Source of the DNA: Crocinitomicaceae bacterium
GTDB lineage: Bacteria; Bacteroidota; Bacteroidia; Flavobacteriales_G; Salibacteraceae
Length of the DNA stretch: 64,000 nt
NCBI GenBank assembly: GCA_002713215.1
Contig: PAVO01000030.1
Location: 62,001-126,000, forward strand
Reading direction: 5' to 3'
Shown: in pieces, positions 1-64,000 of the stretch
How the letters are laid out: every line of letters begins with the position of its first letter
How positions within the stretch are numbered: position 1 is the stretch's first letter
Made by a program: the position numbers and the translations under genes
Notes under the pieces: generated by a model
Database searches by the model: none
The model's input: the letters and a program-made list of their open reading frames with translations, nothing else
Told to the model about the DNA's origin: nothing

Positions 1-1168
1 TTTCACACGATAGGACATTACCATCAGCAGAACAAATGTCGTTTGATTCGACTACAGCGTCAGTGTAAGCAGCATCAAGACGAACTTGTGCTTTTACTTT
101 ATCAACAACCGCATTGGTATTGTTGGTGAATGTCACATTGATGTACGTTGTAGTTTCATCACTTGCGTTCTCGTCCAGCGTTGCAGTAGCTTGCAAGTCG
201 ATAACCTGACCTTCGCCACGACACCAGCCCATATCACACAGCATGAATGCAGCCATACCCATATCCTGAACACGTGCAGCACTTGAACGCATTAGCTGAG
301 CAGGTTGCAGGGAGTCAGCAAGGTGTCCACCCACTTGACCATCCCATTTGCCATTGGTTGGTGTAGCAAACATTTCAAGGTAAGTCTGGCTGTTCCAGAT
401 TTGAGAGCCACCAGCTAATTCTGCATCTGCGGCGTCTTGTGTCGCATCAGAGCCAAGATAAAGCAAACCGTCAATGCTCATGCCTGCTTCTTCTTTTTCG
501 TCCAGAGACGCACTGTCATAAGCAGAAATGCCGCCATCATGATCGTGATACCACATGCCTTTTGACATATGAGAAGGGGTAGAGCTGCGTTCTGGGATGC
601 AGTCACCTAAACAGCTTGATTCTGTGAATCCGTAATAGTGAACTAGTTCATGGTAAACGATAGAGTAAAACTCTGGTTGACCGCTTGATTCCACAATGTC
701 TGACTGAGGGTTGTTAGCATAGTCAGCAAACATGGTTTCACCATACGATTCATCAGCTTCGTACTTGCCAGAAGTACCCGTTAATGTGTCGATGATGATT
801 TTTGGAAAATTACGGCCAGCTTCCAATGAGCCAGTTGGATCTAATGCTGCAACCTCGGCTCTTACCTCAGTAAGTACAGGGCCAAGTGTCAGCGCATCGT
901 AACCAGCGTTGTTCTGGAACTTAACGTCCCAATAGAAAGTTTGATCAGTGTTGAACTGAAGTGATACGGCGCGAGCAACGTGCTCAATCGCATCTTTACG
1001 GAACTGACCAAGAGAAACCTCTGTGCCATTGTCCAGTGTAATCATCTTAGGGTCGTTAACACCCGCGTTTTCGTCATCAAGGTATTTAATTTCAACAGGC
1101 GTTGTTACTGCCATTGCACCAAACGATACGCTAAGTGCTAGAATAGAAAGTGATTTACGTACTGACAT
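1..1168 (-). CDS. Secreted zinc metallopeptidase (C-terminus beyond window)
   Basis: Reading from ATG at 1168 the frame stays open to the window edge, giving about 389 residues. The start is MSVRKS followed by a hydrophobic stretch ending in GAMA, a Sec signal peptide. Near residues 173-177 is HELVH, followed by YYGF, the HExxH zinc site of a metzincin-like protease. A later CDMGWCRGEG segment precedes an Ig/CARDB-like beta-rich region that runs off the edge. It is predicted to be exported and to cut protein outside the cell. The start codon is preceded by GGGGAAACC, the start signal common to this element, and by an operator-type promoter at 1212-1252. The substrate and exact peptidase family are not known. 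Confidence 0.8.
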   Translation of the reverse strand, partial: MSVRKSLSILALSVSFGAMAVTTPVEIKYLDDENAGVNDPKMITLDNGTEVSLGQFRKDAIEHVARAVSLQFNTDQTFYWDVKFQNNAGYDALTLGPVLTEVRAEVAALDPTGSLEAGRNFPKIIIDTLTGTSGKYEADESYGETMFADYANNPQSDIVESSGQPEFYSIVYHELVHYYGFTESSCLGDCIPERSSTPSHMSKGMWYHDHDGGISAYDSASLDEKEEAGMSIDGLLYLGSDATQDAADAELAGGSQIWNSQTYLEMFATPTNGKWDGQVGGHLADSLQPAQLMRSSAARVQDMGMAAFMLCDMGWCRGEGQVIDLQATATLDENASDETTTYINVTFTNNTNAVVDKVKAQVRLDAAYTDAVVESNDICSADGNVLSCE

Positions 1169-1211
1169 ATTGGTTTCCCCGTGTTAAATATTGTCATGTC
1201 GATTTATATTC

Positions 1212-1252
1212 ATCATACCATGATGAAATAATAAAACAACAGTTTTGTTGTT
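1212..1252 (-). promoter_or_regulatory. Operator-promoter for metallopeptidase
   Basis: Palindrome AACAAC-AGTTTT-GTTGTT at 1235-1252. On the minus strand TTGTTT (1234-1239) and TATGAT (1212-1217, preceded by TGG) are 16 bp apart. It is one of about 30 near-identical sites. Confidence 0.8.
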
Positions 1253-1294
1253 ATAATTGATTAAAAATTGAAATATTTTAACGGAAGCTACTAG

Positions 1295-1534
1295 TTAAGC
1301 GTTTAGCTCTCTCGGTGCATCATCAGAATGGTCGTTCATTTGCTCATTCCACAGCCCAGCGTTATCCCTTTCAAATTTTAGTGGGAACTCTTCTGGGTAT
1401 CGGCTATTCATATCAAGCCAATATTCATGAAACGATGTAATTCGTTGGTAGCCGTCAGCGACAGCTTGCTCAATATTGACACTGCCGTCTTCGCTAGGGG
1501 CAGGGGTGTGTTCAATTGCAATGGCAAGTGACAT
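1295..1534 (-). CDS. Hypothetical protein, 79 aa
   Basis: Unrecognised small acidic protein. The ATG at 1534 overlaps the TGA of the preceding 56-aa gene (TGATG), so the two are probably translationally coupled; an upstream GTG at 1552 is possible but would overlap that gene. Last gene of the operon whose upstream part is disrupted by the TnpB element. The sequence has several Trp/Tyr residues (EYWLDM, GLWNEQM) and no signal peptide or membrane segment, so it is probably cytoplasmic. Confidence 0.65.
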   Translation of the reverse strand: MSLAIAIEHTPAPSEDGSVNIEQAVADGYQRITSFHEYWLDMNSRYPEEFPLKFERDNAGLWNEQMNDHSDDAPRELNA

Positions 1535-1704
1535 CAACGTAGGGTGTAGCACAAACGTGTCATCAATGGGGCGCCTGGCTCACCATCACAATCGCCAAGA
1601 ACACTGACTCGATCACCTTCAATGAGAAGTTTTTTAGGGTGGTTTGATTCGCCATGCTGGTTGATTGACCAGATCTGCCCATTATCATCAATAAAGTACG
1701 ACAT
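1534..1704 (-). CDS. Small hypothetical protein, 56 aa
   Basis: Short frame starting MSYFIDDNGQIWSIN at ATG 1704, preceded by AAAGGTAG at a suitable distance. It ends in TGA overlapping the ATG of the next gene. The N-terminus resembles a small beta-rich domain with a Trp and a DDNGQ turn. Its place between two small genes with tight spacing supports it as a real operon member. Function unknown. Confidence 0.6.
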   Translation of the reverse strand: MSYFIDDNGQIWSINQHGESNHPKKLLIEGDRVSVLGDCDGEPGAPLMTRLCYTLR

Positions 1705-1720
1705 AAACTACCTTTAAGAG

Positions 1721-1933
1721 CTATAGAACGCCAGAAACAGTGAGTGCTTCTTCTAATTCATCGAGCACTGCGTCAATGTTACCGCCAGCACGACGGATTA
1801 TAATGGCCTGAGCAGCATGAGCAATAACATCAGATGCTTGCGCTGTAGAGATTTCCATTGAGTGAGTATTAACGGCATTGCCATCGTTATCAAATTCGTT
1901 AAGCGTGATATCAATTTTATCGTTCTGGCTCAT
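1721..1933 (-). CDS. Hypothetical protein, 70 aa
   Basis: Starts MSQNDKIDITLNEF at ATG 1933. A TTG start at 2002 would add a hydrophobic stretch ending in LASC, resembling a lipoprotein signal but lacking the positive N-terminus, so the ATG is preferred. The protein is acidic, with a helical C-terminal half rich in Ala and Glu (AVLDELEEAL). It lies in the run of small genes 2214-1295, all on the minus strand with short gaps. Function unknown. Confidence 0.6.
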   Translation of the reverse strand: MSQNDKIDITLNEFDNDGNAVNTHSMEISTAQASDVIAHAAQAIIIRRAGGNIDAVLDELEEALTVSGVL

Positions 1934-1992
1934 GGGTTGAGTTACCTTTGTTTGGAGAATAACGGGCCCGCAGGATGCGAGGCCGAATAAAA

Positions 1993-2214
1993 TTAGTGAC
2001 AAAAATCGTAGTAGCGTTCGCGGTGGTCAAGCATTAATCCGCCTGTTCTTGATTTGCGCCAACGCCCCGTTTCAGCAGACTTGTAAACGCGCTCCCACTT
2101 ATCACCATTTAGGCGCCATCGTGATGTACAGCCTTCAGGGTTGCGAGAGTATTCGTACTTTTGACACTCGCTCATGCCATTTTTGTCAGTGCGGGTATAG
2201 TTATCTTCCTGCAC
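1993..2214 (-). CDS. Hypothetical basic protein, probably 5'-truncated by the TnpB element
   Basis: The frame begins five bases inside the right end of the TnpB element, with GTG at 2214; an internal ATG at 2175 lacks a good ribosome-binding site. The protein is basic with many aromatic residues (SRWRLNGDKWERVYK, ETGRWRKS). No clear start signal precedes it, and the degenerate operator expected for this operon lies on the far side of the insertion at 3639-3656. It was probably the first gene of this operon and lost its promoter link, or part of its 5' end, to the insertion. Confidence 0.5.
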   Translation of the reverse strand: MQEDNYTRTDKNGMSECQKYEYSRNPEGCTSRWRLNGDKWERVYKSAETGRWRKSRTGGLMLDHRERYYDFCH

Positions 2215-2218
2215 TACA

Positions 2219-2330
2219 GTGAACTACCCAGCGACATCGCTTCACTCTGATCACTGGGCTTCTACAGTCTAGCTTAAAAGCTAGGCTGCGTCTTTTTTCT
2301 CAGATCCACAACCCAACTTCTATAATTTGA
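2219..2330 (-). ncRNA. Probable omega RNA (guide-scaffold RNA) of TnpB
   Basis: In this family the RNA that guides TnpB comes from the 3' end of tnpB through the right end. Here the stretch holds two hairpins (CTAGCTT-AAAGCTAG near 2270 and CCCAG...CTGGG at 2227-2258) and ends GGGTAGTTCAC. The guide would be the bases just beyond 2219. Inferred from family architecture; not shown by expression. Confidence 0.45.
2227..2258. repeat. Right-end hairpin of TnpB element
   Basis: Imperfect palindrome with stem CCCAG/CTGGG and a long partly paired interior; it matches the left-end hairpin at 3577-3608 at most positions. Confidence 0.7.
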
Positions 2331-3507
2331 AGACTTTCGTTTTAATGGATTGTTTCTGCTGAGATGTGGGCATTACCCTTGCGACGATCCCCGCCGCAAT
2401 TAAATCTAATTCACCCGTTTTAGCGATACTTTTAGCCGCTGAAAAGTCTCGGTTTTGGTGCGCTCCGCAAGCTACACAAGTGAAGTGTCTTTCGTTCAAT
2501 GTTAAAACATAGCGTTGTCCACATTCTGAGCAAATTCCTGTGGATTTTTCGAACCGACCAATTTCATGATAGAGCTTACCGTCTAACTCAGCTTTGTATT
2601 TTGAAAACTGAGTTATCAGTCCCATTACGTTATCGGCAACCATGCTGCCATTGAACTTTTGCATCGCTTTTACGTTTAAATCTTCGAACACTAAAATATC
2701 ATTTTCATTGGTTATCTGTCGTGAAATTTTGTGCGCAAAGTCGAGCCTTTGCCTTGAGATTTTACCGTGTAGTTTATTGATGCGTTGTTTTGTTTTGTGC
2801 CAACGATTTGAGCCTTTAGTTCGACGCGCAAGCTGACGTTGCAATTGATTTAGCTTTTCTTTTGACTGTTTTAAAAACTTCGGATTATCGGCCACAAATC
2901 CGTTCGAACCAACCACCGTTTGCTTTGAGTTGATATCAAAACCAGTGATCTTTTCCAAAACCTGTTTAGCCGTTTTACACTCTACTTCCTGAGTGATACT
3001 ACATTCCCATTTGCCGTGACGATATTGAATGGTTACGGTCTTGATTTTGCTCGCAAGTCCACGATGCAAAACGATTGGCACTTTACCGACCTTCGGAATA
3101 CTGATGGTGCCATTTTCAATTCGAATACAGTTGGAATTGTTGACGGCGCGGAAGCTGTCATTATGAAGCTTTTTCTTTTTGTATGAGATTTTATGTTTCG
3201 GGAAGCGCTGCAATCGACCTTTAGAAAAGGCGTTTTTTATCGCTATTTCTAAGTCACGAGCAACCTGTTGAGCTGCCGCTGAATCAAAAGATTTGAGCCA
3301 CGCAAACTCATCGAATGGCTTCAATTCCTTTAGAAGCGAAGCCATATCTTTGTAAAACAAAAATGTTTTATCATACTCATATCGACGCACATTTTCAGAC
3401 AACAACAGATTCCAAATGCCTCGCGCTGACGCACCAAACTCAATGAGCTTAACTTCTTGTTCTGGCGTAGGGTTTAGCCTGTAGTTATATCTGAGCGTCT
3501 TTTTCAT
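2320..3507 (-). CDS. tnpB: TnpB RNA-guided nuclease
   Basis: Protein of 395 aa, the usual TnpB length. RuvC-like catalytic residues are intact: D191 (TGFDINS), E275 (LVFEDLN) and D354 (HQNRDFSAAKS). A zinc finger with C326-x2-C329 and C344-x2-C347 sits between the last two. The N-terminus (RYNYRLNPTPEQ) is the typical helix-turn-helix start. TnpB proteins are RNA-guided DNA endonucleases that recut empty donor sites and keep the element in place, and are the ancestors of Cas12. The gene looks active; no tnpA partner is adjacent. Confidence 0.95.
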   Translation of the reverse strand: MKKTLRYNYRLNPTPEQEVKLIEFGASARGIWNLLLSENVRRYEYDKTFLFYKDMASLLKELKPFDEFAWLKSFDSAAAQQVARDLEIAIKNAFSKGRLQRFPKHKISYKKKKLHNDSFRAVNNSNCIRIENGTISIPKVGKVPIVLHRGLASKIKTVTIQYRHGKWECSITQEVECKTAKQVLEKITGFDINSKQTVVGSNGFVADNPKFLKQSKEKLNQLQRQLARRTKGSNRWHKTKQRINKLHGKISRQRLDFAHKISRQITNENDILVFEDLNVKAMQKFNGSMVADNVMGLITQFSKYKAELDGKLYHEIGRFEKSTGICSECGQRYVLTLNERHFTCVACGAHQNRDFSAAKSIAKTGELDLIAAGIVARVMPTSQQKQSIKTKVFKL

Positions 3508-3576
3508 ATACTGTATAGACTACTGGATAAGAATATGTTATCAACGATAAGTTTCTGAGAAGACGTCGATTCATCC

Positions 3577-3608
3577 CCCCGCGACATTGCTTCGCTCTGA
3601 TCACGGGG
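3577..3608. repeat. Left-end hairpin of TnpB element
   Basis: Stem CCCCG/CGGGG around the same interior as the right-end hairpin (CGACATTGCTTCGCTCTGATCA). This is the expected TnpA recognition structure. Confidence 0.7.
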
Positions 3609-3638
3609 TTTTCTCGACGATTTTCGATAAAAACGAAA

Positions 3639-3656
3639 AACAACATTTTTGCTGTG
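3639..3656 (-). promoter_or_regulatory. Degenerate operator separated from its operon by TnpB element
   Basis: AACAAC-ATTTTT-GCTGTG, two mismatches from the consensus. No good -10 follows at 16-17 bp because the element begins there. Probably the original promoter of the 2214-1295 operon. Confidence 0.5.
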
Positions 3657-3668
3657 AAAGTGTAAGAT

Positions 3669-4622
3669 TTACCGTGGTGGTAATGCGTAACGGTTCTTTC
3701 CCTTTTTGCGGCGCTGTCCAGCAATAGGGTAGTTAGGTTCTTTTGGCCCGCGAAGGTCCGTTATACCTAATTCATCCAGACGACAACGCTTAATAAGGTT
3801 CATCTGGCTTTCCAGAGATAGACCTCCTATTGGTGGAAACAAATCTCTACTCAACTCATCTTCAGTGGTTGTTACCACGGTGATCCCACGGTGCTTTTCA
3901 CTCAGGATTTCAAGCAATTCGGATGAAACGCCGCAACCTGGGCCGCCGAACAAAGCAACTTTGAGTTCAGGTTGATCAGGTGCTCGGGAAATACGTTCTT
4001 CACCCAGTGGAAATTGTTCCATTGAACGGATCATATCACTACTCACTTTGAATTTAATCGAAAGGGTAGTGATGGCGTCTTGTAGGTCGTTTGCTTTCAG
4101 TTCCACGTTTAGTCCCGATGACATTGTGAAAATGTACTGAAATTTAGGCTCTGATGTATCATAGATATCATCGAAGTCGATTTTAAGCGTGCCATACTCA
4201 TCACCCGTTTTTGTGCATGTCACTTTGATGAAATGATTACCTGTGCCGTCCATTAGCGACGTAGGAGTCAATGTGTAATCTTCACGCTCAAATAGTTTCA
4301 CTGCATAGTGAACAGATAGCTCATCAAAAATATCCATGTTATCGCTAGAGAGTGTTACATAGTTCCACAGATTGATGTGCATCGCTTGTAGGTGAGACAG
4401 GTTCTTGCTGGTGATTGTGGGTGGCAAAAACGACTCGTCTGACTGGATGTGCCCAGAGATGAACTTACGAATGGCGCCAATGTCACCAGAATTGATAGTA
4501 TCAAATTGCGAGGGTGATACGGTAAAAGTTTGATTGTTACCGGGACCGATTACACTTACGGTTTGTGTGTCAGTATCAAGCGAGAACATAGTGTTGGTAT
4601 GTGAACCAATAGCAAAAATCAT
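3669..4622 (-). CDS. Hypothetical protein with degenerate P-loop-like motif, 317 aa
   Basis: Unrecognised soluble protein. At about residues 225-232 it has FGGPGCGVSSE, preceded by a hydrophobic strand (KVAL) and followed by a strand ending TVVTTTEDE. This resembles the beta1/P-loop/beta2 region of a nucleotide kinase but lacks the Walker lysine. The C-terminus is very basic (GQRRKKGKNRYALPPR). It lies 42 bases downstream of the gene ending at 4665 and is probably co-transcribed from the 5391-5432 promoter. A nucleotide-binding role is only a guess. Confidence 0.7.
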   Translation of the reverse strand: MIFAIGSHTNTMFSLDTDTQTVSVIGPGNNQTFTVSPSQFDTINSGDIGAIRKFISGHIQSDESFLPPTITSKNLSHLQAMHINLWNYVTLSSDNMDIFDELSVHYAVKLFEREDYTLTPTSLMDGTGNHFIKVTCTKTGDEYGTLKIDFDDIYDTSEPKFQYIFTMSSGLNVELKANDLQDAITTLSIKFKVSSDMIRSMEQFPLGEERISRAPDQPELKVALFGGPGCGVSSELLEILSEKHRGITVVTTTEDELSRDLFPPIGGLSLESQMNLIKRCRLDELGITDLRGPKEPNYPIAGQRRKKGKNRYALPPR

Positions 4623-4664
4623 AAAACATCCAATAGAGGGAGCGACCTCCCTCTTGTAATCAAA

Positions 4665-5354
4665 TTAATCTTTTAAACCCATAATGCCCGTTAACTTGCT
4701 CTGTAAAGTATGCAAACGCTCTCGCGAGATACCTTGGCGAACAATTTCACCAAAGGACATTGGGTTGTTTAAGTGTGTGTAAGCGATGCCAGCCATGAGC
4801 GGTAATTCAACGCCTTCATAGCGTTCATACTTAGCTTTAAGTGCGCGAAGTTCTGCTAGCTCATCTTTGTTGATAAGGTCCAAATTGGCACGCTCAAGTG
4901 ATTCTTTGGCATTATCAATTTTTTCTCTGTGAACACACTCTGTCAGTTCGCGGTAAGACTCAATGCTGCCCTTTTTCGCAACTTCTTTAATGTTCGCAAT
5001 GATGTCAGCAATGTCACCTTCGGCGAATTTAGGATCGGTCACCTTTTCTGGGAATGATACATGCTCATCCGCATCAAACTCGATGTAACAGTGGTCGTCG
5101 TTGTTGTGTGCTTCTTCATCTGGGTGAGTTATCGGTGCACTGGTCGCTAAATCGTACATGGCTGGAACCATTTCATCTGAGTTGATTGAGCGCAGCGCTT
5201 CCATGATGTCATCTTCAGAGATACTGTTGGCGTTGCTGTAGTCGTAATCTTCGCTTTGCTTCCAGTTGGCGCCGTCGCGGTAGCACATTTTAAGGCGTAC
5301 TGTGGTTGGGATCGATACATTTGGTGCTGAGTTAGTTGTGCTTTCTGTCATCAT
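4665..5354 (-). CDS. Hypothetical acidic protein, 229 aa
   Basis: The start is the first of two ATGs (MMTESTTN) directly behind ACACAGGGGAAAC, the start signal used across this element; the open frame extends to 5405 but would overrun the promoter. The middle is acidic (DDHCYIEFDADEH) and the C-terminal half is helical with a coiled-coil-like segment (DELAELRALKAKYERYE). No export signal. Unrecognised. First gene of an operon with the 317-aa gene. Confidence 0.75.
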   Translation of the reverse strand: MMTESTTNSAPNVSIPTTVRLKMCYRDGANWKQSEDYDYSNANSISEDDIMEALRSINSDEMVPAMYDLATSAPITHPDEEAHNNDDHCYIEFDADEHVSFPEKVTDPKFAEGDIADIIANIKEVAKKGSIESYRELTECVHREKIDNAKESLERANLDLINKDELAELRALKAKYERYEGVELPLMAGIAYTHLNNPMSFGEIVRQGISRERLHTLQSKLTGIMGLKD

Positions 5355-5390
5355 GTTTCCCCTGTGTTGATGAACTATTTCAATAGGATC

Positions 5391-5432
5391 ATTATGCCAA
5401 ATCACACACGCAAAAACAACACTTTTGTTGTT
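5391..5432 (-). promoter_or_regulatory. Operator-promoter
   Basis: AACAAC-ACTTTT-GTTGTT at 5415-5432, -35 TTGTTT at 5414-5419, 17-bp spacer, -10 CATAAT at 5391-5396. Confidence 0.8.
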
Positions 5433-5467
5433 TAATATCTAAATTATTTTTAAGATGTCTAAAAGAA

Positions 5468-5494
5468 AAGCCCGAGCCACAAGGGTTCAGGCTT
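5468..5494 (-). terminator. Rho-independent terminator
   Basis: Hairpin AAGCCTGA/TCGGGCTT followed by TTC TTTT on the minus strand, below the gene ending at 5537. Confidence 0.6.
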
Positions 5495-5536
5495 ATTTTG
5501 AATGTCTAAACTCACTCTAAATGTCTAAAGTGATAT

Positions 5537-5884
5537 TTAACAAAGTGTTGATGACTTTGCGATCTGTCTTAGTTGTTCTTCGTCGGTAACCTGGGTCAAC
5601 TCAAGGTCCAGTAACGAGCGGACGTCGAACTTAGGTTGGCGTGACAGGCGTGAGCCAATATAGCCGTACTCGGTCGCAGCAACCTCAACATTCTCTTTGT
5701 CGATGGTGCTGATCTCTTCCGCCTTGTAATAACGGTCCTTATCATCAAAATGTAGGGTAAATATATCCCCATTGAACACTGGCTTGTCCGTTTGGAAAGT
5801 GACGACGCCACCGCGAAGACCTGATGTACGACGAACGCGAGGGTTAGGCGAACCTTTTGATATTTCTGAACTGATGATTTTCAA
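5537..5884 (-). CDS. Hypothetical protein, 115 aa
   Basis: The frame begins with TTG (MKIISSEISKG); AAGGA lies about 10 bases upstream and an in-frame ATG is absent nearby, so a rare start is likely. The N-terminal half is beta-rich (GGVVTFQTDKPVFNGDIFTLHFDDKDRYYKAEEI), the C-terminal part is an acidic helix. Third gene of the 6802-5537 operon, ending before a terminator. Function unknown. Confidence 0.65.
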   Translation of the reverse strand: MKIISSEISKGSPNPRVRRTSGLRGGVVTFQTDKPVFNGDIFTLHFDDKDRYYKAEEISTIDKENVEVAATEYGYIGSRLSRQPKFDVRSLLDLELTQVTDEEQLRQIAKSSTLC

Positions 5885-5920
5885 ATTACATTATCCTTAT
5901 GTTAAGGGAGGGAGGGCCTC

Positions 5921-6127
5921 CTATGTGATTGCTTTGACTTTGCGGTCAGTTTTAAATTCTGCACCTACTGGCTCCGCTTCAGTGACACTGGCGTGCAGAT
6001 AGCCATAGTTGGCCTTCTCGCCATTAGCCCAGCTTTCAACAGCTTCTTGGGTACCTAATACGCGGTATTCTTCATTGCCAGACTGACCAACGAGGTCGAC
6101 ATCAAACCAAGCTTGTGATTGTTCCAT
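5921..6127 (-). CDS. Hypothetical protein, 68 aa
   Basis: Starts MEQSQAWFDVDLVGQSGNEEYRV, with AAGGAAAC six bases before the ATG. The repeated strand-like pattern and length suggest one small beta-sheet domain. Middle gene of a three-gene operon, 9 bases from the gene upstream. Function unknown. Confidence 0.65.
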   Translation of the reverse strand: MEQSQAWFDVDLVGQSGNEEYRVLGTQEAVESWANGEKANYGYLHASVTEAEPVGAEFKTDRKVKAIT

Positions 6128-6136
6128 AGTGTTTCC

Positions 6137-6802
6137 TTAATACTCTGCTTTGATTAAAAGGCCATTTACCATGATGGGCTTATAGCGCTGTGCATAGGTG
6201 CAAGGGGTCATAACCTCAACGCGATCACTCCAGAATTTATCGAAGCAATGAGATGAGCGAACAGGGTTTGCACTACGAATGCGCTGTGCATGACCGTCTT
6301 TGAATGTTTCATTGATGTTGAGATTGTCACTGTCGTCCCATAATCCAATGACGTGGGCGTAGTGATAAGTAGTTTTAATGCCGTGAAAGTAGTGCTCGTA
6401 AAAGTCGAGCAAAGACTTATAAACCAGCTCTTCTTGATCTGCGATGGTGACGTTTACTTGGCCGTTCGCCTCAATGAGCCCGTGGACTTTGCCATCAAGC
6501 TCGAACTCGCCAGAACGAGATTCAAATTCAAACAGAAAATAGCCGATTTTCGGGTGGTTGTTAAATGTCTCTTTGTCAGTGTTGGCAAAGAAATTTTCGA
6601 TACCGCGTTTTACAACGTCGATTGAGCAGTGAAAGTACGTCCGAGTAATATTGGATTGAAGCTCGTCAATACGGGCGTTCCATTGGCGTTCAAGATCTGT
6701 CGGGTCGTCGCTGGTGATTGCGTAGCGTTCAATATTGGTTTGTAACTCTTGTTCCCGCTGACTGATGGTGATCAGTCCGCCAAATAGTGAAACGTCTATC
6801 AT
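6137..6802 (-). CDS. Hypothetical protein, 221 aa
   Basis: Begins MIDVSLFGGLITISQREQEL behind AGGGACACC. Soluble, with an N-terminal coiled-coil-like helix (REQELQTNIERYAITSDDPTDLERQ) and a C-terminal region with CFDKFWSDRVEVMTPCTY. No known family recognised. First gene of the operon driven by the 6836-6876 operator. Confidence 0.7.
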   Translation of the reverse strand: MIDVSLFGGLITISQREQELQTNIERYAITSDDPTDLERQWNARIDELQSNITRTYFHCSIDVVKRGIENFFANTDKETFNNHPKIGYFLFEFESRSGEFELDGKVHGLIEANGQVNVTIADQEELVYKSLLDFYEHYFHGIKTTYHYAHVIGLWDDSDNLNINETFKDGHAQRIRSANPVRSSHCFDKFWSDRVEVMTPCTYAQRYKPIMVNGLLIKAEY

Positions 6803-6835
6803 GGTGTCCCTAAGTGCGATAATTAATATGTAACC

Positions 6836-6876
6836 ATCATACCATAAAGGGGTGGCAAAACAACATATTTGTTGTT
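6836..6876 (-). promoter_or_regulatory. Operator-promoter
   Basis: AACAAC-ATATTT-GTTGTT at 6859-6876; TTGTTT, 16-bp spacer, TGG-TATGAT (-10 at 6836-6841). Confidence 0.8.
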
Positions 6877-6921
6877 TTTATTGTGATTTTAAGCCCATCG
6901 GTAGATGAGCTTTTTTAGGTA

Positions 6922-7104
6922 TTATTCAGCGTCGAGGTAATGGTCAATGTCTGCTTGAATTTTGTTTTTAATAACACCGTCAGAGATGTCGACATCGAGT
7001 CCATCGCCTTGGTAGGTGGCGCCGACCAGGCGCCCATCATCATCGTATTCAACAACGATGTCTGAGCCATCTATAGGGTGGTTTGCTTCAAAGTGGTTGC
7101 TCAT
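6922..7104 (-). CDS. Hypothetical protein, 60 aa
   Basis: The start MSNHFEANHPIDGSD is fixed by AGGAGGT six bases upstream; the open frame runs further 5' but that part overlaps the preceding gene. Small, strongly acidic (VVEYDDDGRLVGATY, ADIDHYLDAE). It follows the 235-aa gene by 8 bases and ends its operon. Function unknown. Confidence 0.7.
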   Translation of the reverse strand: MSNHFEANHPIDGSDIVVEYDDDGRLVGATYQGDGLDVDISDGVIKNKIQADIDHYLDAE

Positions 7105-7112
7105 GGGACCTC

Positions 7113-7820
7113 CTAATCGCCCATATGGGATAGTTCGTGCCTGACGTATTCCATTAGTAATTCTTTGCGGTAGTCTTTGTCCCCCTCTTTCCAACAATCG
7201 AAAAAACCTTCATCAGAGAAGAACATACCTGCATTATCGCCAGAGTCTTGTCCAAGCGTATTCTGAATTTGATTGATAGCAAAGTTAAATAAGTCAGATT
7301 CGACATCAATTGCATCAGGGAGCATATCAACAGCGAAGTCAATTGCGTCTCTAAGGGAGAGTGTTATCGTCGTTGTTCTACGGTTATACAACCCAATAAC
7401 ACGAATGGCAGTTGCAATAACATGGCTTATCACCATTTCATCTCCGAAAGAATCGAAATTCGGTTCGAAGTCTTGCATGTTACTGTTGTACTGCTCATAC
7501 ACTCGACTTAGGATTTCTCGTTCCTGCGGGGAAAATAGAAACTCTGGGGAATTTTCCTTTGAACCGCTCCAGTCTTGGCAAATGCGAGAACCCATGTACT
7601 TAGCATGTTGGGTAAGACTACCAACCACTTCGTGCATGAGATAATCAGTATCATCGATGATGCGTTTCGGGTAACCATCGTCCTTTCGAGATAAGATCTC
7701 AGCGAGACGCCCGTTTTGCGCGTGTGTCATTATAATACTTGCGCAAAGGAATACTTTTTGGATGAGCCCTGTATCGAACAGTAGCGCATCGTACGGGTTC
7801 TTTTTAATTATGCGAGCCAT
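7113..7820 (-). CDS. Hypothetical protein, 235 aa
   Basis: Starts MARIIKKNPYDALLFD behind GAAGG. Mostly helical, with several conserved-looking aromatic and acidic patches (HAKYMGSRICQDW, SDEGFFDCWKEGDKDYRKE) and a C-terminal EYVRHELSHMGD. That last segment contains HELSH, which matches HExxH, but with no other protease feature it may be chance. Second gene of the operon starting at 8310. Confidence 0.65.
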   Translation of the reverse strand: MARIIKKNPYDALLFDTGLIQKVFLCASIIMTHAQNGRLAEILSRKDDGYPKRIIDDTDYLMHEVVGSLTQHAKYMGSRICQDWSGSKENSPEFLFSPQEREILSRVYEQYNSNMQDFEPNFDSFGDEMVISHVIATAIRVIGLYNRRTTTITLSLRDAIDFAVDMLPDAIDVESDLFNFAINQIQNTLGQDSGDNAGMFFSDEGFFDCWKEGDKDYRKELLMEYVRHELSHMGD

Positions 7821-7854
7821 ATGTTTACACCTTCTTTAACGGCGGAGTGTGACC

Positions 7855-8310
7855 TTAAAGGCCACACGCCTCACGCCAGTTTTCAGTACCAAGGTTTTCG
7901 CCCGATGCAATGTCGATAAAGATCATATCGTCTCCGCCATCCCACAGAATTTTAACCACAAACCCTTCCCATCGGTCGTCTGCGTCACGGTCGAAGTTTG
8001 GATCGGATTTTTGACGTTCAATTTCTTCAATATTGCCTTGGTTTTCGAACTGGGCTTCTGCCAGTGTTGCATAGAGTGCAGGCATAACTTCGTCACCAGA
8101 ACCGACGGTACCCGGGTTCATACTGCCTGACATATCTTCGATAACTTCGGCGTAAAAGACACCTTCAGCGATAGCTTCAGCCATGAATTCTTGGTTGATA
8201 GCATCGTTCAACAGCATCTGTTGAATGGGTGATAGTTTTTTAGGTGTAGTCACTACGCAAGCAGGTGCTGCCTGCGATATGATTGATTGTTGTTGTGCTG
8301 TTAGAGCCAT
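7855..8310 (-). CDS. Hypothetical protein, 151 aa
   Basis: Starts MALTAQQQSIISQAAPACV behind ACACAGGGGAAAC. N-terminal half Ala/Gln/Glu-rich helices; C-terminal half acidic with strand-like segments (DDRWEGFVVKILWDGGDDMIFIDIASGE). Unrecognised, no export signal. First gene of the operon under the 8352-8392 promoter. Confidence 0.7.
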   Translation of the reverse strand: MALTAQQQSIISQAAPACVVTTPKKLSPIQQMLLNDAINQEFMAEAIAEGVFYAEVIEDMSGSMNPGTVGSGDEVMPALYATLAEAQFENQGNIEEIERQKSDPNFDRDADDRWEGFVVKILWDGGDDMIFIDIASGENLGTENWREACGL

Positions 8311-8351
8311 GATGTTTCCCCTGTGTCAGTTGGCTTAAAATCAATGAAACC

Positions 8352-8392
8352 ATTATACCGAAACGGAGAATAAAAACAACATATTTGTTGTT
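8352..8392 (-). promoter_or_regulatory. Operator-promoter
   Basis: AACAAC-ATATTT-GTTGTT at 8375-8392; TTGTTT, 16-bp spacer, consensus -10 TATAAT at 8352-8357. Confidence 0.85.
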
Positions 8393-8442
8393 ATTTGAAG
8401 ATAATTAAAATGGGCGGGGAGAGCCCTCCCCCTGCACAAGAA

Positions 8443-9027
8443 TTATCGGTTGTGCCAAGTGTTAGCAAAAAAGATAAGCACGTCACCTTGCTCAGTGTCC
8501 ATGGCGACAGGAGTTAGCGAAGAGCTGCCATCTGACGGGTGGAAGTCACGCTGAATGCCAGAGCCGAGAAAAAGGACTTCCAGCGGGTTCATGGGTTCTT
8601 CTTCCTCAATCGCATCTAAAATGCGCTCTCTATTTTGCACTGCATCCAAAATAGTCTCTTGATAATACTCAGAACGTCCCTTGAGAAGTTCATCAAGAAT
8701 ATCGCCGCCTTTGGTTAGCCAGTAACCTGGGATCATCGCCATAGAGCGTCGAGGTGAACCATCAGGTTGTGCATAGTAATCGTCGTACAGGATCCCCTCG
8801 ATGAGCTTTTCGCCTTCCGAACCGAACAAGGTTTGGTTGCGCAAAATATCACACGGACTGGCTCCAAATGCGTTCATTGGAATGGGGTTGAACCCTTTGT
8901 TTCTGATCAGTTTTGAAAACTGGCTTTCAGATAGATATCGAAATTTGCTTTTTACCCAATTCTCGCAATAGAGAAAATCTCCATGCGGATCATTAGCGGG
9001 TTTCTTTTGAGTGATTATTTTAAGCAT
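8443..9027 (-). CDS. Hypothetical protein, 194 aa, tandem paralogue A
   Basis: Begins MLKIITQKKPANDPHGDF and ends DVLIFFANTWHNR. It has the same length as the neighbour ending at 9073 and matches it along its whole length: PxGDF(L/F)Y near the start, SMAMIPGYWLTKGGD in the middle, LGSGI, PVAMDTEQGDVLIF at the end. Clearly a tandem duplication. No domain recognised; soluble. Last gene of the 10289-8443 operon. Confidence 0.75.
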   Translation of the reverse strand: MLKIITQKKPANDPHGDFLYCENWVKSKFRYLSESQFSKLIRNKGFNPIPMNAFGASPCDILRNQTLFGSEGEKLIEGILYDDYYAQPDGSPRRSMAMIPGYWLTKGGDILDELLKGRSEYYQETILDAVQNRERILDAIEEEEPMNPLEVLFLGSGIQRDFHPSDGSSSLTPVAMDTEQGDVLIFFANTWHNR

Positions 9028-9072
9028 AGCGGGCCTTAAGGCTTATTTTAGGGGCTCGGGGCCCCGTTCGTG

Positions 9073-9657
9073 TTATTTGTTGTGCCAACAATTGGCCATG
9101 AAGATAAGTACATCGCCTTGTTTGGTATCTATTGCGACGGGTACTACAGAATGGCTGCCATGTTCAGGGAATAGCCCTGAAGGGATCCCCGAACCCAACA
9201 TGATTTTCTCCATGTTGAAGGGCTTAAGATCGTTGTATTCCTTGCTAACCATGTGTGAACGGTTCCAGTCGGCATCCAAGATGGCTTCTTTACGCCAGTT
9301 AGCGAACTTCTCGATGGCCTTTGTGAATGTATCACCACCTTTTGTTAGCCAGATGCGCGGGGTCATTGCCAATGATTTACGATCGGCACCATCAGGTAAG
9401 GTTACAAAGTCTGTGTACTGGATATCGCTCAATAGCTTTGCGCCAGCGTTTCCGAAAATCGTGCTTTTGAGCAAGATGTCGCGGGCAGTATCGCCAAAGT
9501 ATGAGAAAGGTACAGGGTTATATTCGGTGTCAGTCATCAATACCTTGTACTCATCCTCCGTGAGAAATCTGAATAGCGACTTGATTGAGTCGTTACCATA
9601 GAAGAAATCGCCGTAAGGGTGTGTTGCTGGTTTCGCTTGTTGGATTAGCTCTAACAT
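9073..9657 (-). CDS. Hypothetical protein, 194 aa, tandem paralogue B
   Basis: Begins MLELIQQAKPATHPYGDFFYG and ends DVLIFMANCWHNK. Paralogue of the gene at 8443-9027, conserved mainly in PxGDF, (S)LAMTPRIWLTKGGD, LGSGI and PVAIDTKQGDVLIF. Its ATG overlaps the end of the 212-aa gene (9651-9657), so the two are coupled. The 45-base gap between the copies contains a GC-rich palindrome. Confidence 0.75.
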   Translation of the reverse strand: MLELIQQAKPATHPYGDFFYGNDSIKSLFRFLTEDEYKVLMTDTEYNPVPFSYFGDTARDILLKSTIFGNAGAKLLSDIQYTDFVTLPDGADRKSLAMTPRIWLTKGGDTFTKAIEKFANWRKEAILDADWNRSHMVSKEYNDLKPFNMEKIMLGSGIPSGLFPEHGSHSVVPVAIDTKQGDVLIFMANCWHNK

Positions 9658-10289
9658 GACGCCTCCTTGAATGAAGCTTGTTTCATCGCTTCAAGTTGCT
9701 TTAACTCCGCTTCGATATTTGGCATGTCACGGTTTTCGCGCTGGGCAATCTCTTTACGAGACGTTTCACCTAGCCAAACAATGTGATCGTGCATTTTGGC
9801 ATCGTATACACCGTCTTTAAGGTAATCTGACGCAAGTGTGAAAAACGAATAGCTTAGCGCTTTGGTATTGATGATATATTGGCGCTTGTTGACTTTCAGT
9901 AGGAACAGTGGTCTGTAATCCATGCTAAGACGCTGAGTTATGCCAGATGGCAGATTCTTGTTGATGTACTCTGTGATGCAAGTAGCGTCATCTTCCAAGG
10001 TGTCATGCGCACTCAGGTTGCTTTCGCTAATAATCAGATCACACTCGCCCATAACTTTGTCATCAACCAATACCATGCGGGCGTCGACTTCATTGCTGGC
10101 TATAAGTAATTCTGCAATGGAACGCGTGTTTTTATACTTCGTTTTAGGAAGGATAGGGCGGCATAGTGCTTTGTATAGAACAAATGCAATGTTGGCGTCT
10201 GGACGGATTGACTTCATGTCCAGTTCAAGGCCCACATCAGGGAGGCGTTTCCCATTATGGTCTTTAATGTCTTCGAGCAGGATAATCAT
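9651..10289 (-). CDS. Hypothetical protein, 212 aa
   Basis: Begins MIILLEDIKDHNGKRLPDVG. A mixed alpha/beta sequence with a conserved-looking core (MVLVDDKVMGECDLIISES, RPLFLLKVNKRQYIINTKALSYSF) and a charged helical C-terminus. First gene of the operon driven by 10350-10390, upstream of the two 194-aa paralogues. Function unknown. Confidence 0.7.
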   Translation of the reverse strand: MIILLEDIKDHNGKRLPDVGLELDMKSIRPDANIAFVLYKALCRPILPKTKYKNTRSIAELLIASNEVDARMVLVDDKVMGECDLIISESNLSAHDTLEDDATCITEYINKNLPSGITQRLSMDYRPLFLLKVNKRQYIINTKALSYSFFTLASDYLKDGVYDAKMHDHIVWLGETSRKEIAQRENRDMPNIEAELKQLEAMKQASFKEASC

Positions 10290-10349
10290 ATATAAACCCC
10301 TGTGGTAGAGTGTTCGTGACGCTCTGTTATCTAATTGAATATTAAATCA

Positions 10350-10390
10350 ATCATACCACAGGAGAAATTAAAAACAACACTTTTGTTGTT
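10350..10390 (-). promoter_or_regulatory. Operator-promoter
   Basis: AACAAC-ACTTTT-GTTGTT at 10373-10390; TTGTTT, 16-bp spacer, TGG-TATGAT (-10 at 10350-10355). Confidence 0.85.
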
Positions 10391-10400
10391 TTGATGATAA

Positions 10401-10913
10401 TTATTTACTTGGCGTCCATGCAGAAAGGTTCTGCACCCGCCCGACTTCCTTTTTGTATTCGAGGTCGATGTAAAATAGTGAAGCTTCAAGGCATGTGTTC
10501 ACAGATTCCATTGTATGTCGGCCCGCTGTTGTGCCTGACGTGTATGCGGTGATGCTGTGCCCGTTATCATTAAATTTGAAGGTGAAATTCCCGTTACAGT
10601 CTGCCTGAATCCTAGTCGCCTTATTGATGTTGAATGGGCCAAGTTTAGGGGAAGTGAAAGATGCGGAAACAAGGTTCCTTCGCACGGTAATGTCGGACTG
10701 AAGAGCCTTAAACGAATCAAGCTTCATCTTTGATGCTAAGCTTTCAGTTGGTTCGAAAGTCAAAAAAAGCGTTGATGACACGGGATCGGGTTCCCCACTT
10801 TTTTGTGTAAATATGAAAGCTGCACAAACAGCCACTAGCACAATTAAAACGACCCCCAATTGTGTTGGTGTATGGTTACTTTTGTTATCCGTGTTTTTGG
10901 TTTCTGAAGTCAT
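10401..10913 (-). CDS. Single-pass membrane protein, 170 aa
   Basis: Start MTSETKNTDNKSN at ATG 10913, with AAAGGA six bases before it. One transmembrane helix at about residues 20-38 (GVVLIVLVAVCAAFIF), then a periplasmic domain. A cysteine followed by NGNFTFKF and a second cysteine (NTCLEAS) resembles the pattern in the neighbour at 10947 (FCDGYIEFEY, LKCFNAS), so the two are probably distant paralogues. Function unknown. Confidence 0.7.
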   Translation of the reverse strand: MTSETKNTDNKSNHTPTQLGVVLIVLVAVCAAFIFTQKSGEPDPVSSTLFLTFEPTESLASKMKLDSFKALQSDITVRRNLVSASFTSPKLGPFNINKATRIQADCNGNFTFKFNDNGHSITAYTSGTTAGRHTMESVNTCLEASLFYIDLEYKKEVGRVQNLSAWTPSK

Positions 10914-10946
10914 GTTTAATCCTTTCAACCCGTTTTAGATAAGTAG

Positions 10947-11462
10947 TTATATTTTGCTAAAAAGCGTTCCCAAATAATTTGGTTTCCATTTCGATTTATC
11001 TCGTGCCGATATTTTTTTCTGCTTCTCTTGGTTCGCCATTTGAATCGCTTCAATACTTGCGTTAAAGCACTTCAATAAGATTTCATCTGGGTAATTTTCC
11101 GGGCTAGTGGTGGACGCAATAATGGCACGAGTCTCAGGTGTGTACTCAAATTCAATGTAGCCGTCACAGAATTCCTTAATCCTATCCTTACTCTCTTGAA
11201 CCAAAAATTGGCGTCCATCGTCCATGACAATGATGGTTTTTAAAGTGCCTTTGGCATCGATAACAATTGAGTCTGCTAAATCCTCGTAATGCCATGAGTA
11301 TTTTTTATCGAGTGATGGCGGTAAGAATTGCTGCGTACTTTTTAAAAGGTACGCTGAAACTTTTAAGGCCCCCACACTTATTAATGTGAACAGGATCCCA
11401 AAAATTGTAAGGTGGGTAATGTTTTTCACGCGTGATTTATCGCTTGCTTGTCCAGTGTTCAT
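10947..11462 (-). CDS. Single-pass membrane protein, 171 aa
   Basis: Starts MNTGQASDKSRVKN behind AAGGACGTAAC. Transmembrane helix at about residues 19-38 (IFGILFTLISVGALKVSAYL). The extracytoplasmic part has two cysteines and a basic C-terminus (KWKPNYLGTLFSKI). It lies downstream of the 361-aa gene and upstream of its likely paralogue at 10401-10913. No family recognised. Confidence 0.7.
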   Translation of the reverse strand: MNTGQASDKSRVKNITHLTIFGILFTLISVGALKVSAYLLKSTQQFLPPSLDKKYSWHYEDLADSIVIDAKGTLKTIIVMDDGRQFLVQESKDRIKEFCDGYIEFEYTPETRAIIASTTSPENYPDEILLKCFNASIEAIQMANQEKQKKISARDKSKWKPNYLGTLFSKI

Positions 11463-11510
11463 GTTACGTCCTTGTGTTTAACTACGCGCCCATGCTGGGC
11501 GCAGGTCCAT

Positions 11511-12596
11511 TTATATGCGAGGTAAAACCTTTCCTCGCTTTATGTCGCTCGGCTGTTCTGTGTCGACCCACAATTCAATGTTGGCCATTTCTGAACGAAG
11601 CTGTAAGCCTGGGGCATCGTCTTTTGCACGCTCAACAGCGGTATTGAGATCAGGTGCTTCAACGGTAACAATGCAGTCAGCGCGGAAAACAGCGTCAGTC
11701 TCATCATTGCCGGCAACAAAATCATAACCCTGCCACTCGGTTGGCATCTCCCAGTCTTGTAGGAAGTCTTCATCACCAGAGATGACCGAACGAACGACCA
11801 CTTCATATTCGTAATGAACAGGGCCAAGCACTTCATCAATCGCCTGTTTGAAGCAAGGCGAATCTTTGCTTGGTCTAAACTCTTCGTCACCATCCCACAG
11901 TTCAAATGATTGTCCGACCCACTTAGCCAGCTGCTTGTCATCCATTTTTTTAACTTCTTCAAGTTCATGGTGTTGGCTAGTAAGTTCATCAAAGAACGAA
12001 TAAATCGTGTCCATCAAATATTCGCGGTATGCGTAACCGATGGTTTTGTAATGAACGTAGGTGAAATCTTTAGACAGAAACCCCGGGGATTCCATGACGT
12101 ATTCTTTGTAAACACTATCAAGGCGTGATGGATCTAACTCTGTAAGAGACTTGCTGGCAATGGCGAATGTCTCGTCATTGATTTCATGGAAGTCCTTGTA
12201 GAACTCGCTCAGCTCATCCTCTTCGTTGATGGCATCGTAGATTGAGTTGTCCACGCCATGCTTAAGTAGGTAGACGATTTTATCCATCCACTCATAAACG
12301 GCATGAGACATGTCGATTTTTAGGACCGCTAGGAAATCGTTGTATTTGCCACCAGCAGGAACGGTAACAGTATTGTCGGTTTTCTGAATTGCTGGCGCTT
12401 GTTTATTGCCATCAAGCACGCTTTTCAGTGTGTTGATGTTAAAGTCAGAGTTGGTGCCTGGTAGGGTGCTGGCCATAATTGCAGCCAACTTATTGTGACC
12501 AATGCGGCATTTGCCCTTGGTTGACGCATCGAGTGTTGAAGCAATGTTTTGGCTCCAACCAATAAAACTTTCGTGTGTATTTGGAAAAATACTCAT
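11511..12596 (-). CDS. Hypothetical protein, 361 aa
   Basis: Starts MSIFPNTHESFIGWSQN, with TGAGGAC upstream. Large soluble protein, acidic in its middle (INEEDELSEFYKDFHEINDE); the C-terminal ~100 residues hold beta-rich segments (YEYEVVVRSVISGDEDF, ADCIVTVEAPDLNTAVERAKDDAPG) that resemble a small repeated sensor-like fold. Its leader of about 230 bases is unusually long and GC-rich for this element. Function unknown. Confidence 0.7.
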   Translation of the reverse strand: MSIFPNTHESFIGWSQNIASTLDASTKGKCRIGHNKLAAIMASTLPGTNSDFNINTLKSVLDGNKQAPAIQKTDNTVTVPAGGKYNDFLAVLKIDMSHAVYEWMDKIVYLLKHGVDNSIYDAINEEDELSEFYKDFHEINDETFAIASKSLTELDPSRLDSVYKEYVMESPGFLSKDFTYVHYKTIGYAYREYLMDTIYSFFDELTSQHHELEEVKKMDDKQLAKWVGQSFELWDGDEEFRPSKDSPCFKQAIDEVLGPVHYEYEVVVRSVISGDEDFLQDWEMPTEWQGYDFVAGNDETDAVFRADCIVTVEAPDLNTAVERAKDDAPGLQLRSEMANIELWVDTEQPSDIKRGKVLPRI

Positions 12597-12939
12597 ATCA
12601 ATGTCCTCAAGTAAATCTGAAGCTATGTGTTACCCGGTTTGCGATTACTTCAGACTTGATTACATATCTATGCGTTTAAGTATTGAAGCGACTGTTTTAC
12701 CTACCACCCATGTTGGTGCCGGGAATTGCGCTCGGACAGCTAGCCGAATCACAGACGGACAGGTCTAGCCTGCTGGTCTTTAGTGCGATATGAAAAGTAT
12801 CTCATAACTCCTGCTTAACATCAACACAAAAACAACATAATAGTTGTTTAATTTGGGATAAAGGCATCCAGAATTACATATCGTGATACCATATAAAGTC
12901 GCTACAGGAATGGCGGAATAAGATGTTCAGGGAATACGC
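12597..12939. other. Divergent intergenic region with operator and GC-rich leader
   Basis: 343 bases between divergent genes. Holds the operator-like palindrome AACAAC-ATAATA-GTTGTT (12831-12848), but no -10 at the usual distance on either strand. The minus-strand leader 12690-12780 is GC-rich and can fold: CACC-AACAT-GGGTG and two direct copies of CTGTCCG. No known riboswitch recognised. Confidence 0.4.
12831..12848. promoter_or_regulatory. Operator-like palindrome, variant centre
   Basis: AACAAC-ATAATA-GTTGTT, perfect arms with an unusual centre. Lies between divergent genes at 12596 and 12940. Confidence 0.7.
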
Positions 12940-13668
12940 ATGAGAAGTATAATAAACGCAGTTGTATTCGCACTTGTCACCGTGATGGTTGTCAATGTGT
13001 GGGGCAACTTTGTTATGGAAAGCAAAGTAGGGGAATTCACGCCACCTAATAGAAATATTTTCGCTCAACGAATGTTTGAGGGGGTCGACACGGGGGTAAA
13101 CACGCAGACAACCGATTGCTGGACATTACCTGAAGAGAAATGGGGCGATCTGGAAATAAACTGCGCTTTATTCCTTGAAGCATATTACACCAAAGATGAT
13201 CAGTTGTTTGAGCGTCGCTCCAATCAACTGGCTAAAGAATTTCGCAATCCGATACGTTTCGTGTACCCGGTTAATGTAACGGCCGACAGGTTAGTGAGAT
13301 ACATTGATCTTGATATGCAGATGCACGGCAAGTTGAATTGCGCCCTTATCAAAAAAGGCTGCACCAGCACGGAACCGATGGAACGAGCTGAGAAAAGCAA
13401 GGTGCTGGCTTTAAAGGATAAAATCCTTCGATTCATGCTGATGTCTACGTTCTTTGGTGTTTTGTTGCCGGCAGTGGCGATGTTGTACGCATGGCTTGAG
13501 TATCATGCCAAATCTGTGGCCCACAGCAAGCGTGAGCGCTATCAAGCCCCAACATTGATGCAAAGCCTAAAGTTTGCCAACGAAGAGCGTGTAATGGCCA
13601 ATGCGGCGCTATACGGAGGTTTGATAAATACTTTTGCTTGGGTGGCCATAGCAATTGTGTTGTCGTAG
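12940..13668 (+). CDS. Multi-pass membrane protein, 242 aa
   Basis: Starts MRSIINAVVFALVTVMVVNVWGN, an N-terminal membrane helix (about residues 5-24). A periplasmic-type domain follows with several cysteines (DCWTLPEE, INCALF, LNCALIKKGCTS), then helices at about 165-188 and at the C-terminus (GLINTFAWVAIAIVLS). One of the few plus-strand genes here. It ends in the bidirectional terminator 13686-13710. Function unknown. Confidence 0.75.
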   Translation: MRSIINAVVFALVTVMVVNVWGNFVMESKVGEFTPPNRNIFAQRMFEGVDTGVNTQTTDCWTLPEEKWGDLEINCALFLEAYYTKDDQLFERRSNQLAKEFRNPIRFVYPVNVTADRLVRYIDLDMQMHGKLNCALIKKGCTSTEPMERAEKSKVLALKDKILRFMLMSTFFGVLLPAVAMLYAWLEYHAKSVAHSKRERYQAPTLMQSLKFANEERVMANAALYGGLINTFAWVAIAIVLS

Positions 13669-13685
13669 TAACCTGGCACAGTAAG

Positions 13686-13710
13686 AAGGGGCGTATTAGC
13701 CCCTTTTTTT
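13686..13710. terminator. Bidirectional terminator
   Basis: AAGGGGC-GTATTA-GCCCCTTTTTTT; serves the plus gene ending at 13668 and, with its A-run, the minus gene ending at 13713. Confidence 0.85.
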
Positions 13711-13712
13711 AT

Positions 13713-14009
13713 TTAGAACGCAATTCGCTTAATACTCTTGAGTACGTCACGTAAAAAGATAACTTCATACCACGGCTTATCAACGGGCTTATTTTTTCTG
13801 ATAGCAACAAGGTGTGCGCTAAACATCACTTTGGCCTTACGATAGAAAAGAACACCGTTACATTCACCTTTAATGGCCTTTAGGATCCCCCAAGGGGTCA
13901 TCAATTGTAAGATGGTTAGTAGGGCTGCTGCGACTAAAGCTAGCGGTTTACCAATGAAATGGATGATGAATTGCGCGATTGCGACTTTGTTTTTCTGTTT
14001 TTTTGACAT
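13713..14009 (-). CDS. Small membrane protein, 98 aa
   Basis: Starts MSKKQKNKVAIAQFIIHF. Hydrophobic segment at about residues 22-42 (KPLALVAAALLTILQLMTPWG), otherwise basic (KPVDKPWYEVIFLRDVLKSIKRIAF). Probably an inner-membrane protein with positive cytoplasmic ends. Monocistronic; it does not have the AACAAC operator. Function unknown. Confidence 0.65.
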   Translation of the reverse strand: MSKKQKNKVAIAQFIIHFIGKPLALVAAALLTILQLMTPWGILKAIKGECNGVLFYRKAKVMFSAHLVAIRKNKPVDKPWYEVIFLRDVLKSIKRIAF

Positions 14010-14204
14010 GAGCTACTCACTGTTTTAATTGTAATTTTATGTAGTCTCCTATGCGTGATATCGCTCCATAATGCGATAGGTTAATGGTCTCACAAATTAA
14101 GGCTTAAGTCAATAAAAACCATATAAAACAGAAGCCTACTGGAATTTATAAATATGTCAAGTTATAGGGTGGAATGCCAGCACGCCATGTGCTGGCGGGT
14201 TGTT

Positions 14205-14525
14205 TTACCACAGGGGCTGTTCAGCTAGTTCAGATTCAGATTTGACTGCTTGGAGGCGTCGACTTATTTGATCATAGGCAATCCAGCGAAGGCGATAGTC
14301 ACCGCTAGGGGATTCAATGATAAACCCTGCTTTTGTTAAGCTAAGCAGGTTTACAGCGTAGTCGCGTTCTGGGAACGCTTTTTGATACGCCACTTCCATC
14401 CGAGTGTCAAAACGAGAGATGCTTTGTAGCTCAAGGATCTTGGTTAGCAACCAATTGAAACCATCATCGCTATGAAGCCGAATTGTAGGAGCACCTTCCT
14501 GTGTGCCGTGTTCATGTGAACGCAT
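14205..14525 (-). CDS. Hypothetical protein, 106 aa, possible winged helix
   Basis: Starts MRSHEHGTQEGAPTIRL behind AGGAGGTGAC, an ideal ribosome-binding site. The middle (LLTKILELQSISRFDTRMEVAYQK...NLLSLTKAGFIIES) then PSGDYRLRW has the helix-helix-wing look of a winged-helix fold, but this is only by eye. It follows the methyltransferase at 14555 by 29 bases in the same operon, so a regulatory role is possible. Confidence 0.6.
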   Translation of the reverse strand: MRSHEHGTQEGAPTIRLHSDDGFNWLLTKILELQSISRFDTRMEVAYQKAFPERDYAVNLLSLTKAGFIIESPSGDYRLRWIAYDQISRRLQAVKSESELAEQPLW

Positions 14526-14554
14526 GTCACCTCCTTGTGACCATTAGTGTATTT

Positions 14555-15730
14555 TTAGATGGCTAACGCTAGCTGCGGTACCTCTTCTTTGGCATATGCT
14601 TCACGAATGATGTGCTGCTCAACCCAGTTTACTGCTTGTGGACAAACAGCATCGCCTGTACATCCGTATGCGGCCTTATCGTTACCTGGTAGCTCAAACG
14701 TATCATCAAACCCCATCAATCGCGCTGATTCGCGCGGAGAGACGCATTTAAAGCGATAATCCCCTTTGCCAGCAATCAATACCCAACAACGGCTACTGCC
14801 CCCTTTGTAGGGACGTTGTGCCGGCGCAAGGCCAGAAACCGATATTTCAGTAGCATTATAACCGATCCCAGCGGAATTCTTCCTTCCACGGCGAGCAACA
14901 GTGCTCACTGATGTAACGGGTGAATTAACCAGTTGCTTAAATCGAGTCAATTGAGCGCCAGTCAAATTGGCCACTAGCTCGTCAGAAAATGATTGCTCTG
15001 CCCAGTATCCGTCATCATGGAAATTGATCACATCTTCAAGTTGAAGGGTGCGAGTTGGTAACGCTTGGGTCGTTTCTAGTGTGAACATATCCAAGTCGAG
15101 GTTGCTCAGCATCCAACGGCGCAATGGGTTGGTTACAAGCTCTTTGTCGCTCGGGATGTTGTCCGCCGTTAATCGATATGCTTTCGGCGATAGGGATTTT
15201 TTATCCACGCCGGTGATGAATATACGCGGTCGTGATTGTGGAACAAAATGCTTGGCGTCCACGACGGAGATATTCACGGCATATCCCAAGCTGTTTAATT
15301 CGAGAACCAGCGAACGCAGATCAGTACCTTGATTACGTGCAATGAGACCCGTGGGGTTTTCGAGCATCGATAGCGGATGGCTTTTGGTACCGCGCTTTTC
15401 TTTTAGTAAGTTGAGCCAACGGTAAACCACACCAGATTTAATCCCTAACAAGCCCTGACGGCCGCCGGCACAACTTGTGTTGGTACATGGAAATGTGGCG
15501 CTTGAAATGGTCGAATTAGGGAAGTCAGACGGTTTGATTTTGCTGATGTCTTCACACAGTACGTCTGTGTTTGGATGGTTAAGTTTGTTAATTTCGCACT
15601 TTAGCGGATCAATATCGTTTGCCCAGATGGTTTCAAAGCTATCTAGTCCAAGTGAAACACCGCCCACGCCAGCGAAAAACTCGGTATGGGTATCAATAGA
15701 ATGGCTGCGTTGTGCTTTACGTAAAATCAT
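14555..15730 (-). CDS. DNA (cytosine-5) methyltransferase, orphan
   Basis: 391 aa with C5-methyltransferase motifs in order: I at about 17-30 (FFAGVGGVSLGLDSF), IV with catalytic Cys82 (FPCTNTS), VI E124-N-P126, VIII Q165-SRPR-169, and a C-terminal motif X-like MGFDDTFELPGND. It transfers a methyl group from SAM to cytosine C5 in a specific site. No restriction enzyme is next to it, so it probably protects the element against host restriction or regulates genes. Second gene of the operon starting at 16260. Confidence 0.9.
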   Translation of the reverse strand: MILRKAQRSHSIDTHTEFFAGVGGVSLGLDSFETIWANDIDPLKCEINKLNHPNTDVLCEDISKIKPSDFPNSTISSATFPCTNTSCAGGRQGLLGIKSGVVYRWLNLLKEKRGTKSHPLSMLENPTGLIARNQGTDLRSLVLELNSLGYAVNISVVDAKHFVPQSRPRIFITGVDKKSLSPKAYRLTADNIPSDKELVTNPLRRWMLSNLDLDMFTLETTQALPTRTLQLEDVINFHDDGYWAEQSFSDELVANLTGAQLTRFKQLVNSPVTSVSTVARRGRKNSAGIGYNATEISVSGLAPAQRPYKGGSSRCWVLIAGKGDYRFKCVSPRESARLMGFDDTFELPGNDKAAYGCTGDAVCPQAVNWVEQHIIREAYAKEEVPQLALAI

Positions 15731-15756
15731 TTTTCAGCTCCAAATGATGGCCAGAA

Positions 15757-16260
15757 TTAACTGGCCAATGAGATTGCGTCAGCACGCTTCTCAGCGCTGA
15801 ACTGAAAACCATCCATGACAAACTCACCTTCAGCATAACCGTCGGTCACGTCGTCTTCAGAGAGCTTGTCATCTGCATCAGGACATTTGGCAAGTAATGC
15901 GTCATAGAGGTTGTCGAGAACAGAGTCACCTTTGTTTACCGCAGTTACTGCATTGATCTGACCATCTTGCTCGCTTCGCGTCACAATTACCCATTCGGTA
16001 TACTCTGGAGTAAGGGTCTGAATTTTGATGATGTTCAGGTCGCCTGTTACTTCTGAATAAGGTAATGACCAGTCACCCATATGGAAACCGTGTTCGCCCA
16101 AGGTGATAGGCGGCAAAATAATAGAGATAGCAATTGGATCAATGGTTAACTGGGTGCGTAAATGCGGGTTATCTTCAACAAAGGCATGAATGAATGCCAT
16201 TTTGGGTTCGTTGTGGTTGAAAGTCAGTTCCGTGCCGGTAGTAAGATTGATGATTTTCAT
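15757..16260 (-). CDS. Hypothetical protein, 167 aa
   Basis: Starts MKIINLTTGTELTFNHNEP, placed behind ACACAGGGGAAACAC; the open frame runs further upstream but into the promoter. Beta-rich N-terminal half (DLNIIKIQTLTPEYTEWVIVTRSEQDGQINAV). First gene of the operon with the methyltransferase, 26 bases upstream of it. Unrecognised. Confidence 0.7.
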   Translation of the reverse strand: MKIINLTTGTELTFNHNEPKMAFIHAFVEDNPHLRTQLTIDPIAISIILPPITLGEHGFHMGDWSLPYSEVTGDLNIIKIQTLTPEYTEWVIVTRSEQDGQINAVTAVNKGDSVLDNLYDALLAKCPDADDKLSEDDVTDGYAEGEFVMDGFQFSAEKRADAISLAS

Positions 16261-16299
16261 GTGTTTCCCCTGTGTATTCAAATCATTCAAGATGGGTAT

Positions 16300-16341
16300 A
16301 GAATACCAAAACAGGGGGAGTAAAACAACATTTTTGTTGTT
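16300..16341 (-). promoter_or_regulatory. Operator-promoter of methyltransferase operon
   Basis: AACAAC-ATTTTT-GTTGTT at 16324-16341; TTGTTT, 17-bp spacer, TGG-TATTCT (-10 at 16300-16305). Confidence 0.8.
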
Positions 16342-16818
16342 TTATAGATTACCATCCCAATTATGAATAGCAGTGACAAGATAACCGTTTTCATCAGTAC
16401 CTAAGAAGGAACAGTTGCCAAATAGTTCAACTTCTGTTGGGGCATAACCACCAACAGGGTTCCCATCAGGGTCGATAACCTTCGGTCCTTTCATGTGACA
16501 AATGGAGACAACGTTGGTGCCCCGTTTAAGGTAAGCCGCTCTATGGGAGTATGTGTTAATGCCCCTTGAACCATCGGCACCGTCATTAACTCCTAGTTTC
16601 CAATCTGAATAGGAAACCGATAGAGGCTTTTTCATTACACCAAAATCTCTATCTAGCCACTCGTCATCGCTCTCGGGTGCTAACTCCGGTTTATTTTCAG
16701 TTGGGATATCGAACCCCAAAGATGCGAGCAGTTCGTTTATGTTATTAATACCAGCGCTGTTTACATATAACCCTACAACGATCAGTAATGCAGCAATGAT
16801 TGAAAGTGGTAACTTCAT
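16342..16818 (-). CDS. Membrane-anchored or secreted protein, 158 aa
   Basis: Starts MKLPLSIIAALLIVVGLYVNSAG, a signal anchor or uncleaved signal peptide. The rest is hydrophilic with two cysteines (SICHMKGPK, LFGNCSFLGTDENGY) and would lie in the periplasm. The stop codon directly abuts the next operator at 16324-16341. Second gene of the operon starting at 17592. Function unknown. Confidence 0.7.
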   Translation of the reverse strand: MKLPLSIIAALLIVVGLYVNSAGINNINELLASLGFDIPTENKPELAPESDDEWLDRDFGVMKKPLSVSYSDWKLGVNDGADGSRGINTYSHRAAYLKRGTNVVSICHMKGPKVIDPDGNPVGGYAPTEVELFGNCSFLGTDENGYLVTAIHNWDGNL

Positions 16819-16827
16819 GTTTGTTCC

Positions 16828-17592
16828 TTATTTCTCATCCAGAGAAATACTCTGCTTAAGCGTTTGAAATGTTTTCTTTGCGGCATTGGGACAGACAAAA
16901 TAGCGCGAGTTCGAGTAGCATTTTTTCATTACGCCATCTTCACATGTATCATCAGCGTCGATCATGTAGCCTCTATCATTTGATAGTACATATCGAATAG
17001 ATAGTTCGTGTGGTTTTTGCGAATTGAAAACGGGCGTTGCAGCAACGACCTTTTCTGTCCCAAGTGTGAATTTGGCATCAAACAAAATGTCATCTGCACG
17101 TAAGTTGTATATGGAAGAACCTAATGGGAGAATAACGCCGCAGGCAAGTGTCTGCGGAAGAGCCTTGTAGGGCATCTCTGTGATCGCAATATCATCAAGC
17201 CTGCTGTATTTTTTAGCAGCGGATTCCGCCATCAAGTCAACGTCAGGTTTTACACCTTTGTCGCTTGGAAAAAAAGATTGCCACAGGGATGAGGCGCAGT
17301 AAGCAATCGTTGCTTTGCGCTCCTTTGCAAGTCGGTCGAGAAAATCAGCAACGGCCTGCTTCGACATGAATACGTGTTCTCTGGCCAGTTGAAGCGTCTC
17401 GTAGTGCACTTCTTCGCCACAAGGAGGTTTATTGCGAACGTTGACGTTGTCTTCAAGCGCAGTGTTTACGCACACCAATGTTTCAGTTATTTCGTCGTTA
17501 ACATTAACTGAATACGCACGTTGAAAACCCAGTGTTTCCATCAGTAAAGAAATAGGGTGCTCGCCGCCTGGGGTGAATGTGCTGTTTGACAT
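16828..17592 (-). CDS. Hypothetical protein, 254 aa
   Basis: Starts MSNSTFTPGGEHPISLLMETLG. Cysteines are scattered through it (VCVNTAL, KPPCGEEV, YCASS, TCEDGVMKKCYSN, FVCPNAA) but there is no signal peptide. The C-terminal part is beta-rich (LSIRYVLSNDRGYMIDADD). First gene of an operon under 17631-17671, with a membrane-anchored protein downstream. No family recognised. Confidence 0.7.
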   Translation of the reverse strand: MSNSTFTPGGEHPISLLMETLGFQRAYSVNVNDEITETLVCVNTALEDNVNVRNKPPCGEEVHYETLQLAREHVFMSKQAVADFLDRLAKERKATIAYCASSLWQSFFPSDKGVKPDVDLMAESAAKKYSRLDDIAITEMPYKALPQTLACGVILPLGSSIYNLRADDILFDAKFTLGTEKVVAATPVFNSQKPHELSIRYVLSNDRGYMIDADDTCEDGVMKKCYSNSRYFVCPNAAKKTFQTLKQSISLDEK

Positions 17593-17630
17593 AAATGCTT
17601 ACCTGCATATTGAGTTTTACTTATATTCCG

Positions 17631-17671
17631 ATCATACCATAACCAAAAACAAAGACAACAAATATGTTGTT
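17631..17671 (-). promoter_or_regulatory. Operator-promoter
   Basis: GACAAC-AAATAT-GTTGTT at 17654-17671; TTGTCT, 16-bp spacer, TGG-TATGAT (-10 at 17631-17636). Confidence 0.75.
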
Positions 17672-17691
17672 TTATAACAATGTTTATGCAG

Positions 17692-17716
17692 AAAAAACCC
17701 GGCACTAGGCCGGGGC
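17692..17716 (-). terminator. Rho-independent terminator
   Basis: Minus-strand hairpin CCCCGGCC-TAGT-GCCGGG followed by TTTTTT. About 180 bases below another terminator with no gene between them. Confidence 0.8.
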
Positions 17717-17893
17717 TAAGCGAAGTGAACAATCCGTGTTCGGCCGCTTATGAAGGTTGGAACTGTAAAATTCAAATACACCTGATTAAAAGCTGCTCAA
17801 TGCAGCGAAAAGCAAGGTTTACACAATCGGTAAATAAGCTTGTAACGTCGTGTAATTAAAGAGATTAGAGCAATGGGTGTGCCAGAAAAGAGA
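17717..17893 (-). ncRNA. Candidate small RNA between two terminators
   Basis: About 177 bases without a usable reading frame, bounded upstream (minus direction) by a terminator at 17894-17912 and downstream by another at 17692-17716. A terminator with no gene in front suggests an independent short transcript. No promoter with both boxes is certain and no known RNA family is recognised; leftover sequence is the alternative. Confidence 0.3.
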
Positions 17894-17912
17894 AAGCCCG
17901 GAAACCGGGCTT
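17894..17912 (-). terminator. Rho-independent terminator
   Basis: AAGCCCGG-TTT-CCGGGCTT then TCTCTTTT on the minus strand; it starts inside the stop codon of the gene at 17911. Confidence 0.75.
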
Positions 17913-18426
17913 AAGCAAGTAGTGAAACGTCTATAACGTTGGTTACGCGATACCAACCTTTGTCGGCTTTTGTATAGGCATAATCCTCAGCCGTTTTCTT
18001 TGCAGAGGCGACAATTTGGCCATTAAGGACAAGAGGTTCGAAGTGGTGATGTTCGGTCATAGTTTCTTCCGTCTCAGGATCCCGATACTCCACTTTGAAG
18101 AAGGTGGTGCTGGCCGGTGGGAGGAACAGGAGCGCATTACCTTTGATCATCTTTTGGATGTTATGGGCGCGACGTATCTCCTTGCCATAAGCCGTATATG
18201 GGCGCTTGTTCTCCAGTAATTCGGACAGGACGATCGAAGTTACTTTATCCGTCTCAGGGTCAAGGCGAACAACTTCTACCTCATACCCCAAATCCAAGTA
18301 GTGAAAGCTGGCGAAATCGAGACAGTAGGTGACAATGCTTGACTGTTTAAGCTCAATCGCCTTCTTAACCTGATCAAAGGGAAGGGCTTCCGAACTCCGT
18401 TCGTTCATTAAAATTGTGATTTGCAT
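17911..18426 (-). CDS. Hypothetical protein, 171 aa
   Basis: Start MQITILMNERSSEALPFDQ at ATG 18426 with AAAGGTTTAAT before it; starting at 18498 would overlap the methyltransferase. Mixed alpha/beta with two regions of paired acidic-hydrophobic strands (EVEVVRLDPETDKVTSIVLSE, FKVEYRDPETEETMTEHHHFEPLVL). It follows the second methyltransferase by 19 bases, so it is co-expressed with it. No known family. Confidence 0.7.
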   Translation of the reverse strand: MQITILMNERSSEALPFDQVKKAIELKQSSIVTYCLDFASFHYLDLGYEVEVVRLDPETDKVTSIVLSELLENKRPYTAYGKEIRRAHNIQKMIKGNALLFLPPASTTFFKVEYRDPETEETMTEHHHFEPLVLNGQIVASAKKTAEDYAYTKADKGWYRVTNVIDVSLLA

Positions 18427-18445
18427 ATTAAACCTTTTGGCCAGC

Positions 18446-19903
18446 TTAGAAAGCAAAGCTGGCTTGTGAAGTGAATGTGCTACGCAAACTGTTAGCAAAG
18501 TTCAAGATATGCTCTCGAACAGATTGAGCAATACGGTGATGCAGGGCACAGCTGATTGACTGTCCAACGATCTGCTCCGCTTTGTCCAAAGGTGCCCAGT
18601 TAAGGTCAAAACTCTCTGGAAGCTCGTTTAGCTTCATTTGCAATGATAAAGGTAACTTGTAGTAACGGCCTTCGTGTTCCACTACAACTTGGTCCTTGGT
18701 GGATTGTCCCTGCGATTTTGTAAGCGTCGGTGAGAATGGTTTGTCTTTGCGGATAACACGAGCACGCTCCATACGAATCGCATCTTGCATCACCTTGGTA
18801 TCGGTTAGGTCGTGCGACATGATCTCAGCCAAATTCGGCTCAATTATATCACGCCAGACATTCAGGTCTGATGCTTCCGGTGTTGGGAATGCAAATGGTG
18901 CATCCAATGTTGAAGCAACAAGGTAAAGGCGTTTTCGGCTTGTGTTACCGCCAAATTCACGGGCGTCGAAAATTTGTTGATGAACGTGATATCCACGGCG
19001 GCGCAGTTGCAGCACTAATACATCGTTGATCGGTGAACTCATAAAGCCCGGTACGTTCTCAATCATCAGCACTGGGATACGCAGCTCGTCGAGGATGTTC
19101 AAGGTTGGAATAAACATATCCAGCGTCGATGATAAATCGACTACGCTATCGGCTTTTTGCTTATTCGTTTTCAGGGTGCTGTAGTCATCGCATTGCAATG
19201 ACGCATGCAGAACGCTGATAGGGCTGTCCCCAATGGCTTCAGCAAGACGTTTTACATCCAGCTTATAGATGTCTTCGTTGCACAGTACGCGAGGCTTACT
19301 GTTAACTAGAGCGCTTAGCGCGGTCATTTCCGTGTAGTCACTTTTGTCTCTTTTCTCGTTTGGACGGTACTCTACGATAGCATCCACGCGAAATCCGCCT
19401 TGCTCAAGCACTGCTGCATCAACACCGCCAGTCATTGCAACTAATGTGCTGATCTGGTCGTCTTTTGATAGGTTTTGCAACAGTGAGCGCTGCTCAGTAG
19501 TTACTGGACGGAAGTACAGGCAACCGTTGGTGAACGTGATGTGCGCGTTCTCGCAACCTTCGCCGAGAGATTCATTGATAAGCTCCTGACGGCTCACCTC
19601 AATCTGACGCTCAATGCGTCGAGCTGGTGGGTTTAATGGATTGGCCTGACGACTCTTGTAGGTGCGTGTGTAAACCTTTTTTGTTTTTGTGTCGCTGTCA
19701 TTTGCAACGCGCACAATAAAGCCCTTGCCTGGACCTAAGCTTTCTTCTACAACACGAGTGTCTTCATTGAAGCCAAACAATACCAACCAGTTACTGGATA
19801 GTGTGTACACGGGCTTGCCGTGGCGGTAACGCGCTTTGATTTGTTTGGTCGCCGTTTCTGGCACGTTGACCGAAACTTCTCTCATTTCTACGTTATTATT
19901 CAT
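18446..19903 (-). CDS. DNA (cytosine-5) methyltransferase with N-terminal extension
   Basis: 485 aa from ATG 19903 (MNNNVEMREVS, AGGAG seven bases before). Residues 1-150 are a basic extension not seen in simple Dcm enzymes. The methyltransferase part follows: motif I-like MTGGVDAAVLEQGGF (157-171), motif IV QCDDYS with catalytic Cys238, ENVPGF (282-287) and GGNTSRKRLYLV (318-329). Proline before the catalytic Cys is replaced by Gln, as in some phage enzymes. No restriction partner is adjacent. It probably modifies the element's DNA; the specificity is unknown. Confidence 0.88.
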   Translation of the reverse strand: MNNNVEMREVSVNVPETATKQIKARYRHGKPVYTLSSNWLVLFGFNEDTRVVEESLGPGKGFIVRVANDSDTKTKKVYTRTYKSRQANPLNPPARRIERQIEVSRQELINESLGEGCENAHITFTNGCLYFRPVTTEQRSLLQNLSKDDQISTLVAMTGGVDAAVLEQGGFRVDAIVEYRPNEKRDKSDYTEMTALSALVNSKPRVLCNEDIYKLDVKRLAEAIGDSPISVLHASLQCDDYSTLKTNKQKADSVVDLSSTLDMFIPTLNILDELRIPVLMIENVPGFMSSPINDVLVLQLRRRGYHVHQQIFDAREFGGNTSRKRLYLVASTLDAPFAFPTPEASDLNVWRDIIEPNLAEIMSHDLTDTKVMQDAIRMERARVIRKDKPFSPTLTKSQGQSTKDQVVVEHEGRYYKLPLSLQMKLNELPESFDLNWAPLDKAEQIVGQSISCALHHRIAQSVREHILNFANSLRSTFTSQASFAF

Positions 19904-19932
19904 GGCATAGCTCCTGTTTAAATCATGTTGAT

Positions 19933-19974
19933 ATAATACCAAGAACCAAACATAAAAACAACACTTTTGTTGTT
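19933..19974 (-). promoter_or_regulatory. Operator-promoter of second methyltransferase
   Basis: AACAAC-ACTTTT-GTTGTT at 19957-19974; TTGTTT, 17-bp spacer, TGG-TATTAT (-10 at 19933-19938). Confidence 0.85.
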
Positions 19975-20001
19975 TTTGGGTTGGCAGATTTGCTGCGTAC
20001 G

Positions 20002-20026
20002 AAAAAAGGCGGATAAAACCGCCTTT
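20002..20026 (-). terminator. Terminator of the ter-associated metabolic operon
   Basis: Minus strand AAAGGCGG-TTTTAT-CCGCCTTTTTTC, just below the stop of the HpcH/HpaI gene. Confidence 0.85.
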
Positions 20027-20048
20027 GCATGGTTTGGGAACAATTTGT

Positions 20049-21014
20049 TTAGTGCGCCATACTATGGACTGTTGCAGGGGTCGCTAACAAGGTTTCCGAG
20101 TCGCCACCAGCCGATAGGGTTGCCTTTCCCCCGGTTAAGCCGAAAGCCTCTGCGCGAGCCTTTATTGCCATGGCCCAGTTTTTATGAGTTGCAGGCTCAG
20201 CCATAGAACCATTCAGCTTGAAAACCGCCGAAGTGCTATTAAGGATCTGCTCTGCTTCCTCAAGTTGATGCTCATCTACCTGTAAGGCCGTATTAATCGT
20301 TTCAACCTGAGAGGGATGTATTGCTGTTTTGCTGACAAACCCATGAGCAAGGTCTAGTTGAAGTTCGCGAGACAGTGTCTCAGTGTCATCAATGTGCTCC
20401 ATCACAGGAGAAGCCAACTTCACCCCTTTTGAAAGGTAGATTGATGCCAGTTGCTTCAATGTATACCCAAGCGGTGTGTCATAAAGCGTAAGACCTTTCA
20501 TGCGACGCAAACCTAAACAGTTAAGCAGGTCGTTTCCGCCAATGCGAACCATTAACGTGCGATTCGCATGGTCTTGACTTAACTTGTCGGCTAATGCGGA
20601 CATCTTGACGATATCAAACACGTCACAGTCTTCCAGTGTCGGCATCCACATTAAGTTAGGTGCCAATGCCATGATCTCAGCCCAAGCATCAATGTTGCTT
20701 AAGTTGAACTTTGGGATCACAAAGCCACAAACAGACTTGAGCTGCGTGTACGATGTCAGTGTTTTTGCGACAGTCAAATCACGAGGGCGAATAAATACCT
20801 TTGGGCCACGGCGTCCATGCCCTTTGGCTAAGCGCTCCAGTGAAGTGGCAATGTTGCTAATCGCCATCGGCACTTCACTTTCGTTTATCGCATCTTCAGT
20901 GCAAATTACAACAGAAGTTAAGTTCGGGTACTTCGCACCAGATATGACATTATACAAATCTGCATGCGTTCCCGGGACATACATTGTTGCCCCTAGTGAA
21001 TAAGGTGAGACCAT
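20049..21014 (-). CDS. HpcH/HpaI aldolase / citrate lyase beta-like protein of Ter locus
   Basis: 321 aa. TIM-barrel aldolase signatures: FIRPRD with R76, MPTLED with E128, RIGGNDLL (157-164) and SKTAIHPSQVE in the C-terminal third. The family makes or breaks C-C bonds in 2-oxo or acyl substrates with a metal ion. In Ter systems this gene travels with PRTase, StiP and HAD genes, proposed (Anantharaman, Iyer and Aravind) to make a nucleoside-like metabolite. Last gene of a five-gene operon divergent from terZABCDE. The actual substrate is not known. Confidence 0.85.
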   Translation of the reverse strand: MVSPYSLGATMYVPGTHADLYNVISGAKYPNLTSVVICTEDAINESEVPMAISNIATSLERLAKGHGRRGPKVFIRPRDLTVAKTLTSYTQLKSVCGFVIPKFNLSNIDAWAEIMALAPNLMWMPTLEDCDVFDIVKMSALADKLSQDHANRTLMVRIGGNDLLNCLGLRRMKGLTLYDTPLGYTLKQLASIYLSKGVKLASPVMEHIDDTETLSRELQLDLAHGFVSKTAIHPSQVETINTALQVDEHQLEEAEQILNSTSAVFKLNGSMAEPATHKNWAMAIKARAEAFGLTGGKATLSAGGDSETLLATPATVHSMAH

Positions 21015-21037
21015 TCCATTGCTCCCAGTGTGCCAAA

Positions 21038-22102
21038 TTAAGACACTTTTTTGATAATCGTAACCGCTTTGAAGTTACCTAATTCATCGCCCACTTCCTT
21101 GACGGCGATACCCGCTTTTTCAGTCAGATGTAAAAGCAGAGCCACATCTGGGTCGTTAATATCTTTAATAAGTACATGCTCTGGGACGCGACGCATTACT
21201 GCACGAGTCGCTTCCGCTACACCTGGCTTGATACGGTTGATTGAGTCAACGTTGTACTTCTCCGCTAAGTCAGTAACCATGTTGTCACACATCGACTTTA
21301 ATGATGCAGGATCGATGGTTGGCTCACTTAACTCATATGACGTTGTTTCCACATGTTTTGAGATGTCATCAACGAATTGCTGAGAGTAGTCGAACTCACG
21401 TAGTTCGTCATAAATGACACAGCCATGGAAGTTGTTTTCTTGCCATACAGAGCGGCTGACCAATCCAGAGATAGGTGCACCCATGATGCCAAAGGGGATA
21501 AGCCAGTCATCGTATGACGCTGTCATCCACGCTTTCCCGCATGGATCCGCCAAAACCACTAACTGTGGTCGTTCTGGGTAACCGCCACGTGCATCTAAAG
21601 AACGTTTAAGCTCATTTGAAATGGCTCCTTTACCGGTCCATCCATCCACGAAGTAGATGTTGCTTTTATCATGGCGAGATTCAATGTAATCCATTGCAAA
21701 TGCATCAAGTCCACGGTCGCGGATGATAGAGATACCGTAATGAGAGACATCGGCACCTCGTCTTAAGAGCGCATCAGTGAGACATGCGCTCATTGGAAGG
21801 CCAGCTCGTACAAGTGACGCCAGTACGATTTCTTTGCCGGCAGCATGCGAAATTAGCTTGTCTGCCAGTTGTTCAACTTCTGCGGCCATACGTGGTGCAC
21901 CAACGCTATGTGCTTTTTGAAATATATCCAGATGAGCAGCACTCGGGGCAGACTCTTTAGATAGCATTTCAGAGTAGTGTTTCTGGCCTGACTGGATCAG
22001 CTCTTCTTTTTTATCGACAGAAGTCATTTCCATCTCAAGCGGGTTAAGAAGAAATGAAACGGGTGTTGTGGTGTATGAGCCACTGAATCCAATTTGTGAC
22101 AT
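21038..22102 (-). CDS. StiP-family / PRTase-like protein of Ter locus
   Basis: 354 aa. Recognised as the family annotated as cysteine protease StiP or PRTase_1 by FSGSY near the start, the SLVRAGLPMSACL segment (about 96-108), YGISIIRDRG, and YFVDGWTGKGAI (150-161), which looks like a PRPP-binding loop. LADPCGKAW supplies a conserved cysteine. Whether it acts as a phosphoribosyltransferase or protease is unsettled. Middle of the ter-linked metabolic operon. Confidence 0.8.
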   Translation of the reverse strand: MSQIGFSGSYTTTPVSFLLNPLEMEMTSVDKKEELIQSGQKHYSEMLSKESAPSAAHLDIFQKAHSVGAPRMAAEVEQLADKLISHAAGKEIVLASLVRAGLPMSACLTDALLRRGADVSHYGISIIRDRGLDAFAMDYIESRHDKSNIYFVDGWTGKGAISNELKRSLDARGGYPERPQLVVLADPCGKAWMTASYDDWLIPFGIMGAPISGLVSRSVWQENNFHGCVIYDELREFDYSQQFVDDISKHVETTSYELSEPTIDPASLKSMCDNMVTDLAEKYNVDSINRIKPGVAEATRAVMRRVPEHVLIKDINDPDVALLLHLTEKAGIAVKEVGDELGNFKAVTIIKKVS

Positions 22103-22115
22103 GGGTTATCCTTAA

Positions 22116-22898
22116 TTATTCTGTTGTTGTGTACTTGCTGGCGATCTGTGACACCTTGGGGAATGCGGCAAAATCACACTCCATCATGAACGGTAAGTCA
22201 GAGTCGCTATCACCTAAGCCCAAGACAAATCGTGCCTCATGGTCCTTAAGGTGATGTTCTAGCAAGTAAGCCACTGCATTTTGTTTGGAAATGAACCGTG
22301 GGATGTAAGCCAGATTATTTCCGTTTAGGTGCGTATAGAAGACCTCTGGGTCAACCAGACCTCGCTTGATGATTTCGTTATTCAAATCAACCAAACTTGC
22401 TTGCTTTGTGTTGTCAGTCACTTTGAATGTGTGGATCAAAGTGATGTCATACTCTTTTGCTTCGCGATAGCGAAACGTAACGTCCGGAAAGTCGCGTAAA
22501 ATAGCGTCATCCGTTGCCAGTTCGGAAAGTGCAAGCGCCAAATTTTTATGGCCTTCATCAAGCGCGTTATATTGCTCGATGATAAGCTCGCGGTACCCGG
22601 GGATAACCTGACCCTGCTTATCAAAGATAAGTGCACCATGACTTACCGCCATGTAAGATGAGAAGGGTAAAACTAATTGTTTTACATTTCTGCTCGTTCT
22701 TGCTGTGTTGACGATGAGTTCCGTTGTTGCATTGAGCCATTCGAACATGTTCGCTTGCTTTTCATTGAGGAAGCTCGCGGGTTCCCCCTCTTTGTTTAAG
22801 GCCCCCACAACAACCGCTTCGCCAACAAGCTTGCGCCTGGTGTTAAAAATGGTGTCATCTAAGTCCGCGAAACAAATCGGTTTGGTGAAATCACTCAC
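22116..22898 (-). CDS. HAD-superfamily hydrolase of Ter locus
   Basis: 260 aa. Motif I DLDDT at 12-16 (D12 nucleophile, D14 general acid) and motif IV GLGDSDSDLPFM at about 226-237, with the Cof-type cap between. It is expected to be a cytoplasmic phosphatase with a small-molecule substrate, probably a phosphorylated intermediate of the pathway encoded alongside. Its start overlaps the end of the PRTase gene by 8 bases. Confidence 0.88.
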   Translation of the reverse strand: MSDFTKPICFADLDDTIFNTRRKLVGEAVVVGALNKEGEPASFLNEKQANMFEWLNATTELIVNTARTSRNVKQLVLPFSSYMAVSHGALIFDKQGQVIPGYRELIIEQYNALDEGHKNLALALSELATDDAILRDFPDVTFRYREAKEYDITLIHTFKVTDNTKQASLVDLNNEIIKRGLVDPEVFYTHLNGNNLAYIPRFISKQNAVAYLLEHHLKDHEARFVLGLGDSDSDLPFMMECDFAAFPKVSQIASKYTTTE

Positions 22899-24033
22899 AG
22901 TAAATTACCTTTGCGTTATGCATTTCAGAAAGAAGCGTTTGATCAAAAAGTTCAGCCGGCGTTTCAGAGCAAATGATTACATGGTCATAGTCTTCAGGTG
23001 AGACATTGTATGCAAACATGTCGATGTTCTGGCCATAGTTGTCCTTTAGCTCAAGCTTACGTTTTATCGCGCCGCCGATTGATACAGGGGATCGAGAAGT
23101 AGAACTAAATGAAACATCCAGCCCCTTTTCTTCAAGGTGTTTGGCGATTAGGTAAGGTTGCCAAGCAAACTCACCGGTACCCAATACCAAGACCCGACCA
23201 GCAATGCCTTCTAAAGCATCGTGCGGGATTTTAAAATCAGAGCCGCCGAATCCCAGTCGACATTCGTTAGGCGGGATTGTGATATCACCCAACGGTAAAG
23301 ACTTGTCATTTTTGTCGATACTGCTGGCATACTGAGACATGTCATGGCCATCAGATTGACTCCATGTAAATGAGCCATCAATAAGAGATACATTGTCGTG
23401 TTCGAGGTGACTGGTACTCTCGTTTTGTGCCAGCAATTGATGAACTGCATTGTTAGACCAATCCGTCAAAGAGACAGTGATGACACGCTCAACATTTGAT
23501 AGCCCAGAGGCAAGTAATGAGCTTGTTAGGTTGAACAGTGTTTTACCTGTCGAAGCTTCATCATCAATCAGCACAAGGACTCTGGTGTTCAGGAATCGCT
23601 GACGAATTACCTCATCGGCTGGCAAGTGTAGGTAGTGTGACTTGGCATGCGAATGCTCTTCTTTAAATTCGCAAAAAACAGGAACATCATTCACCGGGTA
23701 TCGGGTTGATGAGATGTAGACACTGTCCAACCCAAGCTTGAGCAGTGAGTTGTGCACGCCGGCACCAAGCCCAACCGCCGTTTCAGCCATACCAATGCAC
23801 GTTACTTCACCAGTGGCTGTGTCGGCCACACCGGATGCCAACGCATCAAACGTTGCTGTCATGTCAGATGGTTTTACTGGAATGTGACGACCAAGCACTT
23901 TGCTAACAAAGAGGAAAGGGCGTTTTGGGTTTTTGCGCTGGGCAACATCAAGGTACCCATTAAGCACCTCGGTGTCGCACACATGGTTAATTGTCAGTGA
24001 GCCAGCCGGCAGAGAAAATTGACTACTATGCAT
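22891..24033 (-). CDS. Phosphoribosyltransferase-TRSP protein of Ter locus
   Basis: 380 aa from ATG 24033, behind GAGG; it overlaps the DUF1523 gene by 8 bases. Residues 155-167 hold LIDDEASTGKTLF, a PRPP-binding motif. The last third (GRVLVLGTGEFAWQPYLIAKHLEE... SSTSRSPVSIGGAI) matches the TRSP domain that accompanies PRTases in Ter loci. It should transfer or remove a ribose-phosphate in the proposed nucleoside-like pathway. Usually an ATP-grasp partner is near; none is in this window. Confidence 0.82.
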   Translation of the reverse strand: MHSSQFSLPAGSLTINHVCDTEVLNGYLDVAQRKNPKRPFLFVSKVLGRHIPVKPSDMTATFDALASGVADTATGEVTCIGMAETAVGLGAGVHNSLLKLGLDSVYISSTRYPVNDVPVFCEFKEEHSHAKSHYLHLPADEVIRQRFLNTRVLVLIDDEASTGKTLFNLTSSLLASGLSNVERVITVSLTDWSNNAVHQLLAQNESTSHLEHDNVSLIDGSFTWSQSDGHDMSQYASSIDKNDKSLPLGDITIPPNECRLGFGGSDFKIPHDALEGIAGRVLVLGTGEFAWQPYLIAKHLEEKGLDVSFSSTSRSPVSIGGAIKRKLELKDNYGQNIDMFAYNVSPEDYDHVIICSETPAELFDQTLLSEMHNAKVIYCE

Positions 24034-24532
24034 TTTCACGGCCCTCACGGATAAACTTGAAGTAAATCGTGATCCAGAAAACGAAAAACAGCGTGAATAC
24101 CACCCATGCAGTGATAGATACAGGGGCAGATTCGCCTTGGTGTTCTTTCACAGAAAGTGCATTTGGGAACCAACTGAAGAGATTGCTTCGCCACCCGTAA
24201 TACTTCACAGCAACCTGGGTGTTAGAGTCATCGTACCCTTGAGCAATACTGTGCAAATCAGCACTGTTGAACTTGAAGTAAAGTGGCAGTCCCCATCCCG
24301 TGTCTTCATTGCGCATCACCCACGGTGAGCCATCAAGCTCTTTGAGTGAGACGTAATAAACGTCACGAGTACGAGAAGGGTCTTCGCCTTTCACTTTAGT
24401 TTTAGCATCAACTCGCTTAACTTCAGCACCATTAATAGTGCCAACCTTGTAGTGTGGGACTGAGTAACTAATACCGATAAGTGATGTGACGAACAGTATT
24501 GCGAATATCCATTTCTTAATTGATTTAATCAT
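24026..24532 (-). CDS. DUF1523 family membrane protein, 168 aa
   Basis: Starts MIKSIKKWIFAILFVTSLIG behind GGAGGTAATAG. Membrane helices at both ends (residues 9-26 and about 140-160); between them a periplasmic domain with the DUF1523 hallmark RNEDTGWGLPLYFKFNSADL and VAVKYYGWRS. First gene of the minus arm of the Ter locus. The function of this family is unknown; the position suggests the ter response has an envelope component. Confidence 0.8.
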   Translation of the reverse strand: MIKSIKKWIFAILFVTSLIGISYSVPHYKVGTINGAEVKRVDAKTKVKGEDPSRTRDVYYVSLKELDGSPWVMRNEDTGWGLPLYFKFNSADLHSIAQGYDDSNTQVAVKYYGWRSNLFSWFPNALSVKEHQGESAPVSITAWVVFTLFFVFWITIYFKFIREGRENA

Positions 24533-24586
24533 CTATTACCTCCGTTGTAATAGTGATAATTGTAACCATATCAAATAAACAAAGTA

Positions 24587-24604
24587 AACAACAAAAATGC
24601 TGTT
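24587..24604 (-). promoter_or_regulatory. Degenerate operator before DUF1523 operon
   Basis: AACAAC-AAAAAT-GCTGTT, one mismatch in the right arm. On the minus strand TTGTTT is followed 17 bp later by TGGTTA, a poor -10. Confidence 0.45.
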
Positions 24605-24703
24605 ACTTTTAAATTGGAATGAGTCGCAAAAAAATTTTTTCCTCTACTGCACTGAAGAATAACAAAAACCTAAATCGCCAAGATAAAAACATCATAAAAG
24701 TTG

Positions 24704-24732
24704 TTGAGATTGTATTTTTGCGTCGATATACT
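24704..24732 (+). promoter_or_regulatory. Promoter of terZABCDE
   Basis: TTGAGA at 24704-24709, 17-bp spacer, TATACT at 24727-24732. It lacks the palindrome, so the ter genes seem to be controlled apart from the operator regulon. Confidence 0.7.
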
Positions 24733-24786
24733 GATTTACGAAGTCGAGACACGGACAGTTTTGGCAGCCAACAAAAGGAACTTTTT

Positions 24787-25377
24787 ATGGCTATTACATT
24801 GGAAAAGAACAAAACCCTTTCGTTAAAGAAAGTATCCAGCGCTATCGCGCAAATCACTCTCGGTCTAGGTTGGGATCCAGCTTCAGCTAAAAAAGGCGGC
24901 TTCTTCAGCGGCTTGCTTGGCGGCGGCGGTGGTGCCATCGATTTAGATGCGTCTCTTATTCTTCTTGATGCTAATCGCAATGTTGTCGATAAAGTTTGGT
25001 TCCGCAAACTGAAGTCGAACTGCGGTAGCGTAATTCATACTGGCGATAACCGCACAGGTCATGGTGACGGTGATGATGAACAAATCCGCGTCAACCTTGA
25101 GCGCCTTCCAAGCAACGTTGAATACATTGTTGCGACCGTGAATAGCTTCACCGGTCAGACGTTCAATGATGTTGAGAATTGCTACTGTCGAATTACTGAC
25201 CAAAACAATCAGGAATTGGTGAAATACAGCCTGAAAGAACAAAGCGGTCATAAAGCCGTGCTGATCGCTTCAATGGCGCGTAATGGTGGCGATTGGGAGT
25301 TTAAAGCCCTTGGTGAGTTTAGCTCAGGCCAAACGGTCGACGCCTTGATCCCGCAAGCACAAGCGCTAGTAGGCTAA
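24787..25377 (+). CDS. terZ: TerZ-like TerD-domain protein
   Basis: 196 aa from ATG 24787 (MAITLEKNKTLSLKK, AAAGGAAC upstream). A TerD beta-sandwich with the calcium-binding GDNRTGHGDGDDE at 86-98, and a Gly-rich insert at 37-49 (GGFFSGLLGGGGG), seen in TerZ/TerX. Soluble; thought to bind Ca2+ and sense or buffer metal stress. The stop overlaps the terA start (TAATG), so they are coupled. First gene of the plus operon. Confidence 0.88.
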   Translation: MAITLEKNKTLSLKKVSSAIAQITLGLGWDPASAKKGGFFSGLLGGGGGAIDLDASLILLDANRNVVDKVWFRKLKSNCGSVIHTGDNRTGHGDGDDEQIRVNLERLPSNVEYIVATVNSFTGQTFNDVENCYCRITDQNNQELVKYSLKEQSGHKAVLIASMARNGGDWEFKALGEFSSGQTVDALIPQAQALVG

Positions 25378-26513
25378 TGGTTACTTTGTCGCAAGGGGCA
25401 AACGCCCCTTTACCGACAAAGGACTTGGATATCGTCGTGCATTTCGGTGGAAAAGCGGACGTATCCTCTTTCCGACTGTTCGGTAATGGTAAAACCAGAG
25501 CTGATTCTGATTTTGTTTTCTACAACCAGACTGTCAACGACGACAGAACCGTTGAGCTAAATGATGCAGAGCAGCAGCGTAAAGTCTTCAAGTTAAGACT
25601 TGGGCAATTGAAACCTGATGTTGAAAAACTCGCGTTCTCAATGACGGTAGATAAGGGGACAATTTCTAACCTGCAACATGTCGATCTAATGGTAATGGAT
25701 GGGGCTAATCAGCTGATCTCTGCTAAGGTGCCAATGCAAGACCGTATCGAGAAGGCGCTTATATTGTGCGAAGTTTACAAGCGCAATGGCGAATGGAAGA
25801 TTCGGTTTGTTTCACAAGGTTTCAATGGTGGTTTAGAGCCGCTAGCCAAGCACTACGGTGTAGATGTTGAATCAGAGCCTGAAACACCAAATAAAGAGCA
25901 AACCCCAGTTAATCTTTCAAAAGTGACTTTAACAAAATCTCAAAAAACAGTTTCACTTGAAAAGAAGTCGAATCATGCACATGGGAAAATTAAAGTTAAC
26001 TTGAACTGGGATAGAAAGAAGTCTGGGGTTTTGAATGTGTTTGCGGGAGGCTCAAGTGTAGATCTCGATTTAGGAGCATTTGTACGCCTTAAAAACGGTG
26101 AGCAGTTTGTAATCCAAGCATTAGGGCGTTCTTTTGGAAAATACAAAATATCCCCTTTTGTTCAGTTGCAGGGTGACGATCGGACAGGTGATGCTAGTCA
26201 AGGTGAGTGGCTTTGGATTAATGGTGGAAAGTGGGATCAAATTGATGAAGTCCTAATATTCTCATTTATCTATAAGGGTACTCCTAACTGGAAGGGACTG
26301 AATGCAAAAACCACCGTCCTTGTTGATGGACAACCGCCAGTTGAAACAAGTCTTGATGAAGGTAAGTCTGGGTTGTCTTGCTGTGCTATTGCGCGACTAA
26401 TAAATGTTGACTCAAACATTCACATCGAGCGTGTGGAGAAATATTTTCGCGGCATTCAATTTATGGACAAAGCATTTAATTGGGGGTTTCGGTGGCGAGC
26501 CGGATCTAAGTAA
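25377..26513 (+). CDS. terA: TerA tellurium-resistance protein
   Basis: 378 aa, close to the usual 385 for TerA. Two TerD-like halves joined by a linker near 160-180 (ESEPETPNKEQTP). The C-terminal half has QGDDRTGDASQGEWLWINGGKWDQ, typical of TerA. The start ATG overlaps terZ's stop. It works with TerZ, TerB, TerC and TerD at the membrane; tellurite resistance is a readout rather than the proven natural job. Confidence 0.88.
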   Translation: MVTLSQGANAPLPTKDLDIVVHFGGKADVSSFRLFGNGKTRADSDFVFYNQTVNDDRTVELNDAEQQRKVFKLRLGQLKPDVEKLAFSMTVDKGTISNLQHVDLMVMDGANQLISAKVPMQDRIEKALILCEVYKRNGEWKIRFVSQGFNGGLEPLAKHYGVDVESEPETPNKEQTPVNLSKVTLTKSQKTVSLEKKSNHAHGKIKVNLNWDRKKSGVLNVFAGGSSVDLDLGAFVRLKNGEQFVIQALGRSFGKYKISPFVQLQGDDRTGDASQGEWLWINGGKWDQIDEVLIFSFIYKGTPNWKGLNAKTTVLVDGQPPVETSLDEGKSGLSCCAIARLINVDSNIHIERVEKYFRGIQFMDKAFNWGFRWRAGSK

Positions 26514-26538
26514 AAGTAAACACAAAGGAAGTGTAATT

Positions 26539-26979
26539 ATGAGTTTTTGGGAAAAGGCTAAGGCCAAATTCAATGAGACATCTGAGTCTCTTCAAACCAG
26601 TCTGAAAAAGTTTCAAAACAAAGAAATGCTTAACGCCATTGTGGGTGGTGCAGTTTATGTATCAGCAGCAGATGGTGATATTAGCTCTGACGAAAAACAG
26701 AAGCTGATGGGCTTCCTGGAGCGCTCAGAAGAGCTGAAAGTGTTCGAGACTGGCGAAGTGATCAAGGTGTTCAAGTCTCTGGCTGACAACTTTGATTTCG
26801 ATGTTGATGTGGGTCGTGGTGAGTGTATGAAGCACATCGTCAAGATCAAAGGTGATGAATCGCAGTCGCAACTGCTTATTCAGGTGGTTGTTGCCATCGC
26901 GAAAAGCGACGGTGATTTTGATGATGACGAAAAAGCTGCTGTTGATGCAATCGCAAAAGCTTTGGGTATCCAACTTTAG
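26539..26979 (+). CDS. terB: TerB tellurite-resistance protein
   Basis: 146 aa (TerB usually about 150). Starts MSFWEKAKAKFNE behind AAGGAAGTG. Two helical halves, each with an acidic motif (YVSAADGDISSDEKQ and IAKSDGDFDDDEK) that binds metal in TerB proteins. Soluble and associated with TerC at the inner membrane in known systems. Adjacent genes are terA upstream and terC downstream. Confidence 0.9.
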   Translation: MSFWEKAKAKFNETSESLQTSLKKFQNKEMLNAIVGGAVYVSAADGDISSDEKQKLMGFLERSEELKVFETGEVIKVFKSLADNFDFDVDVGRGECMKHIVKIKGDESQSQLLIQVVVAIAKSDGDFDDDEKAAVDAIAKALGIQL

Positions 26980-26985
26980 GGCCTG

Positions 26986-28014
26986 ATGCTGATGACGACT
27001 GAAATCGCAATCGTATTCGTGGCAACATTGTTGTTGGGGTTCTTCCTCGACAACTTTGCTCACCGCGAAAATAAGCCAGTATCACTTGGCTCCGCTGTAG
27101 GTTGGTCAATTTTTTGGATAGTTGTTGCTATCGGATTTGGCGTTTACCTGCATTTTAGACACAGTCCAGAAATGGCGAGCTTGTACTTTACCGGTTACGC
27201 ATTAGAGAAGGCGCTGTCTGTCGATAACTTGTTCGTCATCATGGCGGTGTTCTCATGGTTCGCAATCCCTGATCACCTTCGACACAGAGTATTGTTCTGG
27301 GGAATCATTGGGGCAGTGGTATTCCGTGGCATTTTCGTTGCCATTGGTACCAGTCTTCTTCACTTGGGTCCATGGGTTGAGTTGCTATTCGCGGGTATCG
27401 TTATTTACACAGCGTTCCTTATGTTAAAGGCCGGTGATGATGACGATGAAATCGAAGATTACTCAACGCATCCTGCTTATCGATTCGTGCAGAAGTTCAT
27501 GCCTGTTTGGCCAAAATTACACGGCAAAAACTTCATCGTTACACGTCGTGAAATTGAATCAATGCCTGAGAACGAAAGACCTGAAGGTTGGTCACTGCCA
27601 GCTAAAGGCTTCCGATTTGCAACCCCTATGCTCCTGTGTTTGGCGGTTATCGAGTTCAGTGACGTTATGTTTGCGTTTGACTCTGTGCCGGCAGTGATCG
27701 CGGTGAGTAAAGAGCCGTTGATTGTTTACTCTGCAATGATGTTCGCAATCCTTGGTCTGCGTAGCTTGTACTTCGTACTTGAGGCAATGAAAAAGTACCT
27801 TGTTCACTTAGAGAAAGCTGTGATTGTGCTGCTGTTCTACATCGGCGCGAAACTTGGCCTGAATGCAAGTGAGCCAATGCTAAACCATGGCATTCACATT
27901 GATTCTGGTACATCACTGCTAGTTGTTCTGGCAATTCTAACCCTTGGGGTAGTGGCGTCATTTATCTTTCCAGAGAAAGACGATGAGGCCGCAGAAGCTC
28001 CATCAAATAAGTAA
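26986..28014 (+). CDS. terC: TerC integral membrane protein
   Basis: 342 aa (known TerC 346). About nine membrane helices; the charged TerC signatures are visible: EKALSVDNLFV near 70 and ALIEFSDVMFAFDSVPAV near 225 (here VIEFSDVMFAFDSVPAV). A second ATG six bases in is possible. The protein anchors the Ter complex and has been linked to metal-ion transport. The cytoplasmic C-terminus is short. Confidence 0.93.
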   Translation: MLMTTEIAIVFVATLLLGFFLDNFAHRENKPVSLGSAVGWSIFWIVVAIGFGVYLHFRHSPEMASLYFTGYALEKALSVDNLFVIMAVFSWFAIPDHLRHRVLFWGIIGAVVFRGIFVAIGTSLLHLGPWVELLFAGIVIYTAFLMLKAGDDDDEIEDYSTHPAYRFVQKFMPVWPKLHGKNFIVTRREIESMPENERPEGWSLPAKGFRFATPMLLCLAVIEFSDVMFAFDSVPAVIAVSKEPLIVYSAMMFAILGLRSLYFVLEAMKKYLVHLEKAVIVLLFYIGAKLGLNASEPMLNHGIHIDSGTSLLVVLAILTLGVVASFIFPEKDDEAAEAPSNK

Positions 28015-28059
28015 GTCTCAGTGACGAGACGTAGTTCAACCACTAAAAGGAATTAACCT

Positions 28060-28638
28060 ATGACTTTATCTTTGAAAAAAGGCGGCAATTTAAGCCTGTC
28101 TAAAGAAGCTCCAGCGATGACCGTTGCTCATATCGGTTTAGGTTGGGACGTTCGCCGCACAGACGGTGTTGATTATGACCTTGATGCTTCTTTGTTCCTG
28201 CTTGATGCGCAGGGCAAAATTATCGGCGAAGACGGCTTTATTTTCTACAACCAAAAAGAAAGCACGTGTGGTTCAATCGTTCACCAGGGCGACAACCGTA
28301 CCGGTGACGGCGACGGTGACGACGAAGTGGTGAAAGTTGTTCTGGCGAAAGTGCCAGAAAAAATTCAAAAGATCGTTGTTGCAGTAACCATTCACGAAGC
28401 AGAAAAGCATGGCCTTAACTTTGGTCAAATTGAAAACGCGTTCGTACGTGTTGTTGATGATGCGAACCAAAACGAAGTGGCGCGCTACGACCTGTCTGAA
28501 GACGCAAGCACTGAAACAGCCATGCTGTTCGCTGAACTGTATCGCAATAACGGTGAGTGGAAGTTCAGAGCGGTAGGTCAAGGCTATGCTGGTGGCCTGG
28601 GTGCGATGGCTCGCAGCTACGGCCTGGATATCAAGTAA
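28060..28638 (+). CDS. terD: TerD stress protein
   Basis: 192 aa, the family's length. Starts MTLSLKKGGNLSLSKEAP with AAAGGAA before it. The calcium motif GDNRTGDGDGDDE is at 77-89, followed by the IHEAEKHGLNFGQIENAFVRV segment. Cytosolic Ca2+-binding beta-sandwich. TerD and TerE are the products most required for resistance in known ter operons. The 90 bases after it contain GGGGAG...CTCCCC, which may moderate terE expression. Confidence 0.93.
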   Translation: MTLSLKKGGNLSLSKEAPAMTVAHIGLGWDVRRTDGVDYDLDASLFLLDAQGKIIGEDGFIFYNQKESTCGSIVHQGDNRTGDGDGDDEVVKVVLAKVPEKIQKIVVAVTIHEAEKHGLNFGQIENAFVRVVDDANQNEVARYDLSEDASTETAMLFAELYRNNGEWKFRAVGQGYAGGLGAMARSYGLDIK

Positions 28639-28727
28639 GTAAACGAACCGGGGAGGGAACTCCCCAACCCCTAAAGAAAAGCTCGGATGCTTTTCAATAA
28701 CATTTAACAAAACTCATGGAGAGAACT

Positions 28728-29306
28728 ATGCCTGTATCATTGCAAAAAGGCGGCAACGTAAACCTAACTAAAGAAGCACCAGAAATGAAGCTTGCGACAA
28801 TCGGCTTGGGCTGGGACGTTCGTAAGACTGACGGTGTTTCTTTCGACCTTGATGCTTCTGCATTTATGCTGGACGCTGAAGGTAAAATTCTGGGTGATGC
28901 CTCTTTCATCTTCTTTAACAACAAAGTTTCACCTTGTGGCGCTGTTGTTCATAATGGTGACAACCGTACTGGTGAAGGTGATGGTGATGACGAGTCAATC
29001 GCTGTTACGCTGGCTGACTTGCCTGAAGCCGTTGCTAAGATCATGGTGGGTGTAACCATTCACGAAGCTGACGAAAATGGTCAAAACTTTGGCCAGGTGT
29101 CAAACGCTTATATTCGCGTTGTTGATGAGACGAACGCTACTGAAGTTGCGCGCTACGATCTGTCTGAAGACGCAAGCACTGAAACCGCTATGGTATTCGG
29201 TGAGCTGTATCGCCATAACGGCGACTGGAAGTTCAAAGCTGTTGGTCAGGGCTACGCTGGTGGCCTGAAGGCGATGGCTCAAGATGTTGGCGTAAATATC
29301 GGCTAA
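28728..29306 (+). CDS. terE: TerE stress protein
   Basis: 192 aa from ATG 28728 ([25 protein letters not shown] before it); the frame extends 12 bases upstream but that start is poorer. A close paralogue of TerD with [13 protein letters not shown] at 77-89. Last gene of terZABCDE and followed by a clear terminator. No terF or terW is present in the window. Confidence 0.92.
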
Positions 29307-29323
29307 GAAAGCGCTGATAAAAG

Positions 29324-29353
29324 AAAAGGACAGTTTGATACTGTCCTTTTTTT
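29324..29353 (+). terminator. Terminator of terZABCDE
   Basis: AAAGGACAG-TTTGATA-CTGTCCTTTTTTT directly after terE. Confidence 0.9.
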
Positions 29354-29373
29354 ATGCCTATTTTTTTATTGAA

Positions 29374-29916
29374 TCACTGGTTTTCCAATCGCCACTTTGC
29401 AAACGCTGAGTTTACCATTTCATCGAGCTCTGCATCGCGCTTTTCTTTCAGTGATGGATGATCGCTAAACTCATCAGCGCTACCAGTGCATTCCATGTTG
29501 TACTTACCAATGTTGCCACTCAATGCCGAGTTGCCGGCATCACGTCGAACCATGACTTGCAGACAGATGGTCTGGCGCTCACCTTTAGGTGGGCTCACTG
29601 AGCGATCATAAACTGCGTGCCACACCTCGCGAACAAAATAAGTGTCAGTAACTTCAATCGAATGCCCGCGATGATCGACAGTATGAGGATTCTCGTTCAT
29701 TTTCTGCCAAGGGCCAAAGTTGATGCCCGTGTTTAATAGAACGTCAGCTTCGACAACAGTAGGGGCTTTAACATTCATGTCTCGAACACCCTCAATAGGT
29801 GCAGCTTTGACAACGTCCTCCTGCTTAAGCGTGTCGGGCTCGGCACCCTTGTCAGATTCAGAGCAACCAGAAAGCATCATGGCAGCGCATGTGGCGGTAA
29901 GTATGAATAGTTTCAT
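29374..29916 (-). CDS. Lipoprotein, 180 aa
   Basis: Starts MKLFILTATCAAMMLSGCSES, with lipobox LSGC and cleavage before Cys18; Ser after Cys suggests outer-membrane sorting. The mature part is hydrophilic with one further pair of cysteines (TICLQVM, NMECTGS). Monocistronic, with an operator at 29971-29988. No known family. Confidence 0.75.
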   Translation of the reverse strand: MKLFILTATCAAMMLSGCSESDKGAEPDTLKQEDVVKAAPIEGVRDMNVKAPTVVEADVLLNTGINFGPWQKMNENPHTVDHRGHSIEVTDTYFVREVWHAVYDRSVSPPKGERQTICLQVMVRRDAGNSALSGNIGKYNMECTGSADEFSDHPSLKEKRDAELDEMVNSAFAKWRLENQ

Positions 29917-29970
29917 CGTCTTCCCTTAATTGAGTTTGTTTTCTTTACTTTAACATTTAGAAAAATACAC

Positions 29971-29988
29971 AACAACACTTTTGTTGTA
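29971..29988. promoter_or_regulatory. Operator between divergent lipoprotein genes
   Basis: AACAAC-ACTTTT-GTTGTA. On the minus strand the -10 is weak (TTAAAG). On the plus strand it lies just upstream of a separate promoter at 29997-30025. Confidence 0.7.
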
Positions 29989-29996
29989 ACTGGTTA

Positions 29997-30025
29997 TTGA
30001 TTGAATTTTTTACTTTTGGTATGAT
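29997..30025 (+). promoter_or_regulatory. Promoter of plus-strand lipoprotein
   Basis: TTGATT at 29997-30002, 17-bp spacer, TATGAT at 30020-30025 preceded by TGG. Confidence 0.7.
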
Positions 30026-30080
30026 TTTGATCAGGAAGGATAAAGGAAATATCCATAACAGTTCAAAAGGAGCGTTGGAC

Positions 30081-30722
30081 GTGAAAGGTAAAATACTTGG
30101 CGCTGCATTGATTGCAGTGCTACTAACTGGATGTGGCTCAGATGATGATGCGTTGTTTAATGAGCCATCTTTTGATGCCGCTCAATTCAGAGCAACTGTT
30201 GCATCAAGATCTAATGATGAATCGTTTTTTGCGCAAACCAATTTATTTAAGTCTGCACCTACCGTTTCATATCAATACAAGCTATCTGAAATGACATCTT
30301 TTCAAACATTTGACTTAGGTCCGGAAAAGAACCCACTGAAAACCTACAAGTGGCGGGTGGTCGGTGCAACCCCAATTTGGCAGCCTCATAGTGATAGAAG
30401 AGCATCAACGTTTTTAGATAAGGAAAAGGCTACCTACTGGCGCGCTTATGAGGTGTTCACAGAAGTTGAAGGTGAGCCTTATGTTATGGAACTTCCACTA
30501 AATGCGAGCTACTCAGTTCCTTACTACCAGCAAATGATTTCGAACATTATCATTGAGCATGGGGAAGTGATTGTGTCTTACCCTGAGCAAATAAAGCCCA
30601 ATTTGACAGATAGTGAGGTAAGGCGTTCAACGAATGAATTGGTTGGCGCTATCATTAATAAAATTAATGATGACCGAAACACACGAATTGAAAAGGCGAA
30701 ACTCGCTTCCAGAGAGCTCTAA
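30081..30722 (+). CDS. Lipoprotein, 213 aa
   Basis: The start is placed at GTG 30081 (MKGKILGAALIAVLLTGCGSD), with AAGGAGCG nine bases before it and a lipobox LTGC; the open frame begins earlier but the extra residues would precede the signal peptide. The mature part is hydrophilic with a helical, basic C-terminus (NKINDDRNTRIEKAKLASREL). Function unknown. Diverges from the other lipoprotein gene across the operator. Confidence 0.7.
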   Translation: MKGKILGAALIAVLLTGCGSDDDALFNEPSFDAAQFRATVASRSNDESFFAQTNLFKSAPTVSYQYKLSEMTSFQTFDLGPEKNPLKTYKWRVVGATPIWQPHSDRRASTFLDKEKATYWRAYEVFTEVEGEPYVMELPLNASYSVPYYQQMISNIIIEHGEVIVSYPEQIKPNLTDSEVRRSTNELVGAIINKINDDRNTRIEKAKLASREL

Positions 30723-30750
30723 GGGCGCTCTTATTGTTATTAGTTAACCA

Positions 30751-30773
30751 AACCCCGTTATTGCGGGGTTTTT
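30751..30773 (+). terminator. Rho-independent terminator
   Basis: AACCCCG-TTATTG-CGGGGTTTTT after the plus-strand lipoprotein gene. Confidence 0.85.
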
Positions 30774-30995
30774 GCATTCTAGGGCGAAATAGGGCTGTTT
30801 GTGCTTGTGTATGGGGCGTGAGAAGACAAAAGCGCCCGTATTAGCGCTATTGTAAATTGTTTTGTCACCATGATGAGAGCGTGCCCAAATGGTGTTTAGC
30901 GGACTTTACATGCCTTTTTCCGGCGTGTTAGCGCAAACATCCCTATTTCGCGTTTGTTGACTTATGTGGTCTACAACAATGAGTGAACCAAAGAT
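30774..30995. other. Intergenic, nothing recognised
   Basis: About 220 bases between convergent genes. No reading frame with a start signal, operator or hairpin with T-run seen. Confidence 0.5.
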
Positions 30996-31568
30996 TTACG
31001 CATTTGCTTTTCGAGAACGACCGGCAGCGAGGCCTAAAAGTCCAAGCATACCAATGCCCAATAATGGTGTTGGGACATCTGAAAGGTTACTGTCGCCGAA
31101 GTTTATTTCCACAACACCAAATACAATACGTGATTCAGGATCATTGCCGATATCATTCCACTTGCCACTGCCAATCATTTGTACGTAGTTTTCGCCAGAG
31201 CCAGCGTTGTTAGGTTCGCCTGGGCGGAAGTTTTCGTAGTCAAAGGTTTCACCACTAACCCAAGAAAATACGCCTTCTTCGTCTCGGTCAGTCAGTCCAA
31301 GCCAAAGGAAATCAGTTGCAAACGAGGATGTTCCACCCGTCAGCCATAGATCACGGATAAAGCTGTTTTCTTCAAAGCTATTTATGGTGATTAAGTTGCC
31401 ACCAAGTTCAATGGCCTTGGCTTGTGCGTCATCCCAGCTACTGGAAGTAAGAAGGTAATAGTTGCTGTCTTCAAAACTGGCTTCCTCAAGCACCATCACT
31501 TCAGCCTGAGTGGCAAAAGCAGCAGTGGAAAGTGTTGCAGCGAGAAGTGTTCCTGTAAGTAGTTTCAT
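30996..31568 (-). CDS. C-type-lectin-fold surface protein with PEP-CTERM-like anchor
   Basis: 190 aa. Signal peptide 1-22 (MKLLTGTLLAATLSTAAFATQA). The central domain has the C-type lectin fold: YYLLTSSSWDDAQAKA, FLWLGLTDRDEEGVFSWVSGE and FRPGEPNN (usual WND-like loop). The C-terminus VPTPLLGIGMLGLLGLAAG then RSRKA is a PEP-CTERM-type sorting signal: short motif, hydrophobic helix, basic end. It is probably secreted and cut by an exosortase encoded elsewhere. No AACAAC operator is in front; it has its own promoter. Confidence 0.82.
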   Translation of the reverse strand: MKLLTGTLLAATLSTAAFATQAEVMVLEEASFEDSNYYLLTSSSWDDAQAKAIELGGNLITINSFEENSFIRDLWLTGGTSSFATDFLWLGLTDRDEEGVFSWVSGETFDYENFRPGEPNNAGSGENYVQMIGSGKWNDIGNDPESRIVFGVVEINFGDSNLSDVPTPLLGIGMLGLLGLAAGRSRKANA

Positions 31569-31659
31569 AAGTAAGTCCTTTTACAAATATAGAACTTACT
31601 CAGCAAGTCATGTGCCAAAAGTTGATGGCTTGGCCTGCACAAAGCAGGCCGGAGTAGCG

Positions 31660-31950
31660 TTATAGGTTTTCGCGAGTCCAGTCGTACGCACCAGAAACAG
31701 TGCTCATACGCTTGAATTTTTCAGCAAGTTCTGTGAACCCCGCAGCTTCAAGCGCTTCAATCTGGTCTTCACCGGCATAGATAAGATCATTTGCGCCTTG
31801 AATGAAAAGGTCTTCAACAAGGGTATAATCGCCGTCGCTAACCTCTTCCCTACTGTCGTAGCCGAACTCATCAAGGATGAACTGTAGTCGTTCGTCCACT
31901 TCAGGTGTTTCAACTTCTTGGCTAGTTTGGTTTTCTTGAATATCTGACAT
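31660..31950 (-). CDS. Hypothetical acidic protein, 96 aa
   Basis: Starts MSDIQENQTSQEVETPEVDER behind ACACAGGGGAAAT. Very acidic; helical C-terminal part (GANDLIYAGEDQIEALEAAGF), and Trp near the end (YDWTRENL). Second gene of the operon starting at 32430, 15 bases downstream. Function unknown. Confidence 0.7.
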   Translation of the reverse strand: MSDIQENQTSQEVETPEVDERLQFILDEFGYDSREEVSDGDYTLVEDLFIQGANDLIYAGEDQIEALEAAGFTELAEKFKRMSTVSGAYDWTRENL

Positions 31951-31965
31951 CTTATTTCCCCTGTG

Positions 31966-32430
31966 TTATGCCGGCATTGAGCCAGCATTTGGTTCATTGA
32001 TGAAGGCGATGAAGTAGTCTTCGACTTCAATACCGTCAATTTCGTCTGTGGTCACGTTGAACTGAAATTGAAAGTCTTCAAGCGTTTGGATTAGAGCGTC
32101 GTCAAAATACTTGTTTACTTGATCTAATCTCATGTTTTCTTTTTCTACACGCTCTACATCTGCCATTGAGTAGTCAGAAGCCGGAAATTTAACTACATAC
32201 GTCGTATGTGACATCGTTCTCGTGTTTGTCGCACGGTCGCGCAAGTCTAATGCGGCCTCAATCAGAGACATGTTGTAATTGCCAAAGTTGAATTGTGCTT
32301 CGCCATCAACCAGACCAGCTTTGATGGTCATGTAGTCGTTCTCTGTGCGTTTAATAAGTAAGACGTTAGCCTGGGTTTCGATAACTTGACCGAACTTAGA
32401 CTGAGCTGCTTGAATGATTGCTTGTTCCAT
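31966..32430 (-). CDS. Hypothetical protein, 154 aa
   Basis: Starts MEQAIIQAAQSKFGQVIET behind ACAGGGGAAACA. Mixed alpha/beta with a long central helix (YSMADVERVEKENMRLDQV). No signal peptide. First gene of the operon under 32470-32511. No family recognised. Confidence 0.7.
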   Translation of the reverse strand: MEQAIIQAAQSKFGQVIETQANVLLIKRTENDYMTIKAGLVDGEAQFNFGNYNMSLIEAALDLRDRATNTRTMSHTTYVVKFPASDYSMADVERVEKENMRLDQVNKYFDDALIQTLEDFQFQFNVTTDEIDGIEVEDYFIAFINEPNAGSMPA

Positions 32431-32469
32431 GTTGTTTCCCCTGTGCATGGTGTTTTTTAACTTGAGATA

Positions 32470-32511
32470 ATCATACCAAACACAGAGGGTAAAAACAACA
32501 CTTTTGTTGTG
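32470..32511 (-). promoter_or_regulatory. Operator-promoter
   Basis: AACAAC-ACTTTT-GTTGTG at 32494-32511; TTGTTT, 17-bp spacer, TGG-TATGAT (-10 at 32470-32475). Confidence 0.85.
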
Positions 32512-32523
32512 ATTGTTGTGAAA

Positions 32524-32967
32524 TTATTCCACTTGATTACGCAACTCCAGTAATTTGCTAATGTTGGGAGGGTGATCAAGTTCATACCCCACCATGATGC
32601 CAAGGAGTTCCTCCAGCGCCAGTGAGCAGAACAAGAAGTATCGTGAGTTTTTAAGTTCTGGCGACGAGTCAAAGTATTCACCATCGCGCTCAAGCCAGCA
32701 ATGCTCCACCACCTTTTCAATCTCGACAGTGTCCTGTTGTAAGCCAAGGCAAAACCTTAACCCTGGTGTAGTGCCGTGATTCTTAACTAGTGTCTCAATA
32801 ACATTGTCAAAGCATTGCAGTGGAACTTGTTCTGCTGCATCTATGCCGCTATCAGCGAGATCTTGAGGCGTCACCTCAACCGTCAGCTCTTTTGCCAGCA
32901 TCGACTGGTACGCTTTGCGATTTTGGTTATCACAGAACTGGTATGTGAATTGGTTGTTGGCTGCCAT
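32524..32967 (-). CDS. Hypothetical protein, 147 aa
   Basis: Starts MAANNQFTYQFCDNQN; the ATG shares its A with the stop of the kinase gene upstream, so they are coupled. Acidic (VEVTPQDLADSGIDAAEQ), with five cysteines. Second gene after the P-loop kinase; may be its partner or regulator but no domain is recognised. Confidence 0.7.
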   Translation of the reverse strand: MAANNQFTYQFCDNQNRKAYQSMLAKELTVEVTPQDLADSGIDAAEQVPLQCFDNVIETLVKNHGTTPGLRFCLGLQQDTVEIEKVVEHCWLERDGEYFDSSPELKNSRYFLFCSLALEELLGIMVGYELDHPPNISKLLELRNQVE

Positions 32968-33635
32968 TAAGCAGCCACCTTTGCATCGATAATTGCTTCG
33001 GCTTCCTTGATGTTGCGACCAACATCAATCAGCTTCGCGTGTTTGGCAATCAATACCTGATCACTATCATCAGGGATAAGCGTGTAACCCTTGTATACGC
33101 CGAACTTGGTGAAACCCATAGTTATCATAAATCGGTCAATACGACGAATGAAGTCTTCCTGAGTTGTACTGTTGTCTAAAATGACATCAGCCATGTCGCG
33201 CGTTACAGAGATTGAGCTTGAATCTTCGCCCTCAGTGCGGTCGCCAGCGTCTAACCAGATAGACAGATCAAACATATTTTTGGCTTTAACTGCACCGAAC
33301 TCTTCTGCATGGCGAACGCCATCACAGGTATCATAGCGCTGGTAAATGCGACGAACCAAATTGGTTAATTCTGGTGTGTTGAACTCATAAATGCCTTCGT
33401 ACCATTCCTGACGGTGGTTGCGACGGTCTGCGTGGCATTCTTTAGGCGTTTTGTAGCCATACTTATCTTTAAGTTTATCGTACATGAAAAGGGTAGATGC
33501 CATTAACGATGTCGACATAGACGAGATAGCGTAGTGCTGCTCAAGGTGTTCACAGAACGTGCCTTTTCCGCATTCTCCTTCACCCAATAGCATTAAGCGA
33601 AGTCTTGGTCGTTTGTGATAATGTTGTAATGACAT
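32967..33635 (-). CDS. P-loop nucleotide kinase, 222 aa
   Basis: Start MSLQHYHKRPRLRLMLL at ATG 33635 under the 33671-33712 operator. Walker A GEGECGKGT at 18-26. CHADRRNHRQEWYEGI (about 72-87) and RHAEEFGAVKAKNMFDLSIWLDAG then ADVILDNST match phage-type deoxynucleoside monophosphate kinases. It should phosphorylate (d)NMP with ATP to feed nucleotide pools. The exact base specificity is not visible. Followed by the 147-aa gene. Confidence 0.75.
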   Translation of the reverse strand: MSLQHYHKRPRLRLMLLGEGECGKGTFCEHLEQHYAISSMSTSLMASTLFMYDKLKDKYGYKTPKECHADRRNHRQEWYEGIYEFNTPELTNLVRRIYQRYDTCDGVRHAEEFGAVKAKNMFDLSIWLDAGDRTEGEDSSSISVTRDMADVILDNSTTQEDFIRRIDRFMITMGFTKFGVYKGYTLIPDDSDQVLIAKHAKLIDVGRNIKEAEAIIDAKVAA

Positions 33636-33670
33636 AAAAGCCCCTGTTGCTAACTGTATTTTGTCTGTCC

Positions 33671-33712
33671 AGTATAACAATTCAGAGGCTTAAAAACAAC
33701 ACTTTTGTTGTT
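33671..33712 (-). promoter_or_regulatory. Operator-promoter of kinase operon
   Basis: AACAAC-ACTTTT-GTTGTT at 33695-33712; TTGTTT, 17-bp spacer, TATACT (-10 at 33671-33676). The stop codon of the next gene upstream lies in its first arm. Confidence 0.85.
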
Positions 33713-34392
33713 TAACTTATCCAGCCGGGGAGGTCATCTATATCAATGAGCTCGATTGCTTCCTGATATTTGGGTAAGAGCTTGGCATGAACACCTTTAA
33801 TGTAGCTATAAAGCTCTTCACGCTCGACTTCGTGCTCGCCTGCCATGTCGAACTCATAGTCTAACTTTTCGCTCCAGATCTCTTGTGCCAACGTGTCGGC
33901 ATGATTTTCAAGGTGCTTTTTGAACGCTTCAGCTTTACGGCGGCTGGTGAAAGCAAATGTTCTGTTGAACTGGCCACGAAGTAGATTCGCCCCTTTTAAC
34001 ATCCCTAAGCTAATAAACGAGCACCAGATGCGACCTGGTGTTGTACATGCATTGTAGCCGCTTACATGAACTTCACCCTTGGTTTCAAATCCTAATATGG
34101 GAGGGGTGATAGCGGCATCGCTTTGACGGAAGTATGCTTTGCTTAATACGAGGTGTGAAAACACTTCAACAAGCGGAACATTTTCATCATATAGGCCATT
34201 GCGGTTGGGTGATACAAAATAAAGGGTTTTCCCAGCGCGCAAGTTGCTAAAACGTGCTGGTACCGCATCAAGGTTTTCATTGATTGATGTTGCTAAGGTA
34301 TTATTCGTCCACGTGCTCATATTGCCCTTAGGCTCAGCAGGTAGAGAGTTGTGCATGCGCACAGCAGGGTAATGCATGTAACCGCGATTCAT
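33712..34392 (-). CDS. Hypothetical protein, 226 aa
   Basis: Starts MNRGYMHYPAVRMHNSL; the ATG overlaps the stop of the 78-aa gene. A central HVSGYNACTTPGRIWCSFISLG motif and a basic stretch (FAFTSRRKAEAFKKHLENHAD). Stop codon formed at the edge of the next operator. Last of a four-gene operon (35266-33712). No family recognised. Confidence 0.7.
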   Translation of the reverse strand: MNRGYMHYPAVRMHNSLPAEPKGNMSTWTNNTLATSINENLDAVPARFSNLRAGKTLYFVSPNRNGLYDENVPLVEVFSHLVLSKAYFRQSDAAITPPILGFETKGEVHVSGYNACTTPGRIWCSFISLGMLKGANLLRGQFNRTFAFTSRRKAEAFKKHLENHADTLAQEIWSEKLDYEFDMAGEHEVEREELYSYIKGVHAKLLPKYQEAIELIDIDDLPGWIS

Positions 34393-34625
34393 GATTCAAC
34401 CTCATCGTTTATTGCATACGCCGGAAGGCGAGGGAACTCACCGATATGAATATTTGTCCAGCGCTCAACTTCTGTTCGAGTTGGAAATGTGGCCTCAGCA
34501 GTTTGCGCTTCTTCATTAAACGAAAAAGAAACGCCTTCGCATAATTCTGAAACCGTACCAAGAGACCACTCAAGACCAATTTGTTCGTATTGATTAATCT
34601 TGAAGAAATTAACTTTAACCGTCAT
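34389..34625 (-). CDS. Hypothetical protein, 78 aa
   Basis: Start MTVKVNFFKINQYEQIG: the ATG overlaps the TGA of the preceding gene, so the longer frame from 34637 is less likely. Acidic C-terminus. Coupled on both sides (its stop overlaps the next ATG), which supports it as a real operon gene. Function unknown. Confidence 0.7.
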   Translation of the reverse strand: MTVKVNFFKINQYEQIGLEWSLGTVSELCEGVSFSFNEEAQTAEATFPTRTEVERWTNIHIGEFPRLPAYAINDEVES

Positions 34626-35065
34626 AGGATTTTCCATTCATAAAGACCGTACTCATCACAGTCGTATTCGTCTTCGTATGTGTCACCGTCGTTCATGGCA
34701 TATACAATACACTCAAGTAAAAAATCGAAACCCATGTCTGGCTCTTCCAGTTCGGTTTCATTAAGTTTTTCAGCTTCGCCATCTAACACAATAAAACCAG
34801 GGCGGCTGCCGTAGATAATGTCCGAATCGATACCGATTTTTGCAGTCGCCTTGTTGCCGTACGGATCAACAATGGCGACTTCTAAGTGGCCTTCTGGGCA
34901 CAAGAATTTGCACTTTGATTCATTCCATATGGCTGGAGCGCGTTGATCAGCGTGCAACGCCTGAAATGAGCATCTGTCGTCCGCTGTAACCCACATAAGC
35001 AATTGCTCATCAAAAATGAAAGGGATGGGGGCTTTCGCGTTTTCTGGTGTATGTAAGAACTGCAT
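34622..35065 (-). CDS. Hypothetical acidic protein, 147 aa
   Basis: Starts MQFLHTPENAKAPIPFIFDE. Contains RCSFQALHADQRAP and a CxxxxFLCPEG pair of cysteines; the C-terminus is very acidic (DTYEDEYDCDEYGLYEWKIL). Three bases separate it from the 65-aa gene upstream. Function unknown. Confidence 0.7.
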   Translation of the reverse strand: MQFLHTPENAKAPIPFIFDEQLLMWVTADDRCSFQALHADQRAPAIWNESKCKFLCPEGHLEVAIVDPYGNKATAKIGIDSDIIYGSRPGFIVLDGEAEKLNETELEEPDMGFDFLLECIVYAMNDGDTYEDEYDCDEYGLYEWKIL

Positions 35066-35068
35066 CGC

Positions 35069-35266
35069 TTATTGCTCTGGTGGTAATTGAGGGCCGACAA
35101 GATATTCGCCGTCACGCAACCATGATTGCATGCGTCCATTAAAGCCCTTTAGTTTTCCCGGGTGCTTTTCCGCATTCAATTGAACAGGTTCAGGTTGTTC
35201 TTTGTCATTTTCGAAGTACCAGAACAGGCCTGTTTGGTCGTGTGGTATTTTGGTGAACTTTTTCAT
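35069..35266 (-). CDS. Hypothetical protein, 65 aa
   Basis: Start MKKFTKIPHDQTGLFWYF at ATG 35266, 30 bases after the -10 of the operator-promoter; the frame from 35305 would begin before the predicted transcript. Aromatic N-terminal half, charged middle. First of four coupled genes. Function unknown. Confidence 0.65.
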   Translation of the reverse strand: MKKFTKIPHDQTGLFWYFENDKEQPEPVQLNAEKHPGKLKGFNGRMQSWLRDGEYLVGPQLPPEQ

Positions 35267-35295
35267 GTCGTTACTCAACGTTATTCGATATGTAA

Positions 35296-35337
35296 ATGAT
35301 CTCACAATCGCACAACTAAAACAACACTTTTGTTGTT
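35296..35337 (-). promoter_or_regulatory. Operator-promoter
   Basis: AACAAC-ACTTTT-GTTGTT at 35320-35337; TTGTTT, 17-bp spacer, GATCAT (-10 at 35296-35301), a weaker box. Confidence 0.75.
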
Positions 35338-35995
35338 AGTATTGAATTTTATATTTCTGATTCCATTCCTGCGCTTTACGAATATTGCTGAAAATGATTT
35401 CAAGCTTGTCGCCAAGGTCAATATTGAAATTGCCTTTGTCTACTAGCGCAGTGATTTTGTCTTCATCCAAAGGATCAAGGAAGTTATCAATTACGCCAAG
35501 TAAACAAGCCATGCGAAGAACGACACAGGTAAAAAGTGTTCGATGACTATCAACTGAGTAGAAGTAAGGATCGACCAGAATTTCGTCATAACGAGGATTG
35601 CTCAACGAGGTGATAGCGTCTTCTATATCAGCTTTTACCATCTTAATTAGTTCGTTATGCGGCATAGTTCGCGTCGTATGCTCGGTTTTGCGATTTTCAG
35701 GATCAATGGCGCCTCGCATATGTCGAATAAAGCTAAGTGGGACAGGGTAGCCAGATTGCTTTACAGCACTAACCATATCCGTCGACGCATACTTGGAAAT
35801 GTTGCCAGTTTCTAAATCGACCAATTGAACTTCGAACTTACCATTGTTGTTATCGACTTCGTTAAAGTTGAATCCAAGCAATACCATGCATGGGTGTTCT
35901 TCTTGGGCGTTTTGGTTTGAAATGATGGTAACTGATTGGTCGTAGTTGTTTACGAATCCTGTATTATTTTGAATATGCATTGTCAGTGATTCCAT
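35336..35995 (-). CDS. Hypothetical protein, 219 aa
   Basis: Starts MESLTMHIQNNTGFVNNYDQS or at the internal Met6. Beta-rich first half (CMVLLGFNFNEVDNNNGKFEVQLVDLE), helical second half (HNELIKMVKADIEDAITSL). The TAA stop uses the first bases of the operator at 35320-35337. Third gene of the operon starting at 36469. Function unknown. Confidence 0.7.
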   Translation of the reverse strand: MESLTMHIQNNTGFVNNYDQSVTIISNQNAQEEHPCMVLLGFNFNEVDNNNGKFEVQLVDLETGNISKYASTDMVSAVKQSGYPVPLSFIRHMRGAIDPENRKTEHTTRTMPHNELIKMVKADIEDAITSLSNPRYDEILVDPYFYSVDSHRTLFTCVVLRMACLLGVIDNFLDPLDEDKITALVDKGNFNIDLGDKLEIIFSNIRKAQEWNQKYKIQY

Positions 35996-36010
35996 GGATG
36001 GGACGGGCGA

Positions 36011-36175
36011 TTAGCCGCGTCCATTTAAAATAGCGGAAAGCTCACGGCCTTCTTTTGCACTAACAGTGCGTATTGTGACTCGCTGCGGAGCAGGTCTTTG
36101 AGGGACAAACCCGGGTTGGTTAACCTGGGTATGCCATGAACCAGTGCGTGGTGTGTCTACAGTTTGCTTTCTCAT
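36011..36175 (-). CDS. Small basic protein, 54 aa
   Basis: Frame from ATG 36175 (MRKQTVDTPRTGSWHTQ) behind AAGGGGC; ends ILNGRG at 36011. Rich in Arg, Pro and Gln (PQRPAPQRVTIRTV), so it is probably a disordered or nucleic-acid-binding peptide. It lies 9 bases after the 94-aa gene and before the 219-aa gene, all on one strand. Confidence 0.6.
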   Translation of the reverse strand: MRKQTVDTPRTGSWHTQVNQPGFVPQRPAPQRVTIRTVSAKEGRELSAILNGRG

Positions 36176-36184
36176 AGCAGCCCC

Positions 36185-36469
36185 TTATACTTTCCAAGCG
36201 TCTTGAATAACCATGCGGATTTGCACTTCTACATCTCGTGCATAGCTGATCGGGTGGAAGTCTTTCTTCACATCTCTCATGTGGACGTTAACACGAGTGA
36301 TAGCGCGACTGGCAACACAGAAGTCATTTCCCCAATCAGGAAGACCTTTCTTATCTGTTTGCTTGCGGAACTGAGCGTTTATGAAGCGTTTTTGCTGTGC
36401 GGCAGTGCCAAGTTTTTTAGCTTGCGTACCAATGTCTTGGCCTGTCATTTTTGTGATAGTCGTTGTCAT
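36185..36469 (-). CDS. Hypothetical basic protein, 94 aa
   Basis: Starts MTTTITKMTGQDIGTQAKKLG behind ACAGGGGAAACAC. Lys/Arg/Gln-rich helix in the first half; DWGNDFCVASRAITRVNVHM in the second. Soluble and basic, so nucleic-acid or protein binding is possible. First gene of the operon under 36508-36548. Confidence 0.65.
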   Translation of the reverse strand: MTTTITKMTGQDIGTQAKKLGTAAQQKRFINAQFRKQTDKKGLPDWGNDFCVASRAITRVNVHMRDVKKDFHPISYARDVEVQIRMVIQDAWKV

Positions 36470-36507
36470 GTGTTTCCCCTGTGATTACGATGACTTTCAA
36501 TATGTAC

Positions 36508-36548
36508 ATCATACCACAGAGAAAACTAAAAACAACACTTTTGTTGTT
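36508..36548 (-). promoter_or_regulatory. Operator-promoter
   Basis: AACAAC-ACTTTT-GTTGTT at 36531-36548; TTGTTT, 16-bp spacer, TGG-TATGAT (-10 at 36508-36513). Confidence 0.85.
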
Positions 36549-36549
36549 A

Positions 36550-37089
36550 TTAAAGTAAATTATTTTCCACTTTAACTCGGAAAAGTTCGATAAGTTTCTC
36601 TTTGCGAAAACTTTCAAAAAGTTCAACTAAATAGATATCACACAAATCATCCGTTGGGTGAACGGTAATGATATCCAGCTCTGGTGTTACGCCCACATAA
36701 TAGTCTGTTGACGGTTCTTCTGGGTAGCAATCTGAAAAAGCCTGATGCGGCATTACACCTGTGTCTTTGAACTTGTTGCAATGGTTAAAAAGATCGCGTT
36801 TTATATCATCAAAGGCAGATATATTCGTGTCAAACTCGTCTGGTACATCAATTTCAATATTGCCGTTCTGATGACGATATGCAGTGATGCCATCCGTGCC
36901 ATTGGGTTTTACCGGATTAGGGCGAACGACGATAATATTACCTTCAAGAGCGGCAATCTGACCTTTTATGAGGCCAATCTTAAGTCCATCCTCGTACGTT
37001 AGTGAAGATGGGTTTTGCTTATGCGCAGATTCAAGTGTGTCACGCTCTGCTATGAGGGTAGATAATTTTGATTCTTGACTGTCGGCCAT
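36550..37089 (-). CDS. Hypothetical protein, 179 aa
   Basis: Starts MADSQESKLSTLIAERDTLE, with an N-terminal coiled-coil-like helix (residues 5-55). Then a region with VRPNPVKPNGTDGITAYRHQ and a C-terminal acidic/hydrophobic part (VELFESFRKEKLIELFRVKVENNLL). Soluble. Single gene of its operon. Function unknown. Confidence 0.7.
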   Translation of the reverse strand: MADSQESKLSTLIAERDTLESAHKQNPSSLTYEDGLKIGLIKGQIAALEGNIIVVRPNPVKPNGTDGITAYRHQNGNIEIDVPDEFDTNISAFDDIKRDLFNHCNKFKDTGVMPHQAFSDCYPEEPSTDYYVGVTPELDIITVHPTDDLCDIYLVELFESFRKEKLIELFRVKVENNLL

Positions 37090-37119
37090 GTTGCTTTCTC
37101 TGTCTTTGTTTGTTGATTA

Positions 37120-37161
37120 ATGCTAACAAAACAAGACAAAGAAAACAACACTTTTGTTGTT
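37120..37161 (-). promoter_or_regulatory. Operator-promoter
   Basis: AACAAC-ACTTTT-GTTGTT at 37144-37161; TTGTTT, 17-bp spacer, TAGCAT (-10 at 37120-37125). Overlaps the stop codon of the substrate-binding protein gene. Confidence 0.8.
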
Positions 37162-37990
37162 AAGAGTTAACCAGTTCGTGACTTAGCTTGTTGAGAAAAT
37201 CATGCTGCAATGACTTTGGTACATAGTCCAAATGCCAATCCATGTATGCATCAGTGCTCTTGATCACCTTGAGGGATTGATTCACTCGCTCAACAAACCG
37301 ACGTCCTGACGGCGTGTTTCTGCATGCTATACGACCTGAAGCTAGTGGCGGGAATCCTTCCATGCTTAATGCAACAGGTTGTTCTTGAGGTGATATGTTT
37401 GCCTGTTCGTTAAAAAAGGCCATAACAGCGGGGTATTCGACAACGATATCGACACGTCCTTTCATAAGCATGGAGTGCATCTGACCTTCATCTTCTGGTC
37501 CATGCTTGGTATATATCGAGATCCCTTTAGGCGTATTTGCCAATACCTGGTCAACGTAATCACCATAAGAGCGCTCGTTTTCTACACCTAGCACTAGTTT
37601 TCTTTTGTGTGCAATAAGCCCTTCCAAAGTGATCTCTGACGCGATCTCGGAAGCAACCGGGGGTAGCGTGTAGACTTGAAGCCCAAGGAAATACGTCATT
37701 GGTTCTGAAAAGACGTAGTGCTTACTCCTTTCATGAGTCTTGATCAGGTTCCGAACACACAGTCCTTTTTTAGCAAGTAAATTGTGCGTTGCGCGTTCTA
37801 TGCTGACTTTTTCGTCGCGAATGAGAAAGTCACTTTTCAAGTCTTGCTTAACACGCTTATAAACGAGGTCTTCCGTCTGTATCCCGCTGGTGGGGTTGTA
37901 ATAAATCATTGCCAGTTCTTTGCTGGCATATGCATTGCTCATAACGAAAGACGTTGTCATGAACAATATTAGAGTTAGATATTTTGCCAT
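37160..37990 (-). CDS. Periplasmic solute-binding protein, SBP_bac_3-like, 276 aa
   Basis: Signal peptide 1-23 (MAKYLTLILFMTTSFVMSNAYA). The mature part has the two-lobe binding-protein layout, with YFLGLQVYTLPP, KLVLGVENERSYGDYVDQVL and MLMKGRVDIVVEYPAVMAFF, as in family 3 amino-acid-type binders and the related TIGR02285 group. No ABC permease is next to it, so it may be a sensor partner instead of a transporter part. Fourth gene of the operon ending at 37160. Confidence 0.7.
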   Translation of the reverse strand: MAKYLTLILFMTTSFVMSNAYASKELAMIYYNPTSGIQTEDLVYKRVKQDLKSDFLIRDEKVSIERATHNLLAKKGLCVRNLIKTHERSKHYVFSEPMTYFLGLQVYTLPPVASEIASEITLEGLIAHKRKLVLGVENERSYGDYVDQVLANTPKGISIYTKHGPEDEGQMHSMLMKGRVDIVVEYPAVMAFFNEQANISPQEQPVALSMEGFPPLASGRIACRNTPSGRRFVERVNQSLKVIKSTDAYMDWHLDYVPKSLQHDFLNKLSHELVNS

Positions 37991-37992
37991 TG

Positions 37993-38208
37993 TTACTCAC
38001 GCTGCTCCAACGTCACCAAATGCTCCAATCGCTCATTAGCCACGTTGAATGATGGGTTGTATTTTCCGTCGTTGAACCGAACCAGTGTTTTTCCATAGGT
38101 ATAAGAGTCGCCGACGGCCTCGCAGGGCTCGCCAAGCTTCTCTTTTAGGTGCGGGTTGCGAATGCCTTTGGCGTTAATGAACCGAAGTTTCTGGCCTTCT
38201 TTAAACAC
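37993..38208 (-). CDS. Small protein with SH3-like strands, 71 aa
   Basis: Starts at GTG 38208 (MFKEGQKLRFINAKGIRN), six bases after AGGAG. The strand pattern GQKLRFI...GEPCEAVG...GKTLVRFNDGKYNPSFNV looks like a small SH3-type barrel. Two bases from the SBP gene and 9 from the gene upstream. Function unknown. Confidence 0.6.
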   Translation of the reverse strand: MFKEGQKLRFINAKGIRNPHLKEKLGEPCEAVGDSYTYGKTLVRFNDGKYNPSFNVANERLEHLVTLEQRE

Positions 38209-38217
38209 ACGCGACTC

Positions 38218-38805
38218 CTATTGTGCCACTTGCGCTAGCGCAACTTGGCACGTTTTAGGGAAAAGGTGGGTGAACGGTGCAAGGTTTTCTTTACTTGCCC
38301 CATCCTTGATAACATCATCCAAGTCAAATGATGAACGTCGCATCTGACGAAGTGTCATTTCTTCGTTATTGACGTCAGTGTCCCGGCCTCCTGCGCGCTT
38401 CAGTCTGCGTATCCGGGCTTTAACCGTGTCAAAGTCATCTGACATAGCGTCATCAACTGGATTGGTCTCAGGCGCTTTGAGGCTCTCCAGAGTCGCTTCG
38501 CATCTGGCCAATGCGATGCTGGTCATTTGCTCAATCCATTTTTCTCGATCTGCAAAGAGAGATTCAATGTCAAACTGAATGAAGTGTTCTGAGGTTTTAA
38601 AACCAAAATAGACTGTCCAACTGTTGTTGGCGTACGGGCCAACAACTACATTGTATATGTCACAGCATTTCGCTTTCATTGTCTCGTATAGCTTATCCTG
38701 GATCGGCTTGATAACGCTAAATACGTCGACTTTCTTCACGCCGGCAGCACGAGCTGCTGATGAGAGAAGTTTGCTTACATTGGCTTTTGTGCTTCGAATG
38801 CTCAT
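38218..38805 (-). CDS. Hypothetical protein, 195 aa
   Basis: Starts MSIRSTKANVSKLLSSAARAAGV. N-terminal helix, then a beta-rich middle (NSWTVYFGFKTSEHFIQFDIESL), and a basic linker (RIRRLKRAGGRDTD). Single strand of operon from 39452 to 37160. No family recognised. Confidence 0.65.
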   Translation of the reverse strand: MSIRSTKANVSKLLSSAARAAGVKKVDVFSVIKPIQDKLYETMKAKCCDIYNVVVGPYANNSWTVYFGFKTSEHFIQFDIESLFADREKWIEQMTSIALARCEATLESLKAPETNPVDDAMSDDFDTVKARIRRLKRAGGRDTDVNNEEMTLRQMRRSSFDLDDVIKDGASKENLAPFTHLFPKTCQVALAQVAQ

Positions 38806-38812
38806 AGTATTC

Positions 38813-39223
38813 TCAATTAACTGTTACAGGTGATGATTCGCAGATGACGCCCTTGCTTGGTTGCGACTGGTAGTGAAGTAACGCTTCTTCCAGTGTGTCG
38901 AACCATGCGATAGGGTAGGATTCAAGTTCTACCATCCATTCCAACTTGTCATAGCGTGGTGCTTCGTTAGATAACTCGGCAATTCTTTCTGCACCAGAGG
39001 TGACTAGTTTACGAAGCTCGAAATAATATGGTGTGATCTTATCCATTGCTTCAGATGATTTTTCTAACAGTTTCACAGTGTAATCGTCGAGCGTGTACGC
39101 CAATTCACCATCTGATAGCAGCATCTGGCCTGGGTATTGGTAAACAGTATTTTTGACAGATGAGCTACTGAAATATTCGCGTGCGAACGGGGCGGTGAAT
39201 ACCCCTATTTTTAATTTACTCAT
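38813..39223 (-). CDS. Hypothetical protein, 136 aa
   Basis: Start MSKLKIGVFTAPFAREYFSS: the ATG overlaps the last codons of the 78-aa gene (AATGAGTAA), so they are coupled; the frame from 39325 overlaps that gene too far. Helical C-terminal half with YPIAWFDTLEEALLHYQSQ. Function unknown. Confidence 0.7.
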   Translation of the reverse strand: MSKLKIGVFTAPFAREYFSSSSVKNTVYQYPGQMLLSDGELAYTLDDYTVKLLEKSSEAMDKITPYYFELRKLVTSGAERIAELSNEAPRYDKLEWMVELESYPIAWFDTLEEALLHYQSQPSKGVICESSPVTVN

Positions 39224-39452
39224 TTGGTGCCTCCAGCGCGCCGTTGTGAGAAGGGGTGATGTCGATGATTGTTGCATCTGTTGTGCGCGGACGATCGATA
39301 CCGATAGATTCCATGTACAGCTCAAGCTTAACGCGAGCTAATTGGAGACCAGAAAGAATCTCCATGTTGCCATGTTCTTTGGCAGCCTGTTCCTCTTCTT
39401 TTATTTCATTTACCAGATTTCGTAATCCGATAGCAACAGAATGTTTTTCCAT
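39216..39452 (-). CDS. Hypothetical protein with IIDITPS tail, 78 aa
   Basis: Starts MEKHSVAIGLRNLVNEIKEEE behind GGGGAAACTC. Two helices, then a tail DATIIDITPSHNGALEAPNE. The same IIDITPS peptide appears near the C-terminus of the 133-aa protein at 48673-49074, otherwise unrelated by eye. First gene of the operon under 39481-39522. Confidence 0.7.
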   Translation of the reverse strand: MEKHSVAIGLRNLVNEIKEEEQAAKEHGNMEILSGLQLARVKLELYMESIGIDRPRTTDATIIDITPSHNGALEAPNE

Positions 39453-39480
39453 GAGTTTCCCCGTTCATAGATGATGATTA

Positions 39481-39522
39481 ATATTAACCTAACTAAATGA
39501 ATAAAACAACACTTTTGTTGTG
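39481..39522 (-). promoter_or_regulatory. Operator-promoter
   Basis: AACAAC-ACTTTT-GTTGTG at 39505-39522; TTGTTT, 17-bp spacer, TAATAT (-10 at 39481-39486). Confidence 0.8.
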
Positions 39523-39694
39523 ATTAATTAAGTAAATTCTATTGATGGGGGTTGAGTTGGCTTGCTTTCTAAATGCGCTTGAGGGATGCGTTAAATGTGA
39601 TCGCAGAAAGCACGACGAATCCCTTTCAAAGAGCCGTTGTTGATAATGTTGGGCCTAAGTGAGTGCAATAGGCCCTGTTTGCGACTGTCTGAAT
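39523..39694. other. Intergenic, one hairpin
   Basis: No gene. GGGCCTA...TAGGCCC at 39651-39675 can form a hairpin below the 144-aa gene; it has no T-run, so terminator activity is uncertain. Confidence 0.4.
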
Positions 39695-40129
39695 TTATTG
39701 CAAGGTGCCATAAGTCTCAATGACGTGGGCGATTTGCTGTGGCGTTAGGCCGAATGCCTCCACCAGCTTCTGGCGTGCTCCATAATAGTCGCGTTCCAGA
39801 TCTGTCAGTCCATTTAGGTGGCGTTTGATGTCACGATAGCTCTCGCTATTCACGTCATGCGTTGTGAACTCTGGTGACTTGCCGCGAAGTACAGCAAAGA
39901 ACGCGTAGTGGATGTGAGAAAGCTTGCCCGGGTACTTGGTACCATAGGTTGAGTCATACGTCGGATGGTTTGATTTGTCCGCCTGGTAGGTGCGGAATGT
40001 GCCAATGGCCTCATGGAATTGCTCGAACGAGATCACTTCTGGGTTATACGGGTAGTTTTTCATGTGATTATCCTTATCGGTATTTGAAAGAGTTTTGTTA
40101 GTTTCTGTATTCATTGCTGCGTTATTCAT
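39695..40129 (-). CDS. Hypothetical protein, 144 aa
   Basis: Starts MNNAAMNTETNKTLSN; the ATG overlaps the stop of the HD gene. The core region YNPEVISFEQFHEAIGTFRTYQAD then HPTYDSTYGTKYPGK is aromatic. Helical C-terminus (YGARQKLVEAFGLTPQQIAHVIE). Cotranscribed with HD hydrolase, Pth2 and tRNA genes. Function unknown. Confidence 0.7.
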   Translation of the reverse strand: MNNAAMNTETNKTLSNTDKDNHMKNYPYNPEVISFEQFHEAIGTFRTYQADKSNHPTYDSTYGTKYPGKLSHIHYAFFAVLRGKSPEFTTHDVNSESYRDIKRHLNGLTDLERDYYGARQKLVEAFGLTPQQIAHVIETYGTLQ

Positions 40130-40734
40130 GCGGCTTCTCCTTGGATTGATGATTCGTTTAAAGCGCGCACAATGGCATTGCCTCGGCGCTTAAGGTGTTT
40201 GTGTTTAATTTTGAATGATGTGCTATCGATACCGCCGAACATGGCAGCATTGGCGTGCACTTCAGCAAGGCCTGTCAGTAACAACGTTGCGGCTTCAGGG
40301 CGTTTAGCGAACGAAAGAACGTCTTCCCCTTTCAAGAGATGAACATCCATGTCCATGGCCATTAGCCTGGCTACATCAGATTCCCCGGTTAAGGTTTCCC
40401 ATAACTCACCCGTAACACGAGCATGATCGGGAAAGTGAACGCGGCCCAGCTCATCTACTTCACGACAGAACGGCTTACCCGCATCGTGGAACCAATGGTA
40501 ACGCCTAACCATCGCCAACGGGAGTAAGTTGCTCCAGAGTGTCTTGTCATAGGTCCATTCTGGCAGTTTCCATTCGTACTTGAGTGGTTCGCCCATCAGA
40601 ATGTGACGGCGAAGGTCTTCGAAGTAGCGTGCGACCTGAAGGCCATGTTCCAGCACTGACATGCCGGCAGTTTGTTCGGTGCTGCGCATACAGTGGCGCA
40701 GCCCAGCTAAAGTAGTTGGGATTGAAATAGTCAT
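40126..40734 (-). CDS. HD-domain phosphohydrolase, 202 aa
   Basis: HD-fold residues in order: H30 (SVLEHG), H83-D84 (YHWFHDAG), H104 (FPDHARVTGE) and D128/D130 (MAMDMDVH). Such enzymes hydrolyse nucleotides, ppGpp or cyclic nucleotides using two metal ions. Starts MTISIPTTLAGLRHCM eight bases after GAGG, 11 bases from the Pth2 gene. It may act on nucleotides or RNA ends, but no sub-family is recognised. Confidence 0.72.
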   Translation of the reverse strand: MTISIPTTLAGLRHCMRSTEQTAGMSVLEHGLQVARYFEDLRRHILMGEPLKYEWKLPEWTYDKTLWSNLLPLAMVRRYHWFHDAGKPFCREVDELGRVHFPDHARVTGELWETLTGESDVARLMAMDMDVHLLKGEDVLSFAKRPEAATLLLTGLAEVHANAAMFGGIDSTSFKIKHKHLKRRGNAIVRALNESSIQGEAA

Positions 40735-40745
40735 GAGAGCGCCTC

Positions 40746-41253
40746 TTATACACAGTTAAACCGTTTGGTGATGTGCTGAACTTCAGCCTTGGTGCAAGGA
40801 CCAATGCCAATAGCTGTGATAATCGGATTGCCATCGAATGGGGTACCCGGGATCACGTGATTGGCGTCAACGACGGGTACAGCAGGGATACCTGCGGCAC
40901 GAGCTTCGTTTAAGGCGCGGATCAGTTGGTTTTGGTTGCGGGCGTACAAAGAGACTTTGCTGCCGCCTGTGTTGAGGTCGCGATAACCTTCTACGCGTTC
41001 TGGCGCTGTATTACGGGCATGTTCAAGCACATCCGTATACGCATGACCGGTTTGGGCAGACAGTTTGCCTGGCTCCATACGTAGCGCACGGTTTGCAATC
41101 GCATAGCAATAAAGGTGTTCGTTTGGATCCTGTGGAGCAGGATTGGTAAAAGACGATAGAATGTCTTCCGCAGTAAGCGGTGGTAGGGGTTTTACACTTT
41201 CGTGTTGCGGTCTATTCCGTACGCAAGTGTTGTCGGAAGTCCAAGTTTTGCAT
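40746..41253 (-). CDS. pth2: Peptidyl-tRNA hydrolase, Pth2 type, with apparent +1 frameshift
   Basis: The conserved part (GKLSAQTGHA, KVSLYARNQNQL, VVDANHVIPG, TAIGIGPC) is the Pth2 fold, which frees tRNA from peptidyl-tRNA. The frame from internal ATG 41078 is too short: in-frame sequence continues upstream (EHLYCYAIANRALRMEPGK, then SVKPLPPLTAEDIL) with no start codon back to 41213. A separate frame starts at ATG 41253 behind GGAG and reads MQNLDFRQHLRTE then TAG at 41212. Skipping the T of TAG joins both, giving about 168 aa. It is either programmed frameshifting or a mutation. Confidence 0.72.
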
Positions 41254-41297
41254 GGTGTATTTCTCCATGTAGGTTAGTGATAGATCAAATTAAAAGT

Positions 41298-41372
<75 letters not shown>

Positions 41373-41683
41373 GCTTGGGTTCGCAATTTTACATTCAACC
41401 CTCTGATCATCAGATCAGCCCATGTAATGTGCCCTAGAACCTAGTTCCCGCTAAGATTTAAGCGAATTAAACCATACCAGCTACACCTATCAGCACCTGC
41501 CTTTGGGCCCTTCAAGTCACACTAGTCATTTTAACAGTACCCAGTCACGCATTGGATTATGACGCTTTAGGCTATCGTCTGCATCTCCACGCTCACTTGA
41601 CCACTGAGAGGTCCACATTACGACCCACGATTTGTTTTGGTGTTAACCATTTTTAAATTCACTGAATGCAATGAACTTAAAGA
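41373..41683 (-). other. Non-coding stretch inside the tRNA operon
   Basis: 310 bases with no reading frame. Several short hairpins are visible on the minus strand (GACC-TCTCAGT-GGTC near 41605; TTTAA-TTCGC-TTAAA near 41463), but no intact tRNA. It may hold decayed tRNA genes or an unknown RNA. Confidence 0.35.
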
Positions 41684-41773
41684 TGGTGAGGAAGCCGGGA
41701 ATCGAACCCAGATTACCAATATCAACACGAAGTTCTCAGGTTTATCACCTTACCCACTTGGTCTACAACCCCC
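41684..41773 (-). tRNA. tRNA-like gene, amino acid not assignable
   Basis: 3' half clear: T arm CTGGG-TTCGATT-CCCGG, acceptor 3' strand CTTCCTC, discriminator A and encoded CCA. D arm ACC-AAGTGGGTAA-GGT fits. The 5' acceptor strand (GGGGGTT) pairs only partly and no anticodon stem with U33 can be drawn. About 90 nt, as in class II tRNAs. Possibly degenerate. Confidence 0.5.
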
Positions 41774-41780
41774 AAAGTAA

Positions 41781-41874
41781 TGGTGCTTTCGTCGGGAGTC
41801 GAACCCAAGTCTCGCCGGATTAACATGGAGTATCCTCCAAAACCTGTGCAGCTCTGCCATTGAGCTACGAAAGC
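41781..41874 (-). tRNA. tRNA-like gene with about 19 extra bases, amino acid not assignable
   Basis: Acceptor GCTTTCG/CGAAAGC pairs perfectly, D arm GCTC-AATGGCA-GAGC and T arm TTGGG-TTCGACT-CCCGA fold, CCA encoded. Between D and T arms are 42 nt instead of about 23, and no standard anticodon arm forms; GGAG-GATA-CTCC is one hairpin there. May be degenerate or carry an insertion. Confidence 0.6.
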
Positions 41875-41877
41875 ATT

Positions 41878-41951
41878 TGGCGCCCCGACCCAGAGTTGAA
41901 CTGAGCATCACCGGGTCAACAGTCCAGTGAGAAATACCTCAAATCCGGGGC
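41878..41951 (-). tRNA. tRNA-Asn (GTT), slightly irregular
   Basis: Acceptor GCCCCGG/TCGGGGC, T arm CTCAG-TTCAACT-CTGGG, anticodon loop CTGTTGA with anticodon GTT, encoded CCA. One mismatch closes the anticodon stem and the D loop lacks GG. First gene of the tRNA-pth2 operon. Confidence 0.65.
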
Positions 41952-41959
41952 ATGTGAAT

Positions 41960-41988
41960 AATATACTAGCATCGAATTAGAATTTCAA
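41960..41988 (-). promoter_or_regulatory. Promoter of tRNA-pth2 operon
   Basis: TTGAAA at 41983-41988, 17-bp spacer, TATATT at 41960-41965, a few bases before the first tRNA. Confidence 0.75.
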
Positions 41989-41995
41989 CCTTTTT

Positions 41996-42013
41996 AACAA
42001 CATATTTGTAGTT
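41996..42013. promoter_or_regulatory. Degenerate operator upstream of tRNA promoter
   Basis: AACAAC-ATATTT-GTAGTT, one mismatch; sits just upstream of the tRNA promoter -35, so it may control it from there. Confidence 0.5.
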
Positions 42014-42041
42014 ATTTTTGCTTTGCGAATTGAATTTATAG

Positions 42042-42072
42042 CAAAAAAAAAGCCCCGATAAATATCGAGGCT
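42042..42072 (-). terminator. Strong rho-independent terminator
   Basis: Minus strand AGCCTCGATA-TT-TATCGGGGCT followed by nine T. Isolates the tRNA operon from genes at 42155-42846. Confidence 0.9.
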
Positions 42073-42154
42073 AAGTCCAGGGTATAACAATTAGGTTGGG
42101 CCTGAGTCACATATTAGGGGAAACATACGTCAGGCCCAAAAACTTGGTTCGCAA

Positions 42155-42349
42155 TCAAGTGAAAGCAGTCGCAATCGCGAGTAACACAGTTAAAACTGCA
42201 AACATAATCATGAACGATTTTGCGCTTTGGCTGTTGTTTTTACTTTTCATGTATTCGATCTCAGCATCCGCCGCTCCATTAATACATGGTTCAAGCCTGT
42301 TACTTTCTGTTTCCACGCCAGAACAATCAGGGCAATCACATAGTTGCAT
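42155..42349 (-). CDS. Small Cys-rich tail-anchored protein, 64 aa
   Basis: Starts MQLCDCPDCSGVETES behind AAGGCTTAAT. CxCxxC at residues 4-9 and a further Cys at about 22 could bind zinc; one hydrophobic helix at about 46-62 (FMIMFAVLTVLLAIATAF) at the C-terminus would anchor it in the inner membrane. 24 bases below the 157-aa gene, before the terminator. Function unknown. Confidence 0.6.
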   Translation of the reverse strand: MQLCDCPDCSGVETESNRLEPCINGAADAEIEYMKSKNNSQSAKSFMIMFAVLTVLLAIATAFT

Positions 42350-42372
42350 ATTAAGCCTTATCTATAGAGCTA

Positions 42373-42846
42373 TTACATTGCGATCTTAACGCAGTCTTCA
42401 GACTGGATAGCCGCCTCAATGTTATTAAGCGATGTTACGATATCGTTCATTTGCGAAATAGGTTCGCTACGATAATCCATTGCAACAATCTCATTTTGCA
42501 ACGAATAAATACTATTCAACTCATTGTCTTCAGACAAAGGAGCAAACAGTCCCTTGTCAATTTTCGCTTTCCAACGTTTAACAAGTTGATCAAAACGTTG
42601 AGTGTACAAATCAAACGCATCATCATAGGCTTCCGTTAAATCATGGATGCGGCGCTTGTAACGCTGGGTGTATTTGACAGCCACGCCGGCCGCTTTAGCT
42701 TCTTTTACCAAAGCCTGATAACGACGAAGCAATGCAAAGCTATCAACACGCGTGAAGCGTTCTAAATCAACGAAAGACGTGTGCTCGCAATTAATTTTCA
42801 AGCGGTCTTTTTCAATAATGGTGTTTTCAAGTGTAATTTGAGTCAT
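42373..42846 (-). CDS. Hypothetical helical protein, 157 aa
   Basis: Starts MTQITLENTIIEKDRLKINCE. Basic, strongly helical centre (LLRRYQALVKEAKAAGVAVKYTQRYKRRIHDLTEAYDDAFDLYTQRFDQLVKRW), likely a coiled coil. First gene of the operon under 42911-42952. No family recognised. Confidence 0.7.
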   Translation of the reverse strand: MTQITLENTIIEKDRLKINCEHTSFVDLERFTRVDSFALLRRYQALVKEAKAAGVAVKYTQRYKRRIHDLTEAYDDAFDLYTQRFDQLVKRWKAKIDKGLFAPLSEDNELNSIYSLQNEIVAMDYRSEPISQMNDIVTSLNNIEAAIQSEDCVKIAM

Positions 42847-42910
42847 AAGTTAAACCCTAATGAGAACTGCACGGGGCTCTTTTTCCCGTCTCTCTAATCA
42901 ACATATTGAT

Positions 42911-42952
42911 ATATTAACAAAACCAAAATAACAATACAACACTTTTGTTGTT
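42911..42952 (-). promoter_or_regulatory. Operator-promoter
   Basis: TACAAC-ACTTTT-GTTGTT at 42935-42952; TTGTAT, 17-bp spacer, TAATAT (-10 at 42911-42916). The divergent plus gene begins at 43027. Confidence 0.75.
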
Positions 42953-43026
42953 TATATTGTTATATTAAATTCAGGGATGTTGAATTCTGATACGATACTG
43001 GTTCAATAAGTAAATGGATTTATAAA

Positions 43027-44097
43027 ATGATACTTAAGAAAATTATAGCGGCACTCAAGGGTGGTCGCTTTATGGCAGAACACGGACAGTATTGGAAAGG
43101 GATGACTTTGTTGTCTGGTTTTGATCAGTTTAAAACGTATGAACTGTTTTCTGCTTTACCTCTACGTCAGGCTCGCGAGTCTGGCGGGTTGAGCATTGTT
43201 CCTCAGTCAGCCTGGGCGACAATGGATAAATCGGAAAAGTCTATGTTTGTGGGGCATTACCCAATCTTCGTCAATGATGGGCGCAATAGAGTCAATAAAT
43301 ACCACGTCAAACGTGTATTAAATGGCTACCAATACTTGTGTGAATTGCGCAGTCAGGATGGTCGCTCTGCATCAATGTTGCAAGGTAAACATCAAACCCT
43401 TCTTACCCATTTGTTTGATAATTTACCGCATGAATTTGAAACCAAATCTGAAGTTCCCTTCTCAAGTGAGTGGTTTCTTGAGTTGTACAATGCCATGGAG
43501 GAAGGGCAGGTGAAGGATACCTTTCAAGATCTTGCCCGGGGGTGCGGTCTACATGCTGTGGTTAAAGAACGCGCTTTAATGGAACCGCACACTGACTGGT
43601 CATGGTTAGAATACGATCTCAAAGGGTTGTCTCAAGCCTACCTTACATTAGCAATTGAACCAGAATACCTTAAGGATCTTGCGCTATCATCTCACCAAAC
43701 GTTAATCATTCCTGAAATGCTCAGTGAGTGGGAACGCGCGGTTGTTTCTGACATGGTGTGCACGACAATTGATATGATTCAATCGGCATTGTATGAAGGT
43801 GAATCGATGCATCATGAGAACGTGACAAGAGAAAATTATCCGGTATTCATCCACTTGAACCGTTACGACGCGTTTAATGAGCTGGGAGTGGCTGCGCACA
43901 AAGCGAAATACTCGCATATGGCCATGTTCATGGTGGCGCCTGACTTGGATTTTCTTCGAAAAAATTATCATTCACAGACGTTATTTGCGGCAGGGTTCAA
44001 GTTGTTTGACACTGATTTCTGTAAAAAGAAAGGTGCTTTTGGTTTTAAAGAGAACGGACTATACCCGGGCGAAATGGAAACCGTGTATCTAAATTAA
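43027..44097 (+). CDS. Hypothetical protein, 356 aa
   Basis: Starts MILKKIIAALKGGRFMAEHG (Met16 is another option); no strong ribosome-binding site for either. Soluble, with VPQSAWATMDKSEKSMFVGHYPIFVNDGRNRVN in the first third and MFMVAPDLDFLRKNYHSQTLFAAGFKLFD near the end. One of few plus-strand genes in this half; no family recognised. Confidence 0.7.
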   Translation: MILKKIIAALKGGRFMAEHGQYWKGMTLLSGFDQFKTYELFSALPLRQARESGGLSIVPQSAWATMDKSEKSMFVGHYPIFVNDGRNRVNKYHVKRVLNGYQYLCELRSQDGRSASMLQGKHQTLLTHLFDNLPHEFETKSEVPFSSEWFLELYNAMEEGQVKDTFQDLARGCGLHAVVKERALMEPHTDWSWLEYDLKGLSQAYLTLAIEPEYLKDLALSSHQTLIIPEMLSEWERAVVSDMVCTTIDMIQSALYEGESMHHENVTRENYPVFIHLNRYDAFNELGVAAHKAKYSHMAMFMVAPDLDFLRKNYHSQTLFAAGFKLFDTDFCKKKGAFGFKENGLYPGEMETVYLN

Positions 44098-44115
44098 CGC
44101 ATAAGGTATGCAGGC

Positions 44116-44355
44116 TCAATTATGGGCCTGCAACTCACACGAACTGTCTTTACTGGTAAACACATCCAGAAGTTTGGATGATATTAAGATCATGAATATG
44201 CATAACACGGCGTGAAGTCCACACATCGCAATGCTTTTGATTGAGAATCCACTGTAAGTCATGTTTTGTAGGGCTGATGCCAATACAGCGAAAGATGCGA
44301 GATAAAGCACTGCTGCTGTTATGCCTGAGATAATGGTTTTGGTGACTGGTTTCAT
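44116..44355 (-). CDS. Two-pass membrane protein, 79 aa
   Basis: Start MKPVTKTIISGITAAVLYLAS at ATG 44355; the longer frame from 44430 would overlap a GC-rich hairpin and the previous gene. Two helices (residues 8-30 and 44-63). Second gene after the 253-aa gene, separated by a terminator-like hairpin (44365-44390). Function unknown. Confidence 0.6.
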   Translation of the reverse strand: MKPVTKTIISGITAAVLYLASFAVLASALQNMTYSGFSIKSIAMCGLHAVLCIFMILISSKLLDVFTSKDSSCELQAHN

Positions 44356-44395
44356 TTTTATCTTAAAAGTGGCGGGGCGAACCCCGCTGAAAAGG

Positions 44396-45157
44396 TTATG
44401 CAACTTTTTTGTATTTTTGACCCGGTTCAAAAAATACAGCGTTATCTGGTATTAATGAGTGCTTCTCAGCATATTTGGTTGGGTATATGGATAAGCTTTC
44501 ACCCCGAGTTAACCAACGAGTAGTCCCATCTTTGGCTTCTAACTTCGCGCTGCAAAGTAGATCGTATGGATATATGTTTTCTGGGTTCGTATCCTCAGTG
44601 AACTGGAACATGAAGTTAACAAATTCTTCGTATGCTGGTGTGTCAGTTTGTTCGTACTGAAGGACATGAATTGCTTCCATGTATCGGCCCATTTCTTCAA
44701 TGATCAATTTTACATCAAAGCAATTCCAGCCCAGCTGGTAGTTTTTTGATGATGGCGATTGAATATCATTGATTTGTGCCAAGAACACGTCATTAGTGCT
44801 GTTTAGCAGGCTGAACAGGTGCATGAAGGGTTCATCCGTCTTGGCGTATGAGAAACGGCGCTTAGACTTTGGTACCGGCTTTTCAAGTTCGAGCGCATCA
44901 GCCGCAGATTCAATCTCATCGGCCGCAATGGCAAGTGCTTTGTCAAGCGGATTGAATTGTCTGGTTTGACGGTATTGTTGACAATACTCTGGATCATCGT
45001 TGACTGCATGTAGACGCTGAAACAAAATACGCTGCATCTTTTCGATAATGGCATCCGGAGTAGGTCGAACAAGATTTAGATTCACAAGCAGCTTCGCAGT
45101 GCGCTTTTGACGAAATGCATTTGCTACCTGGTACATGAAAGTGGCTAATTCGGTCAT
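44396..45157 (-). CDS. Hypothetical protein, 253 aa
   Basis: Start MTELATFMYQVANAFRQKRTAK, placed behind ACACAGGGGA AACACC; the frame runs further 5' into the promoter. Helical; LNLVRPTPDAIIEKMQRILFQRLHAVN, KSKRRFSYAKTDEPFMHLFSLL, and a C-terminal basic NAVFFEPGQKYKKVA. No export signal. First gene of the operon under 45193-45235. Function unknown. Confidence 0.7.
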   Translation of the reverse strand: MTELATFMYQVANAFRQKRTAKLLVNLNLVRPTPDAIIEKMQRILFQRLHAVNDDPEYCQQYRQTRQFNPLDKALAIAADEIESAADALELEKPVPKSKRRFSYAKTDEPFMHLFSLLNSTNDVFLAQINDIQSPSSKNYQLGWNCFDVKLIIEEMGRYMEAIHVLQYEQTDTPAYEEFVNFMFQFTEDTNPENIYPYDLLCSAKLEAKDGTTRWLTRGESLSIYPTKYAEKHSLIPDNAVFFEPGQKYKKVA

Positions 45158-45192
45158 GGTGTTTCCCCTGTGTGTTACCAATCAACAGGTAA

Positions 45193-45235
45193 ATAATACC
45201 ATAACCGAACCAAACAAAACAACACTTTTGTTGTT
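45193..45235 (-). promoter_or_regulatory. Operator-promoter
   Basis: AACAAC-ACTTTT-GTTGTT at 45218-45235; TTGTTT, 18-bp spacer, TGG-TATTAT (-10 at 45193-45198). Confidence 0.8.
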
Positions 45236-45283
45236 AATTAGCTGTAATTAATATGAAAGCCCGTTATTACCCGGGCGATAGTG

Positions 45284-46195
45284 TTACCACGTTTTGGTGT
45301 AACCTGGCTCATCGTACTGTGCGAGAGCATCATCAATGAACCCCTCAACATGTTTGCTGCCAAGCATACGTATTTCCCAAGGGATGTATAGCTCGCTCGT
45401 TTCTTCCTTACCATCCTGGGTCCACCAAACATCAACTAGTCCATCTTTAATTTTGATGGGGGAGTGGTTTTGATAGAAGTGCAAGAGTGCGATATTGGCT
45501 TCCTGCTGAGTTGCGAAAGCAGATGACATAGCGATACGCAGTTCCTCGTCATAACCTATCGTATTTTGACCATGCTCTTCGTAGGCTGAAGGAATGTGTT
45601 CCACTTCGAATGCACCGTGCTCTTCAAAGTATATTTTCACTTCATTGCCGGATGGTAGCTGATAGGACCAAACTAACATGGCATTGGTACCACCGTTTTC
45701 ACGCCCACCTTCGGTTTCTGGGTGGTGCTCAACGCTGATCTCAGTGTCTTCAGGTATTGATACTTTATGAGATGGCTCAATAGCCCAATCAATAAAGGCC
45801 TCTGGCTGTGATCCTTTGCAGGTGTTGTTTTTACGATCGCCAAGTGAGACCGCAATGGTTTGCGCGGCAAAGCTTTGTACGCGAGCCTCTGCAAGCATTT
45901 CCTTTACGACTGCGATGTCTTCCATTAAATTGAATAAAACGCCTTCCAAATCGCTTTCTGAGAGGCTTTTAATGACATTGAAAGACTTACCTTCATGCCA
46001 TAGCTTACCAACATTAGGCGTGGATGACATTTGGTACTCATATTGCCCCACTTGAATTTTATCCAGTGTAATTTCTTCGTTATCTGGCCAAGAGGCAGGG
46101 TTGCCAATACCCAATTCAATTTGGTGTTTGCAGAATAGTTGCCAGCCGGCGTCACTCATATTGTCTTGGCATTCACCTTTAGTCGTTACGATCAT
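45284..46195 (-). CDS. Hypothetical protein, 303 aa
   Basis: Starts MIVTTKGECQDNMSDAGWQLFCK; its ATG overlaps the stop of the 90-aa gene. Middle helical (LFNLMEDIAVVKEMLAEARVQSFAAQTIAVSLG), second half acidic and beta-rich (LVWSYQLPSGNEVKIYFEEHGAFEVEHI). Last of four coupled genes (47082-45284). No family recognised. Confidence 0.7.
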   Translation of the reverse strand: MIVTTKGECQDNMSDAGWQLFCKHQIELGIGNPASWPDNEEITLDKIQVGQYEYQMSSTPNVGKLWHEGKSFNVIKSLSESDLEGVLFNLMEDIAVVKEMLAEARVQSFAAQTIAVSLGDRKNNTCKGSQPEAFIDWAIEPSHKVSIPEDTEISVEHHPETEGGRENGGTNAMLVWSYQLPSGNEVKIYFEEHGAFEVEHIPSAYEEHGQNTIGYDEELRIAMSSAFATQQEANIALLHFYQNHSPIKIKDGLVDVWWTQDGKEETSELYIPWEIRMLGSKHVEGFIDDALAQYDEPGYTKTW

Positions 46196-46464
46196 GCGGC
46201 ATTCTCCTGTAGAAACTGATTAACAACAGCAGGGTACTCAGTGATAAGCCCACCTTTTACAGCTTTATCGAAAATAGCCGTAATCGTTTCTGCATTGACT
46301 AAGTAGCCAGTATCACAACGCCACTTACCTTGATAAGAGGCAATTGCAATCGCCAATTTACCATCGACGATTTTGACATCTTTAGGGTAAGGGAAGTAAT
46401 GGACGCCGTCCTTTGATACTGACGGAACGTCAAAATGCGTTTTGTTTATACGGACGTTGCTCAC
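46192..46464 (-). CDS. Hypothetical protein, 90 aa
   Basis: Starts MSNVRINKTHFDVPSVSKDGVHY; overlaps both neighbours by 4 bases (ATGA). Beta-rich centre (KDVKIVDGKLAIAIASYQGKWRCDTGYLV), then a helix. Part of a coupled four-gene operon. Function unknown. Confidence 0.7.
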   Translation of the reverse strand: MSNVRINKTHFDVPSVSKDGVHYFPYPKDVKIVDGKLAIAIASYQGKWRCDTGYLVNAETITAIFDKAVKGGLITEYPAVVNQFLQENAA

Positions 46465-46841
46465 ATGGCCTCCGAAACGAAAAGGTCTATCGTTTTTGGT
46501 GTCATTGCATCCCAGCTATCGAATGTTTCTTGACCCATGTCGCGAATAATGGCTTTTTTCAATGCAGGATCTTTGCGTGCTGCGTCAATAACGGCGTTAA
46601 CTACCTGGGCGCCATCATGCATTTCAAAGCACGTGTCAAAATCGCGTTCACCAATGCCATAATCGTCGAACAATTCATAAGAGCGTACGTACTGGCACAA
46701 GTTGCTCTGGAATAGTGTAACGAGAAACTCAATGCGTTTGGCTAAGCCAGCTGCGTTGGTTTCTCCCCATGCTTTAGAGTTTTTGATGTTGCGAAGCTTT
46801 TTTGCTGCTTCGATTTCTTTTAAAAATAGTCGCAATGCCAT
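46461..46841 (-). CDS. Hypothetical protein, 126 aa
   Basis: Starts MALRLFLKEIEAAKKLRNIKN behind AGGGGAATAAC. All helical with a cysteine-aromatic centre (QSNLCQYVRSYELFDDYG, DFDTCFEMHDGAQV). Follows the 79-aa membrane gene by one base. Function unknown. Confidence 0.7.
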   Translation of the reverse strand: MALRLFLKEIEAAKKLRNIKNSKAWGETNAAGLAKRIEFLVTLFQSNLCQYVRSYELFDDYGIGERDFDTCFEMHDGAQVVNAVIDAARKDPALKKAIIRDMGQETFDSWDAMTPKTIDLFVSEAM

Positions 46842-46842
46842 G

Positions 46843-47082
46843 TTATTCCCCTACTGATTGCTTAAATTGTGTATTGGTCTGTTTTGCCCAGCAAGGCACG
46901 ATATCGCAATATGCTAAGAGTCCGGCAATGGCAGTCAGCACCACGCCCAATAAGATATAGACGGGTAGTGAAGACAGCGCTTCGTGAATCCCACGCTCTG
47001 CTGCACATTCAGCGAAGACGATAGATAACATCAGTACAACGAGAGATGTTAAGTAGGCAAAAGACCTAAGTTTCTGATTCAT
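46843..47082 (-). CDS. Two-pass membrane protein, 79 aa
   Basis: Starts MNQKLRSFAYLTSLVVLMLS behind TCAGGGGAAACAG. Helices at residues 8-25 and 38-58 (PVYILLGVVLTAIAGLLAY), hydrophilic C-terminus. First gene of the operon under 47120-47161. Function unknown. Confidence 0.65.
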   Translation of the reverse strand: MNQKLRSFAYLTSLVVLMLSIVFAECAAERGIHEALSSLPVYILLGVVLTAIAGLLAYCDIVPCWAKQTNTQFKQSVGE

Positions 47083-47119
47083 TCTGTTTCCCCTGAGAAT
47101 GATTTATTTCAATAGGATA

Positions 47120-47161
47120 ATGGTATCAAACTAACAAAATAAAAACAACACTTTTGTTGTT
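47120..47161 (-). promoter_or_regulatory. Operator-promoter
   Basis: AACAAC-ACTTTT-GTTGTT at 47144-47161; TTGTTT, 17-bp spacer, TACCAT (-10 at 47120-47125). Confidence 0.8.
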
Positions 47162-47183
47162 ATTATTTGAGTATTAAGTAAAC

Positions 47184-47208
47184 AAAACCCCAGTTAAAAT
47201 CTGGGGTT
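47184..47208 (-). terminator. Rho-independent terminator
   Basis: Minus strand AACCCCAG-ATTTTAA-CTGGGGTTTTGTTT below the glycine-zipper lipoprotein gene. Confidence 0.8.
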
Positions 47209-47247
47209 GTTAGGGGTGAGATTTCGCCTTGTTAGGCTATTTTAAAA

Positions 47248-47709
47248 TTAATCAGGGTAGGCTGGTTCACCATGAACAGGGATCGTTACCCATTCCGCGC
47301 GAGTGCGACGTTTTAATGGTAAGTCTTCAATCATCTTGCGCTGAGTTTCTGGGTGAATGTAGGTTACTTTTGCAATGTAGCCATCAGATTTACATACCAG
47401 CTTGCCTGTTTTTTTAGGTCGGTCTGTTGCCGCTGAAACACCAATGATAGCGCCAAGTCCAGTCATTACTTTACGACCATTGCCGCTACCAAACTGATTA
47501 CCAAGTAATCCGCCAATAACACCGCCAACCACTTTTTTGCTTGTTTTTGACTTGGTCTTTTTAATTTCTTCGGTGCATACTTCTGGTGCTTTAGTGACAG
47601 ACATAACTTTTGCATTAACCTGGTATACAGGCACTTTTGGCATAGTGGCACATGCGCCTAGAGATAAAGCAGCTACAGCAACGATGATAGATTTGATATG
47701 TGATTTCAT
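47248..47709 (-). CDS. Glycine-zipper 2TM lipoprotein, 153 aa
   Basis: Starts MKSHIKSIIVAVAALSLGACATMP: lipobox LGAC, lipid-modified Cys20. VVGGVIGGLLGNQFGSGNGRKVMTGLGAIIG at about 60-90 is the glycine-zipper pair of the SlyB/17-kDa antigen type. Expected in the outer membrane and possibly part of the envelope stress response. Single gene under 47751-47791, behind GGGGAAAC. Confidence 0.82.
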   Translation of the reverse strand: MKSHIKSIIVAVAALSLGACATMPKVPVYQVNAKVMSVTKAPEVCTEEIKKTKSKTSKKVVGGVIGGLLGNQFGSGNGRKVMTGLGAIIGVSAATDRPKKTGKLVCKSDGYIAKVTYIHPETQRKMIEDLPLKRRTRAEWVTIPVHGEPAYPD

Positions 47710-47750
47710 TATGTTTCCCCGTGAAATAATGAATTATTTAACATGGGTTT

Positions 47751-47791
47751 ATAATAGCACACCAAACACAAAAAACAACACTTTTGTTGTG
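47751..47791 (-). promoter_or_regulatory. Operator-promoter
   Basis: AACAAC-ACTTTT-GTTGTG at 47774-47791; TTGTTT, 16-bp spacer, TATTAT (-10 at 47751-47756). Confidence 0.85.
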
Positions 47792-47837
47792 ATTTATTGA
47801 AATTATTTGTTGGAACAAGCGGCGCGAGGCCGCTCAG

Positions 47838-48179
47838 TTAAATGCAATCTTCAATGTGTTCATGCAAACGGCGATAGGGAACGCCATCCTTATCAATTTC
47901 AGGAAGCACTTCTTTTGTGATCTCAAACGCATGTTGCTCAAGTTCAGGAAAGTGCTTTATGTTGCCATTTGTGTTTCGTGTAAGATCGGCTCGCTCTTTT
48001 GTTGTGAACGCATACTCTTCATCACACTGCAAAGGATCAGCGTTTGAAAAGCGGTCACCGACAACTTCATAGACGAATCCACGAGCGTAAGGCATACCTT
48101 CAACGGTTAATGGAACGCGATCATTGATAAGTTCGACAATTCGAGAAGCGTGTTTAACGCACAATTGGCCAGTATTCAT
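47838..48179 (-). CDS. Hypothetical protein, 113 aa
   Basis: Starts MNTGQLCVKHASRIVELIND. Contains strand-like VEGMPYARGFVYEVVGDRFSN and an acidic, helical C-terminal half (FPELEQHAFEITKEVLPEID). Second gene of the operon that starts at 48597. Function unknown. Confidence 0.65.
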   Translation of the reverse strand: MNTGQLCVKHASRIVELINDRVPLTVEGMPYARGFVYEVVGDRFSNADPLQCDEEYAFTTKERADLTRNTNGNIKHFPELEQHAFEITKEVLPEIDKDGVPYRRLHEHIEDCI

Positions 48180-48237
48180 TAACCCCCCTTATTTGTGAAG
48201 TTGCCCGGTCACCCGGGCGTAGTAAAGTTGGGATGAA

Positions 48238-48597
48238 TTAGGCGAATTGAATGCGCTTGGCACGTTCAATGAATTGATCACTTAACAACTCTGATAGTTC
48301 TGTCCACTGGTTAGAACCACCGCAAGAGTCTTTTCGACCATTGCAGCTTCGGTACATGACACGTTCATTATCAAGTCCACCAATGGTGATATACAGTTTA
48401 TCCGAGTGAAAATGGATTTCACCGGTTACCGCTGGGCCAGCTTTGTTTGAGCTAACATCAAAGTCAGACTTATCCAAACCTAAACGCTTGCCGATTTCGC
48501 GCAAAACCTTTTTGGCATTGTCGTGGAATTGCTTTTTTAGGGCGCAATCGTATGTGTCAAATGCGCCCATATTTTGTAAGATCATTAATGCTTTCAT
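48238..48597 (-). CDS. Hypothetical protein, 119 aa
   Basis: Start MKALMILQNMGAFDTYDCALKK at ATG 48597, behind GGGGAAACAAAC. Basic helix in the first third, then beta-rich PAVTGEIHFHSDKLYITIGGLDNERVMYRSC and SCGGSNQWTEL. First gene of the operon under 48630-48671. No family recognised. Confidence 0.7.
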   Translation of the reverse strand: MKALMILQNMGAFDTYDCALKKQFHDNAKKVLREIGKRLGLDKSDFDVSSNKAGPAVTGEIHFHSDKLYITIGGLDNERVMYRSCNGRKDSCGGSNQWTELSELLSDQFIERAKRIQFA

Positions 48598-48629
48598 GTT
48601 TGTTTCCCCGTTATTAATCAACTGGGATA

Positions 48630-48671
48630 AGTATAGCTAAAACCAACCTCAAAAACAACACTTTTGTTGTT
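48630..48671 (-). promoter_or_regulatory. Operator-promoter
   Basis: AACAAC-ACTTTT-GTTGTT at 48654-48671; TTGTTT, 17-bp spacer, TATACT (-10 at 48630-48635). Confidence 0.85.
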
Positions 48672-48672
48672 T

Positions 48673-49074
48673 TTATTTCCGCTTAAACGGAAGGACTGTT
48701 GCGTTGTGCAGTGGGGCGTCTTTAACACTATCTTTCTCTATTGAAGAACATGAAGGTGTAATATCAATGATTGATGCAGGTTCTTCACGTTTGACCGTTT
48801 GGCGATAAAGTCCGTGTTCTTTCAGTAAGTCTATATAGCCAGCTATTTCGACAATGCTTACTGGGGCACGCACAGTGCCGTCACTGAATGTGAAACGATA
48901 ATGATGAAGGACAGGATTTATAACTTCGTATTCATCAAGCTCGAATAAGCGGATCATATCTATCAGCTGCTGAACAGCGGGATCGGTTCTTTCGATTTTT
49001 CTTGGTGTGCGAGATTTAGCTGGTGGAATACTTTTGTAGCGATTTTTATACCATCTATAGAGTCGGAATATCAT
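48673..49074 (-). CDS. Hypothetical protein with IIDITPS motif, 133 aa
   Basis: Starts MIFRLYRWYKNRYKSIPPAKS, a basic N-terminus. Central beta-rich part (VINPVLHHYRFTFSDGTVRAPVSIVEIAGYIDLL), then a tail with SIIDITPSCSS shared with the 78-aa protein at 39216-39452, and a basic end (TVLPFKRK). Third gene of the operon starting at 49803. Function unknown. Confidence 0.65.
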   Translation of the reverse strand: MIFRLYRWYKNRYKSIPPAKSRTPRKIERTDPAVQQLIDMIRLFELDEYEVINPVLHHYRFTFSDGTVRAPVSIVEIAGYIDLLKEHGLYRQTVKREEPASIIDITPSCSSIEKDSVKDAPLHNATVLPFKRK

Positions 49075-49148
49075 GTTAAGTGGCTCCCTGCCGGTGCATG
49101 ATAGATGAGAGTTCTACCAAGGTTATAAGGGTGGGTGGTGCTCCTGGG

Positions 49149-49358
49149 TTAGTAAGGGCGAATGTTCTGTCTCTGGCATGCCAGTCGGATAAGCTCCGAT
49201 ACGACGCTGGCCTCCCACTTCATCAGATTAAGCTGATTGCAAAGCGTCTGAAAACGCAGGTTTGCGATGCGTCTTTTTCCATGCTTCAAAGCAGATAGCA
49301 CAGGTTGAATATCGGTATAAATGCGATGCGATGGATTTCGATAAGAAAAATGATTCAA
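49149..49358 (-). CDS. Small basic protein, 69 aa, TTG start
   Basis: Frame from TTG 49358 (MNHFSYRNPSHRIYTD), seven bases after GGAGG. Basic and helical (SALKHGKRRIANLRFQTLCNQL, VVSELIRLACQRQN). An overlapping short frame from an ATG inside the same ribosome-binding site is an alternative. The gene fits between the 128-aa and 133-aa genes, otherwise a 340-base gap. Confidence 0.45.
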   Translation of the reverse strand: MNHFSYRNPSHRIYTDIQPVLSALKHGKRRIANLRFQTLCNQLNLMKWEASVVSELIRLACQRQNIRPY

Positions 49359-49383
49359 GACACATCCTCCCTTTTAAAATGAA

Positions 49384-49409
49384 AATGCGGGGCGAGCTGC
49401 ACCCCGCAT
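49384..49409 (-). terminator. Rho-independent terminator
   Basis: Minus strand ATGCGGGG-TGCAGCTCG-CCCCGCAT then TTTCATTTT, below the gene ending at 49417. May let some transcripts read on into the genes below. Confidence 0.65.
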
Positions 49410-49416
49410 GTCTAAG

Positions 49417-49803
49417 TTATGCCTCTACAGCGCACTCAGCGGCTTTCTCAAGAACTTTAAGCTGCTCTTCAATTCCAGCTAGCTCAAAAGCAAGTTCGCC
49501 CACTGAATTCCAGTCTCTGGCGTTATACGCTTTATGCATGTTGGCGCAAGTGACCGTATGGCTATTGGTTAAATTACTGCGGTACTTATTAACCATTTCG
49601 GTAGTTGGAATAACTTCGTTGATAGCATTATCGATATCTTCGTTAGATAATTCGCTCAACTTTCCACCTAGAAACTTTTGGCACTCCACCAACAGAAATG
49701 GGTAGTCCTTAATTACGATGTTGAAACCATGCTTAGTTCGCTTTACCGTTAAAAAAGGTGCGCGTTTCTGTAGTTGCGCTTCGATTGATTGAATAGTGGC
49801 CAT
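49417..49803 (-). CDS. Hypothetical protein, 128 aa
   Basis: Starts MATIQSIEAQLQKRAPFLTVK behind ACACAGGGGAATC. A short beta region (LTVKRTKHGFNIVIKDYPFLLV) followed by helices; C-terminal leucine-rich helix (LAFELAGIEEQLKVLEKAAE). First gene of the operon under 49842-49883. Function unknown. Confidence 0.7.
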   Translation of the reverse strand: MATIQSIEAQLQKRAPFLTVKRTKHGFNIVIKDYPFLLVECQKFLGGKLSELSNEDIDNAINEVIPTTEMVNKYRSNLTNSHTVTCANMHKAYNARDWNSVGELAFELAGIEEQLKVLEKAAECAVEA

Positions 49804-49841
49804 GGTGATTCCCCTGTGTATGGCTTGATTAACATGTAATA

Positions 49842-49883
49842 ATCATACCAAAACACAACATAACAAACAACATTTTTGTTGTA
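49842..49883 (-). promoter_or_regulatory. Operator-promoter
   Basis: AACAAC-ATTTTT-GTTGTA at 49866-49883; TTGTTT, 17-bp spacer, TGG-TATGAT (-10 at 49842-49847). Confidence 0.85.
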
Positions 49884-49899
49884 TATCAGCGCTTTTAAT

Positions 49900-50253
49900 T
49901 CAGAAAGTTCGTGCATATTCGCCACCGACCATGAGTGACTTTCCGATGTAGTGCTTGAATTTATCGACTTGGTTGCCTTTTGCAACCGTTGCATGGGGAA
50001 TAAACTCGTGGTCGTATCCATAACCAAGTTTTTTGTAATAGTTATGTCGACGATCGATTAGTCCACCTGGTGGATTGTCAAAGATCAACACGGTAATATC
50101 GTGATCTTTCCAGTGTTTAACATCAATAACTTTACATGAGGCCGTTGCTTCGTGCCCGGTTCTGAATCTTCCGAGTTTTTCAGCTTTACAAAAGCAAAGT
50201 GTGATGTGCCAATCAGTGTTGGCTACTTCTAATGCTGCGGTGAAATTTCCCAT
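49900..50253 (-). CDS. 2H phosphoesterase-like protein, 117 aa
   Basis: Two HxT motifs typical of the 2H phosphoesterase (LigT-like) superfamily: H16-I-T18 (DWHITLCF) and H87-A-T89 (PHATVAK), each at the end of a beta strand, about 70 residues apart. Such enzymes cut 2',3'-cyclic phosphates or cyclic oligonucleotides; phage members include tRNA-repair and anti-CBASS enzymes. At 117 aa it is a minimal version. Second gene after the 95-aa membrane protein. Sub-family and substrate are unproven. Confidence 0.6.
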   Translation of the reverse strand: MGNFTAALEVANTDWHITLCFCKAEKLGRFRTGHEATASCKVIDVKHWKDHDITVLIFDNPPGGLIDRRHNYYKKLGYGYDHEFIPHATVAKGNQVDKFKHYIGKSLMVGGEYARTF

Positions 50254-50301
50254 TTTCAGTCGCTCATAGGGTAGGCGGTAATGACGCCAGTAACGACAGG
50301 T

Positions 50302-50589
50302 TCATCGTGCACCTCTTTTACCTGGAGGTATCTTAGAGAGCATTTGTTTGCGTGACCAGAATGCGGCAATGAAAACCACGACGTTGATAAGAGAAAATAT
50401 GGTGAATGTTGTCCAGAACTCTGCGGGCTGTTCTGCGAGGCTGATCTTGGTCGCGCTGTACTTATCTAGGTCGTTTATCTCGCCCGTCACTATTGCATAC
50501 ACAAGTAATGCTAGAATTACGAGCCCGAGCAAAAGTGAAAAAAGATAGTTAGCTTTATCAGTGCTGGCGCTGGTCATCATGCCATCCAT
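50302..50589 (-). CDS. Two-pass membrane protein, 95 aa
   Basis: Starts MDGMMTSASTDKANYLFSLL (Met3 or Met4 are other possible starts). Helices at residues 16-36 and 60-77, with a short extracytoplasmic loop and a basic end (KIPPGKRGAR). Its stop is directly followed by the frame of the 2H gene. First gene of the operon under 50614-50655. Function unknown. Confidence 0.65.
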   Translation of the reverse strand: MDGMMTSASTDKANYLFSLLLGLVILALLVYAIVTGEINDLDKYSATKISLAEQPAEFWTTFTIFSLINVVVFIAAFWSRKQMLSKIPPGKRGAR

Positions 50590-50613
50590 ATCAATAGTTA
50601 TTTAGATATAGAA

Positions 50614-50655
50614 ACTATACCAGCACCCGATAAATAAAACAACATTTGTGTTGTT
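50614..50655 (-). promoter_or_regulatory. Operator-promoter
   Basis: AACAAC-ATTTGT-GTTGTT at 50638-50655; TTGTTT, 17-bp spacer, TGG-TATAGT (-10 at 50614-50619). Confidence 0.85.
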
Positions 50656-50662
50656 GTTCGGT

Positions 50663-52093
50663 TTATTTTTCTGACTTCTTCTTCATGTGTTTCTTGCACT
50701 CGGTGATCCAGCCTTCGCGCCTGGCAGCAAGGTAGGCACCGTTCTCAACCTTTTTCCATTCTTGAATATCGCTAACCTGCTTCGCAGATTCGATGCAAGC
50801 CTCTTTATTCCACTTATAAGGGCTTGATGCACGTTTCATGTGCTTTGTGCACTTCTTGAACCAGTTATTGCGTTTGGCAGCCGCATACGCCCCTCTGCTA
50901 TGCTCCATCCATTCAGTGATCGTCTTAAACTTCTTGGCTGATTCGATACAAGCAGCTTCCGTCCAGCGAGAAGATATGCTGGGCATCAGTTTATCGAGCC
51001 ACCCCTTTTGTTTGGCTCTAAAGTAAGTTGAACTGGCGCCTCGCATCCACTCGGTTCTGGTTTTGAAACGCTTGGAGTCTGCGACGCAGTCTTTTTTCAA
51101 AATTCGATTCCGCGTTTTGTTTTTCGCCGGCATGAGTTCATCTATCCAGCCATTTTGTAATGCTGCGCGGTAAGAACCGTGGTGTCCCTTAGTCCACTCA
51201 GTACGAGATTTGAACTTTTTGGCGTGCTTCTTACATTCAGCTTTAGTCCAGACTTTTTTGGATGATGCGCGCGCCGGCATGTGCGCCGTGCAACTTTCCA
51301 TCCACCCATATTGATAAGCGGCAGAGTAAGAACTCAGATTACCTTCTCGCCATGCCTTACGATCAGGGTACTTTTTGGCTATTTTAATGCACTCGTCTTC
51401 TGTCCACTGTTTTCGAGGTTTCGGTGTCGCCATATGAGCAACGCACTCATTAAACCACCCCATACGTCTGGCGAGTCGATATGATTGAGTGTGACCCTGA
51501 CTCCATTCCGTTCTTGTATTGAACGCTTTGGCATGCTTAAGGCACTCTTTTTTAGTCATGTCTAACTTGGTTGTTTCGTAGGGCTTGGGCATATGGGCAA
51601 CACATTCATTGAACCAGCCCATTTTCTTCGAATAGTGGTAGGTTGCAGCGTGGCCGCGACTCCATGCGCTTCTGGTCTCGAATTCTTTAGCGTGCGAGAG
51701 ACACTCTTCCTTCGTCCACTGGTTGTACTGGCGCACATTCATATGCTCAATGCATTGCTCGTAGATACCATGAGTCTTGGCATCTTTAAGCGACTGAGGA
51801 TGTATATTTCGCCATTCAGTAATTGTTTTGCAGCGTTGTGCGAACTTAAGGCATTGCTTAGGGGAGTGGGTCGTCGTCTTTTTCTTAGGCTTAGAACGTG
51901 TGTTTTTGGTCTTTGGTAAACGTTTTGGTTTAAAGTGGAGGCGGAATTCAACTATCCAATGCGATTTAACTGCGACTTCATGTGCAGCGGGACTTTTTTC
52001 CTGCCATTCATCTTCGCTAGTGTATTTCTTAGCATCCTTTAAACATGTTTGGTACGTCCATTGATTTACATCTGAACTAGTTTGTGGTGCCAC
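50663..52093 (-). CDS. Tandem W-C-A-W-Y-GW-C-HM repeat protein, 476 aa
   Basis: Starts at GTG 52093 (MAPQTSSD). Nine repeats of about 45-50 residues, each W(T)xxxC...AK.(F/Y)xTRTEW..G...SY..A...GW...C..HM, joined by basic linkers (PKPRK, ARASSKK). Repeat 1 is degenerate. Such repeats are usually found as single or few copies fused to phage or bacterial endonucleases; no nuclease domain is present here. A DNA-recognition role is inferred, not shown. It is strongly basic. Own promoter with a different palindrome (52150-52167). Confidence 0.8.
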   Translation of the reverse strand: MAPQTSSDVNQWTYQTCLKDAKKYTSEDEWQEKSPAAHEVAVKSHWIVEFRLHFKPKRLPKTKNTRSKPKKKTTTHSPKQCLKFAQRCKTITEWRNIHPQSLKDAKTHGIYEQCIEHMNVRQYNQWTKEECLSHAKEFETRSAWSRGHAATYHYSKKMGWFNECVAHMPKPYETTKLDMTKKECLKHAKAFNTRTEWSQGHTQSYRLARRMGWFNECVAHMATPKPRKQWTEDECIKIAKKYPDRKAWREGNLSSYSAAYQYGWMESCTAHMPARASSKKVWTKAECKKHAKKFKSRTEWTKGHHGSYRAALQNGWIDELMPAKNKTRNRILKKDCVADSKRFKTRTEWMRGASSTYFRAKQKGWLDKLMPSISSRWTEAACIESAKKFKTITEWMEHSRGAYAAAKRNNWFKKCTKHMKRASSPYKWNKEACIESAKQVSDIQEWKKVENGAYLAARREGWITECKKHMKKKSEK

Positions 52094-52136
52094 GGTTCAT
52101 GCCCTGAATTAAAAAAATAATTGTTTTAATTAGGAC

Positions 52137-52167
52137 ATCATATGCGAAATTTTGGCAAATGCCAAAA
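52137..52167 (-). promoter_or_regulatory. Promoter with a second type of palindrome
   Basis: TTTTGGCA-AA-TGCCAAAA at 52150-52167; on the minus strand its arm gives -35 TTGGCA (52160-52165), 17-bp spacer, TATGAT (52137-52142). Same design as the AACAAC sites, different sequence. Confidence 0.7.
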
Positions 52168-52202
52168 GTGGATTCCCGGGCATAAAATACCCGGGGATTA
52201 TT

Positions 52203-53786
52203 CTAGGCCTGCAAGTTAAGTCCCACGGCCGCTCTACACTCTTCTAGCCATCGATAATTACTGGCAGCGGAATAGGCAGCTGCGTGTTTTTCTCGGAACT
52301 GGCGAATGCTTTCACAGTTTGACGCGAGCTTTACACATGTTTCCAGTGTCCATTTTAACTTTCGAGACATATGAGCAACACACTTGTCAAAATACCCATA
52401 CCGCTTAGCGGCCTTATAGGCGATGTATTCAGCGTCAAGCCACTCGCTTCGCGTTTGGTATTTTGCAGCGGACTCCATGCATTTTTCTTCTGTCCATTTA
52501 CGAGCGCGAGGTTTCATCGTTCTAAGTGGCTTCATGTGCGAGCAACATTCATCCATCCAGCCTTCACGGCTAGCAGCTTGGTAAACGAGGTTGTCACCCT
52601 TAGCCCATTTGGTACGGGAACTAAAATTTGCAGCAGACGCTTTACATACTTCAAGGGTATAGGTGCGCTTGATTGGCTTCCTTTTCATGTGCGAGCAACA
52701 TTCATCCATCCAGCCCTTGATCTGCGCTTGGCGATAGTACACAGGGTCACCTTTTTTCCACTCGTCACGAGTGTTGTACTGCTCTGCGCTTTCTTTACAC
52801 TCATCAAAAGTTAGTTTTACTTTTAAACGGTCAAACCCTGGGATCATGTGTTCACAGCATAGTTCATACCATCCGAATTTTATTGCTGCGTTTCTGGCAC
52901 TCGGGTCGCCAATTCGCCAATCGAGTCGGGTTTCGTAATTCTCGGCGGATGCAATGCACTCCTGCTTTGAATATGATTTATACGATCGCTTAGGGATGAG
53001 AGTCGTCATGTGCTCAGTACATTTTTTAAACCATCCATATTGCAATGCTGCTTTGTAGCTTTCAAAGTCAGACTCAAGCCAGATTTTTTGTGAAGTGTGT
53101 TGTTTTGCTGAAGCAAGACATATTTCTAGCGTCCATTTCGGCTCGAAACCATCACTTTGTAAAGTGCCTCCACGTTGCATGTGTGCCGTACACTGTTCTA
53201 TCCATTTGTGTCGGCATGCAGATTGGTATGCGCCGCGTCCATTTTTTCGCCAATCTTTAAGTACGCTGTACTTTTTTGCATCTTCAATGCAGCGTTCAAG
53301 TGTCCAGTAAAGCTGCTTTCCTTCATGTGGCGTGAAGTGCTTCGAGCAGTCTTCAATCCAATCGTATTGCATGGCAGCATAATAAGCTGAGTGTTCAGAG
53401 AGGCGCCAGTCCTTAAGTGATTCAAACCGACGGGCTGAGCGCAAACATCGCATTTTGTACCACGTTCGTTCAACCATGCTTTGATCAGCAAAATGAAATG
53501 TACATTCCTCGAACCACTCTTGCACTTGAGCATGAGAAAAAGCGTCCGGATTCCCGTGGCGCCATGCGTATATTGTTTTAAATTGCTTTGCGTCTTCAAT
53601 GCAAGTGACTTTGTCCCAACACTCGGGAGTTTGAATGGCATCAATACAGGTATCAAGCCAACCTTCTCGTTTGGCTTTACTGTGGATGTTTGGGTGGTTA
53701 TGTTTCCATGCGGCTAGGGTGAAGTATGGTTTGGTGCTCTTCACGCATTCCGAAACCGTCATGTTATGCGTAGATAAACGTCTCAT
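52203..53786 (-). CDS. Tandem W-C-A-W-Y-GW-C-HM repeat protein, 527 aa
   Basis: Starts MRRLSTHNMTVSECVKS behind AAAGGATT. Ten repeats of the same unit as the neighbour, best kept in repeats 6-9 (KKGDPVYYRQAQIKGWMDECCSHM; AKGDNLVYQAASREGWMDECCSHM). Each unit has a conserved Trp, Cys, Tyr and GW(M/L)xEC. No nuclease, helicase or other domain. Upstream of the 476-aa paralogue, 109 bases apart. Function unknown; the tandem array suggests recognition of a long or repetitive ligand. Confidence 0.8.
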   Translation of the reverse strand: MRRLSTHNMTVSECVKSTKPYFTLAAWKHNHPNIHSKAKREGWLDTCIDAIQTPECWDKVTCIEDAKQFKTIYAWRHGNPDAFSHAQVQEWFEECTFHFADQSMVERTWYKMRCLRSARRFESLKDWRLSEHSAYYAAMQYDWIEDCSKHFTPHEGKQLYWTLERCIEDAKKYSVLKDWRKNGRGAYQSACRHKWIEQCTAHMQRGGTLQSDGFEPKWTLEICLASAKQHTSQKIWLESDFESYKAALQYGWFKKCTEHMTTLIPKRSYKSYSKQECIASAENYETRLDWRIGDPSARNAAIKFGWYELCCEHMIPGFDRLKVKLTFDECKESAEQYNTRDEWKKGDPVYYRQAQIKGWMDECCSHMKRKPIKRTYTLEVCKASAANFSSRTKWAKGDNLVYQAASREGWMDECCSHMKPLRTMKPRARKWTEEKCMESAAKYQTRSEWLDAEYIAYKAAKRYGYFDKCVAHMSRKLKWTLETCVKLASNCESIRQFREKHAAAYSAASNYRWLEECRAAVGLNLQA

Positions 53787-53860
53787 TGTAATCCTTTACT
53801 TTAGTGGCCACAGTCCATGTGACATATGCGTTTATAATAACATGAGATTCTGAATAAAGT

Positions 53861-54388
53861 CTATGTATTACAGTAACAACCTTTTGCGTCACTGACGATT
53901 GCAGCAACAGGAAATTGACGCGTAGCATGTCCGATAAAAGGCTCGACAATGCCTTCGTTTTGGCTGCAACTGATCCCGCTTGAGTAGGGGCCCAGGTATA
54001 TGAGCTTCTCATCCTGGTCAAATACAGCAACGGCCGGCAGGGAGGGGATTTTACTCTGCATGCTTTTACTAATTTCGCCAACGACGATGTTACTCAACCC
54101 TTTGTTTTTAGCCAACGACTTAACCGACTCAATGTGAGGCTGAGCAACAATTTGACACCAACAACCTCTGTTTTCAAAGTGAACTACGGTAAGGGAAAGA
54201 TCGCCCACTTCACGTTTGAGGCTATCTGTGAAAGAAGAGTCAAACCCCGTATTCATACTGAGGGTGTAAAGTGCGCCATTCGGGTCAAACTCACTGAGTG
54301 AGTCTTGTCTAATGATGAAGAGAAAAAGGGCGCAAAGAGCAAACCACGAGGTTACCCCAACGCCCCACAATGTACGAGAACTCATCAA
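53861..54388 (-). CDS. Thioredoxin-like membrane-anchored protein, 175 aa
   Basis: Starts [28 protein letters not shown]: a membrane anchor (residues 8-27). The periplasmic domain has [14 protein letters not shown], an active-site-like CxC at the end of a strand, and [21 protein letters not shown], as in thioredoxin-fold DUF6436-type proteins; the C-terminus GCYCNT holds another pair. Possible disulfide or metal handling. Coupled to the chemotaxis receptor gene (4-base overlap). Confidence 0.65.
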
Positions 54389-55866
54389 CTCTTAAACTTA
54401 GTTAATTGCTGTTCCAGTGAGCTGACAATGGCTTTTAACTCCATCATTGCTTCATGGCTTTCGTTGACGTCCAATATTTGCTCTTTGGATGATTCGTTGA
54501 GCTGGTGGGCTGATTGAGCAATATCACTGGATACCGTGGTTTGCTCTTCAGCAGCAGTCGCGACAGAATCGATATTAGAGTTCAACAGATTGGTGTTATC
54601 GTATATCTGGCTCATTGCCTCTGACGCCACACCGGAGGCATCAGCACTCCCTTTAGCGTCAGATAAACACGTTGCCATCATTCCGACAGACCTTTTAGAA
54701 TCTTCAATCAGTGCGGTTGTGATTGCAGTGATATGTTCAGCTTGCTCACTGGTATTCCTAGCCAGAGTTCTCACTTCATCTGCAACAACGGCAAATCCTC
54801 TGCCGTGTTCGCCCGCTCGGGCAGATTCAATGGCAGCATTTAGCGCCAATAGGTTTGTCTGATCAGATATGCCCATGATAGCAGCCATGGTTTTATCAAT
54901 TTCGGTGCACTTTGACGACAGGTCTTCAATTATTGACGATGCAGACTGTAAGCGATGATAAAGTTGGCCTATATCTTTGGTAGACTTGTCGATTGTGTCT
55001 TTTGCTGTCTGAGTGTTCGATTGATTATCACCAGATAACGAGTTTGCGTCAGCAGCACGATGAGCAACGTCACGAGAGGTAATGGACATTTGCTCAATGG
55101 CAGTGGCAATTCCTTCAATTTGAGAAACATTGCCTTGAACAGAGTGGATTAACTTTTCAGAGACGGTCTCGACTTTCCCCGATAATAATCCAGCCTGTTT
55201 GCTGGTCAGTTTAGCTTCATCGACAATCGACTTAAATGTGGAGATGAGGTTGCGGAAGTTATCCAGTTCCCGAATGCTTGAATCAATATCTACATTAAGA
55301 TTAATCGCGCTTTTATCTTCAATGATGGTATCCACTGCATGAGCGAGCGCATAGGCGGACTTTGCTTCACGGTGACTGGTTGCAGAAACATACATGATCA
55401 CAGCACCTTCAGCGATAGCGAAACAAGAGTGAATAACCAAAACACCCCAGCTGGCGTGGCCGTCTTCAAATATCCTTAACTCAGAGCCGCCCATTTGCAA
55501 AATGAAGAATGAGAAATGGTGTATAGCGATCGTGATGACACTGGCCAATACCACTTTCCAATCTCGATAAAAGCCGAGGAAGGCAAGCGTGGCAAATACT
55601 TCGAAATGAAGTTCTGTCATGCCTGCCGTCATTTGGATATGCAATGCTGTGAAAAGCTGTGTGGCAATACCAACGGTAATGCGGGTTAATTGTGAACCTG
55701 GTTTTATAAAGATCATGGCCATTGGAACACTCATGATGAGTAAGCTACCTACTATGGCCTGAATGTGTAATCCAGTGAAAAATGCAATAATGAGCGAAAC
55801 AACAAACTGTGTTAGCAATACGCCAATAAACACTTTGTTCGCCTGGGATATCCATGGGTAATTCAT
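54385..55866 (-). CDS. Methyl-accepting chemotaxis protein, six-TM type, 493 aa
   Basis: Six membrane helices in the first 160 residues with membrane-edge histidines (H76, H87, H116, H117, H146); no separate periplasmic ligand domain and no clear HAMP. The signalling hairpin is intact: [20 protein letters not shown] (335-354) and [18 protein letters not shown] (355-372). It reports a signal to CheA and so steers the flagella. It is under an AACAAC operator, so the element controls host movement together with its own genes. Sensed signal unknown. Confidence 0.92.
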
Positions 55867-55962
55867 AACGTCTTAATTCAAAAGCTTTTATTATCTGTGC
55901 AGTATCAATGCATGATAATAGTGCCTGTGTGCCTCTTAATTTGATTGGTTGAATTTGGCGCG

Positions 55963-56004
55963 ATATTACCAAACGGTCAAAAAACTTACAACAATTATGT
56001 TGTT
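55963..56004 (-). promoter_or_regulatory. Operator-promoter of chemotaxis receptor
   Basis: TACAAC-AATTAT-GTTGTT at 55987-56004; TTGTAA, 17-bp spacer, TGG-TAATAT (-10 at 55963-55968). Confidence 0.8.
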
Positions 56005-56030
56005 TTTGACATTGATGGGATAAGTAAAGA

Positions 56031-56083
56031 AACCCTTACAGCTTGGAGAACGGAGTGATTGATGGATGTAAACCAAGAGTAAG
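56031..56083 (+). other. Long hairpin upstream of membrane protein gene
   Basis: CCCTTAC...GTAAGGG with inner CTTGG...CCAAG can pair over about 53 bases. It lies 120 bases before the plus gene; may be a leader structure. Rest of 56005-56188 shows nothing else. Confidence 0.35.
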
Positions 56084-56203
56084 GGCTTTAAGTGGTTTCA
56101 TCGGTTATTCTAGCAGCTTTCGTTATGTTGGATTAAAAGCAGATATTAAAATTTTACGAATACAAAAAGTTGGCGGCATGATACTATTTTGGAAAAGGAC
56201 TTT

Positions 56204-56731
56204 GTGAATATAGCAATGGATGCAAGCAACACCCCCACATGGAAACACTACCTCTACAATGCATTTCTCTGTGTCGTATTAGCAGGATTGATGACACTAT
56301 TTATCATTGGTACTAATGCTGATATGGAAAATGAGTCCAGCGGACGAGTTGAGTTAATTGGCGAAGTTATGTTTGCTGAATCCGTGGCTCAGGCAACGTA
56401 TATGGCTATGCTTGAAAATGAACAATCAATCATCAATGCGGTGAATACCGGAATGGTACCCCTGGTACCCACGCTGGTAGAAGCGGGTTTCTTAAAAGAC
56501 TCTGTTGGTGATACAGGGGCAAAAGTATCCATCAAGGTACAGGATGAAAGTACCGTTCTGATAAAGGTGGATGTTCTCTCTAATAACTTGTTCCAGTACG
56601 GCTTGTGTGAATGGCTCGAAGATCTGGAAAACGATCCTGCCTTCGAAAAAATATTTTCGCACGGCAAAATCGCTCAGTGTGGCAATGCAGCGTTTGTTTT
56701 TAGTAAGCGATATGGCTATGCAGCCGCTTAA
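56204..56731 (+). CDS. Single-pass membrane protein, 175 aa
   Basis: Start at GTG 56204 (MNIAMDASNTPTWKHYLY) with AAAGGA before it; a TTG at 56189 lies before that site. One helix at about residues 22-42 (AFLCVVLAGLMTLFIIG). The extracytoplasmic part is acidic and has two cysteines (YGLCEWLEDL, KIAQCGNAAF); it resembles a pilin-like stalk but no prepilin motif is seen. Its stop overlaps the end of the converging 150-aa gene. Confidence 0.65.
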   Translation: MNIAMDASNTPTWKHYLYNAFLCVVLAGLMTLFIIGTNADMENESSGRVELIGEVMFAESVAQATYMAMLENEQSIINAVNTGMVPLVPTLVEAGFLKDSVGDTGAKVSIKVQDESTVLIKVDVLSNNLFQYGLCEWLEDLENDPAFEKIFSHGKIAQCGNAAFVFSKRYGYAAA

Positions 56732-57180
56732 TTCAGCATAAAGTTTTCATTGCTATTGTCTTTATAACCGGTGATGGCTTTTAGTTCTTTGCTTAGCCAT
56801 TTAATGCGAGCGGCGCCAGCAGTCATATCATCTGTATTTTCAGTCAAAAAGAATTGGTTAGCCAACTGATCATCGGTTAACTCGCCTAGTGGCATAGAGG
56901 CACGAATTTCGTTATAACGCTCAATGTTAGCTCCTTCTTTCTCTGCGGCCATCTTGACCATGCGAGATAACCAGCGCAGTCGCTCTTTTGCGGCAGTGAG
57001 GAACATTGAGCCGCCAACACTGTGCCCTAGATTGGGCATTTCAAGCGCCAAAGATATGACATGATCGGGCATTTTTCCATGCATAATGGCCAGTCGGCCA
57101 CCAATGTAATAATCGCCGTGTGGATCGGGTTCGCCGTTAAGTGACCATGCATTAAATGGCGTGCTTGAAGTTTCAGACAT
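56728..57180 (-). CDS. Hypothetical protein, 150 aa
   Basis: Starts MSETSSTPFNAWSLNGEPDPHGDYY. The PHGDYY motif recalls PHGDFLY of the 194-aa paralogues at 8443-9657. Two helices with RLRWLSRMVKMAAEKEG and RIKWLSKELKAITGYK look like an internal repeat. First and only gene of the operon under 57214-57255. Function unknown. Confidence 0.68.
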   Translation of the reverse strand: MSETSSTPFNAWSLNGEPDPHGDYYIGGRLAIMHGKMPDHVISLALEMPNLGHSVGGSMFLTAAKERLRWLSRMVKMAAEKEGANIERYNEIRASMPLGELTDDQLANQFFLTENTDDMTAGAARIKWLSKELKAITGYKDNSNENFMLN

Positions 57181-57211
57181 AATTCTTGCTTCGTATTGAG
57201 TTAATATGTGT

Positions 57212-58093
57212 TCATACTACCAAATCAACACCATTAAAACAACACTTTTGTTGTTTTCTGCGGTACAGCAAGGCCCCAGCTCCCATAAGTAACACTACCG
57301 CTGCACCATGAAGTGGGACATTTACGTAATCGCCATCTTCAAACTGAGGTGCGCCAACGTAATCAACATCCTGAACGTTAGCTATTATCGCGCCGTTAGT
57401 AACAAAGCGAGTGTCATCTAGCGTGGCTCCATCACCAAGAATGTAATCTCGGCCGCCAGAAAGAAATGTGCCATTAATATCTACGCCACCAATATTGAAT
57501 TCGCGATACGTCCAGCTTTGTGCAAAGTTAAATATAACGTTATTAGACGTGATCCCGCCCTCAAGCTTTATCGCAGCGCCAGAGCCCATTTTAGCCTGGC
57601 CATAAACATTCACCACCACCCAATCATTTGCTCCGCCAGAGATAGTTAAACTCTCCTGGGAATCAAGCAGTAAGCTATCGACATTATAAATGTTCTGACT
57701 TGCGTCAAAGGTGAGGCTCTCCGTCACATTAGTTCGTGACGCACCGTAATCCAATAGCGAATCACTGAGTTCGGCAATCATGGCACCGATACTAGAATCG
57801 ACACCACATCCCGCCGTCCCTTCCACATTGGCTGAAGGGCTTTGCGAAACATAACCAGAACAGGCATCTCCAGAAATGTTTACGCCGGCACCGAGTCCAA
57901 GGTAATGGGATGCGACTACTGATCCTGATATGTTGGCTTCAGACCCCAATACGATTTGCCCTAATCTTTGACCATGCGAACCAGCGACAAATATATTGTC
58001 ACCTACAAAATCAAAATTAAATGGCTCTGCGTTTGCTGCTTGAGAGAAAATGCCAACGGCAAGAAAGAATGAGGTAAATATACGTTTTTGCAT
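57212..58093 (-). CDS. Choice-of-anchor A surface protein, 293 aa
   Basis: Signal peptide 1-22 (MQKRIFTSFFLAVGIFSQAANA). The mature part has the choice-of-anchor A repeats: NISGSVVASHYLGLGAGVNISG, WVVVNVYGQAKMGSGAAI and WTYREFNIGGVDINGTFLSGG. The end VPLHGAAVVLLMGAGALLYRRKQQ is a PEP-CTERM-like sorting signal. The last ten residues (KCCFNGVDLVV) are encoded by the AACAAC operator and promoter of the next gene, so the natural stop may have been lost or displaced. No AACAAC operator in front of this gene. Confidence 0.82.
   Translation of the reverse strand: MQKRIFTSFFLAVGIFSQAANAEPFNFDFVGDNIFVAGSHGQRLGQIVLGSEANISGSVVASHYLGLGAGVNISGDACSGYVSQSPSANVEGTAGCGVDSSIGAMIAELSDSLLDYGASRTNVTESLTFDASQNIYNVDSLLLDSQESLTISGGANDWVVVNVYGQAKMGSGAAIKLEGGITSNNVIFNFAQSWTYREFNIGGVDINGTFLSGGRDYILGDGATLDDTRFVTNGAIIANVQDVDYVGAPQFEDGDYVNVPLHGAAVVLLMGAGALLYRRKQQKCCFNGVDLVV
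57214..57255 (-). promoter_or_regulatory. Operator-promoter inside the end of the anchor protein gene
   Basis: AACAAC-ACTTTT-GTTGTT at 57238-57255; TTGTTT, 17-bp spacer, TGG-TAGTAT (-10 at 57214-57219). The upstream reading frame passes through it. Confidence 0.85.
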
Positions 58094-58313
58094 ATCCTTA
58101 TGCGCTCCGTAAATTGTTTAAAATACAGTCCTTTGTTCCGATGTGATGATAGCACAAAATTTGACTACAATAGGCAGTAAGGTCTAGGAAATGATACAAA
58201 GTGATACATCCGTATTATTGACTTATTCCGTTTTTTTGTAGTTTAGTCGAGAATGTTATTGAGTTTGCCAGTTTAATCATGGTAAAAAGCGCCCGTAATT
58301 CGAGAGGTACAAA
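58094..58313. other. Divergent intergenic region
   Basis: 220 bases between the anchor protein and the globin-like gene. GAGAGGT before ATG 58314 is the ribosome-binding site. No AACAAC palindrome or terminator found. Confidence 0.45.
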
Positions 58314-58769
58314 ATGAGCTCAGAGGTAAATAGGGTTGCCGAGCATTCAAAGCGAATTATGTTGTTGCGTTCCTATGAGCGGTTAACAGTTAACGAGGAC
58401 GAGTTCTTAAGCGCTTTTGCTGAAGAGATGAAGTCCCGAGACAAAAAGATAAAAATTATACTAGACAGGATATCTGAAGAGCGTCAGCGCGCCGTAGTAA
58501 GACACAGCTTAGAGCAAGTTATGCTCCTAGCTACTAGCGGCGAAGCACCCGAATCTCTGAAGTCATTAGCACACTGGCATGGTCAAGGTGCGATGAATAT
58601 AACGGAAGACATGTTCATGAGATGGCGCGATGCGTTTTTATTTGTGTTTCGAGATTTTGACCCATATGCGTGCGACTCGTTAGCCACCCATTGGGGAGAT
58701 GCTATGTTGAGAGTAATTGAATTCTTTGTAGAGTTCGGCGCATCGAAAGATGAAAGAAAACCCGCATAA
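58314..58769 (+). CDS. Globin-like protein, 151 aa
   Basis: All helical. The SLKSLAHWHGQGAMNITEDMF segment with H89 at the expected proximal position, then MRWRDAFLFVFRDFDPYACDSLATHWGDAMLRVIEFF, follows the F-G-H helices of the globin fold. A heme-binding or sensor role is possible but heme binding is not proven. Starts MSSEVNRVAEHSKR behind GAGAGGT; ends in a terminator just before the tmRNA gene. Confidence 0.5.
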   Translation: MSSEVNRVAEHSKRIMLLRSYERLTVNEDEFLSAFAEEMKSRDKKIKIILDRISEERQRAVVRHSLEQVMLLATSGEAPESLKSLAHWHGQGAMNITEDMFMRWRDAFLFVFRDFDPYACDSLATHWGDAMLRVIEFFVEFGASKDERKPA

Positions 58770-58796
58770 AAAAAGCCTGCACGCGCAGGCTTTTTT
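58768..58796 (+). terminator. Rho-independent terminator
   Basis: AAAAAAAGCCTGC-ACGC-GCAGGCTTTTTTG after the globin-like gene. Confidence 0.9.
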
Positions 58797-58836
58797 GTTT
58801 GTTATACCTGGTTGATACATTTTAGGAACCCTAAAC

Positions 58837-58863
58837 GAAAAAACCCACCTCCGAAGAGGTGGG
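58837..58863 (-). terminator. Terminator of the permuted tmRNA gene
   Basis: Minus strand CCCACCTC-TTCG-GAGGTGGGTTTTTTCG closes the coding piece. Confidence 0.9.
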
Positions 58864-59200
58864 CTATCAGTCTTTCTGGTGCTAGGCACTGACGACCCCG
58901 CACAAAGCCGGTTATTAAGCGGCTAGACGTGCACCGTAAACATTGTCGTTTGCAGTTATTTTAGGTTTAGCTTTTTACGGGGCAACTCCCCCCACGTTGT
59001 CAGCGCCGCTTCATGATCCTGTCGAAGCCAGTACACCCCCATCATAAAAGCTCTGATAGTTCATAAACAGGAATATTTACGTAGATAAGTGTCTTACTGT
59101 TCACTTGCCTACAACCTGCTCCAGAACGCTTATGGTGGAGGTGAGGGGAGTCGAACCCCTGTCCAAAAACAATTCACATTGCGTCATACAACGATATTGA
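58837..59200 (-). ncRNA. ssrA: Circularly permuted (two-piece) tmRNA
   Basis: On the minus strand the tRNA-like 3' half comes first: T arm AGGGG-TTCGACT-CCCCT (59144-59160), acceptor strand CACCTCC, A and CCA (59133-59143). After a 92-base spacer the 5' half begins with GGGGGTG at 59040, which pairs with CACCTCC. It continues CTGGCTTCGACAGG, a pseudoknot (GGGGAGTTGCCCC), GTAAAAAGC, and resume codon GCA at 58953. The tag reads ANDNVYGARLAA, then two TAA. It rescues stalled ribosomes and marks proteins for degradation. Promoter 59207-59247 is an AACAAC-type operator. Confidence 0.93.
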
Positions 59201-59206
59201 AGTGCT

Positions 59207-59247
59207 ATAATAACACGGCGAAATTAAAATACAACCTATATGTTGTA
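59207..59247 (-). promoter_or_regulatory. Operator-promoter of permuted tmRNA
   Basis: TACAAC-CTATAT-GTTGTA at 59230-59247; TTGTAT, 16-bp spacer, TATTAT (-10 at 59207-59212). Diverges from the exonuclease promoter. Confidence 0.8.
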
Positions 59248-59295
59248 GATATTGTTATTAATTTTATTGATTAAAAATAAATTGAACACAATCAC

Positions 59296-59337
59296 CACAA
59301 CATAATTGTTGTTTTTATAGATAAAGTTAGGTATCAT
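59296..59337 (+). promoter_or_regulatory. Operator-promoter of exonuclease
   Basis: CACAAC-ATAATT-GTTGTT at 59296-59313; here on the plus strand TTGTTT (59309-59314), 17-bp spacer, TATCAT (59332-59337). Confidence 0.8.
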
Positions 59338-59367
59338 ACAATAAAGATTAGATAACCTGGAAGACAC

Positions 59368-60228
59368 ATGACACAGCAAGAAAAACCGTTAATCGTACTA
59401 GTCGATACGCATAACATCATGTACCGGATGTTTCATACTCGTCCGCCGATGTTCTCAAAAGGCATGCAACAGCGTATTGAAACGGTAACCGCTGTGTTGT
59501 CCTCAATTAAGAGTCTCATCAATGTAACTCCATTGGGAAAAGCCGAGCGCGTTATAGCTGTAGCGGATTCAGGTAAAAAGAATCATCGTCACTTGCTGTC
59601 GCTTGAATACAAAGCGAACCGTGAACCAATGCCTGAAGAACTTGCAACACAGGCCCCGATACTTTACCGAGCACTCCATGCATACGGCGTCCCCGTCCTT
59701 GTTAAGAAAGACGTAGAAGCTGATGATGGCATTGGTATGCTGGCTGAACACTACGTAAGAAAAGGCTACCGCGTCATGATTTATACAACGGACAAAGACA
59801 TGTTCCAGTTGGTTAATGACGACATCTGCCTGTTTAATCCGCGCCAGAAAAAGCTCTATAAGCATGAGGACGTTGTGGAGAAGCTGGGAGTCAAACCTGA
59901 ACAGGTTATCGATTTCCTTGCATTGAAAGGGGATAGTACGGATGGTATTACCGGTATCGATAAGGTGGGTGATGTTAAGGCTGCTCAATTGCTCAGTGAA
60001 TATGAAAGCATAGAGGGGCTTGTGCTTGGCGCTCATGAGATAAAAGGAAAACTGGGTGAGAATGTTAGAGCAGGACTGTCGCGTCTCTTCCTTAACAAGC
60101 AATTGACCCGTATCATCAATGATCCTGAACACCTGACGCCGAAAGAAATTCAGTATGTAGAGTGTCACGGCTATATACCTGAGATGTGTCAGCAGATGAA
60201 GAATGAATACGGCCTACCTCTAGGCTGA
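59368..60228 (+). CDS. 5'-3' exonuclease (FEN/PolI N-terminal type), 286 aa
   Basis: All metal-binding residues of the PolI-type 5' nuclease are visible: D13 (LVDTHN), D67, Y81/R85 (LEYKANR), EADD at 117-120, TTDKD at 140-144 and LKGDSTDGITGIDKVG with its two Asp residues. Stand-alone versions occur in phages (T5, T7) and in plasmids for removing RNA primers and flaps. Length is typical. Divergent from the tmRNA with paired operators; ends in a terminator. Confidence 0.92.
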   Translation: MTQQEKPLIVLVDTHNIMYRMFHTRPPMFSKGMQQRIETVTAVLSSIKSLINVTPLGKAERVIAVADSGKKNHRHLLSLEYKANREPMPEELATQAPILYRALHAYGVPVLVKKDVEADDGIGMLAEHYVRKGYRVMIYTTDKDMFQLVNDDICLFNPRQKKLYKHEDVVEKLGVKPEQVIDFLALKGDSTDGITGIDKVGDVKAAQLLSEYESIEGLVLGAHEIKGKLGENVRAGLSRLFLNKQLTRIINDPEHLTPKEIQYVECHGYIPEMCQQMKNEYGLPLG

Positions 60229-60252
60229 TAATCGCCACAAGCAGCTAACTCT

Positions 60253-60278
60253 AAAAGCCCGATACCATCGGGTTTTTT
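60253..60278 (+). terminator. Rho-independent terminator
   Basis: AAAAGCCCGAT-ACC-ATCGGGTTTTTT after the exonuclease gene. Confidence 0.9.
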
Positions 60279-60327
60279 AATGTCTAAAATAAAATGTAAA
60301 TCAGACAACTTAAAAACTCTTCGAACA

Positions 60328-60356
60328 TTGAAATATAACAACGCAACTGGTATGAT
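60328..60356 (+). promoter_or_regulatory. Promoter of zinc-ribbon gene with half-operator
   Basis: TTGAAA at 60328-60333, 17-bp spacer, TGG-TATGAT at 60351-60356. The spacer holds ACAAC but no full palindrome. Confidence 0.75.
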
Positions 60357-60361
60357 ATCAC

Positions 60362-60554
60362 TATCTCATGGGTCATCGACATAAGCGCGGTTGAGTTGTG
60401 AGCTGGGGAGTCTGTCCCCGCCGTCGTCCACCAGCAACGCTGGCATGGTGCATACAGGTATACCACTCAAACCGACAAAATGCATGATACTTACTTATGC
60501 AGTCACCGAGTGTAACGGACGACCACTTAACTAACGACTGCTGGAGTAATTAGC
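60362..60554 (+). ncRNA. Long structured 5' leader of unknown class
   Basis: About 190 untranslated bases, unusual here. Hairpins: GGGGAGTCTGTCCCC near 60401-60418, CCAGC-AAC-GCTGG near 60430-60443, and TGCAT...ATGCA near 60481-60501. GC content is higher than the surroundings. The shape suggests a riboswitch, RNA thermometer or small RNA, but no known family is recognised. Confidence 0.45.
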
Positions 60555-61433
60555 ATGATCATAGATACTGAAAATCTAACTGAAGAAAGTTTCACGAAAT
60601 TAAAAACTATCGTTCGCGTAGCAGGTCAACATTACTGGGGATCGCCGGCGACAAAAGATAACAAACTGAACGAAGCTGTGGCGAAAGGTCTGGAGCTTGG
60701 CGGTTATAATGTACTGGCTGCCCAGTTATTGGCAAATACTCCCAAGCAAGAAGATGAACAGAGTGCACACTCTCAGCTCAATTCTACAGGTTTTGTTCGT
60801 AATGCTGTCAGAACGCACAAGTGCCCTCACTGCAATGTCAGTTTGGATGTTGAGCATATTGCATGCGCTACCAACAACTCTTGTAAAATGACATGTAGTG
60901 AATGTGAATTAACCCTGTTTGTTACGCATAAAGGTCGTAAGAGCCATGTTTTGGTTGCCTGGATGCCGAATGATATTGAGTTTGAAGACGAGCAAGCTTT
61001 CCTTTCGCGCAATTGCATAGAAGACAAAAAAGGTACGGTGTCTTGGGTACATGACCCTGCATCAACACACCCGTGGTTCGTTGATTTTACAAATAACCTT
61101 GTCTCTACAGGTAAACCAATATTCCTACCTAATGGCGAATTGAATCCAGATGAAATGGTCATGGAGGTTATTCAGCGTGAACAGGATATCGATACACCTG
61201 AGCAAATAGCTGAAGTTAAAGAGATGTATGAAGAGCAGGGTAGGCATTACGTATACCGCTGCCCTAAATCTGGTGTCACAATGGACTCTGACAAAGCGCC
61301 AACAGAAAATGACGTCATTTTCAGTACCGTCGTTACCGTAGATGGGTTTTCATCTAAAAATGACCCTGCGCCAGTGGCTAAGCCATTGTTTGGATGGGCC
61401 ATGACTGAGTGTGGGCTTTACGAACCGAAGTGA
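60555..61433 (+). CDS. Hypothetical zinc-ribbon protein, 292 aa
   Basis: Starts MIIDTENLTEESFTKLKTIV behind TGGAG. Cys residues at 90, 93 (HKCPHCN), 114 and 117 (CSECELT) form a zinc ribbon; a further Cys-containing CPKSG is at about 235. The N-terminal 60 residues are helical. Soluble. It follows the structured leader, and ends before a terminator. No family recognised; nucleic-acid binding is possible. Confidence 0.7.
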   Translation: MIIDTENLTEESFTKLKTIVRVAGQHYWGSPATKDNKLNEAVAKGLELGGYNVLAAQLLANTPKQEDEQSAHSQLNSTGFVRNAVRTHKCPHCNVSLDVEHIACATNNSCKMTCSECELTLFVTHKGRKSHVLVAWMPNDIEFEDEQAFLSRNCIEDKKGTVSWVHDPASTHPWFVDFTNNLVSTGKPIFLPNGELNPDEMVMEVIQREQDIDTPEQIAEVKEMYEEQGRHYVYRCPKSGVTMDSDKAPTENDVIFSTVVTVDGFSSKNDPAPVAKPLFGWAMTECGLYEPK

Positions 61434-61454
61434 TACAAGTTAAGCATTAAAGGG

Positions 61455-61479
61455 AAAGCCCGCTACTAAGCGGGCTTTA
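61455..61479 (+). terminator. Rho-independent terminator, bidirectional
   Basis: AAAGCCCGC-TACTAA-GCGGGCTTTA between converging genes at 61433 and 61466; overlaps the stop side of the minus gene. Confidence 0.8.
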
Positions 61480-61984
61480 TTCCAAAATAACCATAAAAAT
61501 ATTTGAGTGTATACGGATTATAGCTACAAGCTTTTGCGCATCCAGATGGATCTGAATTGAAATCACACCCACACACAACAGAATTAGATTCAAAATGGAT
61601 AATCATAGCAATAAACGTAAAGATGACTAGTGCAGCCCTCGTTATTTGTTTACGAGCATTGGGCCTGCATGTAGACCCTTGCAATACAATAGCAAAAGCC
61701 AACATCGAAAACGTAACGATTAGTGACAGAAGAAAGACATAAAACTGACCGCCAGCAACAATCACACCTATGGAAGTAAGGCTAAGAAGAGCGACCATCA
61801 TGATTTTTTTGCCAACATTTGATTGATGGCTCTTCCATGGTAACTCAAGAGTGATCATCAGTGCGCTAGAAACGATAATCCATAACAAGCTAAAAAAATA
61901 AGTCACTTGCTGAATCAGCCCTTCGGTATAAATGCGACATGAAATCGCGTCATGTAATGCGTCATGTAATTCAGTTCCAACCAT
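61466..61984 (-). CDS. Four-pass membrane protein with Cys-rich tail, 172 aa
   Basis: Starts MVGTELHDALHDAISCRIY behind TAAGGGGTAGG. Helices at about 25-45, 60-80, 83-103 and 115-133; the C-terminal 35 residues outside the membrane contain six cysteines (VVCGCDFNSDPSGCAKACSY). Second gene after the 98-aa gene (3-base gap). Function unknown. Confidence 0.65.
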   Translation of the reverse strand: MVGTELHDALHDAISCRIYTEGLIQQVTYFFSLLWIIVSSALMITLELPWKSHQSNVGKKIMMVALLSLTSIGVIVAGGQFYVFLLSLIVTFSMLAFAIVLQGSTCRPNARKQITRAALVIFTFIAMIIHFESNSVVCGCDFNSDPSGCAKACSYNPYTLKYFYGYFGIKPA

Positions 61985-61987
61985 AGC

Positions 61988-62284
61988 CTACCCCTTACTA
62001 ACGCGAACGGTAACGCGGTTGTTGCGCTTGCTAAAGTGGATTGATGTTCCACGAGGCTTATTCTTCTTTTGGTAATACCGGTGCTTGTTGCTCTCATAAC
62101 GCTCACGTAACGTCACCAAGTCCGGATCGTCATAGTCATGCCAATCGCAAACAGGGCGACCATTAGAAACGACAAATGCCCCGTTGTACCGAGACTGCAC
62201 ACGAATCTGCTTCTTACCAGAGGCTAAAACCCTTACGTCGCCTTCCCATGGCTCACAGTCGCTGTTTTTGTAAAAGATTTCCAT
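61988..62284 (-). CDS. Hypothetical basic protein, 98 aa
   Basis: Start MEIFYKNSDCEPWEGDVRVL at ATG 62284 with GGAG six bases before; Met at 62296 would lack one. Very basic C-terminus (YYQKKNKPRGTSIHFSKRNNRVTVRV), probably nucleic-acid binding; beta-rich middle (QIRVQSRYNGAFVVSNGRPV). First gene under the 62313-62356 operator. Confidence 0.65.
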   Translation of the reverse strand: MEIFYKNSDCEPWEGDVRVLASGKKQIRVQSRYNGAFVVSNGRPVCDWHDYDDPDLVTLRERYESNKHRYYQKKNKPRGTSIHFSKRNNRVTVRVSKG

Positions 62285-62312
62285 ATCTTTCTCCATGTCT
62301 AATTTGCAAGCA

Positions 62313-62356
62313 ATCATACCATAAAAAATTAAAATAAATACAACATTTATGTTGTT
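62313..62356 (-). promoter_or_regulatory. Operator-promoter, long spacer
   Basis: TACAAC-ATTTAT-GTTGTT at 62339-62356; TTGTAT, 19-bp spacer, TGG-TATGAT (-10 at 62313-62318). Also divergent to the plus gene at 62423. Confidence 0.65.
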
Positions 62357-62422
62357 ATTGATGTTTCTTTGACTAGAATTAAGATATGATCAATATAACG
62401 CAACCAGAAATGGGAAGTTGAT

Positions 62423-62773
62423 ATGCAATTCCAATATGTATGCACTCAAGCGGATGTGATGATTACTCAGGTAAAACGCACAATGATGATTTCATCAGTT
62501 GTCATCGGTAGCGTTATGGCACTGCCATTTAAACACCTGACACTACCACTGATCATGATAGTGCTTGGCCTTGTTATGTATAGCATTGGCAAAGAACTTA
62601 TTGATTGGCAAAAAGAGCGTGATGCACTTAACGACGACGAAAAACAACGTGTTAAGTGGACACTGAGACGCAAGCACGTGGCCCGTTACGCCTTAATTGC
62701 GAGCGTCTTCTCGGCTGTTATCGCAATCATTATGTTTCATGCGACAAACTGGTTAGTTTGGAATATCAGCTAA
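62423..62773 (+). CDS. Membrane protein, 116 aa
   Basis: Starts MQFQYVCTQADVMITQVKR behind GGGAAG. Helices at about residues 21-34, 37-55 (LTLPLIMIVLGLVMYSIG) and 88-106, with a basic loop between (RVKWTLRRKHVAR). Single plus-strand gene between operator and pgm. Function unknown. Confidence 0.65.
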   Translation: MQFQYVCTQADVMITQVKRTMMISSVVIGSVMALPFKHLTLPLIMIVLGLVMYSIGKELIDWQKERDALNDDEKQRVKWTLRRKHVARYALIASVFSAVIAIIMFHATNWLVWNIS

Positions 62774-62775
62774 AC

Positions 62776-62799
62776 AAAAGGCCGCAAATGGCGACCTTT
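62776..62799 (-). terminator. Rho-independent terminator of pgm
   Basis: Minus strand AAAGGTCGC-CATTT-GCGGCCTTTTG, below the pgm stop; may also serve the plus gene ending at 62773. Confidence 0.7.
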
Positions 62800-62811
62800 G
62801 CTGAGTATGTG

Positions 62812-64000
62812 TTAAGGAAGCATATACTCAATGATTCTATTGACTTCTTCGACTAACTGATCGCGATGCTTGCGACTTAACGTACTTTCGGCGTAAATTT
62901 TATAAACAGGCTCAGTCCCTGATGGCCTAAAGGCAAACCAACCGTTATCAAGCCGAACCTTCACGCCGCCAATGTGAGCGCCACGACGCCCTGGCGCCTC
63001 GGTGAACGCCTGTTCGACACGACCACCAGCAATCACCTTGCCTTTGAACATTTCGGGTGTAATGCCCTTTAGGGCGGCTATTTTTTCAGGTGATATTGGG
63101 TAAGTCTTACGAACGTAGTGTGGTGCGCTTAAACCGATGCTTTCTCCGTACTCCAAAATCGTCATGCCGGTTTTAGCCATAATTTCTGCGGCAAGCAGAC
63201 ACAATAGGATGCCATCTTTGTCAGTGGTCCAGCAATCACCATTCATGTCAGCAAATGTGGCACCAGAACTTTCCTCGCCAGCAAACATTAGCTCGCTGCT
63301 ATGAAGACCGTTCACGAACCATTTAAAACCAACTGGTGTGTCATCAACAAAGTAGCTGTGCTGTTTGGCAACCTGGCTAATAATGTCACTTGTCACCACT
63401 GTTTTCCCAATACCAGCGTTTCTAGTCCAATTGGCTCTATGGGTTATCAGGTAATTTGCAGCAATGGCCAAAAACAGGTTGGGACTAATAAGACCATGAC
63501 CGGGTAACACAATGCCGTGACGGTCACCATCTGGATCATTAGCAACACCAATGTCTTGTTTGTGCTGTTTCATGTATTCAATAAGTGATGCCATTGAGAA
63601 TGCAGACGAACAATCCATGCGCACAATACCGTCTTCATCCGGAGGGATAAAAGAAAAATGAGGATCGGTGACAGGATTGACAATTTTGATGTTTAAGCCA
63701 TAAATATTTTTGATCACCTGCCAATAATGCCCAGATGCGCCGCCCATCGGGTCAACAGCAAGACGAACACCGCTTTCCTTAATAGTTTGAATATCAATAA
63801 CCTTGGATAAGTCCTCTACATACCCGACGCAAATATCTACAGCTTTAAGTAAAGGCGATGTATGGGGCTTATCTGCCAGCATGAATATTGATGGCTCTGC
63901 TTTGCTTTCCAATATCTCATTGGCACGTCGTTCGATAAATGCCGTTGCTTCAGTGCCCGCAGGGCCACCATGAGTCGGGTTGTACTTGATGCCACCGTCT
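62812..64000 (-). CDS. pgm: Phosphoglucomutase, N-terminal part beyond window
   Basis: The open frame runs from the window edge to 62812. At the edge, DGGIKYNPTHGGPAGTEA is the segment that follows the catalytic serine in E. coli-type Pgm; the Mg-binding DPDGDRHGIV and the sugar-binding GEESSGATF and GTEPVYKIYAE loops are present. It interconverts glucose-1- and glucose-6-phosphate. The N-terminal third including the catalytic Ser lies outside. A housekeeping-type gene that stands out among the accessory genes. Confidence 0.9.
   Translation of the reverse strand, partial: DGGIKYNPTHGGPAGTEATAFIERRANEILESKAEPSIFMLADKPHTSPLLKAVDICVGYVEDLSKVIDIQTIKESGVRLAVDPMGGASGHYWQVIKNIYGLNIKIVNPVTDPHFSFIPPDEDGIVRMDCSSAFSMASLIEYMKQHKQDIGVANDPDGDRHGIVLPGHGLISPNLFLAIAANYLITHRANWTRNAGIGKTVVTSDIISQVAKQHSYFVDDTPVGFKWFVNGLHSSELMFAGEESSGATFADMNGDCWTTDKDGILLCLLAAEIMAKTGMTILEYGESIGLSAPHYVRKTYPISPEKIAALKGITPEMFKGKVIAGGRVEQAFTEAPGRRGAHIGGVKVRLDNGWFAFRPSGTEPVYKIYAESTLSRKHRDQLVEEVNRIIEYMLP

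Follow-up and report, generated by a model that had tools for sequence, protein, structure and literature searches.

A permuted, two-piece tmRNA gene and a putative SmpB partner on an apparent gammaproteobacterial megaplasmid

The window, that is, the whole stretch of 64 kb of DNA analysed in this study, corresponds to C30:62001-126000, and C30 is a contig of 156 kb belonging to a bin of 56 contigs and 5.03 Mb. When the window was searched with ARAGORN, a permuted tmRNA gene was called at 58824-59225 on the minus strand, and its tag was read as ANDNVYGARLAA followed by two stops. In Rfam, the tmRNA_permuted model RF04321 matched 58915-59193(-) with 121.6 bits (E 3e-23), and the beta_tmRNA model RF01850 matched 58841-59247(-) with 104.8 bits over positions 1-331 of its 331 positions. 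Both scores exceed the curated cut-offs of these models, which are 47 (the gathering score) for RF04321 and 84 for RF01850. It was clear from ARAGORN, Rfam and the sequence itself that the 3' half, which bears the acceptor end, precedes the 5' half within one gene. The first-pass annotation had proposed a two-piece permuted tmRNA at 58837-59247 and had suggested a covariance model of permuted genes as the check; ARAGORN and the two Rfam models agree with this proposal and place the gene on the minus strand. The features of the locus are listed in Table 1.

Table 1. Features of the tmRNA locus and its surroundings (positions in the window)
Feature	Position	Strand	Basis
Palindromic operator of the tmRNA promoter, TACAACATATAGGTTGTA	59230..59247	-	PWM, 17.6 bits
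Extended -10 element TGTTATTAT, 14 bp downstream of the operator	59207..59215	-	Sequence
Acceptor piece, transcribed first: P2 strand CGUUGU (starting at 59193), T arm, CACCUCC, encoded CCA (ending at 59133)	59133..59193	-	RF04321, RF01850, sequence
Intervening segment of 92 nt, removal by processing expected	59041..59132	-	Sequence
Coding piece: GGGGGUG, D-like loop, P2 strand, pseudoknot region, tag frame, downstream structure	58866..59040 (3' end approximate)	-	ARAGORN, Rfam, sequence
Tag reading frame: resume GCA, ANDNVYGARLAA, TAA TAA	58912..58953	-	ARAGORN, sequence
Intrinsic terminator CCCACCTC-TTCG-GAGGTGGG-TTTTTT	58838..58863	-	-15.6 kcal/mol
Second operator copy, divergent, preceding the 5'-3' exonuclease gene	59297..59312	+	C30:121297
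Neighbour gene, 5'-3' exonuclease, 286 aa, weak homologue on pAMCP48-600	59368..60228	+	phrog_107

The two acceptor strands, GGGGGUG (59040-59034) and CACCUCC (59143-59137), pair at 7 of 7 positions, and the only G-U pair is pair 3. A G-U at the third pair of the acceptor stem (G3-U70) is the identity pair of alanyl-tRNA synthetase (AlaRS), and it was present in all 54 of the other permuted tmRNA genes scored. The acceptor stem and the T arm of the two-piece molecule were also recovered by cofolding. The spacer between the pieces measures 4-237 nt across 54 viral and plasmid permuted tmRNA genes, and 92 nt in the gene of the window. A resume codon, a tag frame closed by stops and a hydrophobic end with AA are all present; the tag ends with LAA and retains the AAND--Y part. 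In E. coli, the LAA end of the tag is read by ClpX and the AAND--Y part by SspB. This anatomy, from the order of the CACCTCC strand and CCA before the GGGGGTG strand to the gap, the pairing, the tag and its two stops, had been described in the first-pass annotation and was confirmed. It had also been claimed that the tmRNA has an operator-promoter and a terminator of its own, and these were found at 59247-59207, directly upstream of the gene, and at 58863-58838, respectively.

One could regard such a gene as a scar of site-specific integration or as a decaying copy without function, since tmRNA genes are common integration sites (PMC11915505) and the element discussed below encodes a tyrosine integrase. 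We consider this explanation highly improbable, because the gene is complete, with a promoter, both halves, a tag, two stops and a terminator. In addition, the integrase is located about 30 kb from the tmRNA gene, and neither Rfam nor ARAGORN detected duplicated tmRNA ends in the window.

The operator of the tmRNA promoter overlaps the -35 position. By its PWM score it is weaker than most copies, the best of which reach about 28 bits. C30 (156 kb) has 94 sites of an 18-bp palindrome, AACAACANNNNTGTTGTT, and at most of them an extended -10 element, TGGTATNAT, follows after 14-15 bp; in shuffled sequence, the number of sites combining the palindrome with the extended -10 was zero. Copies in the window are found, for example, at 57238, 59230, 59296 and 62339. 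The same palindrome occurs on C4, C7, C9 and C1, is almost missing from the other contigs of the bin, and is absent from the Alteromonas megaplasmid pAMCP48-600. On the element formed by these contigs, an operator copy lies 20-110 bp upstream of 12-29% of the genes. We therefore regard the operator as a mark of an element-wide regulon and not as a switch specific to the tmRNA. Given this overlap with the -35 position, repression would be the most economical interpretation, and a palindrome-binding repressor may control the promoters of the element. Candidates for such a protein are an HTH protein of 459 aa (C30:152311-153690) and an XRE protein (C4:168637-168942).

The bin also contains a standard one-piece tmRNA gene, on C25, and its tag, read from the sequence, is GDNNYALAA, which we take to be Bacteroidota-like. 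This one-piece tmRNA belongs to another bacterium than the host of the element. The tetranucleotide usage of C30 showed a correlation of only 0.41 with C25, while the values were 0.98 with C4, 0.96 with C7 and 0.88 with the first 20 kb of C9. In composition, then, C30 fits C4, C7 and C9 and not C25, and it does not belong to the bin's main genome. Among the 34 other genomes of the family to which the bin was assigned, no permuted tmRNA was found.

A protein of 1265 aa encoded on C7 had only two plasmid matches, both on 600-kb chromids of Alteromonas mediterranea. When C7 was compared with pAMCP48-600, 158 of the 371 predicted proteins matched, mostly in the same order, so that the two are largely collinear; matches to this plasmid were also found for C4 (49/249), C9 (15/37), C1 (13/23) and C30 (31/261). 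The contigs of the element encode gyrase/topoisomerase A and B, NAD ligase, a DNA polymerase III clamp, a DnaE-like polymerase and polysaccharide genes. C9 and C1 share an exact overlap of 99 bp, and C7/C30 and C1/C4 have near-identical end sequences, which is what a single replicon of about 793 kb would show after breaking at repeats. Thus C30, C4, C7, C9 and C1 appear to form a single megaplasmid of a marine-type gammaproteobacterium, chromid-like and a relative of pAMCP48-600, and its contigs appear to have been binned with an unrelated Bacteroidota-like genome. The kinship with this Alteromonas plasmid bears out the earlier description of a gammaproteobacterial element of mobile type.

The dense small genes and repeated promoters had suggested a giant phage. 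This candidate was rejected, since no member of the large terminase family PF03237, the terminase family searched, was found anywhere in the bin, and since a known megaplasmid matches C7 collinearly. The DnaN and DnaE-like proteins of the element had no relatives when queried against IMG/VR.

The five contigs carry 47 tRNA genes, which cover 19 standard amino acids and include a SeC-type (tca) anticodon; a tRNA-His was not found across the five contigs. The genes include arrays of 37 at C7:352533-371509 and 7 at C9:32656-34050. In the window, tRNA-like sequences missed by ARAGORN lie at 41690-41874(-), with an Rfam tRNA match at 41784-41874 that has an enlarged anticodon region and a degenerate tRNA-like stretch ending in CACCA near 41690(-). 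Other genes of the window include an IS605-type TnpB (OrfB) at 2320-3507, a tellurite-type stress cluster at 20049-30014 (StiP/PELOTA, PRTase_2/TRSP, TerD, TerC) and a methyl-accepting chemotaxis receptor at 54385-55866. Two paralogous proteins of 476 and 527 aa at 50663-53786 have relatives among the repeated hypothetical proteins of Vibrio, Burkholderia and Rhizobium phages (phrog_20046).

Two SmpB genes were found when all contigs of the bin were searched, one on C24, in the main genome, and one at C4:169342-169770(-). The C4 protein (157 aa) matched PF01668 with 192.6 bits over positions 1-142 of 143, and it aligned with E. coli SmpB along its length, including the C-terminal tail, with 53.8% identity. 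The basic tail of the C4 protein is DKRNDAKDRDWSREQARLLKK. In a tree of SmpB proteins this copy grouped with gamma- and betaproteobacterial copies, with weak resolution that gives no finer placement. The C4 smpB gene lies directly behind an operator, AACAACATATATGTTGTT, and a promoter, TTTGATACAAT, which is the same promoter type as that of the tmRNA, and its neighbours are hypothetical genes of the element type. Since 12-29% of the genes of the element have such an operator nearby, the operator common to the tmRNA and smpB is not specific to the pair.

Because this SmpB is found on contigs of the element, the element has both halves of trans-translation, and judging from the genes it very likely carries a complete, self-regulated pair. 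The tmRNA gene is on C30 and smpB is on C4, so we only infer that the two share one replicon. The separate contigs would also suit another explanation, in which the element's tmRNA is an extra gene dose that works mainly with the SmpB and proteases of the host, and the smpB of C4 is a passenger without relation to it or sits on another replicon. The phage Melnitz (PMC9004378) and the plasmid pMP7017 (PMC10832533) point the same way, as both have a tmRNA and no SmpB of their own is noted in the accessible parts of these papers. We nevertheless think this explanation unlikely, since C4 shares the operator, the composition and homology to pAMCP48-600 with C30. A search of plasmids with the SmpB of the element gave 65 records, and six of 0.8-1.2 Mb were checked for tmRNA. 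A tmRNA was found in 6/6 (five one-piece, one permuted), which also argues against an extra dose; as the six were chosen for carrying SmpB, this value reflects co-occurrence among SmpB carriers and not prevalence.

We therefore favour, with a probability of roughly three in four, the reading that the gene is a working permuted ssrA on a chromid-like gammaproteobacterial megaplasmid, paired with the element's own SmpB for trans-translation. The earlier suggestion that the element may replace or alter host ribosome rescue holds only in part: the element-borne SmpB speaks for supplementing or altering it, and the idea of replacement gained no support.

The tag ANDNVYGARLAA was not found in the viral and genome collections scanned, and a gapped search for the permuted-tmRNA pattern gave no matches. 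The tag and gapped-pattern searches thus gave no close relative that shares the tag. The nearest permuted sequences compared with the tmRNA of the window had only 64-68% identity, and when the tmRNA region was compared with phages and plasmids by blastn, only short matches in the T arm were returned.

A tag seen nowhere else in these collections, on a gene under the operator of the element, might suggest that the pair redirects the quality control of the host. That is, its own control and its own tag would alter which chains are degraded and would favour the element during transfer or stress. However, the tag retains the normal determinants of degradation, the LAA end and AAND--Y, so the ordinary proteases would be expected to act on the tagged proteins; no sign of selectivity was seen, and we regard redirection as improbable.

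Under the favoured reading of a working pair, the following course can be proposed. RNA polymerase would initiate at the operator-type promoter, immediately ahead of the P2 strand, and would stop at the terminator. The tRNA-processing enzymes of the cell would then excise the spacer, and the resulting acceptor and tag-coding pieces would be held together by the acceptor stem and P2. AlaRS would charge this molecule by way of G3-U70, SmpB would bring the charged tmRNA to stalled ribosomes, and the nascent chains would be tagged with (A)ANDNVYGARLAA and degraded, with ClpX reading the LAA end and SspB the AAND--Y part. The tmRNA, SmpB and the 47 tRNAs may thus form a portable kit for the support of translation, which would be switched together with the rest of the element by the palindrome-binding protein. 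The benefit is probably that ribosomes are kept free during expression of a foreign replicon of 0.8 Mb that has codon and tRNA needs of its own, and it would be greatest just after entry into a new host.

A more far-reaching proposal is that the tmRNA and SmpB form a dedicated, co-regulated pair of mixed ancestry, with a permuted beta-type RNA and a gamma-type SmpB, which acts independently of the host's system and belongs to a wider class of giant plasmids with a tRNA/tmRNA/SmpB kit under one element-encoded regulator. We put this forward tentatively and consider it possible but rather doubtful. The compact RNA-protein pair, the unusual tag and the element-wide operator make it testable whether giant plasmids guard their own translation or redirect the degradation of host proteins.

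Compared with the Rfam families RF04321 and RF01850, the tmRNA of the window has the same gene order, G3-U70 acceptor stem, T arm, CCA, spacer, P2 between the pieces and LAA end of the tag, and it matches the beta model RF01850 from end to end. It differs in being located on an Alteromonadales-type megaplasmid and not on a betaproteobacterial chromosome, and in its tag, which was not found elsewhere. The first-pass annotation had overstated the rarity of such genes. Permuted tmRNA genes were found in dozens of IMG/VR contigs, mobile permuted tmRNAs are described in phages, where two-piece forms make up 53 of 133 unique phage tmRNA structures (PMC9004378), and a megaplasmid tmRNA has been published (PMC10832533). 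The Methylophilales phage Melnitz, likewise a mobile element, encodes a permuted tmRNA behind an early-type promoter of its own (PMC9004378). It is a phage that carries a glutamine riboswitch, and its tmRNA is of the alphaproteobacterial type, whereas the element here is plasmid-like, with SmpB and an operator regulon. Huge phages with tmRNA and SmpB are also known, and "analogous suites" have been noted in large putative plasmids (PMC7162821).

Among plasmids, the Bifidobacterium megaplasmid pMP7017 has a highly transcribed tmRNA beside plasmid tRNAs, and an earlier Curtobacterium case is cited in the same paper (PMC10832533). pMP7017 differs from the element here in that its tmRNA is one-piece, and SmpB is not mentioned in the text of that paper. 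The chromid pAMCP48-600 has conjugation genes, tRNAs, topoisomerase IV, ligase and a polysaccharide cluster (PMC5217437). It shares with the element a backbone collinear with C7, topoisomerase IV, ligase, the DNA polymerase clamp, the polysaccharide cluster and tRNAs; no tmRNA and no homologue of the element's SmpB were found on it.

The closest parallels are the six SmpB-bearing megaplasmids. In five of the six (Pseudomonas, Variovorax) the tmRNA lies within about 600 bp of smpB, and in Vibrio it is distant. Plasmid 2 of Variovorax sp. SRS16 (NZ_LR594667), a replicon of 801 kb, also combines a permuted tmRNA with SmpB and tRNA arrays; it differs in the adjacency of tmRNA and smpB, in the tag ANESNFRLAA and in its betaproteobacterial host, to which the permuted form is native. 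Pseudomonas pMPPla107, pBASL58, pPL1 and FeN3W and Vibrio pVP-19-VB00998 likewise have tmRNA and SmpB on replicons of 0.88-1.17 Mb, with tRNA arrays where seen, but their tmRNA is one-piece. Unusual tags occur on these plasmids: ANDNAFEGARLAA on pBASL58, which resembles the tag ANDNVYGARLAA of the element, ANNDNFDAPVALAA on pMPPla107, ANESNFRLAA in Variovorax and ANDEHFTAIAA in Vibrio.

In the literature covered, which included few subscription journals, we found no account of a permuted tmRNA together with SmpB on a gammaproteobacterial megaplasmid. The presence of tmRNA on all SmpB-bearing megaplasmids checked suggests that giant plasmids repeatedly carry ribosome rescue as cargo, and the present case adds an Alteromonas-type gammaproteobacterial element with the permuted form. 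In the six megaplasmids the form of the tmRNA follows the lineage of the host, and the Alteromonadales-type element with its permuted form is the exception. The general idea thus has precedents on other giant plasmids and in phages, whereas the particular form and wiring found here are new; what is added is the partner SmpB, the regulon marked by the operator and the location on a megaplasmid.
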